Shown: positions 1 to 64,000 of the stretch, piece by piece | Numbering within the stretch: the stretch's first letter is position 1 | Layout: the number at the start of each line of letters is the position of its first letter | From: Methylomarinum sp. Ch1-1 | GTDB taxonomy: Bacteria; Pseudomonadota; Gammaproteobacteria; Methylococcales; Methylomonadaceae | DNA: 64,000 nt | NCBI RefSeq assembly: GCF_030717995.2 | Contig: NZ_CP157743.1 | Coordinates: 2,000,001 to 2,064,000 of the forward strand | Reading direction: 5' to 3' | Notes under the pieces: model-generated | What the model was told of the DNA's origin: nothing | Database searches by the model: none | What the model saw: only the letters and a program-made list of their open reading frames with translations | Program-made: the position numbers and the translations under genes

Positions 1-189
1 GACAGACACACCCCATGCCCTAAACACAGCAAAAATGTTCAAACTGGGAATTGCTTGAGTGCGGCATCCATGCCGCGCACACTTCTTCCAGAGCTACCTG
101 TACCGTCTTAACCCGAACTCAGGGTAGACACGGCAAAAATTGCTGGCGCCTACCGAGTATCCGTCATATACAATATGACTGAGTGCTAG
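1..189. repeat. Partial element B plus shared flanking repeat
   Basis: Bases 1-55 match the right half of a short inverted-repeat element (element B) seen in fuller form at 17887-18121; it ends in the GGGAATTGCT terminus. Bases 138-189 recur in inverted orientation at 14488-14539, directly next to another copy of element B. The remaining stretch to base 341 shows no gene. The left end of the element lies outside the window. Confidence 0.7.
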
Positions 190-341
190 TACGGCAGCAT
201 TATTCTAATAGCGGGTAAGGGCATTAAAAAACACCTAAGAATTCATGCGCTTGCTAAAGCAGACAACTCGTCAGATGATAATGAATGCCATGCTAGTGCT
301 ATGCTGAGTCAATCTTGAGGAATGCAGTCCAACAAATAACT

Positions 342-1418
342 ATGAGTCAGAAAAAAATCTTTGTCACCGGCGGCGCCGGTTTTATCGGCTCCGCCTTGAT
401 CCGGTTTCTGCTGGAAGAAACCGATCACGAAGTCGTCAATATCGATAAGTTGACCTACGCCGGCAACCTGGAGTCATTGGCGTCGGTGGCTAACGATGAC
501 CGCTATCACTTCGCCCATTTCGATATTTGCGACGGCGTAAGCATTGCGCGCCTGTTTGCCGATCATCGGCCGGATGCGGTCATGCACTTGGCCGCCGAGT
601 CCCATGTGGACCGTTCAATAGACGGTCCGGGGCAGTTCATTCAGTCCAACATCGTCGGCACTTATACTTTGCTGGAGGCGGCAAGACAGTATTGGCAAAG
701 CTTGGAAGTAGACGAAAAGGAGGCGTTTAGGTTTCATCATATCTCTACCGACGAAGTCTATGGCGCCTTGGGCAAGACCGGCTTGTTCACCGAACAAACC
801 CCTTATGATCCCAGTTCGCCCTATTCAGCGAGCAAGGCGGCATCGGATCACCTGGTCAGGGCTTGGCAGCGGACTTACGGTTTGCCGGTGGTGTTGACGA
901 ATTGTTCCAACAACTACGGGCCTTATCAATTTCCGGAGAAATTGATTCCCTTGGTCATCCTGAATGCACTGGAAGGCAAGGCGTTGCCGATATACGGTGA
1001 AGGCGACCAGGTCCGCGACTGGCTGTATGTCGATGATCATGCCCGCGCTCTCTACCAGGTGGTCAGCGAAGGAAAGGTCGGGGAAACCTACAACATCGGC
1101 GGACATAACGAGAAAACCAATTTAGAGGTGGTGAAAACGATTTGTGTGATACTTGATGAACTGAAGCCAGAGCATCCGGCCGGCATCAGCCGTTATCAGG
1201 ACTTGATCACCCATGTTCAGGATCGTCCCGGCCACGATCGGCGTTACGCCATCGATGCCGGTAAAATCGCCGACGAATTGGGCTGGACGCCACAGGAGAG
1301 CTTTGCTAGCGGCATCCGCAAGACCGTGCAATGGTATCTGGATAATGCCGATTGGTGGCAACGGGTTCAGGACGGCAGTTATCAACGCGAACGACTCGGT
1401 TTACAGACAGGAGACTGA
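342..1418 (+). CDS. rfbB: dTDP-glucose 4,6-dehydratase
   Basis: Converts dTDP-D-glucose to dTDP-4-keto-6-deoxyglucose, second step of dTDP-L-rhamnose synthesis for surface polysaccharide. The 358-residue product starts with the NAD-binding glycine motif TGGAGFIG, has STDEVYG in mid-protein and the YSASK catalytic Tyr-Lys pair of the short-chain dehydrogenase family. ATG 342 is preferred because it places the Rossmann motif about seven residues from the N-terminus as in homologues; a TTG at 315 would add nine unlikely residues. It is the first gene of a tightly packed rfbBACD operon, three bases before rfbA. Confidence 0.96.
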
Positions 1419-1421
1419 TAG

Positions 1422-2297
1422 ATGAAAGGCATAATCCTGGCCGGCGGCTCCGGCACACGTTTGCATCCAGTGACCCTGGCGGTGTCGAAACAATTGCTGC
1501 CGGTTCATGACAAGCCGATGATTTATTACCCGCTCAGCGTGCTGATGCTGGCCGGGATTAAGGAGGTATTGATCATTTCGACTCCGGAAGACATCGGGCG
1601 CTTCGAATATTTACTCGGTAGCGGCCAGCAATGGGGCATAGAAATAGATTATGCGGTGCAGCCCGCACCCGAGGGGCTGGCCCAGGCCTTCATTATCGGC
1701 GAGGAGTTTATCGGTGATGCTCCCTGTGCCTTGGTGCTTGGCGACAATCTGTTTTATGGTCATGATTTTGAGCCACTGTTGGTCAGGGCCGTGCAAAAAC
1801 AGCAGGGCGCAACGGTGTTCGCCTATCCGGTGCAGGATCCGGAGCGTTATGGCGTGGTCGAATTCGACCGCTACGGAACCGCGATCAGTCTGCAGGAAAA
1901 ACCAGCCCAACCGCGTTCGCGTTATGCCGTGACGGGGCTGTATTTTTACGACAATCAAGTCGTTGAGATCGCCAAGTCGATCAAGCCTTCGGCGCGCGGC
2001 GAGTTGGAAATCACCGATGTCAACAGCCGTTATCTGCAACAACAGCAGCTTTCGGTCGAGATCATGGGGCGGGGCATGGCCTGGTTGGATACCGGAACCC
2101 ATGAATCTCTGTTGGATGCCTCCCAGTTCATTCAGACCATCGAGAATCGCCAGGGCCTGAAGATCGCCTGTCTGGAAGAAATCGCCTGGCGTAAGCAATG
2201 GATCGATGATGAGCAACTGAAGAAACTGGCCGAACCATTGTTAAAAAATAATTACGGCAAATACTTGATGCGCTTGCTGGAGGAGACGGTATTCTGA
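1422..2297 (+). CDS. rfbA: Glucose-1-phosphate thymidylyltransferase
   Basis: Makes dTDP-glucose from glucose-1-phosphate and dTTP, the entry step of the rhamnose pathway. The 291-residue product has the nucleotidyltransferase signature GGSGTRLHP near the N-terminus, followed by [15 protein letters not shown], the RmlA substrate loop. LGDNLFYG carries the metal-binding Asp. Length is normal for RmlA. A CAGGAGA ribosome site precedes the ATG, and its TGA overlaps the rfbC start by one base, implying translational coupling. Confidence 0.97.
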
Positions 2298-2842
2298 TGA
2301 AGGTGATAACGACCGAAATCCCGGATGTATTGATTTTGGAGCCTAAGGTGTTCGGCGATCAGCGCGGCTTCTTCAAGGAAAGCTTCAATCAACAAAAATT
2401 CACCCAGGCGACCGGCATAGAAACAACTTTTGTCCAGGACAATTATTCGCGTTCCAGTCAAAACGTGTTAAGGGGCCTGCATTATCAGATTCAGCAGCCG
2501 CAGGGCAAACTGGTCTTCGTCGGTCGCGGTCGCGTGTTCGATGTCGCCGTCGATTTACGTTTATCGTCAAAGACTTTTGGCCGTTGGGCCGGCGTCGAAC
2601 TCAGCGATCAGAATCATCGTCAGCTTTGGGTGCCGCCTGGATTCGCGCATGGCTTCGTCGTGTTGTCCGAAACGGTGGATTTTCTGTATAAGACCACCGA
2701 TTATTATGCGCCGCAACATGAACGCTGTATCGCTTGGAATGACGCCGAGCTGAAAATCGTTTGGCCGGTCGCCGGCGAGCCCCGGCTTTCCAAGAAAGAC
2801 AAACAGGGCGTCGCATTTAAAGACGCAGAGTATTTTGCATGA
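2297..2842 (+). CDS. rfbC: dTDP-4-dehydrorhamnose 3,5-epimerase
   Basis: Epimerises C3 and C5 of dTDP-4-keto-6-deoxyglucose. The 181-residue cupin protein shows the RmlC features: DQRGFFKESFN near the N-terminus, the QDNYSRSSQNVLRGLHYQ segment with the catalytic His, and WVPPGFAHGF. Length is normal. The start overlaps the rfbA stop and the stop overlaps the rfbD start, so it is an internal operon gene. Confidence 0.96.
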   Translation: MKVITTEIPDVLILEPKVFGDQRGFFKESFNQQKFTQATGIETTFVQDNYSRSSQNVLRGLHYQIQQPQGKLVFVGRGRVFDVAVDLRLSSKTFGRWAGVELSDQNHRQLWVPPGFAHGFVVLSETVDFLYKTTDYYAPQHERCIAWNDAELKIVWPVAGEPRLSKKDKQGVAFKDAEYFA

Positions 2843-3723
2843 AGATATTGATCTCCGGATGTCAGGGTCAAGTCGGTTGGGAACTGATGCGGGCTTTGTT
2901 GCCGTTAGGCGACGTGGTCGCCCTGTCACGGCGGCAATTTGACCTGACCGAGCCTGAGAAAATATGTGCCGCGATACGCGATATCGGCCCCGATGTGCTG
3001 GTTAATGCGGCCGCCTATACCGCCGTCGACCAGGCCGAACAGGAAAGCGAGTTGGCGCAAACCATCAACGCTTCGGCGCCTGGCTGGATGGCCGAGGAGA
3101 TGAAAAAAAGGCAAGGCTTGATCATCCATTATTCCACCGATTATGTGTTCGATGGTTGCTCGGACAGGCCTTATCGGGAAACCGATAGTCCAAAGCCGAT
3201 CAATGTCTACGGCAAAACGAAACTGGCCGGCGAAATGGCGATCAGGGAGAGCGGCGCCGATCATGTTGTTTTGAGGACATCCTGGGTTTATGCGGCCAGG
3301 GGACGTAATTTTCTAAAAACCATACTTAGACTGGCGGCCGAACGCGAAGAATTAAGCATTGTAGCCGACCAGAACGGCAGTCCGACATGGGCGAGATTAA
3401 TTGCCGAAACCAGCGCGCATATTCTCAAGCAATCCGTCCTAGAGAAAAAACAGGGATTGTTCGAGTCGGATCTTTATCATCTGACCTCCAGCGGCGCCAC
3501 AAGTTGGCATGGCTTTGCCGAGGCGATTATCGCCATGGCCAGACAGAGAGATGACTTCAAGGTCAAAACCCGTCGTCTCGAAGCAATCCCCACTTCGGCT
3601 TATCCGTTGCCGGCGCAACGGCCGTTAAATTCAAGGCTGGATGTTTCTAAACTGGAACAAAAGTTCGGTTTGCACATGCCGCATTGGCAAGACGCCTTGA
3701 GCTTTTGTCTGCAGGAAGTTTGA
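2839..3723 (+). CDS. rfbD: dTDP-4-dehydrorhamnose reductase
   Basis: NAD(P)H-dependent final reduction giving dTDP-L-rhamnose. The 294-residue SDR protein has the GCQGQVGWEL nucleotide loop, NAAAYTAVDQAE and HYSTDYVFDG typical of RmlD, and a Tyr-x-x-x-Lys pair in VYGKTKLAGE. The start lies four bases inside rfbC. It ends the operon; the next gene is convergent after 38 bases. With rfbBAC it completes the pathway, so the strain can probably decorate LPS or capsule with rhamnose. Confidence 0.96.
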   Translation: MKILISGCQGQVGWELMRALLPLGDVVALSRRQFDLTEPEKICAAIRDIGPDVLVNAAAYTAVDQAEQESELAQTINASAPGWMAEEMKKRQGLIIHYSTDYVFDGCSDRPYRETDSPKPINVYGKTKLAGEMAIRESGADHVVLRTSWVYAARGRNFLKTILRLAAEREELSIVADQNGSPTWARLIAETSAHILKQSVLEKKQGLFESDLYHLTSSGATSWHGFAEAIIAMARQRDDFKVKTRRLEAIPTSAYPLPAQRPLNSRLDVSKLEQKFGLHMPHWQDALSFCLQEV

Positions 3724-3761
3724 GTCAATAAGCGAAGAAAGCACGAGTCTATGAGGGTTAA

Positions 3762-5057
3762 TCAGGACAAGTCGGCTTGGTAAATCACGCTCTGGTTGCG
3801 GCCTGACCCCTTGGCTTGGTAGAGCGCCTTGTCGGCCTGGCCGGTGATCGCCGTCATCAGGTTGCTTTTCGATTGATGGGGGGATTTACTGTGCTTCTGC
3901 GCATTGAGAATCTTCCGATCGGATGTCGACAGGTGGATTGGGAACTCGGCTATGCCGATACTGATCGTGACCGGAACGGGCTGGCGCTGATCATTCTTTA
4001 ACGATAATCGTTCGATGTTCTTTCTGATCCGTTCGGCGGCGATATGCGCCTGTTTGGCGCGCGTTTCGGGCAATAACACCGCAAACTCCTCGCCGCCATA
4101 GCGTATGGCGTCATAGCCCCTGAAGCATTCGGCGACTTTGACCAATACTTCATCGCCGAAGATATGGCCGTGCTGGTCATTGATGGTTTTAAAGTGATCG
4201 ATATCCATCACCAGCAACGAGAAATGGCAATCGTTGTTACGGTAATAGCGTTCTACTTCACGCTGCCCCAAGCGGTCAAAGGCATTGCGGTTATAAAGAT
4301 TGGTCAGTTGGTCGACATAGGAACGGTTGATTTGTCGCCTTAAAAAAGCAGGCCTCAAAACCTGAGCATCATCGTGGAACCCGGACAGCCAGCGCTGCAA
4401 TTTGATGGTGTTGGGGACATCAAAAGCTTCCAGATTGAAGTAACCAGGCGATCCTTGCGGCTCGCTGAGGATGAATTTTTTACAGCGGATGGGATGGGAT
4501 TTGACGTAGAAATACGATTTCTCCGGAAACTCGACGATCAGGTGTTTAATCAGATGGGGCGAGACCGGATGGTTCAAATAGGTTTCGGAAAACGCCTCGA
4601 GGTCGAAATCAGCTTCCGGGGTCAGGGCGGGGGACTCGGTCAGCGACAGCGCATGCAGTTTATTGACCGGCAATAAATTTGGCTCTTGGCTGTCACCATA
4701 AGAGCCGGCGAAGAAATATTGGGAATTGCGGACGACCAGACCGAACGGATTGAAGATAACCGGCTCCGGCAAATCTTCGTAGTTGATTTTTAATTGCCGT
4801 TTGCCGAACAGGGCCTGCTTATAGCGTTCAAGCAAAGCTTGATATTTTTTTTCTTCATAATCATTGAAAACTCCTTGCCAGTAGGACTGCACGGAAATCT
4901 TTTTATTCCAATCCTCTATCGCCGTCGCCAAATCGTCGTCCACTGAGCGCAGCTGATCCTGCTGCTCTAAATACTCGGCAATTTCACGGGGCAACAAATG
5001 GGCCAAATGTTGCATCATGACGTGGCGTATAAAGGCGTCCTTATTCTGTTTATGCAT
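3762..5057 (-). CDS. WYL-like domain fused to GGDEF diguanylate cyclase
   Basis: Predicted to make cyclic-di-GMP in response to a cytosolic ligand. Of 431 residues, about 95-180 resemble a WYL sensor domain (FNPFGLVVRNSQYFFAGSY, then a stretch ending in an FDLEAF-type helix). Residues about 265-425 are a GGDEF domain with the active-site signature GGEEF and the substrate-binding segment DIDHFKTINDQHGH. RGYD precedes GGEEF by four residues instead of the usual five, so the inhibitory I-site may be shifted or lost. No membrane segment is evident. The GGDEF call is firm; the WYL assignment is by eye. Confidence 0.85.
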   Translation of the reverse strand: MHKQNKDAFIRHVMMQHLAHLLPREIAEYLEQQDQLRSVDDDLATAIEDWNKKISVQSYWQGVFNDYEEKKYQALLERYKQALFGKRQLKINYEDLPEPVIFNPFGLVVRNSQYFFAGSYGDSQEPNLLPVNKLHALSLTESPALTPEADFDLEAFSETYLNHPVSPHLIKHLIVEFPEKSYFYVKSHPIRCKKFILSEPQGSPGYFNLEAFDVPNTIKLQRWLSGFHDDAQVLRPAFLRRQINRSYVDQLTNLYNRNAFDRLGQREVERYYRNNDCHFSLLVMDIDHFKTINDQHGHIFGDEVLVKVAECFRGYDAIRYGGEEFAVLLPETRAKQAHIAAERIRKNIERLSLKNDQRQPVPVTISIGIAEFPIHLSTSDRKILNAQKHSKSPHQSKSNLMTAITGQADKALYQAKGSGRNQSVIYQADLS

Positions 5058-5698
5058 GAACCATTAATGCAGATAAATAAAAATTTACAAAATTTCCGGC
5101 GATCGCCGCAACCCAGGATGATGGGCTAAAAGGCATACCGGTCGGCTCGACGAGGCTCACATAAAAACGGCTAGAGAGCAAGTGTGGATTGTTTGCTCGA
5201 CTTAGGGATGGGCTGAGTAAATCGGCACTGCCAAAATCGGTGACGACAAGTCATTGATTTAGAGAGCCGATGGCAAACCGCCGACGCATTCCTGAAAAAA
5301 TTTATTGTAACCTGAGTTCGGGTTAAGAAACCAGCCTGTCTTAGCCCTTTGGCAGGGCTACCTCATTAAATGAATGAGTGGCAAAACAGAAAATTAACAA
5401 CAAATACGCCAGGCAGGATGAGGATATGGATTCCTCTCCCGACGCAGTTCAGCACATCCGAAGGCAAGACGGTGCTTTGCGTAGGAGCGCCGCCCTCGGC
5501 GCGAAAAGAGCCATTCGGGCCGAGGGAGGGCCTCCTACGGGCAGACTTTGGCGAATCCGCGGCGCAAATAGCCGCATGTCGCTATGCGAAATGCAGGAGC
5601 AATTTTCTACCTGTAAAATCTGCATTTCCCCGTCCTTGGTGACCAGTCGTTGTAGTCAGAGAGGGACGTGTAAGTGCCGCGTGAAGCAGCATGACAGT
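5058..5698. repeat. Intergenic repeats, left end of element C
   Basis: No convincing gene. Bases 5354-5395 repeat the left end of element C (AGGGCTACCTCATTAAA and onward, as at 7393). A G+C-rich palindromic stretch follows at about 5485-5545, of the REP type (GCGCCGCCCTCGGCGC, then a GGCCGAGGGAGGGCC arm). Short reading frames through it look like by-products of the repeat. Confidence 0.55.
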
Positions 5699-7108
5699 TC
5701 AGCCATTCAGCATCAAGTGAGTGTAAATACTAAAAAGATAACCCAAGGCTATGGCGGGAAACCATTTTAAATGGACCAAGAAGGTATAGGAATTTCTTGC
5801 TTGTCCCATCAGTGCGACGCCGGCAGCGGAACCGATCGATAACAGACTGCCGCCAACGCCGGCGGTCAAGGTGACCAATAGCCACTGGTTTTCGGGCATT
5901 GCCGGATTCATTGTCAATACGGCGAACATGATCGGAATATTGTCGATGATGGCCGATAATAATCCGACCATTATGTTTGCCGTGGTCGCGCCCAGTTCAT
6001 CGTACATGAATGCCGATATATCGCTTAAATAGCCGATGAATCCAATTCCGCCGACTGACATGATGACGCCATAAAAGAAGAACAGCGTGTCCCACTCGGA
6101 TTTGGCAATGTGGCTGAAGACATCGAAGGCGCTGCCGGAAGGCTCCGACCCCGGAATCATGTCAAAAGAAGCCCTTTCTTGTCTGAATTTGAGGCGTAAG
6201 TAATAACCGAACATCTTCAAATAACCTAGGCCCATCAGCATGCCGAAAGCGGCGGGAATGTGCAGGAACTGATGAAACAAGATAGAAGTGGCTATGGTGG
6301 CCAGGAACAACAAGACTATGATGATCCCGCCATGTTTAATGGCCGCATCTTCTTCTTCGGGCAGTTCGGGATGACCCTTAGGCAAATAAAAATGCATCAA
6401 CGCGGCCGGCACGAGGAAATTGACTATGGCGGGGATGAATAACTTGAAGAAAGTCGAAAATTCTATGATGCCTTTTTGCCAAACCATCAAGGTCGTGATG
6501 TCGCCAAAGGGACTGAATGCACCGCCGGCATTGGCGGCGACGACGATATTGACACAGGAAATCGCGGTAAAATCGGGTTGCGACGACCCGACTGTTAATA
6601 CCACGGTACACATAATCAGGGCGGCGGTTAAATTATCGGCGACCGGTGAGATCATGAAAGCCATCGCTCCGGTCAGCCAAAAAAGCTGCCGATAACTGAA
6701 GTTTTTGGAAACCAGTTTATAATGCAGCGCCTCGAAAACCCCGCGCTCTATCATCGCGCTTATATAGGTCATCGCAACCATCAAGAAAAAAAACAGTTCC
6801 GAATATTCCAGAAAATGATGCTTCAGCGCTTTGTTGGCGGTTTCGCTGATATCATGTTGCGCGTAGATGAAGGCAATAATCGCCCAGATCAACCCGGCGG
6901 CGACCAAAACGGGTTTGGACTTGTGCAGGTGCAGTTTTTCTTCTAAAAATACCAGGATATAGGCGATGGAAAAAATGCCTAATACTAAGTAACCGGAAAA
7001 ATGCGTGGTCAGATCTAATCTATGTTGAGCGATTTCGGCGCCAGACGCCGACAGGGAAAATAGCAGCAATGAATTCAGCGAGAGTATTTGGAAAGTTGTT
7101 GTACGCAT
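5699..7108 (-). CDS. nhaD: NhaD-type Na+/H+ antiporter
   Basis: Exports Na+ in exchange for H+ at the inner membrane. The 469-residue protein has an N-terminal signal-like segment ending near SASGAE, then about a dozen hydrophobic helices. Conserved NhaD segments include MISPVADNLTAALIM, NAGGAFSPFGDITTLMVWQ, and SAIIDNIPIMFAVL with its buried Asp. Length is normal. It stands alone between repeat stretches, 1 kb downstream of the Na+-ATPase operon on the same strand, so sodium handling appears clustered here. Confidence 0.92.
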   Translation of the reverse strand: MRTTTFQILSLNSLLLFSLSASGAEIAQHRLDLTTHFSGYLVLGIFSIAYILVFLEEKLHLHKSKPVLVAAGLIWAIIAFIYAQHDISETANKALKHHFLEYSELFFFLMVAMTYISAMIERGVFEALHYKLVSKNFSYRQLFWLTGAMAFMISPVADNLTAALIMCTVVLTVGSSQPDFTAISCVNIVVAANAGGAFSPFGDITTLMVWQKGIIEFSTFFKLFIPAIVNFLVPAALMHFYLPKGHPELPEEEDAAIKHGGIIIVLLFLATIATSILFHQFLHIPAAFGMLMGLGYLKMFGYYLRLKFRQERASFDMIPGSEPSGSAFDVFSHIAKSEWDTLFFFYGVIMSVGGIGFIGYLSDISAFMYDELGATTANIMVGLLSAIIDNIPIMFAVLTMNPAMPENQWLLVTLTAGVGGSLLSIGSAAGVALMGQARNSYTFLVHLKWFPAIALGYLFSIYTHLMLNG

Positions 7109-7392
7109 GATTGTTGCAGTTGACTCAGAACCGGGAAAGATGGTCGATGAGAATGGCTGCCTTACCCCGTTTTAAGAATGTTCGGAAATTTTAAAACTTT
7201 AAGGCTATTCTAGCGTTTGAACCTTGCAACAACCTTTCAGCATGGTTTCTTTAGCGTAACATTGTCGAATCAAGCCGAAAGAGCCCGCAATTCCCATGTC
7301 ATCAGTTTGGAGTTCAAAAAGGGCATGGGGTGTGTTTGGCGAGGATGTCGGCAGCAAGGATGCGGCCGTCAAGCCCCCAAGGGATGGGGCTC

Positions 7393-7784
7393 AGGGCTAC
7401 CTCATTAAATGAATGAGTGGCAAAACAGAATTTAACGACAAATACGCCTAAAGTAAGTTAAACGTTTAGGGTGTGTTAAATACCCCGCCTCGCGTGCACG
7501 GCCAATTTTGCCCCGGTGGCGGTTTTTGGCGGCTTGCTTCGCGAAGCCGCCCTACGATGCGGTAGGGTGTGCTGACGATAGGAAGCGCACCGGTTTTTGA
7601 TGCGCTTCACGCTGTTCAACATCCGAATGCGAAATGCAGGTCAACGAGGTCCTGAACGATTCAACCGTGACTAGCCTAGAGTAAGTTAAACGTTCGGGGC
7701 GGGTGAAATAACCCGCCCCGCCCAGAGGGATGATGCGATATTAACCAATGTGTTGGTTCAGGTACTTTTTAATGAGGGAACCCT
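7393..7784. mobile_element. Element C, about 392 bp, inverted ends
   Basis: Left end AGGGCTACCTCATTAAA and right end TTTAATGAGGGAACCCT are imperfect inverted repeats. The flanks GGGATGGGGCTC and GGGATGGGTCTA look like a decayed target duplication. Inside are a REP-like unit at about 7561-7625 (shared with 34565-34630) and two related segments starting AGTAAGTTAAACGTT near 7452 and 7679. The second leads into a strong hairpin at 7696-7719. No gene seen. Confidence 0.65.
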
Positions 7785-7905
7785 GGGATGGGTCTACCCA
7801 GCACCTAAATTCCATGGCTACTGGACTATATTTTACATTACAGGATAATTTAGGTGCTGGGTGAACGGCGCTCCTCGACAGACACCCCCATGCCCTAAAC
7901 GCAGC

Positions 7906-8063
7906 GTAACTATTCAGTATCTTTCGGGTTTTAGGCAGTAGGTCATTGATTTCTCAGGACGCGTGAATACTTCCATGTAAGCTCTGACTGCAACGTCCTG
8001 TTGCAGACAGCCCGATAAATCAATAACCTACTCCCTCTTAGTAAAACTACGCTGAATAATTAC
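7906..8063. mobile_element. Element A (MITE), copy 1, 158 bp
   Basis: Begins GTAACTATTCAG and ends CTGAATAATTAC, imperfect terminal inverted repeats. It is flanked by a perfect 8-bp duplication, AACGCAGC (7898-7905 and 8064-8071). Removing the element and one duplication restores the element B sequence seen elsewhere. A second copy lies at 18747-18903. It is too short to code for a transposase. Confidence 0.9.
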
Positions 8064-8101
8064 AACGCAGCAAAAATGGCCAAACTGATGGGAATTGCGG
8101 C

Positions 8102-8920
8102 TTACTGGGAAGGGGGTTGCGCATTCAACAATATGACTTCGATTTCTTCGGTTATTTCCTCCTGGCGGTAAATTTGGCTGATTTTGCTCAATCGTGCCGT
8201 TTCTTCGTCTAGATGATTGACCGCATTATCCAGATGTTGCAGGCGTTGATTATTTTCCGCGGCATAAGATGCGTACAGCACATCTTGCAGTGAGCTGAAT
8301 AAATAATGATCTACCAGTTCAAAGAGAAACTGGGGCGGCTGTAAATTGAGCAGCGGTTCAATTCGATGTTCGGAATGTCGCTCCGCGGTCGCCGGAGGCA
8401 ATAAGGGGCGTTGGATGATGCCGGCATGTTCACCGTGATGATATAGGGCCGAAAGCTTGCAGAGCGTTTGTTGATAGCGTAGCTCGCCTAGGGCGTCGAT
8501 CAATTGGCTTAGCACTTCCTTGATTTCATCGCCGCCGTTAGCTCCCGGAACGGCGCTGAAGGAAATCTGAGCCTGATTCAGGCAATTGCACAGACGATTG
8601 CCGATGGCAATGATCTGGCTGGGCGACAACTCCGTTAACTGTTCGATCAGGCTTTCATTAAAGTTGCCGCAGAAACCCCTTTCGGAACCGACCACGATGA
8701 CGATAGACGGGCTGTTCGCATCGACCTTAGGTAAACCGGGATAAAACTGCAGGAAGTCGGCCATCACCGTTTCGATATGGCGGACGACCCGGTCTTGCGC
8801 CTGTTGATATTGGCTGAGTTTGTGGATTTCCATGAAAGCCATGTTTCTCAGCGAATGCAGAATGCTGCGTATGTCCTTCAGTTGCTCGATATGCAATTGC
8901 AGGGTGCGGCTTTGCGTCAT
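8102..8920 (-). CDS. atpG: N-ATPase gamma subunit
   Basis: Central rotor shaft of the F1 sector. The 272-residue product shows the gamma-subunit N-terminal coiled helix ([22 protein letters not shown]), a [14 protein letters not shown] segment in place of the usual SDRGLCGG, and a long C-terminal helix. It is shorter than standard gamma (about 285-290), as in the N-ATPase branch. It overlaps atpA by four bases and is the last gene of the operon. Confidence 0.9.
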
Positions 8921-10416
8921 GATGCATCATCCTCGTTAGGAGTCAAAACATCGGCTAGAAATCTGCGCCATTGCTCTAAGTCGCTGTTTAATGACAACAC
9001 CGACTCGTCCACCGCAATTTGCAGGCGTTCCATTTGTTCGTCGATCTGAGACGGCTTCAGCGGATCGAACAAACCGTTGTTGTAGGCGATCAACCAGGCT
9101 AATTGAAAGGCGCTGCTAGCCGGCATCAGGCGGTCTTGTTTCAAGATTTCCCGCAACAGCCGTCCGCGTTTGATTTTGGCTTCCATCGACGCTTCCAGTT
9201 TTTGCCCGAAACGGGAGAAATTTTCCAGCTCCAAAAATTGCAAATAATCCAGCTTCATTCTATCCGCTTGATCGCGTATCGCCGTATGTTGAGCCTTGCC
9301 GCCGATTCTGGAAACCGACTTGCTGATGTCGATGGCCGGACGAAAGCCGCTGACAAACAGATTGCTATCCAGATAAACCTGGCCGTCGGTAATCGAAATC
9401 AGGTTGGTGGGAATATAAGCGGCGATTTCTCCCTGTTGGGTCTCGACGATCGGCAGGGCGGTCATGCTGCCGCCGCCATGCGCGGCATTCAACTGGGTGG
9501 AACGCTCCAGCAACCGGGAATGAACGAAGAAGATATCGCCGGGAAAGGCCTCTCGGCCTGGCGGCCGACGCAGCAGTAATGATAGTTCGCGGTAAGTCTT
9601 GGCGTGGGTCGCCAGATCGTCGTAAACAATCAAGGTGTCATGGCCTTGTTTCATCCAATAATCGGCGATCGCGCAGCCGGCGAATGGCGCGATATATTGC
9701 AAGCCGGGCAGGGCGCTCGCTTCGGCGACGACGCAAACGGTGTAATCCAGTGCGCCATGACGGTGCAAGGTGTCGATGGTATTGACGACGGTGGTGCGTT
9801 TTTGTCCGATCAGCACATAGACGCACAACACGTTTTTGTCCTTTTGATTGATCACGGTGTCGATGGCCAAGGAACTGCGGCCGGTGCTTTCGTCGCCGAT
9901 CAGCAACTGACGTTGTCCTTTGCCCAGCGGAATCATCGAGTCGATGATTTTGATGCCGGTGTATAACGGTTTGTGGACAAACTCGCGGGCGATGATAGGC
10001 GGAGAAGGCTGTTCCAGATTGCCGCGAACCACATGAGAGGGACGGCTTAATCCGTCCAGTGGTTCGCCGAGCGGATCGATCACCCGTCCCAAAAAGCTGT
10101 CTCCGACCGGCACGCTGAGACTGTAACGGGCTAAGTAGACCAGCGTGCCGGCGGTCAGCGCTTCGGTTTCATATAGCAGCACGGCGCCGATCTGCTCGCG
10201 GTTAAGGTCGAATACTATCGCGCGACTGCCATCGGCAAAGATCAGGATGTCATCAATCGCCGCCGACGGTAAGCCTTTGATCCAGCAGATGCCGTCGCCG
10301 ATCGAGACCACGATGCCTTGTTCGGCGACGCGTAAGCCGGGTTGGTAGTTCTCCAGCCATTCCTGCTGTCTTTGCAACAGCTTGCTGTCAGCGTACCAAT
10401 CGGCCTCAGAAATCAC
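8917..10416 (-). CDS. atpA: N-ATPase alpha subunit
   Basis: Non-catalytic nucleotide-binding subunit of F1. The 499-residue product has the P-loop GDESTGRSS, a degenerate version of the usual alpha GDRQTGKT in which Lys is replaced by Arg, plus the conserved [16 protein letters not shown] and [13 protein letters not shown] segments. The start overlaps the end of atpF by 11 bases. Divergent sequence and operon order place it in the N-ATPase (Na+-type) group rather than the housekeeping H+-ATPase. Confidence 0.94.
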
Positions 10417-11152
10417 GGGCGATCTCCGTAAATCCGCTTAATTCATGTTGCAGATCGGCATGCAGTATCCAGGCGCCGATATCGATCTTGAAACCGGCGA
10501 TCAGGTGCGTATTCTGGTCATATTGGAATTGCATCGGATTATCGATCAGAGAGGCGAATTTTTGCTCGAGACGCTGTTGTTGCTCATGAGTAATGGGGTA
10601 GGCATGGCTGACATTGATTTCCAGAGAGGTGTTGCTGTCCACTGTTTGCAAGGATTGAATACAGGCTTCCGGCAGTTGCTTTAATTGACTCAGCAGCAGT
10701 TCAAACAAACGCTGTTCCAGTTCCGGACCGGCCGCCTGCCGCAATATCAACGCCGCGAAGCGGGAACCGTTCATTAGCGCCAATTTTTGTTGCTGCAGAT
10801 GGATTTCTTGTTGCTGCTTATGCATCGCGGTGCGCGCCTTATGACGTTCCTGGTCCAATTCTTCCTGCAGCTTCGACATTACTTTGTCTCTTTCCTTTTC
10901 CAGTTGCTGATGCAGATGCGCGATCGCCGCTTGTTTTTCTTGTTCCCATTGATGTTGGCGATTCTGATAATTTTTTTTCAGCTGTTCGGCTTCCTTGCGC
11001 ATTTGTTCGGCTTGACCCAGCGAATGGTCGATTAACTCTTTGCGCCTGGCGATCATGTCCCGAATCGGCCGGTAAAATAGACGTTGCAATATCCAGATCA
11101 GGATCAGAAAATTGATGATCTCAAGGAAGAAAGAGGATAGGTTGAATTCCAT
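10406..11152 (-). CDS. atpF: N-ATPase b subunit with delta-like C-terminus
   Basis: Peripheral stalk. Of 248 residues, about 8-28 form the membrane helix ([19 protein letters not shown]). Residues about 35-125 are a highly charged coiled coil rich in Gln, Glu and Lys. The last 100 resemble the delta subunit, ending in [20 protein letters not shown], which matches the delta signature. No separate delta gene exists in this operon, so b-delta fusion explains its absence, as known for N-ATPases. Confidence 0.88.
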
Positions 11153-11167
11153 CTGACGGCGTCCCGG

Positions 11168-11434
11168 TCAATTAACGATATAAGCCAATAGCGGATTTTT
11201 AAACAGCACGATCAGAATGATGACCAAGCAATAGATGGCCAGTGATTCGATCATCGCCAGTCCGATAAATAGGGTTCGCATGATGGAACGCTCCGACTCG
11301 GGTTGGCGAGCCATCGCCTCCAGCGCGCTGTTAATGGCTCTGCCCATCGCCAGCGCCGGACCCAATACGCCGATGGCAATGCCGAACACGGCCGCAATCG
11401 TCGAACCTAACACTATCCAGATCATTTCGTTCAT
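11168..11434 (-). CDS. atpE: N-ATPase c subunit (ion-binding ring)
   Basis: 88-residue hairpin of two membrane helices forming the rotor ring. Helix 1 carries ALAMGRAINSALEAMARQPE with the conserved RQP loop. Helix 2 carries IESLAIY, whose Glu, Ser and Tyr spacing matches the Na+-binding pattern of sodium F-ATPases. The Gln that helps bind Na+ in Ilyobacter helix 1 appears to be Met here by manual alignment, so Na+ specificity is likely but not proven. One base separates it from atpB. Confidence 0.93.
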   Translation of the reverse strand: MNEMIWIVLGSTIAAVFGIAIGVLGPALAMGRAINSALEAMARQPESERSIMRTLFIGLAMIESLAIYCLVIILIVLFKNPLLAYIVN

Positions 11435-11435
11435 G

Positions 11436-12104
11436 TTATTCCTGCGGATGAGATTGTTGTTGGGATTGTATCGCGCCGGCCAGGTAAATCAGCGCCAGCA
11501 TGCCGAAAATATAAGCTTGCACCAACGCCTCGATGATATGCAGCATCAGGATGGGGATAGGGGCCAAGAAGCCGGCTACCAGCAAGATCAGCATCGCCGC
11601 CAATTCCAGGCTCATGATGTTGCCGAATAAACGGATCGCCAACGCCAGTGTGCGAGTCAGTTCGCTGATGATATGAAACGGCAGCAGTATGGGGGTCGGC
11701 AGCAAGTAATGGTGTAGATATTTTTTCCAGCCCCGAGTGCGTATGCCGAACCAGTGCACCGACAGAAATACCAGAAGCGCCAGAGCGGAGGTCACCGACA
11801 GGTCGCGGGTCGGCGAATGCAGTCCGGGAATCAGGCCAATCAGATTGGCGATGACGAGAAATATCCATAGCGTCGCGATAAAGGGCATGATTTGTCGGCC
11901 GTGTTCCGGCGCCACCGTCAGTATGCTTTGTTCGATGACGCCGAAGCCGGCCTCGATCACCGTTTGCAGCGGGCTGGGAAGCATTTTCAGATGTCGCGTC
12001 GTCAGCCAGGCAAAACCAATAAAAGCCAGCATGATGCCCCAGGTCGTGATGATCGAGGCGTGAATCGTCAGCGAGCCGACTGTAATCGAATAATCATCAT
12101 TCAT
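11436..12104 (-). CDS. atpB: N-ATPase a subunit (ion channel)
   Basis: Membrane stator subunit carrying the ion half-channels. The 222-residue product has five to six hydrophobic helices. The essential Arg lies in SELTRTLALAIRLFGNIMS, the canonical a-subunit helix, and FGMLALIYLAGAI follows near the C-terminus. ATG 12104 (MNDDYS) is chosen over an upstream ATG at 12125. Between it and atpQ lie about 255 bases where atpR would be expected. Confidence 0.92.
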   Translation of the reverse strand: MNDDYSITVGSLTIHASIITTWGIMLAFIGFAWLTTRHLKMLPSPLQTVIEAGFGVIEQSILTVAPEHGRQIMPFIATLWIFLVIANLIGLIPGLHSPTRDLSVTSALALLVFLSVHWFGIRTRGWKKYLHHYLLPTPILLPFHIISELTRTLALAIRLFGNIMSLELAAMLILLVAGFLAPIPILMLHIIEALVQAYIFGMLALIYLAGAIQSQQQSHPQE

Positions 12105-12359
12105 TGCTTTCTTGCTCGTTATCACCGATGTGTTATCACCCGTTTTACCACAGACTGCCCGGAATCCACCAAGGAAATTCGGGCTACTTTACATTATCGA
12201 TTTCGGCGCATGATGTGCCGCCCAACTAATGTCCCGTTATAGGCTTTGGCGATGGCTCCCTTTTTATTCTTGAGCTTGTTAGTACAGCATCCATTTTTCA
12301 TCTGAAATTCTTAGGTATTTTTTAATGTCTTTACTCGCCATTACAATAAGGGTGCTGTA
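12105..12359 (-). other. Expected atpR position, no intact atpR
   Basis: N-ATPase operons are normally ordered atpDCQRBEFAG. Here the Q-to-B interval has no open frame with the hydrophobic AtpR pattern. On the minus strand a frame reads PWWIPGSLW then stops, and the neighbouring frames also stop. An 83-bp inverted-repeat element occupies the atpQ-proximal third. AtpR was therefore probably lost, or lies elsewhere. Confidence 0.55.
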
Positions 12360-12362
12360 CTA
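12280..12362. repeat. 83-bp inverted-repeat element at atpQ stop
   Basis: TAGTACAGCA at 12280-12289 is the exact inverse of TGCTGTACTA at 12353-12362, and similarity continues a few bases inward (TCC against GGG). The outer arm supplies the TAG stop codon of atpQ. Internal sequence is A+T-rich and non-coding. No clear target duplication was found. Confidence 0.75.
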
Positions 12363-12644
12363 GTCCTGCTCCCGGACTAACAGATAGACATTGATGACGC
12401 CGACCAATACCCCCAATAGCAATAGACTCAGGGTCCAACGCATCGAATAACCGTCCGCCAGACTATCCAGCCACCAGCCCAGATAGGCTCCGCCGATGAT
12501 CGGCAGGACCAACACCAGTCCCAGCGTGCCCAAGAACAGCGTTTGCGCCAAGATGCTGGATTTTTCCTGGCGCGCTTTTTTGTAGCGCCGGATTCGATAG
12601 TCTATCTGCATCAGCAAATGTTCTTTGTGGTGCTTATGATTCAT
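12360..12644 (-). CDS. atpQ: N-ATPase AtpQ/AtpI-like membrane protein
   Basis: Small 94-residue membrane protein of the AtpI/AtpQ type, thought to assist c-ring assembly or Mg2+ supply. A basic N-terminal segment (YRIRRYKKARQEKSS) is followed by two hydrophobic helices, the first ending GGAYLGWWLDS and the second LSLLLLGVLVGVINVYLLV. ATG 12644 is chosen because it follows the atpC stop by five bases. Its stop codon lies inside an inverted-repeat element, so the natural C-terminus may have been altered. Confidence 0.8.
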   Translation of the reverse strand: MNHKHHKEHLLMQIDYRIRRYKKARQEKSSILAQTLFLGTLGLVLVLPIIGGAYLGWWLDSLADGYSMRWTLSLLLLGVLVGVINVYLLVREQD

Positions 12645-12649
12645 CGTGT

Positions 12650-14454
<1,805 letters not shown>

Positions 14455-14487
14455 CTAAGGTGCAAGGTTGGAACGATTACTCTGGAC

Positions 14488-14695
14488 CTAGTACTCAGTC
14501 ATGTTATATATGACGGGTACTCGGTAGGCGCCAGCAATTCCCAGTTTGAGCATTTTTGCGGTGTTTAGGGCATGGGGCATGTCTGTCGAGGAGCGCCGTA
14601 AACCCATCCCTGGGGGCTTGACGGCCGCATCCTTGCTGCCGACATCCTCGCCAAACACACCCCATGCCCTTTTTGAACGCCAAAGTGGGAATTGC
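14488..14695. mobile_element. Element B, short copy lacking core palindrome
   Basis: Inverted relative to the 17887 copy. It begins CAGCAATTCCCAGTTTG at 14532 and ends GTGGGAATTGC at 14695. It lacks the central CCAGCACC...GGTGCTGG palindrome of the longer copies, so it looks like an empty site for that inner unit. Bases 14488-14539 also match 138-189 in reverse. No gene lies in 14437-14800. Confidence 0.75.
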
Positions 14696-14800
14696 AGAAT
14701 AATATTGGCTATGTACTAGTTTCAACCTGAATGCGGGCTAAAAAATCGCCCTATTGTTTGAGATCCTCTTTACGATTTTTTAAATCGAACGGAAGCGAGT

Positions 14801-16195
14801 TCATGGATATTTTAGCTGATATTTTTGTACTCGGTAGCGTAATGTTTCTCGGGTCGAGCCCAGCATTCTGGCGGCCGCCGTGACATTGTAGTCGGTCAGT
14901 TCCAAGACCCTTTGCAAAATATATTTTTCCATGTCCTGTAACGACAGGCTGCCGTCCAGCGGTATTTGCAGGTGTTTGGCGGAGTCGGGCGTTGCCGGGT
15001 TTTCTACTTCAACTTTGCCTGATAATTGCAGCCATTGCAACGGAAATTTATCGTCTTCGGCCAACAACACGCAGCGTTCGATGACGTTACGCAATTCCCG
15101 GGTATTGCCGGGCCAATGATAGTCTTTCAATTGCCGCCATGTCTCGTCGCAGAGTTCGCTGCTGACTTTTTTGCCGGATTTGGCGTTGAATTCACCGATA
15201 AAGGCCGGCACTAAATCGTCCAGGTCTTCCAGTCTTTGTCTTAACGGTTCGATATGCACCGCCAAGACGCTGAGGCGATGATAGAGATCTTCGCGGAATT
15301 TTCCTGCCGCCACTTGTTTGGACAGGTCCTTGTTCGTAGCCGCGATAATTTGCACATCGACATCGATTTCGGTTTCGCTGCCTAGGCGGCGGATTTTTAA
15401 TTCCTCGACCGCTTTCAACAGTTTACTTTGCAGGCCCAGTTCCATTTCTCCGATTTCATCGAGAAACAACGTGCCTTGATGGGCCTGTTCAAACAGGCCG
15501 CGATGCCTCTTTCGGGCATTGGTGAAGGCGCCGGCCTCGAAGCCGAACAATTCCGATTCCAGCAGTTCATGGGGCAAGGCCGCACAGTTGATTTCCACTA
15601 ATGGCTGCTTGGCCCGTCTGCCGCTATAATGCAATACCTTGGCTAGCAAGCCTTTGCCGGTGCCGGTCTCGCCGTGTATGACCAGGCTGGAAAAAGGAAC
15701 TTGCGAGATTCTTTTCAACATCTCGCGCAGTCGCTTGCTGTTGATGCTATTGCCCAGCAGCGCATCGGTGGAATATTTTCGATGGCTGCTTTGGGTTTCC
15801 AACAGCAAGCGTCGTTGAGCCTTGGCGCTACGGGTCGCCCCTTCGATCTGCAGACTCAGCCGATTCAATTCGCAGGGCTTTTCGATGAAATCGAAGGCCC
15901 CCAAACGCAATGCGCGCACCGAATCGGCGATATTGCCGTAACCGGTTAGAAACAGCCATTCTATCCCCTCGATATTTTTGTCGCGCATGGCTTCGAGAAA
16001 ATCCAGCCCATTGCCGTCCGGCAAATTCATGTCGGACAGCACCACCAAAGGATCGATTTTTTGTTGCAATAGCACTTGCCGGGCGTCTTCGAGGGTCTCG
16101 ACCCATTCGATTTCCCAGCCTTGCTTGGTGAAAAAACGTTTCAGTTCAAGCCCTAGCAGTTTTTCGTCTTCGATAATCAATAAACAGTCTTTCAT
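14801..16195 (-). CDS. NtrC-family sigma-54 response regulator
   Basis: 464 residues. Receiver domain at about 1-120 with the acidic pocket IEDE, phospho-acceptor in LSDMNLPDGNG and IEKP. AAA+ domain at about 145-385 with Walker A GETGTGKG, Walker B GTLFLDEIGEM and arginine-finger region FREDLYHRLSV. C-terminal Fis-type helix-turn-helix (YNVTAAARMLGSTRETLRYRV). The sigma-54 contact loop reads GAFTNA instead of GAFTGA. It overlaps the upstream histidine kinase by four bases and is its presumed partner; the target is unknown. Confidence 0.92.
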   Translation of the reverse strand: MKDCLLIIEDEKLLGLELKRFFTKQGWEIEWVETLEDARQVLLQQKIDPLVVLSDMNLPDGNGLDFLEAMRDKNIEGIEWLFLTGYGNIADSVRALRLGAFDFIEKPCELNRLSLQIEGATRSAKAQRRLLLETQSSHRKYSTDALLGNSINSKRLREMLKRISQVPFSSLVIHGETGTGKGLLAKVLHYSGRRAKQPLVEINCAALPHELLESELFGFEAGAFTNARKRHRGLFEQAHQGTLFLDEIGEMELGLQSKLLKAVEELKIRRLGSETEIDVDVQIIAATNKDLSKQVAAGKFREDLYHRLSVLAVHIEPLRQRLEDLDDLVPAFIGEFNAKSGKKVSSELCDETWRQLKDYHWPGNTRELRNVIERCVLLAEDDKFPLQWLQLSGKVEVENPATPDSAKHLQIPLDGSLSLQDMEKYILQRVLELTDYNVTAAARMLGSTRETLRYRVQKYQLKYP

Positions 16196-17610
16196 GTTTC
16201 TGTCAGCGGTAGCGTCAAGGTGACACAGGCATGTCCTTGATCATTATTATGGAGGCGAATTTCACCCTGGCGGGATTTGACGAAGCGCTGAACCATCGCT
16301 AGGCCGAGTCCCGTGCCTTTTTTCTTGAGGCTGACAAACGGCTGTATGCCTTTTTTCAATAACGATTCGGCAAAACCGGGGCCGCTATCCTCAACGGTGA
16401 TAATCATTTGTTTTTCCGCTTGTCGAACCGTCAGTTCGATATGTCCCGGTTCCTGACCGATGGCATGGATCGAATTCAATAATAAATTCAGCAATGCCAG
16501 GCGAAACTCGGTAGCCGGTAGATGGATATTTAGTTTTGGATCGATATTATAACGCAGACTGACATTTTCTGGGATCTGATATTTAAGAAAAAGACTTAAC
16601 TCATTGCAGATGCGCTCGATGTCGACCGGTTCGGCCGAGTCGGTCGAAGGCCGGGTCAAAGCCAGCAGGTCGTTTAAATGCTGGGTTAGACGTTTGATTT
16701 CGGTATTGACGGTCGTCAGTCTTTCGCAGAGTTCTGGATCGTCGCAATCCAGCAGAATATTTTCCAGCGCCAGTTGTATCCCCGCCAATGGGTTGCGCAG
16801 TTCGTGAGCGGTGCTGGCCGCGAGTTCGGCGACTACCGACAGGCGTTCGCTGCGGGCGATCTGTTGGCTTTTTTCCAGTAAGCTGGACGTGGTTTGACGT
16901 ATTTTATGTTCCAGCTCGGTCGTATAGTCTTGCTGTTCCCGCTCGAGTTCGGTTAGACGCATGACCAGTTTATTGTAATTATCGAACAAAGCTTGCATGT
17001 TGGGGTCGGCGGTTTGTTGCTGAATCGGACGCCGATCGCCGCGGGCGAGCATTTGTAGGAATTCCTTCAGTGAATCCAGTGGCGTCAAAACGTTGCGTTT
17101 GAACACATAACGCCCGATCACGAAAAGAATCAGGAATGTCAACAAGGGTAAAACCACGGCCAGTTCAAATTCCAGCTGGCTGTCTTCGGCGATCTTCTCG
17201 AGTAAATTTTCTTCTTCGTAAATTTGTCGGGAAAATATTTGCCGGGTCGTGTCCAGTGTTCGCACCAGACTGTCGTTGTCGCCGGTCACCGCTTTGCCGA
17301 AGGCGGCTTGTAATTTTCGGATATCGGCGATTATGCCCGGATCATTGATTTGTTCGGGCGGCAAAATATTCTCCAGCTTAACGGCGACACGGTCGGGCTG
17401 CGAGTCTGCCTTGCTTTGTTGTAGCTGGTTCTTCAATAAGATGAAGATCGTTTCTTCCAAGCGATGGCCGTTGCGGATATCCTTTTCCAGAATATTCAGG
17501 CGTTGATGATTGCGCCAGGTCAATCCGCCGATAGCCACTAATTCAGCCAAGATAAACAGACTTAAAACCATGCTGACAACGATCAGCGGTCTGAATAATA
17601 GATTACGCAT
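16192..17610 (-). CDS. NtrB-like sensor histidine kinase
   Basis: 472 residues, inner-membrane sensor. Two hydrophobic helices (about 10-32 and 148-170) bracket a periplasmic helical domain of about 115 residues. A HAMP-like stretch follows, then the H-box ASTAHELRNPLAGIQ with the phosphorylated His, N-box LLNLLLNSIHAIG, and G-boxes VEDSGPGF and KKGTGLGLAMV. First of a two-gene operon with the sigma-54 regulator. Confidence 0.92.
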   Translation of the reverse strand: MRNLLFRPLIVVSMVLSLFILAELVAIGGLTWRNHQRLNILEKDIRNGHRLEETIFILLKNQLQQSKADSQPDRVAVKLENILPPEQINDPGIIADIRKLQAAFGKAVTGDNDSLVRTLDTTRQIFSRQIYEEENLLEKIAEDSQLEFELAVVLPLLTFLILFVIGRYVFKRNVLTPLDSLKEFLQMLARGDRRPIQQQTADPNMQALFDNYNKLVMRLTELEREQQDYTTELEHKIRQTTSSLLEKSQQIARSERLSVVAELAASTAHELRNPLAGIQLALENILLDCDDPELCERLTTVNTEIKRLTQHLNDLLALTRPSTDSAEPVDIERICNELSLFLKYQIPENVSLRYNIDPKLNIHLPATEFRLALLNLLLNSIHAIGQEPGHIELTVRQAEKQMIITVEDSGPGFAESLLKKGIQPFVSLKKKGTGLGLAMVQRFVKSRQGEIRLHNNDQGHACVTLTLPLTET

Positions 17611-17886
17611 GCTCTGAAAACCTCGGTCGAATGTCCTCTCTTAAGAGGCAATAGTCAATAATTCGGATTGGGAAAATGTCGCTACTAGCGGCTTTTAGCA
17701 CTGTGGGCAAGTTTGATTAAAACCATCACCGGCGATGGATTAATCGGATTAAGGAAAGTCGCCGTTTATGTTACCGACATGCTGACAAATTCAGCACGCA
17801 GCGATGCAACGACAGGCTGGTTTTGGCTCATCGGTGAGCGGACGTTCACTGCCCGCGATTCGACGCGGGCAGTGGACATTAAATAG

Positions 17887-18121
17887 CAGCAATTCCCACT
17901 TTGGCGTTCAAAAAGGGCATGGGGTGTGTTTGGCGAGGATGTCGGCAGCAAGGATGCTGCCGTCAAGCCCCCAGGGATGGGTTTACCCAGCACCTAAATT
18001 CCATGGCTACAGGACTATATTTTACATTCCAGGATAATTTAGGTGCTGGGCGAACGGCGCTCCTCGACAGACACACCCCATGCCCTAAACACAGCAAAAA
18101 TGTTCAAACTGGGAATTGCTG
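17887..18121. mobile_element. Element B, full-length copy, 235 bp
   Basis: Ends CAGCAATTCCCACTTTG and CAAACTGGGAATTGCTG are inverted repeats with one mismatch. CATTAAATAG stands on both sides (17877-17886 and 18122-18131), a target duplication of about 10 bp. The core holds a palindrome of about 65 bp (CCAGCACCTAAATT and its inverse). It is non-coding; bases 17611-17886 beside it show no gene either. Confidence 0.88.
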
Positions 18122-18152
18122 CATTAAATAGGCCGATAGAAAATACCCGAGA

Positions 18153-18659
18153 TCAAGGCAGTTTAACCGCTCGGGTGAAAACATAATCGTTCTGTTTGAC
18201 GATACTGTGACAATTAAAACATTCCTGGGCGAATTCGGCGTTTTCACCATAGGGTTCGGCCTTCATGCCTTTCCAGCGCGCATAACCCCAGCCGCCGGTT
18301 TTTTTATATTTGTTCGAGTCTTTGATCATGAACTCGATATGCGACAACTTACCCGGCACCGTGGCTTGATCCCAATCGGGATGTTGCGAGTCTTTCCACA
18401 CCAGTTTGCCGAGTATGCTGCCTTTGGGCCAGGGCTTGGTTTTACCGGACTTGACCGCGGCGACGGCGATATCATTGCCGACGATGATGCGCAGGCTGTT
18501 GTTGTCGGTGCGATGCGAAGTGCCGATGAATTGCCAGTTTTGATAACCTTTAGGGACCTCGATGCCGTTCGGCGCCGGGGCGATCTCTTTGGCGTTCAAG
18601 GTTTGACTGGCGCAGGCCAATAGGGGGGCGAGCAGCCAGATTGACGTTGTTTTTTTCAT
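18153..18659 (-). CDS. Cytochrome P460 family protein
   Basis: Periplasmic c-type haem protein of 168 residues. The signal peptide ends near SQTLNA. The beta-rich P460 domain follows, and the CFNCH haem motif is close to the C-terminus as in the family. Family members oxidise hydroxylamine (P460) or bind NO (cytochrome c'-beta). Which applies depends on a Lys cross-link that cannot be decided by reading. An AGGAGA site lies at proper distance from the ATG. It stands alone between elements B and A; detoxifying ammonia-oxidation by-products would suit a methanotroph. Confidence 0.88.
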   Translation of the reverse strand: MKKTTSIWLLAPLLACASQTLNAKEIAPAPNGIEVPKGYQNWQFIGTSHRTDNNSLRIIVGNDIAVAAVKSGKTKPWPKGSILGKLVWKDSQHPDWDQATVPGKLSHIEFMIKDSNKYKKTGGWGYARWKGMKAEPYGENAEFAQECFNCHSIVKQNDYVFTRAVKLP

Positions 18660-18746
18660 TCATTTTCTCCTGATTGATAGGGCGTATCAGCCTATCATAA
18701 TATATCCGGCTCTAATGTCGCGACCGTTAGATTTCATTATCTTTTT

Positions 18747-18903
18747 GTAACTATTCAGTATCTTTCAGGGTTTAGGGAGTAGACCATTGATTTCTCGGGA
18801 CGCGTGAATACTTCCATGTAAGCTCTGACTGCAACGTCCTGTTGCAGACAGCCCGATAAATCAATAGCCTACTCCCTCTGATAAAAATACGCTGAATAAT
18901 TAC
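18747..18903. mobile_element. Element A (MITE), copy 2, 157 bp
   Basis: Same sequence family as 7906-8063, with ends GTAACTATTCAG and CTGAATAATTAC. Perfect 8-bp duplication ATCTTTTT at 18739-18746 and 18904-18911. It inserted at the stop codon of the hyfI-like gene: excision restores an AGA-TAA end, while the present frame reads 11 residues into the element. Confidence 0.92.
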
Positions 18904-19414
18904 ATCTTTTTTTCATTAAACCGAGCAAGCCTTGCAGCAAGGCGTCCGGCGTAGGCGGACAACCGGGAATCACGACATCGACCGGAATCACGTTCGAGAC
19001 CGCGCCGCAACAGGCGTAGGAAACACCGAATTCACCGCCGCAGGCGGCGCAGTCGCCGACCGCAATCACCCATTTCGGGTTGGGCGTCGCTTCATAGGTG
19101 CGCAGCAGCGCCGTTTGCATATGTCGGGATACCGGTCCGGTCACCAATAAGACATCGGCATGTCGCGGCGAAGCGACGAAATGAATGCCGAAGCGTTCCA
19201 CATCGTAAAAGGGGTTGTTCAGCGCATGGATTTCCAGTTCACAGCCGTTACAGGAGCCGGCATCGATTTCGCGTATCGCCAAGCTTCCGGAGAAATGTTT
19301 GTCGATATGGCGCTTCACGACTATGCCCAAGCGTTCCAATTCGGAATCTTTCGGACGTTTCTGCCGTTCGGTGATGACGCCGGTTTTCAGTGTTTTGAGA
19401 AAAAGTCTTAACAT
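18869..19414 (-). CDS. hyfI: NuoB/HyfI-like iron-sulfur subunit
   Basis: Small electron-transfer subunit of a complex-I/hydrogenase-4-like complex, 181 residues. The N2-type [4Fe-4S] ligands appear intact: SCNGCELE, VGDCAACGG and PGCPPTP. The last 11 residues (CNYSAYFYQRE) are encoded by element A; before insertion the protein would have ended at GLMKKR, 170 residues. It is last in the hyf-like operon, nine bases after hyfG. Confidence 0.9.
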   Translation of the reverse strand: MLRLFLKTLKTGVITERQKRPKDSELERLGIVVKRHIDKHFSGSLAIREIDAGSCNGCELEIHALNNPFYDVERFGIHFVASPRHADVLLVTGPVSRHMQTALLRTYEATPNPKWVIAVGDCAACGGEFGVSYACCGAVSNVIPVDVVIPGCPPTPDALLQGLLGLMKKRCNYSAYFYQRE

Positions 19415-19423
19415 CGACGAGTC

Positions 19424-21004
19424 CTATAAGTCATGGCCCGAATAAGAGCCGTTGACGGATTTGTTGCAGACCGGAAAATCCGGCACGATATTGTTCAGCA
19501 CGATTCTTTCCAGGGCCGGCCAATTCAGTAGGCTGGGATCTCTAGCGTAAAAGCGGCTGACGCGATTGTCGTCGGCGAAGCGGACATAAGTGATGATTTC
19601 GCCGCGCCAACCTTCGATCATCGCCAGCCCCTCGCTGTGTTCGGGTGGGCGCCGCCAAGGCGCGATGATGTCGCCGCCGGGCAGTTGTTGCAGGATTTGT
19701 TCGATCAGCTTGATAGCGGCGAAGATTTCCTTGACCCGGATCCAGAGTCTGGAAGCGACGTCGCCCTGTGTTTCCACCGCCGCCTTGAAGGCCAAATGGT
19801 CGTAAGGCGGATAGGGCGCATCGCGTCGCACATCGAAATCCTGACCGCTGGCGCGGCCGACATATCCCAGGCAACCGAATAGCTCGGCGGTTTGTGTCGA
19901 TAGAAAGCCGGTGGTCAATAAGCGGTCTTCCAGCGACGAATTCAAGTCCAAGGCCGGCAACAGTTCATCCAGCTCGGCGCGTAAAGCCTGTATCTCTTGC
20001 TGCATCAGCGCGCAATGTTCGTCAGACAGATTCGTGTTCACGCCGCCCGGCACGATGCTGTCCATCAGCAATCGATGGCCGAAGGTTTCGGCCTGACTGC
20101 GTTGCCATAGTTCGCGCAGGCGGCTGAACTGCATCTGGGCGAAGGCGAAGCCGACGTCGTTGCAGATCGCGCCGATGTCGCCGAGATGATTGGCGATGCG
20201 TTCGCGTTCACAGAGCAGGGCGCGAATGAATCCGGCGCGCGGCGGGATGGCGAGTCCGGCGGCCAGTTCCATCGCCCGACAGGCCGCCCAGCTGTGCGCG
20301 ACTGTGCTGTCGCCGGATATGCGCCCGGCCAACTTGGTCAAGGCTTCGGGGGAGCGGCCTTCGGCCAGCTTCTCGATACCCTTGTGCACATAGCCCAAGC
20401 GCTCTTCCAAATGCAGCACGGTTTCGCCGACTGCCTGAAAGCGAAAATGCCCCGGTTCGATGATGCCGGCATGGACCGGGCCGACCGGAATTTCATAAAC
20501 GCCCGAGCCGCGCGCCTTGATGAAGTTATAGTCGATGTCGGGCGGAGTCTGTTTCTCCGGTTCGCCTGGTAACGGAAAATCCTTGCGCAACGGATACTGA
20601 TGTTTGTTCCAGGCTTTATGCCGTGTCCACGGCCGCGAGTCGGGGTGGCCGGCGAAGTTGACGCCGAACATATCCTGGCTATGTCTTTCGCTACGGCTGG
20701 CGGCCGGGTATAGTCCTGCTTGCGACGGCAATTCGAGGTTGTCGGCGGTTAAGGTCGTTTTCAGCCATAGGTAGCGACCCTGTTTTTCAAAACAGGCGTT
20801 GACGACAAAATCGCTGCCGAGATGTTCGGCCCAGCCTGCCGCCCAGCGGAGTCGCTGTTGTTTGGCCAGTTCTGCAAAGCGTTGCCAGTCTTCGGCGCTA
20901 ATATGCCACTGTTCAATAGCGGCGCCGGCGATCCGAACGTTGATTGCGGCATTTTCCAGCAGAGCCAATAAACTCTGACGCCAATCGGACTCGAATTCAC
21001 TCAT
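19424..21004 (-). CDS. hyfG: HyfG-like NuoC-NuoD fusion subunit, no Ni site
   Basis: 526 residues. The N-terminal ~170 are NuoC-like (RSERHSQDMFGVNFAGHPD). The rest resembles the NuoD/hydrogenase large subunit. The first Ni-binding motif is replaced: GRISGDSTVAHS stands where hydrogenases have RxCGxC. The C-terminal DPCxxC is also missing (NKSVNGSYSGHDL instead). The complex therefore cannot carry a NiFe centre and fits the Ehr group. ATG 21004 overlaps the hyfF stop. Confidence 0.9.
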   Translation of the reverse strand: MSEFESDWRQSLLALLENAAINVRIAGAAIEQWHISAEDWQRFAELAKQQRLRWAAGWAEHLGSDFVVNACFEKQGRYLWLKTTLTADNLELPSQAGLYPAASRSERHSQDMFGVNFAGHPDSRPWTRHKAWNKHQYPLRKDFPLPGEPEKQTPPDIDYNFIKARGSGVYEIPVGPVHAGIIEPGHFRFQAVGETVLHLEERLGYVHKGIEKLAEGRSPEALTKLAGRISGDSTVAHSWAACRAMELAAGLAIPPRAGFIRALLCERERIANHLGDIGAICNDVGFAFAQMQFSRLRELWQRSQAETFGHRLLMDSIVPGGVNTNLSDEHCALMQQEIQALRAELDELLPALDLNSSLEDRLLTTGFLSTQTAELFGCLGYVGRASGQDFDVRRDAPYPPYDHLAFKAAVETQGDVASRLWIRVKEIFAAIKLIEQILQQLPGGDIIAPWRRPPEHSEGLAMIEGWRGEIITYVRFADDNRVSRFYARDPSLLNWPALERIVLNNIVPDFPVCNKSVNGSYSGHDL

Positions 21005-22464
21005 AGTGGTGCGCTCCCTGAAATTAAGAGAGTGGCCTGGGTAAACCAGTTGGCCAGTGAATCGGGAATCGCCAAGCCCAGCCATAACACCAGCGCCAGA
21101 TGAATGATCACAGGCCATAGATTGGCCTTGACGGCTTGTTGACCTTGCGGACATTCGCCGTAGACCATCGGTTGAATGTTGCGGAACAGTCCGGCGCAGG
21201 CGATGCCGATGCCCAATAGCAGCAGCGGAGTCAGCCACGGATAACTCCGCATCGTCGCCAGCAATACCAGAAACTCGCTGGTGAAGACGCCGAACGGTGG
21301 AAAACCGGCGATCGCCAGCGTGCCGATCAACAGGCCCCATCCGACCTTGGGTTGGGTTCGGATCAGGCCGCGAATTTTTTCGATACGCTGGGTGCCGGCG
21401 ATTTGCGCGGCATGGCCGACGGTCACGAAGATGGCCGACTTAGTCAGCGAATGCACGGTCATGTGCAACAACGCGGCGAAGGTCGCAAACGGCGTGCCGA
21501 TGCCGAAGGCGAAGGTCATCATGCCCATGTGTTCGATCGAGGAATAACTGAACAGCCGTTTGATGTCTTTCTGCCGGTGCAGGAAGAACGCCGCGACCAG
21601 AAACGACAACAGTCCGAAGCCCATCATCAGGTAGCCGGCAATGTCGCTGCCGGTGGCGCCGTCGACCAGCATCTTGTTGCGCACGACCGCATACAAGGCG
21701 TCGTTCAGCAGCAGGCCGGACAATACCGCCGACATCGGCGTCGGGCCTTCGGAATGCGCGTCCGGCAGCCAATTGTGCAAGGGCACCAAGCCGATTTTGG
21801 TACCGTAGCCGACCAGCATGAAGACGAAGGCGATCTCCAAGATGTCGGGGTTGAGCTTGCCGGCATGATCTAACAGCACCGACCACATCAGCGCGTTTTC
21901 GGCATCGTTGATTTGGGTCGCCGCATAATACAATAATATCGTGCCGAACAAAGCCTGGGCTATACCGACGCCGCACAGGATGAAATACTTCCAGGCCGCC
22001 TCGACCGATTCTGGGGTTCGGTACAGACTGACCAGCAGTACGGTCGCCAGCGTCGCCGCCTCCATCGCCACCCACATGATGCCCATATTATTGGTGGTCA
22101 GCACCAGATACATCGCAAACATGAACCCCTGATACATCGAGTAATACAACTTCAGGCGGGTGTCGGTCAATTTACCCAGCTGTTTTTCATGATCCATATA
22201 GGGAGCGGAAAAAATAGCCGTGGTCAGGCCGACGAAGGCGGTCAATACGATCAAATAGACATTGAAGGAATCGACGATGAAATACTGATCAGTCGAAATC
22301 AGTGCGCCTGAATTGAAGACGTTAAGCGCCAACGACAATGACAGCAACAAGGCGATGCCATTGAACCAGACGTTTTGCCGACCGATGTCTTCCTTGTGCC
22401 CCAACATCGCGAAATAAATGATTCCAACAAAGGGCAATAGCAGCAGTAAATAAGCCGGAATCAT
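21001..22464 (-). CDS. hyfF: HyfF-like antiporter-type membrane subunit
   Basis: 487 residues, about 14 hydrophobic helices of the NuoL/M/N-Mrp ion-pump family. Conserved elements include the Glu in MWVAMEAATLATVLL, the Lys-containing KIGLVPLHNWLPDAHSEGPTP, and YSSIEHMGMM. Probably translocates H+ or Na+. It overlaps hyfE and hyfG by four bases each. Confidence 0.92.
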   Translation of the reverse strand: MIPAYLLLLLPFVGIIYFAMLGHKEDIGRQNVWFNGIALLLSLSLALNVFNSGALISTDQYFIVDSFNVYLIVLTAFVGLTTAIFSAPYMDHEKQLGKLTDTRLKLYYSMYQGFMFAMYLVLTTNNMGIMWVAMEAATLATVLLVSLYRTPESVEAAWKYFILCGVGIAQALFGTILLYYAATQINDAENALMWSVLLDHAGKLNPDILEIAFVFMLVGYGTKIGLVPLHNWLPDAHSEGPTPMSAVLSGLLLNDALYAVVRNKMLVDGATGSDIAGYLMMGFGLLSFLVAAFFLHRQKDIKRLFSYSSIEHMGMMTFAFGIGTPFATFAALLHMTVHSLTKSAIFVTVGHAAQIAGTQRIEKIRGLIRTQPKVGWGLLIGTLAIAGFPPFGVFTSEFLVLLATMRSYPWLTPLLLLGIGIACAGLFRNIQPMVYGECPQGQQAVKANLWPVIIHLALVLWLGLAIPDSLANWFTQATLLISGSAPL

Positions 22465-23138
22465 TCATCCTCCTCGCTTAAGCGGTTTAGACGGTCCACA
22501 TCCAGCGTATCGATGCTGTTGCTGATATGCAGGAAAAAGATGCCGAACAATACCGCGGCGACCAGCACATCGAAAGCCACGCCCAGTTCGACCACCATCG
22601 GCATGCCGCGGGTGGAGACGATTGCGGCGAAGAACAAGCCATTTTCGATCGACATGAAACCGACGACATGAGCGATGGCCTGGCGATGCGAAATCATCAG
22701 CAACATGCCCAACAGCACCACGGCCAGACTCAAGGCCAAGGCATTGAGCAGAACGATGGTCGAGTCGGCCAGGATCGGATGCAGCACGTAATAACTGAAT
22801 ATCACCAGCGAGGCGCCGCCCAGCATGATCGTGGTTTTATTGTTCAGCGCTTCGACATCGCGGTGCATGTTCAGTTTCAGGATATGCCCCCTGAGCATCC
22901 AGGGGATGAACAAGACCTTCAGCACCAGCGTGATCGCCGCGGAAATATAGAGATGATGATTGCTGAAACTGTAAGCCGCCAGCGCGGTCGCCAGCACCAG
23001 CAGCAAGCCCTGCAGCGCGAAGACGAACACCAACCGCAATAAGCGGCCCTGGCCCAGCATGATGAACGAGGTCAGCATGATTAATCCCGCCAACGATAGG
23101 ATGATTTGAGTATACAAATCCAATTGTTCGATATTCAT
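22461..23138 (-). CDS. hyfE: HyfE-like small membrane subunit
   Basis: 225 residues with about seven hydrophobic helices. It resembles HyfE, whose C-terminal part is NuoK-like: VGFMSIENGLFFAAI holds the conserved membrane Glu, and the protein ends in an acidic cytoplasmic tail (RLSEEDE). It lies between hyfC and hyfF with one- and four-base overlaps. Confidence 0.88.
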   Translation of the reverse strand: MNIEQLDLYTQIILSLAGLIMLTSFIMLGQGRLLRLVFVFALQGLLLVLATALAAYSFSNHHLYISAAITLVLKVLFIPWMLRGHILKLNMHRDVEALNNKTTIMLGGASLVIFSYYVLHPILADSTIVLLNALALSLAVVLLGMLLMISHRQAIAHVVGFMSIENGLFFAAIVSTRGMPMVVELGVAFDVLVAAVLFGIFFLHISNSIDTLDVDRLNRLSEEDE

Positions 23139-24082
23139 TAGCGGGACGCCTCCAGAATGATATGACTGAGCATTCCCAGCAGCCCCAGCAAGTAGGCGAA
23201 ACTGAGATATTCCTGCACCCGGAACAGGCGCATTTTTGCGAACAGCGTTTCCGACAGCGCCAACACGATGGCCAACAGCGCCAGTTTACCGACGATCGCC
23301 AATAGCCCGTAGCCCAGATCTTGCAACGTCAATGTTTCGGCGATGCCCCAAGGAAAGAAGATATTGGCGATCAGCACGCCATACAACATCAGCTTCAGCT
23401 GGCTGGCCCATTCGATCAGCGCCAAGTGGCGGCCGCTGTATTCCAGGATCATCGCTTCGTGGATCATCGTCAGTTCCAGATGGGTGGCGGGATTGTCCAC
23501 CGGAATGCGGCCGCATTCGGCGATCGCCACCAGCACTAGCGCGAACAGAGCGAAGATGAACGAGGGCCGTAACACCATGCCTTCCCCCAAGACGTGGGCG
23601 ATGGCATAGGACAGGTTGGTGGTCGAGGCTGTCATCGTCAGCGTGAATATCGCCATCAGCATGGCCGGTTCGGCCAGCGATGAAATGGTCATTTCCCGCG
23701 ACGAGCCCATGCCGCCGAAGGCGGTGCCGACATCGAGGCCGGCCAAGGCCAGGAAAAAGCGGGCGAAGGCGAAGAAGCCGACCAATACGATGACATCGGC
23801 GCCGGCGGCGGTCGGCAGATCGACCGCAATCAGCGGCACCACCGCGGCAGCCAATACCATCGCCGAAAAGATAATGTAGGGCGAGATCACGAACAGCCAA
23901 GAGGCTTGCTTGGAGACTACCGGTTGTTTGTGCGTCAATTTGAGCAAATCGCGATAAGGTTGCATCAATGAGGGCGCCTTGCGGTTCTGTAAGTAGCATT
24001 TACAGCGCTTCAGCCAGCCGGCCAATAGCGGCGCCAAGATGATGAACAGCAATGTTTGCAGGATGGCGAGTAAGACATTCAT
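23138..24082 (-). CDS. hyfC: HyfC/NuoH-like membrane subunit
   Basis: 314 residues, about eight helices, joining the soluble arm to the membrane arm. NuoH-type segments are visible: QNRKAPSLMQPYRDLLKL near the N-terminus, GMGSSREMTISSLAEPAML, and ELTMIHEAMILEYSGRHLAL with conserved acidic residues. ATG 24082 overlaps the hyfB stop as TGATG; an in-frame ATG at 24097 is an alternative. Confidence 0.9.
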   Translation of the reverse strand: MNVLLAILQTLLFIILAPLLAGWLKRCKCYLQNRKAPSLMQPYRDLLKLTHKQPVVSKQASWLFVISPYIIFSAMVLAAAVVPLIAVDLPTAAGADVIVLVGFFAFARFFLALAGLDVGTAFGGMGSSREMTISSLAEPAMLMAIFTLTMTASTTNLSYAIAHVLGEGMVLRPSFIFALFALVLVAIAECGRIPVDNPATHLELTMIHEAMILEYSGRHLALIEWASQLKLMLYGVLIANIFFPWGIAETLTLQDLGYGLLAIVGKLALLAIVLALSETLFAKMRLFRVQEYLSFAYLLGLLGMLSHIILEASR

Positions 24083-26193
24083 CAGCTGATGATCCATAAC
24101 AACAGTAATAAGGTGGCGAACGAGTAGGCCAGATAGGTGCGTATGTTGCCGGTTTGGATGCGTCCGATCAGGCGAGCGGAGCGGTTGACGCTACGTTCCA
24201 GCGGTTGATAGAGACTCGGCCAGCAATGGTCCTCGACATGAAGTTGATAATGGATATCGCTTACCTGCAGTCCGATGTCGTCCGTTTGCCGGTCGATTTG
24301 TTCTTCGAGTCGCCAGACCTTGGCGAAGATGCGCCGAAACGGCATCGTGAAGGCGCCGCCGGTGTATTGCATCCGAGGCGTGATGCCGCCAAAGCCGCAA
24401 TCCCAGGTTTCCGATTGGCGTAGCGCCATGGCCGGGTCGCGGCGCAGATAGCGAAAACTGATGCCGCCGGCGATCAGTACGCCGAGCAACACCAGCGGCG
24501 CTGCATAAGAGGCCTGTTCGGCGCCGACCGGCGCCAGCCACAGCCAACCGGCCGCGTTCGGATTGGGCAGGCTGTGTCCCAGCAATTGCAGGGACACCGA
24601 CTCGATTAAATTGATGATCAGGCCCGGAAAGATACCGAATAAAAAACATAACGCCGCCAGCAGCGCAAGACTGAGTCGCATGCCTTTATCGTCACACTCC
24701 TGCGCTTTGGCGCTGTGGCTGGAACGCGCCTGTCCCAGGAATACTATGCCGTACAGGTTGACGAAACATGCCGCCGCCAAGGCCGCGGTCAACGCCAACG
24801 CGGCCGCAGCGACCGGAATCAGGCTGCGCAGCACGCCGTCAGCGAGCACGTCGACTTGTAACGCGGTCTGAAAGGCCAGCCATTCGGAGACGAAACCGTT
24901 GAACAAGGGCAAGGAAGCTATGCTCATGCAGGCGACCAGCAATAATTTGCTGGTATCGGGCATGCGTTGGATCAGACCGCCCATCAGCTCGATATTCAGT
25001 TGATGCACCTGATGCTGGATGATGCCGGCGCCGAGGAACAACAGATTCTTGAACAAAGCATGATTGAAGGCATGCAGTAATGCCGCGATCAGACCCAGCG
25101 CGGCCAGTTGCGGATGGCCTTTGGCCAGAAAGATCATCGCCAGACCCAGTACCATGAAGATGATGCCGATGTTTTCCACCGAGCTATAGGCCAACAAACG
25201 TTTCAAATTAGCTTGCATCATCGCATAGAGGATGCCGGCCAGAGCCGAAAACGCCCCCAGAATCATCAATGCGACTCCCCATTGCCATTGGATGTCTCCG
25301 AGCAGGTCGAAACTGAAACGGATCAGGCCGTAGACGGCGACTTTTAACATCACGCCGCTCATCAATGCAGAGATATGCGATGGCGCTACCGGATGAGCTT
25401 CCGGTAACCAGACATGCAGCGGCGCCAATCCCGCTTTCATGCCGAAACCTAGCAAAGCCAGCACGAAGGCGATGCTGGACCAGGTCTCCGATAAGCCGAT
25501 TCGACGCAGGGCGTCGAAGGTGAAGCCGTCGGCAAAAGCGGCCAGCACTCCGAAGGCCAGGATGATCATGATCGCGCCGACTTCGGCCATGATCAGATAG
25601 ACGAAGGCGGCGCGGCGATTGGTCGAATTTTCATGCTGAAAAGCGACCAGAAAATAACTGGCCACCGACATCAATTCCCAGGCGATCATGAAAAAGAAGG
25701 CGTCATCGGCTAGCAATACCAGTAACATGCCGGCGATAAACAATCCGGTAAACAGTCCCAGCACGGCAAAGGGGTGAGCTTGTTCGTCGTCATCCTTGAC
25801 ATAGCCCGGTCCATAACAGGCAACGGCCAGGATGGCGATGCCGATGATTAAATAAAACAGGCCGGACAAGCTGTCGAAGCGGACATGCCAGGGCAGCCAA
25901 GGCAAGCCCAGGCTGAGTTGATCGGTCACGACGGCTTGGCTTAGCAAGACGCTTAAGCCGGCTAGGATCGCCGAAACGGCGCTAATGCCTAACAACACAA
26001 ATGAAGTCAGTTGTATCCGCCGCGGATAACCGTTTGCTTCCAACCAGTCTTTGCAATGCCGGAGTTGCGCCGGGTAGCGGGCGCAACAGGTTTGCGTAAG
26101 ACTCATCAGATTGTTGCGTTGCCGCATCAGCAAGGCGCACAAAGCCGATAGCAAACTGAAGCAAACGGCGGCATAAGCTAAGAATAGAATCAT
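24082..26193 (-). CDS. hyfB: HyfB-like antiporter-type membrane subunit
   Basis: 703 residues with about 15-16 hydrophobic helices, NuoL-like ion-pump family. Key charged segments include MIAWELMSVASYFLVAF, KAGLAPLHVWLPEAHPVAPS, YSSVENIGIIF and HAFNHALFKNLLFLGAG. The C-terminal part (MQYTGGAFTMPFRRIF, then a charged loop and last helix) matches HyfB. First gene of hyfB-C-E-F-G-I. Complex members HyfA, D, H and J are absent here, which fits an Ehr complex rather than formate hydrogenlyase. Confidence 0.92.
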   Translation of the reverse strand: MILFLAYAAVCFSLLSALCALLMRQRNNLMSLTQTCCARYPAQLRHCKDWLEANGYPRRIQLTSFVLLGISAVSAILAGLSVLLSQAVVTDQLSLGLPWLPWHVRFDSLSGLFYLIIGIAILAVACYGPGYVKDDDEQAHPFAVLGLFTGLFIAGMLLVLLADDAFFFMIAWELMSVASYFLVAFQHENSTNRRAAFVYLIMAEVGAIMIILAFGVLAAFADGFTFDALRRIGLSETWSSIAFVLALLGFGMKAGLAPLHVWLPEAHPVAPSHISALMSGVMLKVAVYGLIRFSFDLLGDIQWQWGVALMILGAFSALAGILYAMMQANLKRLLAYSSVENIGIIFMVLGLAMIFLAKGHPQLAALGLIAALLHAFNHALFKNLLFLGAGIIQHQVHQLNIELMGGLIQRMPDTSKLLLVACMSIASLPLFNGFVSEWLAFQTALQVDVLADGVLRSLIPVAAAALALTAALAAACFVNLYGIVFLGQARSSHSAKAQECDDKGMRLSLALLAALCFLFGIFPGLIINLIESVSLQLLGHSLPNPNAAGWLWLAPVGAEQASYAAPLVLLGVLIAGGISFRYLRRDPAMALRQSETWDCGFGGITPRMQYTGGAFTMPFRRIFAKVWRLEEQIDRQTDDIGLQVSDIHYQLHVEDHCWPSLYQPLERSVNRSARLIGRIQTGNIRTYLAYSFATLLLLLWIIS

Positions 26194-26217
26194 CGTCAGT
26201 TCCCAACGAAAAAGTTG

Positions 26218-27894
26218 TTAAAGCGAGCTGCCGTGCCGACGTTCGTCCTCGGTCATCAGGCGCGCCGCCAGTGCATGATTGGAAAAGGTATGGATCGGCT
26301 CGCCGATCTGTCGGCAGCTTCCGCCTCGGCTTTGATAAGCCTGGATGAAGTCATGGAAATATTCCATCACAGTATGATCGATAAGGTAGCCGTTAGAAAA
26401 GTCCAGCGTTAAATTTTTTCCGTCAGGCAGGTTATCCAAGGTTTTTTTCAGCGGCAGAAAATTGGTGAACAAGACGGAACCAATCAGTTTAACGACGATG
26501 CCATCGTCCGTTTCAATCACGTGGAAGTGGACCTTAAACAAATTAGACCACCACACGCCGCGCAGGAGATGCACAAATATTTTGACGCTTATGCCGATCG
26601 CCACGCCGATCAACAGATCGGTCGCTAACACGCCGGCGATGGTGACGATGAATATGAAAAACTGTTCGCTGCCAATTTTAAGAACCTTGCTGAATTCCTT
26701 AGGCGAGGCCAACCGGAAACCGGTGTACACCAGCAAGGCGGCCAAAGCGGCCAACGGTATGCTGTGTATGACCTGGGGAAACAAGACGACAAACAACAGC
26801 ATCAACGAGCCGTGAAAGAAGTTGGCCCAGCCGGTCTTGGCGCCGTTGTCGATATTGGCCGAGCTGCGAACGATCTCGGAAATCATCGCCGAGCCGCCAA
26901 TCAGACCAGACAGCGTATTGCCGGCGCCGATCGCGCCCAAGTCCTTGTCCAAGTTGGAATGGCGCTTGTAGGGGTCGAGCTTGTCGACTGCGACGGTGCT
27001 GAGTACGCTTTCCAGGCTGCCGATCAGGCAGATGCTGACCACCGCGACCCAGAATTCTCCGGTGAAGAATTTACCGAAGTTCGGCAAATAAAAACTGGAC
27101 AGGAAATGGTTGGAGATGGCAACCAAGTAGTTGGGGCCGACTTCGCCGTCATGCAAGGCCTGACCGGTCAGCATTTCCAGCTGGCGGGGCAGATGGAAAA
27201 TATGCTGGTGTTGCAGGTCGAAAAAAGTGCCCAGACCTATGCCCAGCAACACCACGACGATCGGCGCGGGGACTTTTTTCAACAACGGATGCCGCAATCT
27301 GTTCCACAAAATCAAGATCAACAGACCGGCGCTGCCGATCAAACCGATTTCGGCATTCATGTTGAACATGCTGTGAGGTATCTGCGCCATCGTCGAAAAC
27401 AGGCTGCCGGGGTCCGGAGTCACGCCCAGCATGACATGGATTTGCTTGGTCATGATGATAATGCCGATCGCCGTCAGCATGCCGTGCACCACCGAACTGG
27501 GGAAAAACGAACTGAGGCTGCCGGCCTTGAAAAAAGCCAACGCCATTTGCAGGATGCCGGCGACCATGATCGCAGCCAGGGCATATTGATAGCCTGCGCT
27601 AGCATCGCCTTCGCCGAGAGTCTGAACGGCGTCCAGTATCACCACGATCAAACCGGCGGCGGGGCCGGTGATCGTGACATAGGAACCATTGATCCGGGAA
27701 ACAAACATGCCGCCGACGATGGCGCTGATGATGCCGGCCATCGGCGGCAAGCCCGAAGCCATCGCGATGCCAAGACATAAGGGCAAGGCGATCAGAAAGA
27801 CCAAGAAACCTGACAGCAGGTCATCGCGCCAGTGTTTTTTCAAGCCGGCTAAACCGGATTCAGGTGTCGTCTGTTGCAAATATTCGTTGTTCAC
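26218..27894 (-). CDS. SulP-family anion transporter with STAS domain
   Basis: 558 residues: about 12 membrane helices beginning with DLLSGFLVFLIALPLCLGIA, the SulP family signature region, and a C-terminal STAS domain (about 455-535, NLTLDFSNGYLIDHTVMEYF). Family members carry sulfate, bicarbonate or other anions. It lies 24 bases upstream of hyfB on the same strand, so co-expression with the Ehr complex is likely. Linked ion pumping and bicarbonate uptake is one possible reading. GTG 27894 is favoured because homologues begin with an NNEYLQQTTP-type segment; an ATG at 28008 would add 38 weak residues. Confidence 0.88.
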   Translation of the reverse strand: MNNEYLQQTTPESGLAGLKKHWRDDLLSGFLVFLIALPLCLGIAMASGLPPMAGIISAIVGGMFVSRINGSYVTITGPAAGLIVVILDAVQTLGEGDASAGYQYALAAIMVAGILQMALAFFKAGSLSSFFPSSVVHGMLTAIGIIIMTKQIHVMLGVTPDPGSLFSTMAQIPHSMFNMNAEIGLIGSAGLLILILWNRLRHPLLKKVPAPIVVVLLGIGLGTFFDLQHQHIFHLPRQLEMLTGQALHDGEVGPNYLVAISNHFLSSFYLPNFGKFFTGEFWVAVVSICLIGSLESVLSTVAVDKLDPYKRHSNLDKDLGAIGAGNTLSGLIGGSAMISEIVRSSANIDNGAKTGWANFFHGSLMLLFVVLFPQVIHSIPLAALAALLVYTGFRLASPKEFSKVLKIGSEQFFIFIVTIAGVLATDLLIGVAIGISVKIFVHLLRGVWWSNLFKVHFHVIETDDGIVVKLIGSVLFTNFLPLKKTLDNLPDGKNLTLDFSNGYLIDHTVMEYFHDFIQAYQSRGGSCRQIGEPIHTFSNHALAARLMTEDERRHGSSL

Positions 27895-28028
27895 AATCTG
27901 ATCCCAATAGTTGAAACACAATCGACTTTCAGCAAAACCTATGCCAGAGGTGGGGCGGTCCGTAATGCTTTGAATTATTGGGTATTTATTTTTTAGTTGA
28001 CGGAGCAAGGAGTCTACGCCAAGGCGGG

Positions 28029-28069
28029 TTGGTTGATATAAACCAATATTGACTGGTTGATATCAACCA
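28029..28069. promoter_or_regulatory. Tandem palindromic operator
   Basis: Two related palindromes, TTGGTTGATATAAACCAA (28029-28046) and TGGTTGATATCAACCA (28054-28069), with centres 24 bases apart. They lie between the divergent SulP-hyf operon and the PAP2 gene. The pattern suits a dimeric regulator binding twice; no regulator gene is adjacent. The rest of 27895-28194 is A+T-rich non-coding DNA. Confidence 0.6.
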
Positions 28070-28194
28070 AACGTTCGCCGGAAAAAAAGAATTGAGTCGA
28101 TAGTCTTCGCTTAACCCAAAATTAACCTGCCATTAACCCTTACTGAACTTGGCTTTTTTTATCATTGCAGCCGGTTGTTTAATTAACGGGAGAC

Positions 28195-28908
28195 ATGGTC
28201 TTGCATACCCAAATTCGGTGTGAGTTTGATCGTTTCGTCATCACGCACTTCATTGTTCCGTTCATGATGTTTGTGCTGGTTTTTTCCATGCTGGAGTTTT
28301 CCCGCCTGGATCTTCAAATCGCACAGTATTTTTACGATTCACTGCAACAGCAATGGCCGTGGCGCAATCACTGGCTAACCAAAACTGTGCTTCATGACGG
28401 GGGGCAGAAATTGAGCATCGCCATGGGGATATTGGTGTTCGGCGCCTTGCTGTTGTCGCGTTTTTACGCGAGCTTACGGCCTTATTCAAAGTTATTGGCC
28501 TATCTGTTTGTCGCCAGCATCACCGGTCCGGTGCTGATCGCGGTATTGAAGAACAATACCCATATCTATTGTCCCTGGGACCTAACCCTGTTCGGCGGCG
28601 ACAAGCCTTATATCCGTCTGTTCGATTTCGCCAACTATCCATTGGCAATTGGGCGTTGTTTTCCCGCCGGACACGCCGGCGGAGGTTACGCCTTCATCAG
28701 TCTGTATTTTTTTCTGTTGGCCATAAAACCCGACTATCGGCACTACGGACTGCTTGCCGGCATGGTGATCGGCATCATTTTTGGCGTGACTCAACAAATG
28801 CGTGGCGCTCACTTTTTGAGTCATGACATTTTCTCATTAGCAATCTGTTGGTTTTCCTCGTTGTTCCTTTTTGGCGTCTTTTTTTGGAAAGAACTGCAAT
28901 GGCAATAA
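28195..28908 (+). CDS. PAP2-family membrane phosphatase
   Basis: 237 residues with about six hydrophobic helices. Phosphatase signatures: KNNTHIYCPWDL, CFPAGHAGGGYA (PSGH-type motif with the catalytic His) and RGAHFLSHDI (final His-Asp). This spacing matches lipid phosphatases of the LpxE/PgpB group acting at the periplasmic face. It overlaps the next membrane enzyme, which may use or make phosphorylated lipid headgroups. Confidence 0.85.
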   Translation: MVLHTQIRCEFDRFVITHFIVPFMMFVLVFSMLEFSRLDLQIAQYFYDSLQQQWPWRNHWLTKTVLHDGGQKLSIAMGILVFGALLLSRFYASLRPYSKLLAYLFVASITGPVLIAVLKNNTHIYCPWDLTLFGGDKPYIRLFDFANYPLAIGRCFPAGHAGGGYAFISLYFFLLAIKPDYRHYGLLAGMVIGIIFGVTQQMRGAHFLSHDIFSLAICWFSSLFLFGVFFWKELQWQ

Positions 28909-30830
28909 ATTCAAGTCGCACTGCATCTATGAAATCTCGTTTTTCCATCCTGACTCTGGCTTTTGCCATCAGTCTGCCTATTTTTGCGCTATTCCGGGTG
29001 ATGTTGCTGCTTAGGCATTATGCGGATATCGATGAGCCAGCCTACAAGGTGGTCATCGCCTTGTTCTTAGGCGTTATCCATGACGTCGCCTTTCTAAGCT
29101 ATTTGTTGATTCCATTTGCACTGTATTTATTGTTGGCGCCGAATCGTTTTTACCGTTCGCGAGTCAACAAGGCGATCATCTATCTGTTGTTTTTCGCGTG
29201 CCTGTACGGCCTTTACTTCGACATGGTGGCGGAATGGCTGTTCTGGAGCGAATTCGGCGTTCGTTTCAATTTCATCTCGGTCGACTACCTGATTTACACT
29301 CATGAGGTGATCAACAATATCATCGAATCCTATCCGTTGACCGGGTTGTTGAGTGCGATATTCGTCGCCGCGGTGTTGACGTTTGCGCTGTCCCGAAAAA
29401 AACTGCACGCTAGGCTAATGGTCGAAGACCGCTTCGCCAGCCGCGCTAAAATGGCGTTGGCTTTATTGGTGCTGCCGTTGGTCAGCTATGCGGCGATCGA
29501 CCAGTCCCTGCATGAGATTTCTCGAAACCGTTTTATTAATGAAATCGCCACCAACGGCCCTTATCAATTTTTCGCCGCCTTCAGAAATAATGAAATCGAT
29601 TATCGTCATTTCTATGCGTTGGACGATGATCGGCTTTTATCGCGGCAAATCAGAGCGTTGGTCGGTATCGATGGAGGTGACAAAGGGGCATCGGGACTCT
29701 ATGATGTCAACAGACATATCAGCCGTTCAGGCGACGAAAAGCGCCTGAATGTGGTTTTGATTACCGTGGAAAGCCTGAGCGCCAACTTCCTGGCGCATTT
29801 CGGCAATGAGGAAAAACTGACGCCGTTTCTGGATCAATGGCTGGATGACGGGCTGTTATTCACGAATTTCTATGCCACCGGCACGCGCACGACCCGCGGT
29901 CTCGAGGCGCTGACTTTGTCGGTGCCGCCCACGCCGGGCCGATCGATCGTCAAACGGCCGGATAACGCCAATATGTTCAGTCTGGGGCGGGTGTTTCAGC
30001 AGAAAGGTTACGAGACGGTGTTTTTATATGGCGGTCGAGGATATTTCGACAACATGAACGCCTTTTTTTCCGGCAACGGTTATCGCATCGTCGATCAGAC
30101 CGAGCTGAGCGATGAGGAGGTGCATTTCGAGAATGCCTGGGGTGTCGCCGACGACGATTTGCTGCGTCGAGCCCTGAAGGAAGCGGACCGGGAATTTGCC
30201 GCAAACAAGCCTTTTTTGTTTCATATCATGACCACCAGCAATCATCGCCCCTATACTTATCCGGAAGGCAAGATCGATATTCCCTCCGGAACGGGACGTT
30301 CAGGAGGAGTCAAGTATACCGATTATGCGCTGAAGGAATTTATTGCGGCGGCCAAGGATAAGCCCTGGTTTGATGATACCGTGTTTGTTCTTGTCGCCGA
30401 TCACTGCGCAGGCAGTGCGCGGAAAGCGGCCTTGCCGGTGGAAAAATATCATATTCCATTATTTATTTATGCCCCGAAACATGTAAAGCCCGGTAAAATA
30501 ACGACCTTGTCCAGCCAGATCGATGTCGCGCCGACCTTATTGGGCTTGTTGAATTTTAGTTACGATAGTCATTTCTTCGGCAAAGATATCCTGCAAATGC
30601 CGGCCAAACAGGGGCGGGCTTTGATCGGCAACTATCAGAAGCTGGGCCTGCTTAAAAACAATAAACTGACCTATCTGGCGCCGCAACAGCAGGTGTTTGT
30701 GATTGACGACCCTCTGAATAAAAATGAACTGCTGTCGCCGGAAAACGAGCAGGAATTAGTGCAGGAAAACATGGCGTATTACCAGGCGGCTGATTATATT
30801 TGGACGCATCGCTTAAATCGTTATCAGTAA
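28899..30830 (+). CDS. LTA-synthase-like sulfatase/phosphotransferase
   Basis: 643 residues. Five N-terminal membrane helices (to about residue 175) are followed by a periplasmic alkaline-phosphatase-superfamily domain. VLITVESLSANFL carries the first metal Glu, TGTRTTRGLEAL the likely catalytic Thr, LYGGRGYFDNMNAFFSGNGY follows the family pattern, and VLVADHCAGS holds a metal Asp-His. Relatives add phosphoethanolamine or glycerol-phosphate to lipids or glycans. ATG 28899 has GGAAAG upstream and overlaps the PAP2 stop; ATG 28929 is an alternative. Confidence 0.85.
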   Translation: MAINSSRTASMKSRFSILTLAFAISLPIFALFRVMLLLRHYADIDEPAYKVVIALFLGVIHDVAFLSYLLIPFALYLLLAPNRFYRSRVNKAIIYLLFFACLYGLYFDMVAEWLFWSEFGVRFNFISVDYLIYTHEVINNIIESYPLTGLLSAIFVAAVLTFALSRKKLHARLMVEDRFASRAKMALALLVLPLVSYAAIDQSLHEISRNRFINEIATNGPYQFFAAFRNNEIDYRHFYALDDDRLLSRQIRALVGIDGGDKGASGLYDVNRHISRSGDEKRLNVVLITVESLSANFLAHFGNEEKLTPFLDQWLDDGLLFTNFYATGTRTTRGLEALTLSVPPTPGRSIVKRPDNANMFSLGRVFQQKGYETVFLYGGRGYFDNMNAFFSGNGYRIVDQTELSDEEVHFENAWGVADDDLLRRALKEADREFAANKPFLFHIMTTSNHRPYTYPEGKIDIPSGTGRSGGVKYTDYALKEFIAAAKDKPWFDDTVFVLVADHCAGSARKAALPVEKYHIPLFIYAPKHVKPGKITTLSSQIDVAPTLLGLLNFSYDSHFFGKDILQMPAKQGRALIGNYQKLGLLKNNKLTYLAPQQQVFVIDDPLNKNELLSPENEQELVQENMAYYQAADYIWTHRLNRYQ

Positions 30831-30922
30831 CAGCGGTCGGCAATGATTTTCGTGCGAACATAGCGCTAAATGCCGCAGGCTTTAAACCAGAGGAAGTTTT
30901 TCTTCATGAAAATCGCTGAACT

Positions 30923-31846
30923 ATGACTGTCAATCATTCGAGCTGCTCTTTAACCGTTTATGCCTGGCTGTCGATTGCCGCGGCGGTCGCGACGATCACG
31001 TTGAAGAGCTATGCCTATTGGCTGACCGACTCAGTCGGCTTGTTATCCGATGCGATGGAATCGTTGATCAATCTGGCGGCGGCGGTCATCGCGCTGCTGG
31101 CTTTAACGGTGGCGGCTAAGCCGCCGGATGAAAAGCATGCTTACGGTCACGAAAAAGTAGAATATTTTTCTAGCGGCGCCGAAGGCGTACTGATTTTGTT
31201 GGCGGCGATCAGCATCATGTGGGTGGCTTGGGAAAGGCTCCTGCATCCGCAGCCAATTCGGCAGTTGGATATCGGCTTGGTCGTTTCGGCGATCGCCTCA
31301 TTAATTAATTTACTGGTGGCGCGAGTATTGATCAGGGTCGGTAAGCGGCGTCAATCGATCACGCTGGAGGCCGATGGCAGACATTTGTTGACCGATGTGT
31401 GGACGACGGCTGGCGTCATCGCCGGCGTGGGTGTTATTGCCGGCCTGCAATGGCTGGGCTATCAGGGCTGGGAAAGACTGGATCCGATCATCGCGATATT
31501 GGTGGCCGTCAATATCGTCTGGACCGGCATCGGTTTGATGCGTCGCACCTTTGCCGGATTGATGGACGTCGCATTGGACAGTCGGGAACAGGAAACGATC
31601 ATCGCGATATTGGATGAGTTCGTGCGGCGAGAAGGCATCGCCTACCACGCGCTGCGCACACGCTATTCGGGGAGTCGTCGTTTTATCTCGGTGCATATAC
31701 TGGTGCCTGGCGTATGGACCGTGCAACAAGGCCACGACTTGCTAGAGCTGATCGAAAGCCGAATCAGCCGCCGTTTTGACAGCATCGATATCGACACCCA
31801 TCTGGAGCCGATAGAGGACATCGTCTCATGGCGACATAATCATTAA
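30923..31846 (+). CDS. Cation diffusion facilitator transporter
   Basis: 307 residues, six membrane helices, then a cytoplasmic domain of about 90 residues. Metal-site residues: SVGLLSDAMESLINL in helix 2 and ADGRHLLTDVWTTAG in helix 5 (His-x-x-x-Asp). KHAYGHEKVEYFSS is the conserved loop. Exports divalent metals such as Zn2+, Fe2+ or Mn2+; substrate not decidable. It precedes a cytochrome b561 gene by 17 bases. Confidence 0.9.
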   Translation: MTVNHSSCSLTVYAWLSIAAAVATITLKSYAYWLTDSVGLLSDAMESLINLAAAVIALLALTVAAKPPDEKHAYGHEKVEYFSSGAEGVLILLAAISIMWVAWERLLHPQPIRQLDIGLVVSAIASLINLLVARVLIRVGKRRQSITLEADGRHLLTDVWTTAGVIAGVGVIAGLQWLGYQGWERLDPIIAILVAVNIVWTGIGLMRRTFAGLMDVALDSREQETIIAILDEFVRREGIAYHALRTRYSGSRRFISVHILVPGVWTVQQGHDLLELIESRISRRFDSIDIDTHLEPIEDIVSWRHNH

Positions 31847-31863
31847 CTGAATCAGGAGAACTT

Positions 31864-32430
31864 ATGAGTAATAGAGTTAAAGTCTGGGATCTGCCGCTAA
31901 GAATTTTTCATTGGACGTTGGTTGCGGCCTTCCTGATTGCTTATGTCAGCGAAGACGATTTGCTGACGGTCCATGTTTGGGCGGGTTACCTGATTGGCGG
32001 ATTATTACTGTTTCGGATCGTTTGGGGGTTTGTCGGCAATCGTTACGCCCGCTTTGCCAATTTTATTTGCAGCCCGGCCGCGGGGCTGCGCTACCTGCAG
32101 GAAGTGGTCGAGTTGAAAGGCAAACGCTATCTTGGCCATAATCCGGCCGGCGCCTGGATGATCGTGTTGTTGCTGCTCAGTCTATTGCTGACGACGTTGA
32201 CCGGGGTTGCCGTTTACGCGGCGGATCAGAGCGCCGGGCCTATGGCCGGACTGGTCGGGACTGCACAGGAAGAATTATGGGAGGAAAGCCATGAGTTTTT
32301 TGCCAATTTGACGGTGTTTTTGGTTATTCTGCATGTATTGGGCGTACTGCTTGAAAGTTTCGTGCATCGTGAAAGTCTGGTCAGGTCGATGTGGCACGGT
32401 TTTAAAAGAGCGGAGGAAGAGGGGGATTAG
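31864..32430 (+). CDS. Cytochrome b561-type membrane protein
   Basis: 188 residues with four helices and histidines placed for b-haem ligation (RIFHWTL, VHVWAGYLIG, VILHVLGVLLESFVHRESLV). KVWDLPLRIFHW is the typical start of the Ni/Fe-hydrogenase-type cytochrome b family. Such proteins shuttle electrons between quinones and periplasmic partners. An AGGAGAA site precedes the ATG. Just upstream of a two-component pair. Confidence 0.9.
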   Translation: MSNRVKVWDLPLRIFHWTLVAAFLIAYVSEDDLLTVHVWAGYLIGGLLLFRIVWGFVGNRYARFANFICSPAAGLRYLQEVVELKGKRYLGHNPAGAWMIVLLLLSLLLTTLTGVAVYAADQSAGPMAGLVGTAQEELWEESHEFFANLTVFLVILHVLGVLLESFVHRESLVRSMWHGFKRAEEEGD

Positions 32431-32533
32431 CGGGGATTGGTTGCCTTTTCGATGGTTTGATCGTTTTTTTGGCGTCTGGCTTTGGGCGGTTTACAACGGG
32501 TTTGGTTTATAAAAGATGGGATGATCATGAATT

Positions 32534-33232
32534 ATGATGCGTTTGCTGATTATTGAGGATAATCAAGACTTGGCTTTGGAATTGGCGGATTATTTTGAAG
32601 ACCAGGGCAACGTCATTGATTGCGCCAGCGACGGAGTGACTGGTTTGCATTTGGCCGTGATCAATGTCTATGATGTGTTGATTCTGGATCTGAGTCTGCC
32701 GGGCATGGATGGATTGGAGCTTTGCCGGCGTCTACGCGAAGATGCCGGCAAATGGTTGCCGGTGCTGATGCTGACCGCTAGAGACACCCTCGATGATAGA
32801 ATCCGGGGCTTTGAACACGGTGCGGACGATTATCTGGTCAAGCCGTTTTCGTTGAAGGAGCTGCAACTGCGAGTTCAAGCACTAGCCAGGCGCGGCGCTG
32901 GTTCCCGTCAGGCACAGGTGTTGCATTGTGATGATCTGCGCTTGAACGTCGAAACGCGGGAAGTTAGCCGTGGCGGCAAGGAAATCGAACTCACCGTCAT
33001 CGAGTTTCAGATCCTTGAATTACTGATGCGGCGCAGTCCGAAAGTGGTCAGCCGAAATGAAATGACTGCTAAAATCTGGGGGGACCATCCTCCCGACGCC
33101 GATGTATTAAAAGTGCATATTCATCATCTTCGCAACGCCATCGACAAACCCTTTGCCGAACAGTTATTGCATACGGTCAGAGGCGTCGGTTACAAACTAC
33201 AATCCGAACATGCCCTACCGTCTGAATCTTAG
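32534..33232 (+). CDS. OmpR-family response regulator
   Basis: 232 residues. Receiver domain with IIEDN, phospho-acceptor in LILDLSLPGMDG and LVKPFSLKEL, followed by a winged-helix DNA-binding domain (ELTVIEFQILELLMRR, VLKVHIHHLRNAID). It overlaps the sensor kinase gene by 23 bases, so the two are translated together. Confidence 0.94.
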   Translation: MMRLLIIEDNQDLALELADYFEDQGNVIDCASDGVTGLHLAVINVYDVLILDLSLPGMDGLELCRRLREDAGKWLPVLMLTARDTLDDRIRGFEHGADDYLVKPFSLKELQLRVQALARRGAGSRQAQVLHCDDLRLNVETREVSRGGKEIELTVIEFQILELLMRRSPKVVSRNEMTAKIWGDHPPDADVLKVHIHHLRNAIDKPFAEQLLHTVRGVGYKLQSEHALPSES

Positions 33233-34520
33233 ATACCGGATCTTTTTCACCTACCCGTTGCTGGGATTTTTGATCAGTGTGCTGGTCATTGTCTTTTTTA
33301 TTTTCTCCTTTGATCTGTTGGAAAGGCAATATATGGATAACTTTTTGCTGGAGGAACTCGATCATTTTATTGAGAACAGCACGTCGAATCCGGAGTTGAC
33401 CGAACAGCACGCCAGTCACTGGGAAATCTATAAGATCGATGACGATCACCCGTTCGACTTGCTCAACTTCCTGTCCCAATATTCTCCCGGCACCTATGAT
33501 GTGGAATTACGCGGTCAAATGTACGATATCGGCATTGCCGAACGCGATGGCGCAAGATATTACATACTCTACAACGATCAGGATGCGGAAGCGCTGGAAA
33601 TCAATTTGATCGCCTTCATGGTCGCTAGCGCATGCGTGATCATCTGGGCCGCCACCGCTTACGGTTTGTGGTTTTCCAAACGGGTGTTGAAGCCGGTGAT
33701 GTCATTGGCCGATGAAGTCAGGACGCTGGACCTTGGCGCCGCCGAAGCGATTGAGGTCGATAGCTATGCGCAAGATGAAGTCGGTTTTCTGGCTTCCGAA
33801 TTTGACAGTTATATCAATCGGATCAGAAGGTTGATCGAACGGGAGCGGGAATTTACTGCGAATGCCAGTCACGAGCTGAGAACGCCGCTGACGATTATCA
33901 AGGCGGCGACCGAAGCGCTATTGTTGCGGCAGAATTTGCCGGAAGACATCAGAACCAGGCTATTAAGGATAGAACGGGCGGTTAACGAGATGAACAATTG
34001 TCTGCAGGTGTTGCTGATCTTGTCGCGGGAACCGGACCGGTCGCAGTTATTGACCGACTCGACGGATTTGGTCAGGTTGGTGGAGCAATTATTAGAGGAT
34101 TATGAATCTCTGCGTCCGCCGGCGGTGAAAATTGTCAAGCATTTCGCGGCGAGGCCTGTCATCAAGGCACAGGAGGCGATGTTGTCGATCGTGTTGTGTA
34201 ATGTGATCAAAAATGCCTTTTCCAATACCGTTGAAGGCGCCATTACCATAGAGATCGATGATCATCGGCTGACGTTGACCGATACCGGCAAAGGCATACC
34301 TCAAGAGTGTTTGCCACAGGTGGTCAAACGCGGTTATAAGGATCGGCATAGTGAGGGTCAGGGCTTGGGCTTGTCGCTGGTGCAGCGGATCTGCGATTAT
34401 TATCAGTGGCGGCTCTCCATCGACAGCATCAGCGGCCAAGGGACGACGGTGATGCTGGAGTTCGCGCCAGTAACCCCGGATGGCTATGAAATGCCTCGTG
34501 AAGGGAGGGGCGTGTATTGA
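33210..34520 (+). CDS. Sensor histidine kinase of the OmpR pair
   Basis: 436 residues. Helix at about 12-35, periplasmic domain of about 100 residues, second helix at about 137-157, HAMP segment, H-box NASHELRTPLTIIKAA, N-box LCNVIKNAFSNT, G-boxes LTDTGKGIP and GQGLGLSLV. ATG 33210 (MPYRLNLRYRIFF) places a basic N-terminus before the first helix. The signal is unknown; a cytochrome b561 and a metal exporter sit upstream. Confidence 0.93.
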   Translation: MPYRLNLRYRIFFTYPLLGFLISVLVIVFFIFSFDLLERQYMDNFLLEELDHFIENSTSNPELTEQHASHWEIYKIDDDHPFDLLNFLSQYSPGTYDVELRGQMYDIGIAERDGARYYILYNDQDAEALEINLIAFMVASACVIIWAATAYGLWFSKRVLKPVMSLADEVRTLDLGAAEAIEVDSYAQDEVGFLASEFDSYINRIRRLIEREREFTANASHELRTPLTIIKAATEALLLRQNLPEDIRTRLLRIERAVNEMNNCLQVLLILSREPDRSQLLTDSTDLVRLVEQLLEDYESLRPPAVKIVKHFAARPVIKAQEAMLSIVLCNVIKNAFSNTVEGAITIEIDDHRLTLTDTGKGIPQECLPQVVKRGYKDRHSEGQGLGLSLVQRICDYYQWRLSIDSISGQGTTVMLEFAPVTPDGYEMPREGRGVY

Positions 34521-34826
34521 ATTCTTTTGGCGGATCCGCTTGCGCGTGATCCACCTCACGGGGGCGGGTAGGGTGTGCTGACGAAAGGAAGCGCACCGGT
34601 TTTTGATGCGCTTCTCGCTGTTCAGCACATCCTACGCAGGAAGGCAGAGGGTTGACGTGGGAGCGCCGCCCTAATCTCGAAAAGCGGAGAAAGGGCAATC
34701 ACGTTAGGTTGCTGGTGATTGCCACGTAAGCCACCTCCTTGAGTTTGCTTTGCTACAGCCGTCCTTGGCGTTATTGCAAAACCTGCATGTGGATATCATC
34801 GGCCACCATCCGGCCGGCGATAATGA
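34521..34826. repeat. REP-like unit between convergent genes
   Basis: Bases 34565-34630 repeat the unit at about 7561-7625 (GTGTGCTGACGA, then GAAGCGCACC and its inverse GATGCGCTTC around a T-rich loop). The convergent position suits a bidirectional terminator or REP element. No gene seen in the rest. Confidence 0.6.
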
Positions 34827-36464
34827 TCACAGTTGATCCATCTCATCGCCCCAATCAATGCTGTCTGAGACATAGTAGCGGAAACTTCGATGTTCATCCT
34901 GTTGTCGTCTCAACACAAACAATGCGCGGCCTACGCCACGGCGCCGATAACCGCCGTTTTCTTTGCCGAGGATTTGGTCGCGCCAGGTGCCGAAGTTGAC
35001 GTAAGTAAAATTACTGCGCGGACGGGATGAATTCGGTTCAGCATATTCCATGCCGGCGTCCGATTGCAGTGGTATATGGGTATGACCTTCGCCGTGAAGA
35101 CGAAAGCCGCGTTCCCAAAAGGCTTTTTGAAATGTCGGGAATTTTTGAATATCCTTAAAGCTCGCGCCGTCTTTGTGATAGACAGTCAAAGGCAACAGTT
35201 TTTTGTCGATAAATCCCATGAGGCTGAGAATCGCCTTGACCAGGGTCAACTGAATGCGGAACAAGCGAAAGGGACCGGTTAGCTTCAACCAGGCGCGGGC
35301 CGCTTTTAACATGATGCGCCTTTTCTTCGGCGAACTTTCCAGCGTAAAATCCCAGCTCAGCCACTCGCATATCGCCTGATACAGTTCTGATTCTATGATG
35401 TCACGAACTACCGCACTGGTTTCTTCACGCCGGGCTTCCTGCAATATACGGGTTACCGCCGCGGAAGAAGGCCGGTACAAATCCAGCTCATCCAAAATGC
35501 ACTTTATGCGAGAAATTTCGGGTTCATTCCTTCCGGCCAATTGGTTTTTAGCTTGAAAAATAAACGTCGATAAAACACCGGCCGCGACGCTGTCGCCGAA
35601 GCACGCCGCGGTAAAGGGCTGATATTGCAATGTTTGCCAAATATCGGTACGCCAACCGTCGCCGACTGCCCACCCCAATTGATCGTTTTCCTGGTTAACG
35701 GCAAGGCTGTTGTTGGAATCGCGCCATTGGCCATGAGTGAGAAATAACCGTAAATCCTCATCTCCCCAATAGAATGGGAGCCAGGGTACGGTTTTGGGGT
35801 CGATAAAATGGTTTTCGTTAGCGAAGTACATTTTTCCGATCCAGCGTCGGTATTCTGGCGACAGTTCTGCAACCGGCTGGCCTAGGCAATCCTCGTAAAA
35901 GGATCTCAAAACCCGCTCGTCGGTCAACATTTCCTTGTCATGATTGCCGAGCAGCACGATGACATTGGTTTCTGTGCCATCGTGTTTGAGTGTGCTGCGC
36001 AGATTTTGTAAATGATAAAAAAATCCGCAGCTACCGTGTCGATGAGATTGAGACGCCTCGTCTTTTTGACCCGTTTGCGGTTTCCGGGCATGCAATTCAA
36101 CAATACCCTGCATGATTTCGTTTAGCGCTTCATGGAATTTAGGGTTGGCTTGTTCGGGATTATCCGGCTCGGTTCTTTCCCAGGGGTACACGCCTTTTTG
36201 AGCCCAGACCGCAGTACGGATCATGTCGGCAACATCGCCAACCACCACTAGCGTCAATTCTTCAATGGTATTTTTCCGGCAAGTGCTGATGATTTCATTG
36301 AAAAAATCTTCCCAGGCCGTTTCCTCGGCGCTTTGTGTACCGGCCGTGCCGTCGGTGAAATGGACGTCGCTGATGCAGACGCATAGGCGGTTCTGTTTTG
36401 CCGGCGCTTTGCGTTCGGGTTGCAGCGTCTCCAGCGTGATGTTGAGGCTTTCGGATGTAGTCAT
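34827..36464 (-). CDS. Metallophosphoesterase
   Basis: 545 residues, calcineurin-like fold. Metal-site motifs: CISDVHFTDG (D-x-H), VVVGDVADM (GD-x-x-D), VLLGNHDKE (GNHD), FLTHGQWRD and GEGHTHIPLQSD (GHTH). A helical insert of about 200 residues separates the later motifs. ATG 36464 follows GAGGGAC by eight bases. Last of a three-gene operon with an alpha/beta hydrolase and a GMC oxidoreductase. The substrate is unknown. Confidence 0.86.
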   Translation of the reverse strand: MTTSESLNITLETLQPERKAPAKQNRLCVCISDVHFTDGTAGTQSAEETAWEDFFNEIISTCRKNTIEELTLVVVGDVADMIRTAVWAQKGVYPWERTEPDNPEQANPKFHEALNEIMQGIVELHARKPQTGQKDEASQSHRHGSCGFFYHLQNLRSTLKHDGTETNVIVLLGNHDKEMLTDERVLRSFYEDCLGQPVAELSPEYRRWIGKMYFANENHFIDPKTVPWLPFYWGDEDLRLFLTHGQWRDSNNSLAVNQENDQLGWAVGDGWRTDIWQTLQYQPFTAACFGDSVAAGVLSTFIFQAKNQLAGRNEPEISRIKCILDELDLYRPSSAAVTRILQEARREETSAVVRDIIESELYQAICEWLSWDFTLESSPKKRRIMLKAARAWLKLTGPFRLFRIQLTLVKAILSLMGFIDKKLLPLTVYHKDGASFKDIQKFPTFQKAFWERGFRLHGEGHTHIPLQSDAGMEYAEPNSSRPRSNFTYVNFGTWRDQILGKENGGYRRRGVGRALFVLRRQQDEHRSFRYYVSDSIDWGDEMDQL

Positions 36465-36475
36465 AATGTTGTCCC

Positions 36476-38218
36476 TCAATCCCGGTTTTGTTCTAAAAAT
36501 TGCAGGAAGCGGGGGAAAATGTCTTTATCGACGTTTTTACCCATAAACACGTCTTGGTGGCCATAGCCGGGGAAAACATGCAGCTGATGGCGTCCAGGAA
36601 CAATTTCTTCCAAACGACGGTGACAAACGATGTTGGAGTCGGTGAATACCTTGTTTTTTTCTCCGGTCACGAATAACACTGGCGTTTCGATTTCCTCGGC
36701 ATATTGGAAATAATTGTCGGGCAAGGGGCGATAGCGCGGGTCTTCGGTATTGTATTTCACCGCGGTATTGTCGTTGTTAACCATTTTATTGACATGCCGG
36801 TAATAGTTGACGCTGACGCCGCCATAAAGGTCGCCGCCGCGGCGGTGGGTCACATCGAGCAAATTTTCATGGCTGTACAGCGCGGGAAAACCGGTCCCCC
36901 ACATGAAACTCAGCATATGACATTCCGGGACATCGCATTCACGATGGAATAAGGAGACGCCCCAGCCGATGGCTTTGCCGATCGACCAGCCCGGTTCGCG
37001 CCGCCAGTATGGATTAAGATATTCGAGACTGAAAACATAGTCTGATAAGAAAGGTCCCAGGGATAACTTGACCTTGGACCACTTCGGAATTCGCGGCGTT
37101 AATGCGACGCTGTTGGCGATAACGCTACGGATACCGGTGACGGTCTTGCCAAACAACGCCATCGTAAACGATACCGAGCCCAGGCAATGGCAAATCACAT
37201 GGATGCGGCGGTTCGGCCCGACCGCTTCACGCACTTTAGCGATGGCGGCTGGGTGGTCGTATAATGCGATATCGTCCATGTTGAAGTTGTTCCGATGCAG
37301 GTTGTAGGAAAAGCGATTACTCATCCGATAATCCAGCGTCCATACGTCTTCGAAACCATGGTCGAGCAGGTATTGAACCAGATTATTATGTTCGGGCATG
37401 ATGAACATATCGGAGGAGGTCGTTAAACCGTGCAGGATAACGACGACGTCATCACTGGCCGCACGTTGATAACGCAGCAAACTTAAGCCCAGTTTGTCGG
37501 TCGTGTTGAAGGGGTGGGTCGTGATTTCGGCATCTTTGACGCCTTCGGTGGTATAAAGCGGGATTTCCCGTTCGAAGGCCCCCATTCGCGGCATCAACGA
37601 GGGGCCGTAAATATCCCAGAGTCCTCCCATGAAAAACTTTCCGAAGCGTTCGATGCCTTGCATGCGTTCGGCGAGATTGCCGCCGCCGCTACGTATCGTG
37701 GTCAATTGTTTCATGAAATCCATCGTTTCGATATGCAGAATACCGACCGCGTACAGCTCGGCCTTAGCTTCTTGTTCGGCGGCTACATGTCCGCGAAACA
37801 GATTGGTGAATAACGTCGTGGTATCGCGCCATAAATCGGGACCGACGTTATCCTGAATTTCCTTGACGCCGCTGAAAGTCATCGGCTGGCCGGCCGAGTC
37901 ATTAAAAAACAGTCGATAACGCATTTGTTTGCGGTTCAAATCGGCGCTGTCGACGAATAGATTGAAAACCCCTTTTTCGACGGTACAGCGGCCGCCGACC
38001 AAGTCTCCTTCGACATAGCCTATGGCTTCGGCTTGATGTTCCGGGGATTGCAGAAATTGATCCAGGTCTTCGCTACGGATGGTCAAATGAAACATGAAGT
38101 AATGGTTTTGTTCCCGGCCTCGTTGAAAACCGTCCTCGAACGCGGTCTCGTCCGCGCTCATATAGCCTTTCATTTCTTCGGTGAATTGGAATGAGATTGC
38201 TGTTGAATTGTTAGTCAT
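36476..38218 (-). CDS. Alpha/beta hydrolase with Cys nucleophile elbow
   Basis: 580 residues. The N-terminal ~230 are a domain also found next to cholesterol-oxidase-like proteins. An alpha/beta hydrolase domain follows: oxyanion region VVILHGLTTSSDMF, nucleophile elbow VICHCLGSV, and likely catalytic His in FPGYGHQDVF. The elbow has Cys where lipases have Ser, as in PHA synthases. Eleven bases separate it from the next gene. In some bacteria this part and the GMC part are one long protein, supporting joint function on a sterol or other hydrophobic substrate. Confidence 0.82.
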   Translation of the reverse strand: MTNNSTAISFQFTEEMKGYMSADETAFEDGFQRGREQNHYFMFHLTIRSEDLDQFLQSPEHQAEAIGYVEGDLVGGRCTVEKGVFNLFVDSADLNRKQMRYRLFFNDSAGQPMTFSGVKEIQDNVGPDLWRDTTTLFTNLFRGHVAAEQEAKAELYAVGILHIETMDFMKQLTTIRSGGGNLAERMQGIERFGKFFMGGLWDIYGPSLMPRMGAFEREIPLYTTEGVKDAEITTHPFNTTDKLGLSLLRYQRAASDDVVVILHGLTTSSDMFIMPEHNNLVQYLLDHGFEDVWTLDYRMSNRFSYNLHRNNFNMDDIALYDHPAAIAKVREAVGPNRRIHVICHCLGSVSFTMALFGKTVTGIRSVIANSVALTPRIPKWSKVKLSLGPFLSDYVFSLEYLNPYWRREPGWSIGKAIGWGVSLFHRECDVPECHMLSFMWGTGFPALYSHENLLDVTHRRGGDLYGGVSVNYYRHVNKMVNNDNTAVKYNTEDPRYRPLPDNYFQYAEEIETPVLFVTGEKNKVFTDSNIVCHRRLEEIVPGRHQLHVFPGYGHQDVFMGKNVDKDIFPRFLQFLEQNRD

Positions 38219-38239
38219 AATGATTGTCTCGAGGTCGCG

Positions 38240-40039
38240 TTATTGTTGATCGTTGATGCCCAAATCGGCGTTCGGTTTAATGCCGGTAATTCCTTCGGCA
38301 ATCCATTCGGCTGTCGCGGAAATGGTCGCAATGGGATTGGAACCGACCGCGCTGGGCAATATTGAACCGTCCGCGACATAGAGGCCTTTATAGCCAAAGG
38401 CTTCACCGCGATTTTGCGGATTTCCGCTGACCACTCCTTGATCCGGTGAGTCCGCTATAATACAGCCGCCCAAAGGATGTACGGTAATGTTGTGACGGTA
38501 AGGAAAAAAGGACGTGATGTTGCGGAATACCGGCCAACCCCAGGTCGGCAGTGGAATAAAGCAACGCCCTTTGACAAATTCCTGGAACCGTTTGCCGGTA
38601 TCGAGGATGGCCTGATAAAGCGCCATGCTGGTGCTCTGCGGCCAATGCAAATCGATTCGGCCCTGTTTGTTTAACGATAATTTGCCGTCGCCGTGGTCCA
38701 GGCCCATGCATAACAGCACGCTGCTTTTATAGGATATGTCGCCTTTCAGTAGTTGATGAAAAGCCGAACCGAGCATGCCGGTCCATGAGCCGGTTGAAAG
38801 GCCTTTTTTCAGCCAGTCCCAGGCTATTTTTAACGTTCGTAAGGCTTTACGTATCCAGCCCATCGGATAGAAGCCCTCGATATACCAGGCAGCAAAACCG
38901 GGGTAGGCGGCATCCTCGAATATAAACGCTTGATTACGCTTGAAGTCGGAATACAGGTTATAGTCCGTGTACTGGGTAATCACCGGGCCGTAATTAGGGT
39001 CGGCTGGTTTTTGGCCTTCGGCGACGAAAGAGAGAAAATCACCATTGCCGGAGAACCAATGGCCCAGTTTTTGACTAAGATTCGGCAGGGTTTTGTGTAC
39101 GTCGCGGCAGCGGAATAAAAGTTCGTTACTGCCGAATGTGCCGGCGGAGATGATGACGCGTTGGGTCGTGACTTGTAGGGTCTCATCTTTTTCAAGGTCG
39201 TTAAAGACGATCCTATAGCCGTTTGTACCGTCGGCTGCGCTATCGTCTTCACCTTCCGCATTCAACGGGACGATTTTGTCTACCAGGCACTCGGTCAAAA
39301 TTTTTCCACCGTGTTGGGTTTCGCCCACATGCAGATAGTTCAAGTCCAAGGTGTTTTTGGAATGGGTATTGCACCCGACGTCGCATTCGCCGCAATAGAC
39401 GCAGGAGGTTTGTAGGGCGCCATAGCGATTGGGTTCTTGTTGACCAATCGGCAGCGCTTCGCTTTTCCCCTTATAGCTATAGTCATTGCCAAAAAAAACG
39501 CAGATATCGGCCAAGGTGCTGGTGCGGTTTTCGTTTTTGGCGAATTCCTGAAACAATTCGGTGCGTACAATGCGGCGTCTTGGGTTTTGTTCCCAGGAAG
39601 GAATGGGGCGCGCCCCTAGCACTTCTTGCGCGACCCGATAATAAGGCGACAACAACGATTTGTTTAGCGCCTTGGGCCAACCTTGTTCGAAAACATGCTC
39701 AGGCGGCTCTAAAAACACATTGGCATAGATCAACGATCCCCCACCGAGAGCGGCCGAAAAAACCGCATCGATTTTATGAAAGGTGCGGATATCGAACATC
39801 CCTCGCAGATTTCTTTTGCGGATATGGCGAGGGCGTTTAACCGCATCGCCTTCGACGTTCCAGAAATTATCGCGCATCTGATGTGGCGTTCTAGGAAATG
39901 AACCCATTGGATAACGTTTGCCGCGTTCCAACAGCAAAACTTTGTCGCCCCATTTTTGAGCTAACCGACAAAAGTTGATTGATCCGCCGAAACCGCTGCC
40001 GACGACGACGGCTTCATAATCAAGGTTTTTGCTAACCAT
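38240..40039 (-). CDS. GMC oxidoreductase, cholesterol-oxidase-like
   Basis: 599 residues. FAD-binding motif VVGSGFGGSINFCRLA at the N-terminus, GGGSLIYANVF in the active-site region, and ending HPLGGCIIADSP with GLYVADGSILPSAVGSNPIATI, the GMC C-terminal signature. A Cys cluster CVYCGECDVGC lies near residue 215 and may bind iron-sulfur or zinc. No signal peptide. Homology suggests oxidation of a sterol or similar alcohol. First gene of the three-gene operon. Confidence 0.87.
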   Translation of the reverse strand: MVSKNLDYEAVVVGSGFGGSINFCRLAQKWGDKVLLLERGKRYPMGSFPRTPHQMRDNFWNVEGDAVKRPRHIRKRNLRGMFDIRTFHKIDAVFSAALGGGSLIYANVFLEPPEHVFEQGWPKALNKSLLSPYYRVAQEVLGARPIPSWEQNPRRRIVRTELFQEFAKNENRTSTLADICVFFGNDYSYKGKSEALPIGQQEPNRYGALQTSCVYCGECDVGCNTHSKNTLDLNYLHVGETQHGGKILTECLVDKIVPLNAEGEDDSAADGTNGYRIVFNDLEKDETLQVTTQRVIISAGTFGSNELLFRCRDVHKTLPNLSQKLGHWFSGNGDFLSFVAEGQKPADPNYGPVITQYTDYNLYSDFKRNQAFIFEDAAYPGFAAWYIEGFYPMGWIRKALRTLKIAWDWLKKGLSTGSWTGMLGSAFHQLLKGDISYKSSVLLCMGLDHGDGKLSLNKQGRIDLHWPQSTSMALYQAILDTGKRFQEFVKGRCFIPLPTWGWPVFRNITSFFPYRHNITVHPLGGCIIADSPDQGVVSGNPQNRGEAFGYKGLYVADGSILPSAVGSNPIATISATAEWIAEGITGIKPNADLGINDQQ

Positions 40040-40576
40040 AATACCTCCTCATTGATTGTTGTTATTATGCAAGGCGACAGTTATTGCCTCATTTGGAAAT
40101 GGGTCGTGCGCGAAATAGGTCCTTGTGCCGTAAACCTCTTTACGGAGTAAAGTCGCTTGTTGTTATTTTAATGGCCCTCTTAATAAATAGACCTAATTGC
40201 CTGATTTTGCAACATAGGATGCATTTAGTCATTGTTATTTCTGGCCGCCAAACTAAAATCTTACGCGACATTGGATCAATTAGATTTTCGATATCGCCCG
40301 GCGTAGAAACAGTCAGGAGTTTCTGAACGTTAAACTCGATCAAAAGCTTTCTGACTAGGGCAGGGCGCAGCAACGTTTGGAATCAGAATAGTTGTCAGGT
40401 TTTTATGTTCCGGTCTTCGATAATAGCAGCCAAGGGGGCGACGGTGATGCAGGAGTTCGGTCCTTAAGTCCCGATGACTGATGGTCCGCGGCAAAATTTA
40501 GAGCTTGCCAGCAGCAGATGTTCAGTTTATCGTTGAAGCGTCGGAAAAAGTCCCATTTATTCGATGAGGTGACCTG
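40040..40576. other. Intergenic stretch with kinase-gene fossil
   Basis: No intact gene. CTTTACGGAGTAAAG at 40138-40152 is a short palindrome. Bases about 40420-40470 resemble the 3' end of the histidine kinase gene at 34425-34475 (shared GACGGTGATGC and GGAGTTCG), suggesting a leftover of a related kinase gene. The upstream part should hold the promoter of the GMC operon. Confidence 0.4.
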
Positions 40577-41153
40577 ATGACTGCATTCAATCCACAAATC
40601 TTAATCCGTTTTATCTTGGTATTTTTCGGCGTTTTTTATGTTGCAGCGGTTCAAGCCGCGGAGGGGGGGAGCTGTCATGCCTTTAACGCTTAATTCATCC
40701 GATTTTTCCGACCGTGGGGAAATACCCGAACGCTTGACTTGCGACGGCGATGATATTTCGCCGGCATTAAGTTGGACAGGCATCCCGGCAAACGCGCAAA
40801 GCCTGGTGCTGATCGTCGATGATCCCGATGCGCCGGACCCGGCTGCGCCAAAAATGACCTGGGTTCATTGGTTGCTGTATAACATACCGACCAGCGCGAC
40901 TGGCCTGCCACAAGCCGTTGAAAGCGGACAATTACCGGAAGGCGCGCTGCAGGGGCAGAACGATTGGGGGCGTAGCGGTTACGGCGGACCCTGTCCGCCT
41001 AAGGGCCGTCATCGTTATTTTCACAAACTATATGCCCTCGATGTGGTGCTGCCGGATCTGAAAAAGCCCAACAAAGCCGAGCTGGAACAAGCCATGCAGG
41101 GACATGTCATCGAACAGACTGAACTGGTCGGAACTTATCAACGCGGCCACTAG
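40577..41153 (+). pseudogene. PEBP-family protein, signal peptide split by G-run
   Basis: ATG 40577, with GAGGTGA ahead of it, opens a signal peptide (LIRFILVFFGVFYVAAVQAA) that runs into seven G's at 40663-40669 and then stops at TAA 40690. With one G fewer the frame passes into the PEBP domain beginning VMPLTLNSSDFSDRG. The rest is an intact PEBP/YbhB-type domain (CDGDDISPALSW, DDPDAPD, GPCPPKGRHRYFHKLYALD). As read, only a 158-residue cytosolic form from ATG 40677 can be made, with a G-rich ribosome site. Phase variation, mutation or a sequencing error could each explain it. Confidence 0.75.
40677..41153 (+). CDS. YbhB/YbcL-type PEBP protein (short form)
   Basis: 158 residues, phosphatidylethanolamine-binding-protein fold. 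Conserved DPDAP, HWLLYNIP and GPCPPKGRHRY form the ligand pocket. The start is preceded by GGAGGGGGGA, which works as a ribosome site but also is the slippery run that separates it from an upstream signal peptide. Function in bacteria is poorly known. Confidence 0.85.
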   Translation: MPLTLNSSDFSDRGEIPERLTCDGDDISPALSWTGIPANAQSLVLIVDDPDAPDPAAPKMTWVHWLLYNIPTSATGLPQAVESGQLPEGALQGQNDWGRSGYGGPCPPKGRHRYFHKLYALDVVLPDLKKPNKAELEQAMQGHVIEQTELVGTYQRGH

Positions 41154-41216
41154 GGCCGCGGCTCGTGGGCGGTTAAGGTCTATTGTAAATTAGACCGTTT
41201 TGGCGAAATAACCGGG

Positions 41217-41951
41217 TCAGGACTTCAAGTTTTTCAATATGTCCAGCGGAAAGACGATGGTCGAAGACTTGTCGCCGGCGATTTCGGTCAACGTCTGCAT
41301 ATACCTGAGTTGAATCGCTTCCGATTGCCCGGACAGGATTTTCGCCGCCTGTAACAGTTTTTCGGAAGCCTGCATCTCCCCCTCGGCATGGATTACCTTG
41401 GCGCGTCGGGTGCGTTCGGCTTCCGCTTGCTTGGCGATGGCCCTGATCATACTTTCATCCAGGTCCACATGTTTGATTTCGACATTCGAGACCTTGATTC
41501 CCCATGCATCGGTTTGTTGGTCCAGGTTGGTCTGAATATCGATGTTCAGACGTTCGCGCTCGGCCAACATCTCATCGAGTTCATGCTGACCCAATACCGA
41601 ACGCAAGGTGGTTTGAGCCAATTGGCTGGTGGCGTCGTAAAAATTTTCCACCTGTATGATCGCCTTGTCCGGTTCGATGACGCGGAAATAGACGACGGCA
41701 TTGACCTTGACCGAGACATTATCGCGGGAGATGACATCCTGAGTGGGGACATCCATGACGATAGTGCGCAGATCGACGCGTTCCATTTGTTGGATCAGCG
41801 GGATGACGATGATGAACCCCGGTCCCTTGACCTTGTAAAAACGCCCCAGCATGAAAATGACGCCGCGTTCATATTCCCTGAGGACGCGAAACGCGCTGAT
41901 CAGCAAGACCAGCAGGATACTGAAGAAGATATAACCGAAATTTGTAAACAT
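41217..41951 (-). CDS. Slipin (stomatin/band-7 family)
   Basis: 244 residues. One N-terminal membrane helix ([13 protein letters not shown]), then an SPFH domain: [26 protein letters not shown], and a helical segment rich in Ala, Glu and Lys ([20 protein letters not shown]). Partner of NfeD, encoded just upstream with a one-base overlap. The pair is thought to act in membrane microdomain organisation and quality control. Confidence 0.92.
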
Positions 41952-43333
41952 CACTCGTCCCCTTGTAGTTGAATAGGCGTAACCTTTAACAGCAGGCCAT
42001 CGATCGCGGTGACCCTCACTTTTTCATTTTTACGCAACGGCCGGTTGCAAGACGCTTGCCAGTTTTCACTATGAATGCGGACTCTCCCCATGCCGTCGAA
42101 GTCATCCAACACCACGCCGATGCGGCCCAACATTTCCTCCTTGCCGCTGACGATGGGATGATTTCTGGATTTGATCAACAGGCCGATGGCGATGATGAAG
42201 AAGGCCGCGCTGCTCAAGGCAAAGCCGGCAATCAAGCCCAGATCGATGCCGAAGCCGGGCACATCGGTATCTATCAAGATGATCGAGCCGATGACGAAGG
42301 CCACGACGCCGCCCAGCCCCAGGATGCCGATACTGGGCACAAAGGCTTCCGCGACCATCAGCGCCACCCCTAACAATATCAAGGCGATGCCGGCATAGTT
42401 GATCGGCAGCAGTTGCAAGGCGTACATGGCCAGCAACAAACAAATGCCTCCGATAGTGCCGGGAACGATGCTGCCGGGGTTGGCAAATTCGAACACCAGG
42501 CCATATATACCGATCATCAACAAAATATAGGCGATGCTGGGATTGGTGATGACGGCCAGAAACTCGCTGCGCCAGTCGGGAGCCATGCGTTTAATGGCGA
42601 TGCCTTCGGTATTCAGGATGACTTCCTGGCCTGAGACCTTGACTTTTCGTCCCTGCAATTGGTTGAGTAAATCACGGACATCGGTAGCGATGATATCGAT
42701 GACATTCAGTTTCAACGCTTCCTCGGCCGACAGACTGGCGGCTTCTCGCACCGCCTTTTCCGCCCATTGTTCGTTTCTGCCATGCATTTTCGCCAGGCCT
42801 CGAATATAAGCGGCCGCATCATTGACCATCTTGTGGGTCATCGGATCGGACAACGGTTTGTCTGGACCATTTTCTTTATCGTCCTGGTCTTTTTTGTCGT
42901 CGCCAAAACCGCCGAAGCCGCCGATTTGCACCGGCGTCGCCGCGCCTAGGTTGGTCGCAGGGGCCATCGCGGCGATATGACTGGCATAGAGTATATAAGT
43001 GCCGGCGCTGGCGGCGCGAGCGCCGCCCGGTGCGACATAGCTGATTACCGGGATCGGGGAGGAGATGATTTTTTTGATGATCCGGCGCATCGAGGTGTCC
43101 AGCCCGCCGGGGGTATCGAGACGGATTAACACCGCGTGAGCCTGAGTGTCGGCCGCTTTTTGCAGATTACGCTCGATATAATCGGTAGTTGCCGGGCCGA
43201 TCACATCGTTAATCTCCAGTTGCATCAGGAATGTTGACGGGATCTTCGCTAGACTCTGTTCCTCGGCATCCGCTGCGACGGAGACAGTCAGCAAAACCAA
43301 CACAATCAATCGTATGCTTCGAGCAATCCACAT
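41951..43333 (-). CDS. NfeD-family membrane serine protease
   Basis: 460 residues. Signal peptide, then a ClpP-like serine protease domain (about 30-235) with [28 protein letters not shown] holding the catalytic Ser, and a later catalytic Lys region. Four to five membrane helices (about 255-385) and a C-terminal OB-fold NfeD domain follow. This is the long form that cleaves slipin-type partners. Paired with the slipin gene downstream. Confidence 0.92.
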
Positions 43334-43424
43334 AACGCTTTATCCGCTGTTTTTTAATGCTCAGTGTACTCCTGGATTCTGCTGTCAGCAATCATTTAAC
43401 GGCGTAAGCCCGCAAGGCAGACGG

Positions 43425-43639
43425 CAGCAATTCCCACTTTGGCGTTCAAAAAGGGCATGGGGAGCGTTTGGCGAGGATGTCGGCAGCAAGGATGCTGCCG
43501 TAAAGCCCCCAGCACCTAAATTCCATGGCTACTGGACTATAATTTACATTCCAGCATAATTTAGGTGCTGGGTGAACGGCGCTCCTCGACAGACACATCC
43601 CATGCCCTAAACACAGCAAAAATGCTCAAACTGATGCTG
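43425..43639. mobile_element. Element B, copy 3, with target duplication
   Basis: Begins CAGCAATTCCCACTTTG; the right end is worn (CAAACTGATGCTG). A 9-bp duplication GGCAGACGG flanks it (43416-43424 and 43640-43648). The core palindrome CCAGCACCTAAATT...GGTGCTGG is present. It occupies most of the gap between the nfeD start and the next gene. Confidence 0.85.
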
Positions 43640-43667
43640 GGCAGACGGCTGATGAATATGGAATTTT

Positions 43668-44135
43668 TCAGAATCTGTTCAGGAAGCAGAGCAGGGCTTT
43701 TAGCGTATAAGCATAGGCCATCGGTTCACCGCTTGCCCGGGGGCCGGCAATGTTCAGGGTTTTGATGGAATGTTCGGCAATGAATGCCGCGATCCTTTGC
43801 GAAGCATACTCTGCTGAACATGCGTCGGCATCGATTAATAGATAGGGCCTATGCAGTTGGCGGCAGTATTGTAGGGTTTTCTTGGTGCCGCCAGACAGGG
43901 CGCCAAAATGAATAATGGCGGTCCCGTCGCTGTCGATGACATTCTGCCGTGTTCTTTGCCGGTAGCCGGCCCCTGTCAGCGCGGTGACAGGATAATGGGT
44001 AGGAATCGTTCCATCTTCGGCCATTCTGCCTTCAGGACACCAGCCGCCGCACTCTACGCCTGATCGCAGCGCCGCATCCAGGGCCGCACGATCAACGCCG
44101 GTTTGACCGCCGGAAACGATTTTTAAGCGGGACAT
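43668..44135 (-). CDS. Putative molybdenum carrier (SLOG family)
   Basis: 155 residues, Rossmann-like SLOG fold. It starts with KIVSGGQTGVDRAALDAAL, the family hallmark, followed by GGWCPEGRMAEDG and IIHFGALSGGTKKTLQYC. Members are annotated as molybdenum-cofactor carriers, but the superfamily also includes nucleotide-ligand sensors. Monocistronic. Confidence 0.85.
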   Translation of the reverse strand: MSRLKIVSGGQTGVDRAALDAALRSGVECGGWCPEGRMAEDGTIPTHYPVTALTGAGYRQRTRQNVIDSDGTAIIHFGALSGGTKKTLQYCRQLHRPYLLIDADACSAEYASQRIAAFIAEHSIKTLNIAGPRASGEPMAYAYTLKALLCFLNRF

Positions 44136-44201
44136 GGTCTCATGGCTTAGGCTGCTAGCAAGAATTGATTAGGTAAAAAGACGCCGCTAGGCAATAATAA
44201 A

Positions 44202-44229
44202 TTGACAATGATGCTAATCGGCGTACAAT
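44202..44229 (+). promoter_or_regulatory. Sigma-70 promoter of the cold-shock gene
   Basis: TTGACA at 44202-44207 and TACAAT at 44224-44229 are separated by 16 bases. Transcription would start near 44236 and give a leader of about 150 bases before the csp ATG, a length typical of cold-inducible csp mRNAs whose leader folds with temperature. Confidence 0.65.
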
Positions 44230-44384
44230 AGAATCCAGCTAGAGAATATGACTTACCTTTGTTTACCATTTCGATCTCTCCTGTAGTTGTTCGTCCTGTT
44301 TTTCATTTCGTAATTTCTTCATTATCTGCTTCATCTGCCTGCAATTAAGGCTACTACAATTATTTTATTTATATAGGACACATC

Positions 44385-44600
44385 ATGTCTACAATGACTA
44401 CTGGCACAGTTAAATGGTTTAATGCCGATAAAGGTTTCGGTTTTATCGAACAACAACAAGGCCCGGATGTTTTCGTGCATTTCAGAAATATCCTGAGCGG
44501 AAACAGCAGCTATAAATCTTTGGACGACGGTCAACACGTACAGTTCAGAATCACTCGTGGCCCAAAAGGTCCACAAGCCGAAGAAGTAACTGTTATCTAA
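44385..44600 (+). CDS. Cold-shock protein CspA family
   Basis: 71-residue single cold-shock domain that binds RNA and single-stranded DNA. RNP1-like KGFGFIE and RNP2-like VFVHF are intact, along with the usual start [12 protein letters not shown]. Preceded by a long leader and a good promoter; followed by a hairpin at 44612-44642. Confidence 0.95.
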
Positions 44601-44611
44601 ACGATAAACCG

Positions 44612-44642
44612 GCGAGCTGCGCACCAATAGTGCGGCTCGCCA
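44612..44642 (+). terminator. Hairpin after the cold-shock gene
   Basis: GGCGAGC and GCTCGCC pair, extended by GCGCAC against GTGC, around a CAATA loop. No U-run follows, so it may act as an mRNA-stabilising hairpin or a weak terminator. Confidence 0.6.
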
Positions 44643-44726
44643 AATAATGTGAAACTGATAGGTTTATTTTCAGTAAAGACTTGAACTTTTTTACAGAAAC
44701 ATAACCTAACTGATAGTTCACATAAA

Positions 44727-45112
44727 GGGGGCGACCTGGCTTCGACGCGGGTAGCAAAACCTTAAGTGCATGCCGAGGACAGTACATCTCGTAAAATATA
44801 CTGATATTAAAGTATTCGCAAACGACGAAAACTACTCAGTGGCTTTAGCAGCTTAAAACCTGCACCACTCCTCTGACTACATGTGCTTATGCGTGTAGCG
44901 TTTATCCTTAGGGAGAGACATTCAGGGGGCATCTCACATAAGATCGCGCCACGACTTTGTTCGGAGTCCGAAGCGTTAAAACCAATCGAAATCGCCGCTG
45001 ATTTTCTTGGCCCGTCGGGTAGTCAACGGTTAAATCAAAAGCGCGGGATAAGCATGTAGACCTTATGGCGGAGTGCTTGCGGACGCGGGTTCAATCCCCG
45101 CCGCCTCCACCA
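44727..45112 (+). ncRNA. ssrA: tmRNA (transfer-messenger RNA)
   Basis: 386 bases. The 5' end GGGGGCGACCTGGCTTCGAC pairs with the 3' end CGCCTCC ahead of ACCA, forming the alanyl acceptor stem. The T-arm GGTTCAATCCC is intact and CCA is encoded. The tag frame, with resume codon GCA at 44818, reads ANDENYSVALAA then TAA at 44854-44856. It rescues stalled ribosomes. Its 3' end is a common integration site, and the foreign island starts immediately downstream. Confidence 0.97.
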
Positions 45113-45124
45113 TCAACAAAAGAC

Positions 45125-45172
45125 AAACCCGTCTCTCTGGGGTCATTCTCCGGGGTGACGGGTTTTCTTTTT
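45125..45172 (+). terminator. Rho-independent terminator after ssrA
   Basis: AAACCCGTC (45125-45133) pairs with GACGGGTTT (45157-45165), followed by TCTTTTT. It lies 12 bases after the tmRNA CCA. The remaining gap to 45530 has no recognisable gene. Confidence 0.8.
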
Positions 45173-45530
45173 CCCCTTGTTTCTAAAGGGTTTGCGCCCG
45201 TTTCACATCTTTCCAAAGCACCTCTGTGCACCATCGATTCTCCCCATCCTCCAGCCATTCTTTCTCTGTTTGCCCCCAGATTCTCTGTTTTCTCCGGACC
45301 AAGTCCGAAGCGCGTCCGGAAAGCTACATCATTGATTGATATGGGTTTTCTGAATATTGCCGTTTTGGGCGGTTGTCTTAGGTCTTCGTTCGATGCCCCA
45401 ACCGGACGTATTTTTCGAAATAGCCTTCCTCGGCGATGAAAAGAAGTGTGGTCAACTCCGGCTTCCTGTCTCAGCCAAAAGAAAAGCCGACGCTGATGGT
45501 CGGCTGTGGGGGTGGTCTCCGGTCCGGTCG

Positions 45531-45953
45531 TCAGTCGGTAACAAACCCGAACTGACGGCGCTGCTCGGCCCAGTCCTCGGGGAAGGTTTGGGTCAGCTTG
45601 GCCAGCGAGAGTCCGTTGGGCTCCTCGCCGTTGATCAGGGCTTCGACGATGTCCGGGGCCAGGGTCGTCAGCTTGAGGATGCGGGCCACATACGAGCCGT
45701 CGACGTCGAGGGTACGGGCAAGCTCGCTGATGGACTTGATCTGGCCGGATTCGAGGATGTCGGCCCAGGAAAAGGCCCTTGCCAGCGCCTGGAGGATGGC
45801 TGACTGCACCGGCTCCTGCGCCCCGGCTATTTCTCCATCCAGCGCCTGGGGAGCAATAACCGTCTTGCGGCCGCGCATACGCCGGATGAGCATTGGGATG
45901 TGGATCTGCAGGTTGCCGTTGTCGGCCACGGTAATGGTCGGTTTGATTTTCAT
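45531..45953 (-). CDS. Recombinase-associated DNA-binding protein
   Basis: 140 residues. A helix-turn-helix is visible at about 78-105 (SISELARTLDVDGSYVARIL), reminiscent of ParB/KorB-type domains. It overlaps the recombinase stop by four bases. Such small genes often accompany large serine recombinases on integrative elements; the exact role is unknown. Confidence 0.7.
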   Translation of the reverse strand: MKIKPTITVADNGNLQIHIPMLIRRMRGRKTVIAPQALDGEIAGAQEPVQSAILQALARAFSWADILESGQIKSISELARTLDVDGSYVARILKLTTLAPDIVEALINGEEPNGLSLAKLTQTFPEDWAEQRRQFGFVTD

Positions 45954-47113
45954 CGGCTTGCCCTCCGTTCAGTGACTTCGCATGCCAGACCGGCCAGCTC
46001 GGCGATGAGTGTCGTCAGCCCGTTGGTGCGCAGCTCCATGTCGATTCCGGTCTCGCGAATCTCGACTCTGTCTACCAGGAGGCGGATGAGCCGGTTCCTC
46101 TCTATCGGAAAAAGGTCCTCCCAGAAGCCCTCGACATTCTGGAAGGCCTCCGAGACATCCAGCTCCGTGATGCTGTTCCCCTGGTAGGCTTTGCATCGCT
46201 CGCTCACATGCGTCAGTTGTTTCGAGAGCTCGACCGCTTGGCGGTTGACGGTCGTCGGCATCTCGGCCTTGCCCGGCTGATCGTTGCCGGGTTTCATCAG
46301 TTCGATGGCTTGCTCCCGAGCCTGTGACAGTTCCTTTTCGAGTTGGGTTTTCTGTTTGAACAGCCGCTCCCGCTCCGCCTGCTCGATGTCACGGGCCGCG
46401 AAGTAGGTCTTGGCCACCAGCGTCGGCGTGCGAAACACCGCGCTCAACTGCTCGACCACGGCCTGCTCGATGTCCCCGGCGGGAATCCGTTTGAGCGGGC
46501 AGCGGCTCACCGTCCGTTTGCTGTCTTTCTCGCAGATGTAATAGGTGTAGTGGCGACCGTTTTTGCGGGTGTAGGTCGGCCCCATCGAGCATCTGCAGTG
46601 GCCGCAGCGGATGACGCCTTTCAGAGGGGCGACCATTTTGGTTCTGGCCATGGAAATCTTGACCGGTTTGTTGTCTGCCAGGATGGCCTTAACCTTGTCC
46701 CAGGTCACCCGGTCGATGATCCCATCCTGCTCACCGGGGTAACTGCGGTCCTTATGGGCGATCTCGCCGATATAGATCCGGTTGTTCAGCAGCCGGTAAA
46801 TATGGGCGGTATTCCACTCGGAGCCTTCGCGCACCTTGCCTTTCTTGGTGGTCCAGGCCTTGGTGCGGTATCCCTGCTCGTTCAGTTCCTGCCCCAACTT
46901 CTTGGCTGAGCCGATCTGGATGAACCGGCGGAAGATGTACTGCACCGTCTTGGCTTCATCCGGGTTGACCAGCAGTTTCTTGTTTTCTCGGTCGACGTCG
47001 TAACCGAGGATTGGCACACCGCCGCAGTATTTCCCCCGGCGCTTGGCGGCCGCCACCTTGTCCCGGATACGCTCTGCGATGACCTCCCGCTCGTACTCCC
47101 TCGAAGCTGAACA
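45950..47113 (-). pseudogene. Serine recombinase lacking catalytic domain
   Basis: From about 47110 leftward the frame reads EYEREVIAERIRDKVAAAKR, a recombinase domain, then a zinc ribbon (CGHC ... CEKD ... C), a coiled coil and a typical C-terminus. The N-terminal resolvase domain with the catalytic Ser is absent. Upstream codons of the same frame (to 47488) are only the antisense of another gene. The element can therefore no longer excise itself with this protein. Confidence 0.88.
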
Positions 47114-47137
47114 CAAACCCGGAGGACCAGTCCCGAG

Positions 47138-47642
47138 ACCAACCTCCGGCTCTTCGTCTACGGCACCCTGAAACGGGGCTACTGGAACCATCAACGCTTC
47201 TGCGCCCAGGTCCGCAGCATCGAACCAGCCGTGGTCTGGGGCAGGCTCTATCACCTTCATGCCGGGTTCCCGGCCCTGGAAGTGCCGGAAGGGCTGATCC
47301 TGGCCAAGGGGCACCGCCGATCCACTGGCCGACGCCCGCAGGCAGCAAGAGATCGGTACGCCTCGCTTCGGTCGCCCAACCGGCGACTGGGATCTGATCC
47401 ATGGGGAATTGATGACCTTCTCCGACCCGCAGCGCGACCTGCCGCCCATCGACCAGCTGGAAGGCTTCCGGCCCGGCGGCCACAGCATGTACCAGCGGGT
47501 GATGGTGGCGGTAGCCAGGGGCTCAATCGCCTGTGCTGTATGGACTTACACCATGTATGCGCCTCAGAACGGCGAACGTATCACAAACGACAATCAGGCC
47601 GTTTTTTGGAAAAGTCGTCTCTATTCGGCACAAAACGCTTGA
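47138..47642 (+). pseudogene. Gamma-glutamylcyclotransferase-like, frameshifted
   Basis: One frame encodes NLRLFVYGTLKRGYWNHQRF, the hallmark of the GGCT/AIG2 family. It continues to about 47305. The rest of the domain (GELMTFSDPQRDLPPIDQLE, then GFRPGGHSMYQRV) lies in the next frame. A single extra base in the G-run 47308-47311 explains the switch. No start codon is present: the 5' end coincides with the truncation point of the recombinase. Both genes were therefore cut by one rearrangement. Confidence 0.82.
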
Positions 47643-47761
47643 TTATGGCAATCCATTAAAGTAGTTTATAGAGGTTAATTTGAGGCACTGTGTCCGGATT
47701 TCGGGTTTCCCGGAGACCTTCGGGCTTTTACCGAAAACATGATGAACGAAGGACGAAGGCT

Positions 47762-47965
47762 ATGGATGAGAGATGGCTGACGGTCGATGACATTTGCAAG
47801 TATCTGAATGTAAGCAACGAGACGGTCTACAAGTGGATCGAGCAACGGGCTATGCCCGGTCACCGTGTCGGCCGTCGCTGGATGTTCAAACAAGACGAAG
47901 TGGACGAATGGGTCCGCTCCGGCGGTGCGGCTGATAAATCCGATAAGCCGGACACCGAGCAATAA
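47762..47965 (+). CDS. Excisionase-type HTH protein
   Basis: 67 residues, nearly all one MerR-like winged helix: LTVDDICKYLNVSNETVYKW, then GHRVGRRWMFKQDEVDEWV. ATG 47762 is chosen because homologues start just before this motif and GAAGG lies ahead; an in-frame ATG at 47690 adds 24 residues. Nine bases upstream of brxF, it is a candidate regulator of the BREX operon. Confidence 0.8.
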   Translation: MDERWLTVDDICKYLNVSNETVYKWIEQRAMPGHRVGRRWMFKQDEVDEWVRSGGAADKSDKPDTEQ

Positions 47966-47974
47966 GGAGCGACC

Positions 47975-52218
<4,244 letters not shown>

Positions 52219-52303
52219 GAGTGACTAAGCGAGTGACCAACTTCGCCGAGCTTGGTCACCCGCAAAGTGACCAAGCTGAGACACAAGACGAAAGCCAAGG
52301 ATT

Positions 52304-55132
52304 ATGAAGATGAAAGAAACCAGTTTGTTCGACTCGCTGCTTGAAGAGCCGCAGAAGCCCTCCGGCCCGGTGACTTGCCTCGGCATGACCTTCGAGAACG
52401 ATGAGGCCCGCCGCGCCCACTTTACCGAGGAGCTGCGCAAGAAGCTGCAGGACCCGGAGTTCCGCAAGATCGAAGGCTTTCCCATCGGCAGCGACGAGGA
52501 CATCCTGAACCTGAGCGATCCGCCGTATTACACCGCCTGCCCGAACCCATGGATTGCCGATTTCATAGCTGAATGGGAGGCGGAGAAGCCGAAACAGCCT
52601 GAAGGCTATCACTATCACCGTGAGCCATTTGCGACCGATGTGAGCGAGGGGAAAAACGACCCCATTTACAACGCGCACTCCTACCACACCAAGGTACCGC
52701 ACAAGGCCATCATGCGTTACATCCTCCATTACACGCAGCCGGGGGATATCGTGTTCGACGGCTTCTGCGGAACCGGTATGACCGGTGTAGCGGCGCAGAT
52801 GTGTGGCGACCGCGAAGTGGTAATGTCGCTCGGCTACCAAGTGAAGCCGGACGGCACCATTTTGCTGGAAGAGGCGGATGAAGATGGCAAAAAGGTTTGG
52901 CGACCGTTTTCAAAACTAGGCGTCCGCAGAGCGATTCTCAATGATCTGTCTCCAGCAGCAACGTTCATCTCGTACAACTACAACACGCCTGTAAATCCAT
53001 CTTCTTTCGAACGCGAAGCCTACCGGATATTGAAAGAAGTCGAAAAAGAATGCGGTTGGATGTATGAAACAAGGCATTCGGATGGACGAATCGGGACAAT
53101 AAATTACACCGTTTGGTCAGATGTTTTTGTCTGTAATGAATGTGCTGGTGAGGTCGTTTTTTGGGACGAAGCCGTCGATGAGCAAAATGGCAAAGTCCAT
53201 GACAGCTTTCCTTGTCCTCACTGTAATGCCGAGTTAACCAAAAGACGTATCGAGCGGGCCTGGGTAAATAAGTACGATGTTGCTATTGGAGAAACGATTA
53301 AACAAGCCAAGCAAGTTCCAGTGCAGATCAATTACTCTGTCGCTGGAGTTTCTGGCCGTTTTGAAAAAAAACCTGACGAAGGTGATCTTGCTTTAATAGC
53401 TAAAATTGAGAATGAGGACATTCCATACTGGCATCCATCTTTACGCATGATCGAGGGACGCGAAACGCGAAGAAATGATCCCATCGGCATTACGCATGTT
53501 CATCACTTTTACACAAAGCGTAATTTGCGCGTGCTCGCAACACTCCGGCACATCCTTTCGACCTCAGAGATGGAAAGCCAGTTGCTTTGCCTCGTGGGTG
53601 ACCAACTCCCAAGAGCAAGCAAAATGCACAAAATCGCTGTCAGCCGCCTTAATACTAATCTCTCCAAAACAGCAGGCGTTCTTGCGGGAACTTTGTATAT
53701 ACCGTCCAACCAAATTGAGTACTGCCTGATCGCGATGATCGGATTCAGAATCAAAGACGTTTCCTCGTATTTGAGCAAAAGAGACGGTAAAACCAAGCAG
53801 ATTGTTTTTACGTCATCATCAGAGAAGATGCTGATGCCAGACAATTCTATGGACTATTTTTTCTTCGATCCACCATTTGGGGCAAACATCAACTATTCTG
53901 AGCTTAATTCACTCTGGGAGGTTTGGTTAAAGGTATTAACAAACAATAAGCCTGAGGCTGTGGAAAATAGCTCCCAAGGTAAAAGTTTGAATGAGTATCG
54001 CCAGTTGATGGCGGCTTGTTTTGAGGAGGCATATCGATTACTTAAGCCGGGTCGCTGGCTTACTGTTGAATTTTCTAATACCAATGCATCCGTATGGAAC
54101 AGCATCCAAACCGCTCTGACTGAAGTTGGTTTCATTGTAGCGAATGTCTCGGCTCTAGATAAAAAACAAGGCAGCTTTAAGGCAGTAACCACACCTACAG
54201 CAGTCAAGCAAGACCTTGTCATCTCAGCATACAAACCCAATGGCGGTTTTGAAGAGCGCTTCCAGAAAGAGGCACAAACCGAAGAAGGCGTGTGGGATTT
54301 TGTCCGAACCCACCTAAAGTATCTGCCAGTCACCAAGCGCCAAGGGCCACTAATGCTTTTTGTCCCCGAGCGCGACCCTCGCATCCTGTTCGACCAGATG
54401 ATCGCATTCTATGTCCGCAAGGGTTACCCGGTGCCGATCTCCAGCCAGGAGTTCCAGGTCGGACTATCGCAGCGTTTCATTGAGCGTGACGGCATGTATT
54501 TCCTGCCGGACCAGGTGGCCGAATACGACCGCAAGAAGATGACCTCCGGTGCCCCACAGCAGCTTTCGATGTTCGTCTCCGACGAAGCATCCGCCATCCA
54601 GTGGCTCCGCCAGCTCATCAAGGAAAAGCCGCAGACCTTCTCCGACATCAATCCGCAGTTCATGCAGCAGCTCGGCGGCTGGAGCAAGAACGAGGCCCAG
54701 CTGGATCTGCGCGAACTGCTGAACCAGAACTTCCTCTGCTACGACGGAAAAGGCCCTGTGCCCGAGCAAATACATGCCTACCTCTCCACCAACTGGAAAG
54801 ATCTGCGTAACCTGCCGAAGGATGCCCCGGCGCTGGTGACCAAAGCACGCGACCGCTGGTACGTGCCCGACCCCAACAAGGCAGGCGACCTGGAGAAACT
54901 GCGCGAGAAGGCGTTGCTCAAGGAGTTCGAGGAGTACAAACACGTCAAGAAGAAGCTCAAGGTCTTCCGCCTGGAAGCTGTCCGCGCCGGATTCAAGAAA
55001 GCCTGGCAGGAGCGCGACTACGCAGTCATCGTCGCCGTGGCCGACAAGATCTCCAACAACGTCCTGGAAGAAGATCCAAAACTGCTCATGTGGTTTGATC
55101 AAGCAGTTACAAGGCTAGGGACGAGTGGTTAG
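52304..55132 (+). CDS. pglX: PglX-type adenine methyltransferase of BREX
   Basis: 942 residues, DUF1156-like N6-adenine DNA methylase that marks host DNA. S-adenosylmethionine motif DGFCGTGMTG at about 151-160, a zinc ribbon (CNEC ... CPHC) at about 278-307, and catalytic DPPF near 523. The middle (about 52850-54300) is A+T-richer than both ends: one counted line at 53881 is 38 % G+C against 65 % at 52381 and 63 % at 54661. This suggests replaced specificity or methylase segments. The last codons and TAG lie within a repeat arm. Confidence 0.92.
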   Translation: MKMKETSLFDSLLEEPQKPSGPVTCLGMTFENDEARRAHFTEELRKKLQDPEFRKIEGFPIGSDEDILNLSDPPYYTACPNPWIADFIAEWEAEKPKQPEGYHYHREPFATDVSEGKNDPIYNAHSYHTKVPHKAIMRYILHYTQPGDIVFDGFCGTGMTGVAAQMCGDREVVMSLGYQVKPDGTILLEEADEDGKKVWRPFSKLGVRRAILNDLSPAATFISYNYNTPVNPSSFEREAYRILKEVEKECGWMYETRHSDGRIGTINYTVWSDVFVCNECAGEVVFWDEAVDEQNGKVHDSFPCPHCNAELTKRRIERAWVNKYDVAIGETIKQAKQVPVQINYSVAGVSGRFEKKPDEGDLALIAKIENEDIPYWHPSLRMIEGRETRRNDPIGITHVHHFYTKRNLRVLATLRHILSTSEMESQLLCLVGDQLPRASKMHKIAVSRLNTNLSKTAGVLAGTLYIPSNQIEYCLIAMIGFRIKDVSSYLSKRDGKTKQIVFTSSSEKMLMPDNSMDYFFFDPPFGANINYSELNSLWEVWLKVLTNNKPEAVENSSQGKSLNEYRQLMAACFEEAYRLLKPGRWLTVEFSNTNASVWNSIQTALTEVGFIVANVSALDKKQGSFKAVTTPTAVKQDLVISAYKPNGGFEERFQKEAQTEEGVWDFVRTHLKYLPVTKRQGPLMLFVPERDPRILFDQMIAFYVRKGYPVPISSQEFQVGLSQRFIERDGMYFLPDQVAEYDRKKMTSGAPQQLSMFVSDEASAIQWLRQLIKEKPQTFSDINPQFMQQLGGWSKNEAQLDLRELLNQNFLCYDGKGPVPEQIHAYLSTNWKDLRNLPKDAPALVTKARDRWYVPDPNKAGDLEKLREKALLKEFEEYKHVKKKLKVFRLEAVRAGFKKAWQERDYAVIVAVADKISNNVLEEDPKLLMWFDQAVTRLGTSG

Positions 55133-55193
55133 TGGCGAGGGGCGAGAAAGGAAAAGCAGGGGCGAGTGGCTAGTGGCGAGGGGCGAGAAAGGA
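55124..55193. repeat. Left arms of the cassette repeat, two copies
   Basis: Two nearly identical 30-base units at 55123-55152 and 55164-55193 (one mismatch), 41 bases apart, built on GGCGAGGGGCGAG. The first contains the stop codon of pglX. A third copy lies in opposite orientation at 58000-58023 within brxH. Together they bracket the inserted four-gene cassette. Confidence 0.85.
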
Positions 55194-55199
55194 GTGAGC

Positions 55200-55586
55200 A
55201 TGCAGGTAAAAAGTTATAAAGATCTGATCGTATGGCAAAAGTCGATGGATTTAGTGGCAATGGTGTACCAGGTGACCAAGACGTTTCCGAAGGAAGAGCT
55301 TTATGGACTGACGAATCAGCTTCGGCGAGCCGCCGTTTCCATTCCATCCAACATTGCTGAGGGACAAGCCAGAAATTCAACCGCTGAATTCAGGAATTTT
55401 CTTTCCATAGCTCGTGGCTCGCTGGCTGAAGTCGAAACCCAGTTGCTTATTGCCGAGCGGTTGAAATATATCGACTCTAAAAAACTGGATGAGATTCTGA
55501 ATATCCAGGGTGAAATCAACAAAATGACGAACGCACTGATGAACAAACTCGCCCCTCACCACTTTGACCGGAGGGGAATGAAATGA
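55200..55586 (+). CDS. Four-helix-bundle (S23/Avd-like) protein
   Basis: 128 residues, TIGR02436-type four-helix bundle. Typical sequence: KSYKDLIVWQKSMDLVAMVY, then LTNQLRRAAVSIPSNIAEGQ and FLSIARGSLAEVETQL. Such genes occur inside 23S rRNA intervening sequences, near diversity-generating retroelements and beside short repeats. ATG 55200 follows AAGGAG; longer frames run through the repeat. First gene of the cassette, ATGA-coupled to the next. Confidence 0.88.
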   Translation: MQVKSYKDLIVWQKSMDLVAMVYQVTKTFPKEELYGLTNQLRRAAVSIPSNIAEGQARNSTAEFRNFLSIARGSLAEVETQLLIAERLKYIDSKKLDEILNIQGEINKMTNALMNKLAPHHFDRRGMK

Positions 55587-55879
55587 GCGGTGGACATTTT
55601 GACTACAAAGAAAACTATTTGGGATACATCGCTGAGCAACTCGAACAGGATATCGAGTTCAACGATGTCGAGTATGACAGCTCCAAACCGATAGATACGC
55701 CTTACGGATTTCAGCATCAGCCTGAGACAATGGAATACCTGAAAATTATGGTTGATGAGCTGTACAGACTCCAAGAACTGCTCCATGAGTACGATTACGC
55801 CGTCTCCGGCGATAGTTCGAAAGAGCAGTTTCTTGAAAAGGCGAGATCGGTTTATAGAAGAAAGGTGGGAGGCGAGTAA
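55583..55879 (+). CDS. Small protein of unknown function
   Basis: 98 residues, acidic and rich in Tyr, Glu and Asp, starting MSGGHFDYKENYLGYIAEQL. No known catalytic motif; two amphipathic helices are likely. I recognise no assigned function. It is coupled to both neighbours (ATGA before, TAATG after), so it is probably made in step with the ATPase and may be its regulator or partner. Confidence 0.75.
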   Translation: MSGGHFDYKENYLGYIAEQLEQDIEFNDVEYDSSKPIDTPYGFQHQPETMEYLKIMVDELYRLQELLHEYDYAVSGDSSKEQFLEKARSVYRRKVGGE

Positions 55880-57180
55880 TGGCAAAAATAGAAGGTTTTC
55901 GAATAAAGAACTTTAGGGCGTTAAAAGATGTCACACTTGGTCGCCTCTGGAATCAGCAGCAGGCCGAGCCTCTCACACCCATGACGGCGGTTATTGGCAA
56001 GAACGGTGTTGGCAAGAGCACGCTGTTTGACGCCTTCGGGTTTCTTGCGGATGCTTTGAAGTCTGGTGTAGAAGAGGCGTGCGACTCTCGCGGCAGGGGA
56101 GGATTTGAGCGAATCCGGGCGCAAGGTCAAAAAGGGCCAATCGAATTCGAGGTCTATTACAAGGAAGATGGGAATGCCCGCCCCATCACCTACGAAATTT
56201 CCATTGATGTCGATAGTTCAGGTCGTCCGTATGTCTTGAAAGAACGTCTCCGGCAGAGGCGCAAGGGCCAGAAGCACGGATGGCCCTTCTCGTTTCTTGT
56301 GTTGAACAGTGGAAAAGGTGTTGTTTGGAAAGGCGATCAAGAAGGCCGTCAGATCGATGAAGAACAGGGTGAGTTTGACCTGCTTGGTTTGATGGAGTCC
56401 ATTAAATCAGGTGAGGCGAAAGAAGAGTCTAAAGAATCTAAAGAAACCGATGTTGTCGAGCTTGACGACATGCGCAAGCTTGGGATTGCCACGCTGGGTT
56501 CGTTGAAACAACATCCGAGGATTTCCGCGTTCCGCAAATTTATCGAAGGGTGGTACCTCAGCTATTTCACTCCAGACGCAGCGAGGAGCCTGCCGCTCGC
56601 CGGTCCTCAGAAGCATCTCAACATCCATGGCGACAATCTCGGAAACGTTGTGCAATTCATGGAGCGGGAACATCCAAAGCGTTTCCAGGCTATTTTGAAC
56701 CGGATTGCGGAAAAAATTCCCGGCATCAACAAGATTGATACAGAAAAGACAAACGATGGCCGCTTGCTGCTGCGGTTCAATGACAAAGGTTTTCAAGATC
56801 CTTTTTATTCGCAACAAATGTCCGATGGCACATTGAAAGTGTTCGCGTACCTCCTGTTGCTCGAAGACCCGACACCACCGCCGTTTTTATGTATCGAAGA
56901 GCCGGAAAATGGCTTGTACCATAAACTTCTCGAATCCTTGGCAAAGGAATTCCGTGAGCATGCGACAGGCCGCAAGGGTGGATCTCAGATTTTCATTACG
57001 ACCCATCAGCCCTATCTGGTTGATGCCTTGGAACCTGCCGAGGTCTGGATTCTGGAAAAGGGATCGGATGGCTATTCAGTAATCCGCAGAGCGAGCGATG
57101 ATGCCATCGTCAAGAACATGGTGGCCGAAGGTTTACCGCTGGGTGGCCTTTGGTACAGCGATTATCTGGACGCGAGGTGA
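55879..57180 (+). CDS. AAA15/OLD-type ATPase of inserted cassette
   Basis: 433 residues, ABC-like ATPase fold. Walker A VIGKNGVGKSTLFDAF at about 38-52, signature-like QMSDGTLKVFAYLLLL near 313-328, Walker B FLCIEEPENGLYH near 333-345, and switch His in FITTHQPYLVD near 374. A charged insert (SGEAKEESKESKETD) lies near 175. This class pairs with TOPRIM nucleases in phage defence (OLD, Gabija, PARIS). Partner gene starts four bases downstream. Confidence 0.88.
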   Translation: MAKIEGFRIKNFRALKDVTLGRLWNQQQAEPLTPMTAVIGKNGVGKSTLFDAFGFLADALKSGVEEACDSRGRGGFERIRAQGQKGPIEFEVYYKEDGNARPITYEISIDVDSSGRPYVLKERLRQRRKGQKHGWPFSFLVLNSGKGVVWKGDQEGRQIDEEQGEFDLLGLMESIKSGEAKEESKESKETDVVELDDMRKLGIATLGSLKQHPRISAFRKFIEGWYLSYFTPDAARSLPLAGPQKHLNIHGDNLGNVVQFMEREHPKRFQAILNRIAEKIPGINKIDTEKTNDGRLLLRFNDKGFQDPFYSQQMSDGTLKVFAYLLLLEDPTPPPFLCIEEPENGLYHKLLESLAKEFREHATGRKGGSQIFITTHQPYLVDALEPAEVWILEKGSDGYSVIRRASDDAIVKNMVAEGLPLGGLWYSDYLDAR

Positions 57181-57184
57181 TCGG

Positions 57185-57847
57185 ATGCATTTTGAGATCC
57201 TCGTTGAAGACCAGTCCGGCAAGAAAGCGCTCGATATCCTTGTCCCGAAAATCATCGGTGATGACCATACGTTCAATGTTCATCCCTATAAAGGCATAGG
57301 CCGCATTCCGAAGAATCTCGGCAACAAGGCAGATGCAAGCAAACGCATCCTGCTCGATCAGCTCCCAAAGCTTCTCCGTGGATACGGTAACACTTTCGCC
57401 AATTATCCAGCTGATTATCCGGCGGCTGTAATCCTTGTCTGCGATCTTGATAACAAGTGCCTGAAAGCGTTTCGCCAAGAGCTTTTCAATATCCTGAATG
57501 CTTGCAATTCCCAGCCAGATACCCGGTTTTGCATTGCCATTGAAGAAGGTGAGGCTTGGTTTCTTGGCGACATCCCAGCGGTCAAATCTGCCTATCCAAA
57601 AGCCAAAGACGCTGTCCTGAATACATACGTAAATGATTCCATTTGCGGCACTTGGGAGCGCTTGGCAGAGGCAGTCTATAGCGGAGGCTTTGCCGCACTT
57701 TCAGCAAAAGGTTGGCAGGCTGTCGGTGCCGAGAAATCGCAGTGGGCTGAAAAGATTAGCCCGCACATGGATGTAACAAACAACGCTTCCCCAAGTTTTG
57801 CTTATTTCCGCCAAAAGTTGCTTGAACTCGCTGGAGCCCCGGCCTGA
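57185..57847 (+). CDS. TOPRIM-like partner of the ATPase
   Basis: 220 residues. The N-terminus FEILVEDQSGKKAL supplies the TOPRIM-type Glu, and AVILVCDLDNKCLKAF supplies the D-x-D pair; IAIEEGEAWFLGD follows. This matches small TOPRIM-fold proteins of the DUF4276/DUF4435 sort encoded beside AAA15 ATPases. Likely nuclease or RNase acting when the ATPase senses infection. ATG 57185 is chosen over a start inside the ATPase gene. Its TGA overlaps the brxH start by one base. Confidence 0.75.
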   Translation: MHFEILVEDQSGKKALDILVPKIIGDDHTFNVHPYKGIGRIPKNLGNKADASKRILLDQLPKLLRGYGNTFANYPADYPAAVILVCDLDNKCLKAFRQELFNILNACNSQPDTRFCIAIEEGEAWFLGDIPAVKSAYPKAKDAVLNTYVNDSICGTWERLAEAVYSGGFAALSAKGWQAVGAEKSQWAEKISPHMDVTNNASPSFAYFRQKLLELAGAPA

Positions 57848-60741
57848 TGGAATCCCCTTGGCAATACAGCACCGTTCATAACAGCGCCTGCAAGGTCATC
57901 GAGGAACAGACTTTGTGGGGGCAGACGGTGTGCCGTGTCTGGTTGCCGAATTCTGATTCTGTTGTACGAATCCCGGCTTCCGGTCTGATTCCACTCGCCT
58001 CTCGCCCCTCGTCACTAACCACTGATCATATTGCCTATGTGGCCGCCGCAGCCAAGGTGGCCGAGGTGCTCGAAGGCTCCACCAGCGCTACCGACGGCCA
58101 TGTGCTGCTGGCTCCCATGGAGTCCAACGTCATTCCGCTGCCGCACCAGATCCACGCCTTGTTCCGGGCCACCTCCGGCGACCGCGTGCGCTACCTACTG
58201 GCCGACGAGGTGGGTCTCGGCAAGACCATCGAGGCCGGGCTGGTCATGCGCGAACTCAAGTTGCGCGGGCTGGTGCGCCGAACTCTGGTTGTCTCTCCCA
58301 AAGGTATTGCCACCCAGTGGGTGGCGGAAATGCAGACCCACTTCAATGAACAGTTCCAGCTTGTGCTGGGCGACGATATCAGCACTTTGCAGCGGCTGGC
58401 ACCCGAAGCGGACCACCGGAACTCCGCCTGGTCGATGTTCGATCAGGTCATCGTCTCCCTGGATTCGGTCAAACCCATGGACAAGCGGCGCGGCTGGACC
58501 GCCGAGCGCGTCGCCGAATACAACCGCAGCCGGTTCGAGGATCTGATTACCGCCGGTTGGGATCTGGTGATCGTGGACGAAGCGCATCGGCTGGGCGGCA
58601 GCACCGATCAGGTCGCCCGCTACAAACTCGGCAAGGGGCTGGCGGAAGCCGCACCCTATGTGCTGCTGCTTTCGGCCACGCCTCACCAGGGCAAGACCGA
58701 TGCCTTTCATCGTTTGATGAGCCTGCTGGATGACGACGCCTTTCCGGATATGGAGAGCGTCTCCCGCGAGCGGGTGGCTCCTTATGTCATCCGCACCGAG
58801 AAGCGCAAGGCCATCGATGCCGACGGCAAGCCGCTCTTTAAACCCCGGCGCACGCAGATGGCCCCGGTGGCCTGGGAAAGCCGACACCACTTGCAGCAGC
58901 TCCTCTATGAGGCAGTAACCGACTATGTGCGCGAGGGCTACAACCAGGCCCTGCGCGAGAAGAAGCGCCACATCGGCTTTCTGATGATTTTGATGCAGCG
59001 CCTGGTGGTCTCCAGCACCCGGGCGATCCGCACCACGCTGGAACGGCGACTCGTGGCGCTCAAGGATGGCGAGCAACAAGCCAGCCTGCGCCTGGTGGAA
59101 CTTGAAAATGGCGCGGAGGGATCGGAAAGCCCAGACGATGAAATAGCCGAGCTGTACGACATGGACGGCCAGGATTTGCTCGATGAGCTGCTGAAATCCC
59201 ACGTGTCGGCTCTGCAGAGCGAAGGCAGCCATGTGGAGACCTTGCTTGACGCGGCGGTCCGTTGTGAGCAGGCGGGTCCGGATGCCAAGGCCGAGGCGCT
59301 GATCGAGTGGATCTACAAGCTGCAAGCCGAGGAAAACGAACCGGATCTGAAGGTGCTGATCTTCACCGAGTTCGTGCCGACCCAGCAGATGCTGAAGGAG
59401 TTTCTGGAAGCCCGGGGAATCTCGGTGGTCACCCTGAACGGCTCCATGGCCATGGAGGAACGTGGGGCAGCCCAGGATGCCTTCCGCAAATCGCACCGCG
59501 TATTGGTCTCCACCGATGCGGGCGGTGAGGGTCTGAACCTGCAGTTCGCCCACGTCATCATCAACTACGACATCCCTTGGAACCCGATGCGGCTGGAGCA
59601 ACGTATCGGTCGCGTGGACCGTATCGGCCAGCCAAAAACCGTACAGGCGATCAATTTCGTATTTGAGGATTCAGTCGAGTTCCGGGTCCGCGAAGTTCTG
59701 GAGCAGAAGCTCTCGGTGATCTTCGACGAGTTCGGCATCGACAAGACCGGCGACGTGCTCGACTCGGCCCAGGCCGGTGAGTTGTTCGAGGATGTGTTCG
59801 CCTCGGCCATCCTTAATCCTGACGGCATCGAAACCTCCGTCGATCACACGGTGGCCAGGATTCGGGATGAGATCCAGCAGGTGCGCGAGGCCTCCGCCAT
59901 CTATGGCATCTCCGAAGAGCCGGATGTGCAAACCGCTGAGCGTCTGCGCTCGCATCCGCTGCCCCACTGGGTGGAACGGATGACGGTCGGTTACCTCAAC
60001 TCCCATGGCGGTATGGCCAGTCGCAAGCGCTCCTGGTGGGATCTGAATTGGCCTGACGGTCAGGAACACCGCAAAGCCGTATTCAGCGCCCGAGAAGCGA
60101 ATCGCTTGACCGACGCAACTCTGCTCAACCTTGAAAATAGCCGTGTCCGTGGTCTTGCCCTGAACCTGCCCCAGGTCGCGGCAGGTCAGCCATTGCCTTG
60201 CGTAACCGTGAGCGGACTGCCAGCGAGCATCTCCGGGCTCTGGGGGCTCTTTGAGATCCGCCTTCGGGCCGGAATGCACCAGAAGACACAACTCCTGCGC
60301 ATCCCCATGGTGCGGCGTGGCTATGTCAGCGTGTTTTTGAGCGAGGAAGGCAAACTGTTTCTGCCCACGGCCCGGCATATCTGGGATGCGTTGCAGACAG
60401 CGGAAGCCGAGGTGCAATCCACCCTCGGGCAGGATGAATCTATCACCGCCCATGAGCGTTTGCAGATTGCTGCCGAACAGGCCGGACAGGAGCTGTTCGA
60501 CGCCCTGCAGCAAGCGCACCTCGCTTCGGTGAACAGGGAAGAGGAACGCGGCATGGTCGCCTTCACCTCACGGCGCAAGGCCATCGAACGGGTGGGGCTG
60601 CCCGAAGTGCGCCAGTACCGTCTGGCCCGCTGCGCTGCCGAGGAAAATGAGTGGCGGCATGAACTGCAATCAGCGCGGCAGATCGTACCGGAAATCCGGT
60701 CGCTGCTGATGCTGCGGATCATCAAGGGAGGCGCTCAATGA
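57847..60741 (+). CDS. brxH: BrxH-type SNF2 helicase of BREX
   Basis: 964 residues. Helicase motifs: LADEVGLGKTIEAGLV at about 117-132, VIVDEAHRLGG at about 241-251, LLLSATPHQGKT, C-terminal VLIFTEFVPTQ near 505 and QRIGRVDRIGQ near 583. Position between pglX and pglZ fits BrxHII of type 3 BREX. Residues about 52-59 (ASRPSSLT) are encoded by the right arm of the cassette repeat, so the N-terminus appears remodelled by the insertion. Confidence 0.9.
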   Translation: MESPWQYSTVHNSACKVIEEQTLWGQTVCRVWLPNSDSVVRIPASGLIPLASRPSSLTTDHIAYVAAAAKVAEVLEGSTSATDGHVLLAPMESNVIPLPHQIHALFRATSGDRVRYLLADEVGLGKTIEAGLVMRELKLRGLVRRTLVVSPKGIATQWVAEMQTHFNEQFQLVLGDDISTLQRLAPEADHRNSAWSMFDQVIVSLDSVKPMDKRRGWTAERVAEYNRSRFEDLITAGWDLVIVDEAHRLGGSTDQVARYKLGKGLAEAAPYVLLLSATPHQGKTDAFHRLMSLLDDDAFPDMESVSRERVAPYVIRTEKRKAIDADGKPLFKPRRTQMAPVAWESRHHLQQLLYEAVTDYVREGYNQALREKKRHIGFLMILMQRLVVSSTRAIRTTLERRLVALKDGEQQASLRLVELENGAEGSESPDDEIAELYDMDGQDLLDELLKSHVSALQSEGSHVETLLDAAVRCEQAGPDAKAEALIEWIYKLQAEENEPDLKVLIFTEFVPTQQMLKEFLEARGISVVTLNGSMAMEERGAAQDAFRKSHRVLVSTDAGGEGLNLQFAHVIINYDIPWNPMRLEQRIGRVDRIGQPKTVQAINFVFEDSVEFRVREVLEQKLSVIFDEFGIDKTGDVLDSAQAGELFEDVFASAILNPDGIETSVDHTVARIRDEIQQVREASAIYGISEEPDVQTAERLRSHPLPHWVERMTVGYLNSHGGMASRKRSWWDLNWPDGQEHRKAVFSAREANRLTDATLLNLENSRVRGLALNLPQVAAGQPLPCVTVSGLPASISGLWGLFEIRLRAGMHQKTQLLRIPMVRRGYVSVFLSEEGKLFLPTARHIWDALQTAEAEVQSTLGQDESITAHERLQIAAEQAGQELFDALQQAHLASVNREEERGMVAFTSRRKAIERVGLPEVRQYRLARCAAEENEWRHELQSARQIVPEIRSLLMLRIIKGGAQ
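58000..58023. repeat. Right arm of the cassette repeat, in brxH
   Basis: Inverse of the left arm at 55124-55147 with one mismatch in 24 bases. It lies inside the 5' part of brxH without breaking its frame. Distance between outer edges of the arms is 2.9 kb, enclosing four genes. Confidence 0.85.
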
Positions 60742-62732
60742 GTAGTTGGCGAGACGCCATCCTGAACGACTTTGTGCCCAACGTCAGCAAGCTGACCCTG
60801 GTCGCGGACCCGGATTGTCTGCTGACCGAGGAGAAGCTGGCATTGGAGCTTCGCGGGCGCGGGTTCGACCTGATCGAGTTCAGTGATCCGGTCGAATTCA
60901 GATACGCCTATGAGTCAAAGTACCGTTCGATCTGGGACCGGGGTGAGCACACCGATCTGGTGGTAGTCCTCCGCTTGCAGGATGCGGAGCTTGAATCCCT
61001 GCCATACGACCTGCTCCAAGCAGGCCGCAAGCTTTCATTCAATCTGGGGGATCTGTTCCCAACGCTTAGCTATCCGGTGATCGAGAAGCTCGACCGAAGC
61101 CTGCTGGACGCACTTTTTGAGGCTCAACGCAAGTCGCCGCCGGATCGCATGGGCGATAACGCCACCAAGGATTTCATCCTCCGCCATGTGTTCGGCATCG
61201 CCGCTGAGCTGATTGCCAGCGAGGTGGAACTGCTTCGCGCCTTGCTTCGCCTGCACTATGGGAAGCTACAGATCCCGCAGATGCTGGCTGAGCGGCTTAT
61301 CCAGGTTCTCAAAGGGCATGATGGATTCAAGGCTTGGCCGCTCTCTGAAATCGTTCCGGACGATGAGGCCTTTTTCGCCTTTTTGCAGGAACGCTGGCCG
61401 CTATTTCTTTCCAGGCTCGGCAGCGCTCATCAGTTACGGGAGGATTCGCCGGAATACGGTCTCAAGTATCCCGGCCCTGATCGCCTGTCGTTCGACCATC
61501 AGGACATCAAGGTCTACATCGACAACCTGTTCCTGGAGGGGAAACTCACCCCTGTCGAGGCCAAAGGCATTGAAGTGGATGCCGGGTCCTGGGTTCGAAG
61601 CGGCATCGCCACGTCCGGCGTGGACGATGACGAGCTGCGGATCTCTCGCTTGTTTGGCCTTGTCGAGAAGGAACTGCCCACTGCGGAAGCGCGTTACTCG
61701 GACTGGACCGCCTTTGCATTGAAATGGGCCGAACTTTCTTCGCTGGTTCATTGTGGCAACAGCACCGAGTATCAGACCCGGCTCAGGGAAATCGGCGATG
61801 CACTGAACACGATCTTTGCCGCTTGGCTGGCCGACCACTACTCCAGTCTGATCAACTTGCCGCCGACCAATCCGGCCATGCTCCACCATGTGCCGCGCCG
61901 CCTGGCTCGGGATATCGAGGACTCCGGTAGCAGCCGTGCGGCGTTGATTGTGGTTGACGGCCTGGCCTTGGATCAGTGGGTAACCATTCGCCAGCTTCTG
62001 CAAAAGCAGGACGCCAATCTGGTCATGCGCGAATCCGCGACCTTCGCCTGGATTCCGACGCTGACCTCGGTATCGCGGCAATCGATCTTCTCGGGCAAGC
62101 CGCCGCTCTATTTCCCGTCATCCATCAACTCGACCAACAGCGAAGAGAAACTCTGGAAGCAGTTCTGGGAAGGCCATGGTCTGTCCCGGCTGGATGTCGC
62201 TTACCAGCGAGGTCTTGGCGACGGCGATGCTGCGGGCGTCCTCGACTCCGCAATCCACCCCGGGAAGACCAAGGTGGTGGGGTTGGTCGTGGACAAGGTG
62301 GACAAGATCATGCACGGCATGCAACTCGGCTCGGCCGGGATGCACAACCAGATCAAGCAGTGGTGCCATGCAGGATTTCTTTCCGCGATGGTCGGCCAAC
62401 TGCTGGATTACGGCTATGAGGTCTGGCTGACGGCCGATCACGGCAACATCCAATGCGAAGGCAAAGGCCGCCCGTCTGAAGGTGTGATTGCCGAAACTCG
62501 CGGCGAGCGGGTTCGTGTCTATCCCACGCCGGAACTCCGCGCTCAGGTGGCCGGGGCCTTCCCGTTTGCCCACGAATGGCAGCCGGTCGGTTTGCCCGCA
62601 GATTATTTCCCCCTGGTGGCCGGTGGCCGCGACGCATTCGTGAACCCGGGAGATGCCATCGTAGGTCACGGCGGTGTAGCCATCGAAGAAGTCATTGTGC
62701 CCCTTGTGAAGTTTGAAAGGAGGACACGGTGA
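60738..62732 (+). CDS. pglZ: PglZ, alkaline-phosphatase-superfamily BREX protein
   Basis: 664 residues. Helical N-terminal half, then the PglZ domain at about 395-660: AALIVVDGLALDQW, VGLVVDKVDKIMHGM, VWLTADHGNIQCEG and VGHGGVAIEEVIVPLV. PglZ is the common core protein of all BREX types. ATGA overlap with brxH and one-base overlap with the ATG of brxA. Confidence 0.93.
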   Translation: MSSWRDAILNDFVPNVSKLTLVADPDCLLTEEKLALELRGRGFDLIEFSDPVEFRYAYESKYRSIWDRGEHTDLVVVLRLQDAELESLPYDLLQAGRKLSFNLGDLFPTLSYPVIEKLDRSLLDALFEAQRKSPPDRMGDNATKDFILRHVFGIAAELIASEVELLRALLRLHYGKLQIPQMLAERLIQVLKGHDGFKAWPLSEIVPDDEAFFAFLQERWPLFLSRLGSAHQLREDSPEYGLKYPGPDRLSFDHQDIKVYIDNLFLEGKLTPVEAKGIEVDAGSWVRSGIATSGVDDDELRISRLFGLVEKELPTAEARYSDWTAFALKWAELSSLVHCGNSTEYQTRLREIGDALNTIFAAWLADHYSSLINLPPTNPAMLHHVPRRLARDIEDSGSSRAALIVVDGLALDQWVTIRQLLQKQDANLVMRESATFAWIPTLTSVSRQSIFSGKPPLYFPSSINSTNSEEKLWKQFWEGHGLSRLDVAYQRGLGDGDAAGVLDSAIHPGKTKVVGLVVDKVDKIMHGMQLGSAGMHNQIKQWCHAGFLSAMVGQLLDYGYEVWLTADHGNIQCEGKGRPSEGVIAETRGERVRVYPTPELRAQVAGAFPFAHEWQPVGLPADYFPLVAGGRDAFVNPGDAIVGHGGVAIEEVIVPLVKFERRTR

Positions 62733-63484
62733 TGGGCAAAAGACACGAAGCCATCGGTATCAAACAGGCGATCCGTTTCGAGTGGATGCAGAAAGCAGCC
62801 AATCTGCTGCTGGCGGGACTCGACGCCAAAACCATCCGTCAAGAGCTGCACGAATTTCTCGCGGACAGGAAAGGCAACGGCTCCGAAGGCGAACGAAGCG
62901 ACCAGACCCGAACCTTTGTCGTTGATAACCTGGTGAAAACTTGGGTATCTCCGGACCCGGTACTGGTTCCTTTCCGGGATGCGGCACTGGCGTTTTTGCG
63001 TAAGCACCCTTCGATGGGTCTTGCGGTTCATTGGGGGATGATCTCGGCGGTCTATCCTTTTTGGTTCAATGTGGCCCGGCAGACCGGTCGTCTGCTGGCT
63101 CTGCAGGACCAGGTCACCCACACGCAGATCGTTAACCGGCTCAAGGAACAATATGGCGACCGACAGACTGTCAGCCGCTGTGCACAATATGTTATCCGCT
63201 CATTTGTCGCCTGGGGAGCCTTGAAGGATTCCGAAGCCAAGGGCTGCTATGAGAAAGTCGCTCCGGTGAGCATTGCTGATTCGGATTTGGCCATCCTGAT
63301 GTTCGAATCCGCACTCCTGGCCACCCCAGAGGCCAAGGGCGCATTGGGGCTGCTCCTGAACAATCCGGCTTTCTTCCCATTCCAGCTCCCCGTGATGACC
63401 GGAGACTTTGTATCCCAACGCAGCGAGCGGATCGACGTGGTTCGCTATGGACTGGACGATGAGCTGTTGAAACTGAAGGCATAG
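62732..63484 (+). CDS. brxA: BrxA, small BREX protein (DUF1819-like)
   Basis: 250 residues, all-helical, resembling the DUF1819/BrxA family (RQELHEFLADRKGN, then AVHWGMISAVYPFWFNVA and VIRSFVAWGALKD). BrxA closes type 3 operons, as here. ATG 62732 is eight bases after AAAGGAGG; GTG 62729 would be five bases after it and is an alternative. The 60 bases that follow separate it from a SIR2-domain gene. Confidence 0.85.
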   Translation: MGKRHEAIGIKQAIRFEWMQKAANLLLAGLDAKTIRQELHEFLADRKGNGSEGERSDQTRTFVVDNLVKTWVSPDPVLVPFRDAALAFLRKHPSMGLAVHWGMISAVYPFWFNVARQTGRLLALQDQVTHTQIVNRLKEQYGDRQTVSRCAQYVIRSFVAWGALKDSEAKGCYEKVAPVSIADSDLAILMFESALLATPEAKGALGLLLNNPAFFPFQLPVMTGDFVSQRSERIDVVRYGLDDELLKLKA

Positions 63485-63544
63485 CGACACATGGCAAGGA
63501 ATGAAGTCAAAAAATCGGAACAGAAAAGTTGAGGAGGGTTTCGT

Positions 63545-64000
63545 ATGAGCGCATCTGACAATCTTGAAGCAATATGGACTGCTCCATTTGGTGACGCTCT
63601 GGATGCCCTGGACGCGCTTATGGCACAGCATGGGAGAGTGTTCCTGATCGGTGCGGGTTGCAGCAAATGCGCAGGCCTACCGTTGATGGAAGAACTTACT
63701 GCTAAGGTACTGGGTAGCGGTGTGCTGGACGCTGACACCACAGATATTCTCAAGGGAATTCAGGTCAGCTTCGCTGGCGCGAGTGGTCCAAATATTGAGG
63801 ACTACCTTAGTGAAATTATCGACCTTCTGGCCATTGCTGAGAGAAGGTCTGAACGAGGCGCAACTGATAACCAGGTCTTTATCAAAGACAAGCAATATTC
63901 TGGACAGCAGCTGAGGGAATCTGCAGAAAAAATAAAGCGCACTATCTCTGACATCATTGAGTGTAGCGACAAGAAAATTGATGTGGCGGTTCATCGAGAA
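63545..64000 (+). CDS. SIR2-domain protein, N-terminal part
   Basis: Open from ATG 63545 to the window edge (152 residues seen). GAGGAGG lies seven bases before the start. VFLIGAGCSKCAGLPLMEEL is the NAD-binding start of the SIR2-like fold found in defence NADases. The rest is helical and charged. It probably extends far beyond the window and may carry a second domain. Position right after brxA suggests an extra abortive-type defence gene. Confidence 0.75.
   Translation, partial: MSASDNLEAIWTAPFGDALDALDALMAQHGRVFLIGAGCSKCAGLPLMEELTAKVLGSGVLDADTTDILKGIQVSFAGASGPNIEDYLSEIIDLLAIAERRSERGATDNQVFIKDKQYSGQQLRESAEKIKRTISDIIECSDKKIDVAVHRE

What the first reader, a model, noticed from the sequence alone, without database searches (positions are those of the whole stretch)
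55123..58025. ATPase-TOPRIM cassette inserted in a BREX operon, bracketed by inverted repeats
Type 3 BREX normally has pglX directly followed by brxH. Here four coupled genes (S23-like bundle, 98-residue orphan, AAA15 ATPase, TOPRIM-like protein) separate them. Repeat arms matching in 23 of 24 bases lie in opposite orientation at 55124-55147 and 58000-58023. One gives pglX its stop codon; the other is read in frame within brxH. Every junction keeps translational coupling. This looks like a mobile defence cassette that lands in operons, and the four-gene combination may be an undescribed system.
Basis: partly seen in the sequence, partly recalled or inferred. Interest (0 to 1): 0.92.

Follow-up and report, generated by a model that had tools for sequence, protein, structure and literature searches.

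The report
BREX cargo slot with S23 hitchhiker
In this BREX phage-defence operon, a place between two genes that in other species holds nothing or other genes, often defence genes, carries a predicted ATPase-nuclease defence pair, and the inverted repeats nearby most likely come from a separate, probably mobile, small S23 element of a widespread and little-noticed kind.

Summary
The repeats and genes are real, but most likely not one mobile four-gene cassette. (1) The pglX-brxH junction of type 3 BREX is a cargo slot: of 26 operons compared (window included), 11 have 25-117 nt there and 15 have 472-7262 nt with varied cargo, including Gabija twice, HEC-01 twice, HEC-02 and IetS. One draft contig holds two cassettes in tandem, joined by a brxH head fused to a pglX tail. 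(2) Here the cargo is HEC-01A/B, a pair already modelled in PADLOC, plus a small helical protein. In 27 other HEC-01A loci neither S23 nor the 98-residue gene was found within 1.5 kb; three of the closest relatives (82-85%) and one at 67% follow a decayed pglX tail. (3) The repeats are arrays of 7-base units; the left ones belong to a ~450-bp S23 (23S-intervening-sequence-like) element in the pglX 3' end. The brxH array also occurs in an operon without S23, ORF98 or HEC-01. (4) This is general: 45 of 64 S23 loci are bracketed by inverted arrays (4% of mismatched pairs), 73 of 128 flanks show a 7-nt period (control 4 of 2000), with locus-specific words. Seven paper searches found no description of this outside rRNA. 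How arrays arise is unknown; wobble pairs show no sign of selected RNA pairing.

The parts
47975..48490 (+). brxF of the type 3 BREX operon
   Evidence: PADLOC BrxF E 3.8e-67
48487..52218 (+). brxC
   Evidence: PADLOC BrxC E 0; Pfam DUF6079
52304..55132 (+). pglX; its last codons and stop come from the left repeat array
   Evidence: PADLOC PglXI E 0; native tails in the nearest relatives end in MGGE or similar
55117..55196 (+). left array of about 7-nt units (two 36-nt copies, 94%), first arm of the S23 element
   Evidence: lag-7 self-match 0.58, next best lag of 2-13 0.40
55200..55586 (+). S23 / 23S-intervening-sequence four-helix-bundle gene (Avd relative); GTG 55125 is an alternative start
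   Evidence: Pfam PF05635 E 2.7e-43; PDB 2gsc E 2.3e-30; PHROG Avd E 3.8e-12
55548..55563 (-). right arm of the S23 element, overlapping the 3' end of its gene
   Evidence: 15 of 16 complementary to 55131-55146 and to 55172-55187; pairs with the left array in the predicted fold
55570..55581 (+). GGAGGGGAATGA: probable displaced native pglX tail, now the likely ORF98 ribosome site
   Evidence: identical to the pglX tail of L020 and near-identical to L037 tails; inference
55583..55879 (+). ORF98, small protein predicted to have three helices (MSGGHFDY family), function unknown
   Evidence: 98 database matches; model pLDDT 79.6; 46% relative before brxH in L021; distant relatives on viral contigs
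55879..57180 (+). HEC-01A: AAA_21/AAA_15 (OLD/ABC-like) ATPase
   Evidence: Pfam AAA_21 E 9.8e-54; PADLOC HEC-01A E 5.9e-201
57185..57847 (+). HEC-01B: DUF4276, TOPRIM-like predicted nuclease
   Evidence: Pfam DUF4276 E 5.3e-8; PADLOC HEC-01B E 4.3e-101; E8, D87, D89 invariant in the 16 aligned sequences
57847..60741 (+). brxH
   Evidence: PADLOC BrxH E 0
57949..58028 (+). segment of brxH that differs from its 96%-identical relative while both sides match; contains the array
   Evidence: read by eye; 25 of 48 nt alike at nt 103-150 against 96 of 102 before it
57992..58023 (-). solo 7-nt array read in frame as the BrxH linker LASRPSSLTT
   Evidence: 23/24 to the left array; lag-7 self-match 0.72, reached by 3 of 2863 brxH windows, itself included; same kind of linker in 15 of the 120 BrxH proteins listed
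60738..62732 (+). pglZ
   Evidence: NCBIfam BREX_PglZ_3 E 2.2e-278
62729..63484 (+). brxA
   Evidence: PADLOC BrxA E 1.2e-120

Best explanation
The pglX-brxH junction of this type 3 BREX operon is a cargo slot, now holding an ATPase-TOPRIM pair (HEC-01) that is predicted to act as a backup phage-defence module, while the inverted repeats are 7-nt arrays that most likely belong to a separate, probably mobile S23 element rather than to the ends of a four-gene transposon. Slot: cargo differs between operons whose flanks are nearly the same (shown); it is probably swapped by homologous recombination in the conserved pglX 3' end and brxH 5' end (inferred from the tandem cassette in L037). Pair: the OLD-like ATPase probably senses a phage trigger or BREX inhibition and releases the TOPRIM nuclease (inferred from PARIS, Gabija and OLD relatives). 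S23 element: about 450 bp, left array + S23 gene + right arm, probably inserted in the last codons of pglX in sense orientation, leaving the native tail as the ORF98 ribosome site (inferred from the L020 tail). The brxH array is a solo array of the same word, carried by a brxH allele that also exists with other cargo; how it got there is not known.
For: Slot: 11 of 26 operons with 25-117 nt, 15 with 472-7262 nt (one further locus, L026, had no pglX; only window, L014 and L037 share more than 1 kb at 90% or more). Cargo: GajA/GajB in L020 and L021, HEC-02A/B in L019, IetS in L023, AriA/OLD-like in L037, HEC-01A/B in L022 (79%/57%), Schlafen-type proteins in L022, L028, L037 and PIN in L018. Swap: L014 has BrxH 96% identical but other cargo; L037 brxH start is 96.3% and pglX end 90.4% identical to the window with other cargo; L037 has two cassettes joined by a brxH head (about 58 codons) fused to a pglX tail, and at nt 103-150 the first brxH head matches L014 in 44 of 48 but its own second head in 23 of 48. 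Orphan HEC-01: L146, L148, L149 (82-85% HEC-01A) and L150 (67%) have a decayed pglX tail 3-7 nt before the ATPase start; control fractions 0.0005, 0.0005, 0.0003, 0.0027 of 4000 windows; no brxC, brxH, pglZ or brxA match in the 8-17 kb read. S23 element: 45 of 64 loci with flank inverted-repeat score >=16 against 4.0% of 4032 mismatched pairs; one locus per cluster of alike flanks, 29 of 38; 16 of 17 further loci from plasmids and viral contigs (mismatched 12.5% of 272); lag-7 arrays in 73 of 128 flanks, 46 of 64 loci, 49 of 76 flanks and 30 of 38 loci after clustering, control 4 of 2000; element present at cysD-cysN in G000 and G249 and absent in six relatives.
Against: Six other HEC-01A relatives of 62-73% identity (L151-L156) show no pglX tail, so the BREX mark is not general. 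No brxH-head scar follows HEC-01B in the four loci with a tail, so movement as a complete pglX-tail/cargo/brxH-head unit is shown only in L037, a draft contig whose brxH also lacks an internal part. The pglX tails at orphan loci may mark decayed BREX operons rather than moved cassettes; L322 ends 190 bp after HEC-01B, so its downstream side was not seen. The brxH array matches the left array better (23/24) than the S23 element's own right arm does (15/16), which fits a larger bracket. Immediate-flank inverted-repeat score for the window's own S23 gene is only 11, as its right arm lies inside the gene. Defence by HEC-01 is untested here.
Confidence: 0.74

Rival explanations
1. The four genes are one mobile compound element: the S23 element has captured ORF98 and HEC-01, and the outer arrays (pglX end and brxH codon 51) are its working ends.
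For: Best arm match spans the whole set (23/24); the outer arms could pair strongly as RNA (-51.9 kcal/mol, shuffled minimum -39.1); arrays of this word occur nowhere else in the genome.
Against: L037 has the brxH array but none of this cargo and no left array, and other BrxH proteins have its linker; brxH codons 1-50 would have to lie inside the element; HEC-01 and ORF98 occur apart from S23; ordinary S23 elements are 391-893 nt, median 485.
Confidence: 0.12
2. The arrays work as RNA: like 23S intervening sequences they form a stem in the operon transcript that RNase III cuts, tuning expression of pglX, cargo and brxH.
For: Coxiella IVS has terminal inverted repeats forming a 28-bp stem, heptameric repeats before the S23 start, and is cut by RNase III (PMC4990558, passages); S23 elements lie in sense with the nearest long upstream ORF in 28 of 36 cases; the stem forms in the predicted fold; left array and S23-end arm pair at -36.3 kcal/mol, shuffled minimum -33.7.
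Against: Mismatches between arms show no bias to sense-strand G-U pairs (91 sense against 90 antisense, 59 loci); the element folds no better than shuffles (z -0.08).
Confidence: 0.3
3. The slot is ordinary operon growth: genes were added one at a time by illegitimate recombination and no exchange through pglX/brxH homology takes place.
For: Cargo sizes and families are very diverse; several operons with cargo are distant relatives; the L037 join lies in a short stretch alike in both genes, which an illegitimate event could also make.
Against: Near-identical flanks with unrelated cargo (window, L014, L037) and the tandem cassette in L037 whose two brxH heads are of different kinds.
Confidence: 0.15
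4. The left arrays were copied from the native brxH linker by an inverted duplication, and resemble S23 arrays by chance.
For: The linker reads as a plausible BrxH sequence and is shared by 15 of the 120 BrxH proteins listed.
Against: S23 genes in general carry such arrays with other words; the commoner BrxH linker (SADLQPEIEAG, 64 of those counted) is of another sequence; a solo array hairpin also sits in frame in pglX of L015.
Confidence: 0.08

Closest known systems
HEC-01 (PADLOC-DB candidate; I recall the name as Hma-embedded candidate, Payne et al. 2021, not read here)
   Same: Both proteins match nearly full length: HEC-01A E 5.9e-201, HEC-01B E 4.3e-101; partner gene found beside it in 22 of 28 loci
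   Different: Lies in a BREX slot with an S23 element and ORF98 in front of it
Auxiliary/backup effectors embedded in BREX loci, including OLD-ABC plus TOPRIM (Rakesh and Krishnan 2026, PMC12839542; abstract, section 35 first of two parts, and passages seen)
   Same: OLD-like ATPase + TOPRIM nuclease inside a core operon; Schlafen and PIN effectors also as they report
   Different: [quoted passage not shown] the pglX-brxH slot comparison, the tandem cassette and pglX scars at orphan copies come from this work (the rest of that paper was not read)
23S rRNA intervening sequence (IVS) with S23 ORF, e.g. Coxiella (PMC4990558; abstract and passages seen)
   Same: S23 ORF, about 430-450 nt, terminal inverted repeats, heptameric repeats before the start codon
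   Different: Sits in the 3' end of a protein gene in an operon, not in rRNA; excision not tested
TAACTGA heptamer repeats of Beggiatoaceae (PMC4679880; passages seen)
   Same: Sets of a 7-base repeat between genes, some overlapping ORF ends; carriage by a mobile element is considered there
   Different: One word through a genome, nearly all direct repeats; the text has no mention of S23 or 23S rRNA; here the word is locus-specific, inverted, and tied to S23 genes
PARIS (AriA/AriB)
   Same: OLD/AAA15-type ATPase followed by a TOPRIM protein, in or near BREX
   Different: ATPase matches AriA far less well (2.8e-50 against 5.9e-201) and the second protein has no AriB match but is DUF4276/HEC-01B
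Avd of diversity-generating retroelements
   Same: Same fold family (PHROG Avd E 3.8e-12; NCBIfam Avd E 8.3e-7)
   Different: No reverse transcriptase family matched in the BREX and cargo genes scanned; score below the Avd cut-off (29.3 against 80 bits)

Membership tests
Type 3 BREX operon | brxF, brxC, pglX(I), brxH, pglZ, brxA in order on one strand | tested here: met
   (BREX_PglZ_3 E 2.2e-278)
HEC-01 | ATPase and DUF4276-type partner matching the two models, adjacent | tested here: met
HEC-01 | anti-phage activity | not testable with these tools
   needs plaque assays
PARIS | AriB (DUF4435-type, recalled) partner | tested here: not met
   No AriB match among the 10 families listed for the second protein
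23S intervening sequence element | S23 ORF | tested here: met
   PF05635 E 2.7e-43
23S intervening sequence element | terminal inverted repeats around the ORF | tested here: met
   15 of 16 at 55131-55146/55548-55563; general in 45 of 64 loci
23S intervening sequence element | insertion in 23S rRNA | tested here: not met
   Lies at the end of pglX; Rfam at gathering scores finds only tmRNA in 40000-64000
23S intervening sequence element | excision by RNase III | not testable with these tools
   no RNA data
Transposon bracketed by the two 24-nt arms | arms occur only together, at both ends of the cargo | tested here: not met
   brxH arm alone in L037; further copies inside
Transposon bracketed by the two 24-nt arms | further copies of the unit elsewhere | tested here: not met
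   no other arm copy in own genome; four genes together in 0 of 27 other HEC-01A loci and 0 of 26 other BREX loci; metagenomes not searched

The most novel reading that the evidence does not exclude
S23/Avd-type genes are the core of a widespread family of roughly 0.5-kb mobile elements that land at the 3' ends of operon genes (BREX, CRISPR-Cas, restriction, cysDN, conjugation) and write their own ends: inverted arrays of a 7-base word that is different from element to element, kept alike on both sides, and renewed faster than the gene. Because S23 is a relative of Avd, the partner of a reverse transcriptase, and because Avd-like genes in one genome (G325), at least one of them followed by a full reverse transcriptase match, stand near perfect TTAACGA arrays, the arrays may be written by an RNA-templated or similar short-repeat synthesis that nobody has described.
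Probability: 0.25. Interest if true: 0.88.

Novelty: new variant of a known kind. Interest (0 to 1): 0.66.

Why it matters
It points to an exchangeable cargo slot in type 3 BREX operons, so these operons can be read as carriers that trade backup defences, and some orphan copies of one such defence still carry a piece of pglX as a mark of origin. It also explains a repeat that looks like a transposon end: S23 genes, known from rRNA intervening sequences, sit inside ordinary operons (in the window's class, in cyanobacteria and in one Gemmatimonadota plasmid among those sampled) between inverted arrays of locus-specific 7-base words. That makes the old question of what S23 does, and how intervening sequences spread, open to test, and it warns that S23 genes listed as linked to CRISPR or BREX may simply have landed there.

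Tried and rejected
Four-gene transposon: rejected as the main reading (L037).

Arrays as a genome-wide dispersed repeat: rejected, 3 copies in the genome, all here.

Selected RNA stem: G-U strand test gave 91 against 90 and the element folds like its shuffles; kept only as a rival.

brxH-head scar after orphan HEC-01B: looked for in four loci, not found.

Predicted structure of HEC-01B was poor (mean pLDDT 49.9) and not used. ORF98 model is three helices (pLDDT 79.6), no function deduced. No solved relative for HEC-01A or HEC-01B by sequence.

ORF98 in phage and plasmid records: 0 phage records, 1 plasmid record with a partial match; in 369 class genomes only the window's own. brxH array word in viral contigs: 0.

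Dropped or unused rows. BREX: of the 80 loci kept (from a capped list) I used L020-L039 only; the other 60 match BrxH at 28-34% over part of its length. S23: 12 of 76 loci were left out of the flank test for no tblastn match or short flank (L006, L105, L108, L115, L135, L190, L196, L197, L198, L202, L203, L206); weak or partial hits (L110-L113, L116, L117) and rows that I did not fetch were not tested. The 64 are not independent: they fall into 38 clusters by alike flanks, and the result holds on one locus per cluster. Of 30 plasmid records with an S23 match I fetched 12, from the upper half of the list, before looking at repeats; of the 5 viral loci L304-L306 have the same arms. In one search rows below score 16 or with the same left arm were dropped, leaving 59 loci. 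For cysD-cysN I gave 8 of the 60 relatives; G370 had no match. In one search, L147 (window) was left out and L165 had no start match, leaving 26 of 28 loci. Not scanned for families: the slot ORFs of L024, the first ORF of L034, the 345-aa ORF of L023 and the two short ORFs of L018.

I mended this and took the confidence from 0.75 to 0.74.

Papers: ten searches used. For S23 with repeats outside rRNA they were, in an open-licence PubMed Central library only; subscription papers are not covered. A paper on heptameric quadruplex repeats in Xanthomonas and Nostoc (PMC4692102) was seen in the listing only.
Full report
WHAT IS THERE. The window (G000:C2:2000001-2064000, a 4.77-Mb genome in 3 contigs) holds a type 3 BREX operon brxF-brxC-pglX-[insert]-brxH-pglZ-brxA. 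The insert has four genes: an S23/23S-intervening-sequence four-helix-bundle gene (PF05635 E 2.7e-43), a 98-residue protein, an AAA_21/AAA_15 ATPase and a DUF4276 protein. The last two match the PADLOC models HEC-01A (E 5.9e-201) and HEC-01B (E 4.3e-101) over nearly their full length. In HEC-01B, E8 and the D87-x-D89 pair, which fit a TOPRIM centre (motif recalled), are invariant in the 16 sequences aligned.

THE REPEATS. The word occurs nowhere else in the genome with up to 3 mismatches. The left and brxH stretches have a 7-nt period (self-match 0.58 and 0.69 at lag 7; next best lags of 2-13 are 0.40 and 0.46); the short S23-end arm shows no clear period.

S23 GENES GENERALLY CARRY SUCH ARRAYS. 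I compared the 300 bp before and after S23 genes from the window's class and family. In 45 of 64 loci the two flanks form an inverted repeat of score 16 or more, against 4.0% of 4032 pairs made from different loci (12 of 76 loci could not be used). In 73 of 128 flanks the best 42-nt window repeats at lag 7 (3 at other lags; 0 at lag 7 after shuffling), in 46 of 64 loci; the same test on 2000 random windows of BREX and HEC-01 loci gave 4 at lag 7, two of them the S23 element of L019, and 27 at other lags. With one locus per cluster of alike flanks the figures are 29 of 38 loci for the inverted repeat, and 49 of 76 flanks and 30 of 38 loci for lag 7. In 17 further loci from plasmids (12: eleven cyanobacterial and one of Gemmatimonadota) and viral contigs (5, three with the same arms), 16 pass the inverted-repeat score (mismatched pairs 12.5% of 272). 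The word differs from locus to locus, apart from related loci, but is shared by both sides. The 45 elements have median length 485 nt (IQR 451-556); the nearest long upstream ORF is in the same sense in 28 of 36, and in 20 of those 28 it ends within 30 nt of the left arm (ORFs were called mechanically, and an array can itself supply the stop). Annotated plasmid contexts include cas6-S23-cas4, twice, and cas10-S23-cmr3.

THEY BEHAVE LIKE INSERTIONS. In this genome a second S23 element lies between cysD and cysN (gene names by eye); G249 has one at the same place, while G369, G371, G372, G373, G374 and G376 have 26-45 nt there (G370 gave no match). The two S23 genes are clearly related (78% over 178 nt) but their arrays have different words and do not align: arrays change faster than the gene yet stay matched. 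A third S23 element lies at the end of an hsdS gene (name by eye). A type 3 BREX operon of the same order (L019) has another S23 element with arrays between brxC and pglX. In L015 a solo array hairpin without S23 sits in frame in pglX.

THE WINDOW'S S23 ELEMENT. It begins in the last codons of pglX and ends near 55563-55567; behind it stands GGAGGGGAATGA, identical to the pglX tail of L020 and close to those of L037. The simplest reading is an insertion into the last codons of pglX; this is inference, since that stretch is also an ordinary ribosome site. Size and anatomy resemble the Coxiella IVS (428 nt, 28-bp terminal stem, heptameric repeats before the S23 start, RNase III excision; PMC4990558, abstract and passages).

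THE brxH ARRAY IS SEPARATE. Against the 96%-identical BrxH of L014, about 80 bp near the brxH start (57949-58028) differ strongly (nt 103-150: 25 of 48 alike, nt 1-102: 96 of 102). Desulfobulbus sp. Tol-SR (L037) has the window's version, 96.3% identical over 454 nt, with the array (1 mismatch to the left arm) but no S23, ORF98 or HEC-01 (its ATPase matches HEC-01A only weakly) and no left array. A linker of this kind occurs in 15 of the 120 BrxH proteins listed (5693 matched), one of them (P0231) with the commoner sequence just before it. So the brxH array is an allele in its own right.

THE SLOT. Of 27 loci, 26 show both genes: 11 have 25-117 nt between pglX and brxH, 15 have 472-7262 nt (20 of the 27 come from the best end of a capped list). 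Cargo: Gabija (L020, L021), HEC-01 (window, L022), HEC-02 (L019), IetS (L023), AriA/OLD-like (L037), kinase like PD-T4-6 (L031), partial PDC-M36A match (L039), Schlafen-type (L022, L028, L037) and PIN (L018), DUF488 and DuOB proteins (L034). Proteins of L014 and L015 (alike by eye) have no match in PADLOC, nor L014 in Pfam; two further proteins of L031 and the Schlafen-type ones of L022 and L028 had none in PADLOC. An ORF98 relative (46%) stands before brxH in L021. L037 holds two cassettes in tandem, separated by a brxH head of about 58 codons fused to a pglX tail, the join lying in a short stretch alike in both genes. The first head matches L014 in 44 of 48 nt at 103-150 and L037's own second head in 23 of 48, so the two cassettes probably have different histories. 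This is the most direct sign that pglX tail-cargo-brxH head moves as a unit.

HEC-01 OUTSIDE BREX. In 369 genomes of the class, 25 have HEC-01A (28 loci). HEC-01B was found beside it in 22 of 28; S23 or ORF98 within up to 1.5 kb only in the window. Three of the closest relatives, L146, L148 and L149 (82-85%), and L150 (67%) have a decayed pglX tail 3-7 nt before the ATPase start (scores 22, 20, 22.5, 14; control 99.9th percentile 15.0). No brxC, brxH, pglZ or brxA match was found in the 8-17 kb read around them (L322 ends soon after HEC-01B, and L323 has one short pglX-like match 5.5 kb on). The other 22 loci scored lower, except L167 at 14.5, a distant relative that may be chance; six of them (L151-L156) are 62-73% identical, so the pglX mark is not general. 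No brxH head follows HEC-01B in the four.

HOW IT MOST LIKELY WORKS. HEC-01 is probably a backup effector: an OLD-like ATPase gating a TOPRIM nuclease, as argued for such pairs in BREX loci (PMC12839542, abstract, section 35 part 1 and passages). This is inference. The S23 element is probably a tolerated passenger. Whether its arms act in RNA is open: mismatches between arms show no sense-strand G-U bias (91 against 90) and the element folds no better than shuffles, though the outer arms could pair strongly (-51.9 kcal/mol).

A LEAD. In G325 an Avd-like gene gives 10 full-length rows. Six copies lie in the stretches fetched, near-identical (99% or more) over 1.2-1.5 kb. RVT_1 passes its cut-off twice in that genome, once just behind one of these copies; shorter frames follow others. 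Perfect TTAACGA arrays and a large protein gene stand next to them. One genome proves little, but it puts 7-base arrays next to Avd and reverse transcriptase genes.

NOVELTY. Embedded OLD/TOPRIM cargo in BREX is known; the HEC-01 pair is a known candidate; IVS elements in rRNA are known; heptamer repeats between genes are known in Beggiatoaceae (PMC4679880, passages). Not found in my searches: the rule that S23 genes in protein operons are bracketed by inverted arrays of locus-specific 7-base words. The FLSHclust paper names 23S rRNA IVP in a figure legend among its CRISPR-related clusters (PMC10910872, passage); the cas-operon cases here suggest some such links may be passengers.

Noticed in passing
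window 44727-45112 and 45950-47488: A tmRNA gene followed by a large serine recombinase ORF (Recombinase and zinc-ribbon domains; no resolvase domain matched) just upstream of the BREX operon: possibly the edge of an integrated island.
   Followed up: no
L208-L210 (G325): A 1.5-Mb genome with ten full-length Avd-like gene hits, six near-identical in the stretches fetched, with reverse-transcriptase matches (RVT_1 in two places), beside perfect tandem TTAACGA arrays and very large protein genes.
   Followed up: partly
L006 1400-1920: S23 element at the 3' end of an hsdS gene (name by eye): the gene-tail sequence MQELLTG(K/R)TRL occurs on both sides of the element, and a further array hairpin without S23 lies about 600 nt upstream.
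   Followed up: partly
L037 8989-10644 and P0219-P0227: A short BrxH (547-551 aa) lacking the part that matches about residues 238-646; nine listed database proteins have 547 aa, so it may be a real allele rather than an assembly fault.
   Followed up: no
L015 2821-2890: In-frame solo 7-nt array hairpin within pglX, without S23 gene.
   Followed up: partly
L314 (Gemmatirosa plasmid): S23 gene flanked by inverted arrays with an 8-nt instead of 7-nt period.
   Followed up: no
L309, L311, L313: S23 genes inserted in CRISPR-Cas operons (cas6-S23-cas4 twice, cas10-S23-cmr3) on cyanobacterial plasmids.
   Followed up: partly
window 43668-44135 and 63545-64000: A circularly permuted YpsA (SLOG) gene upstream of the tmRNA, and an ORF without Pfam match running off the window after brxA.
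   Followed up: no
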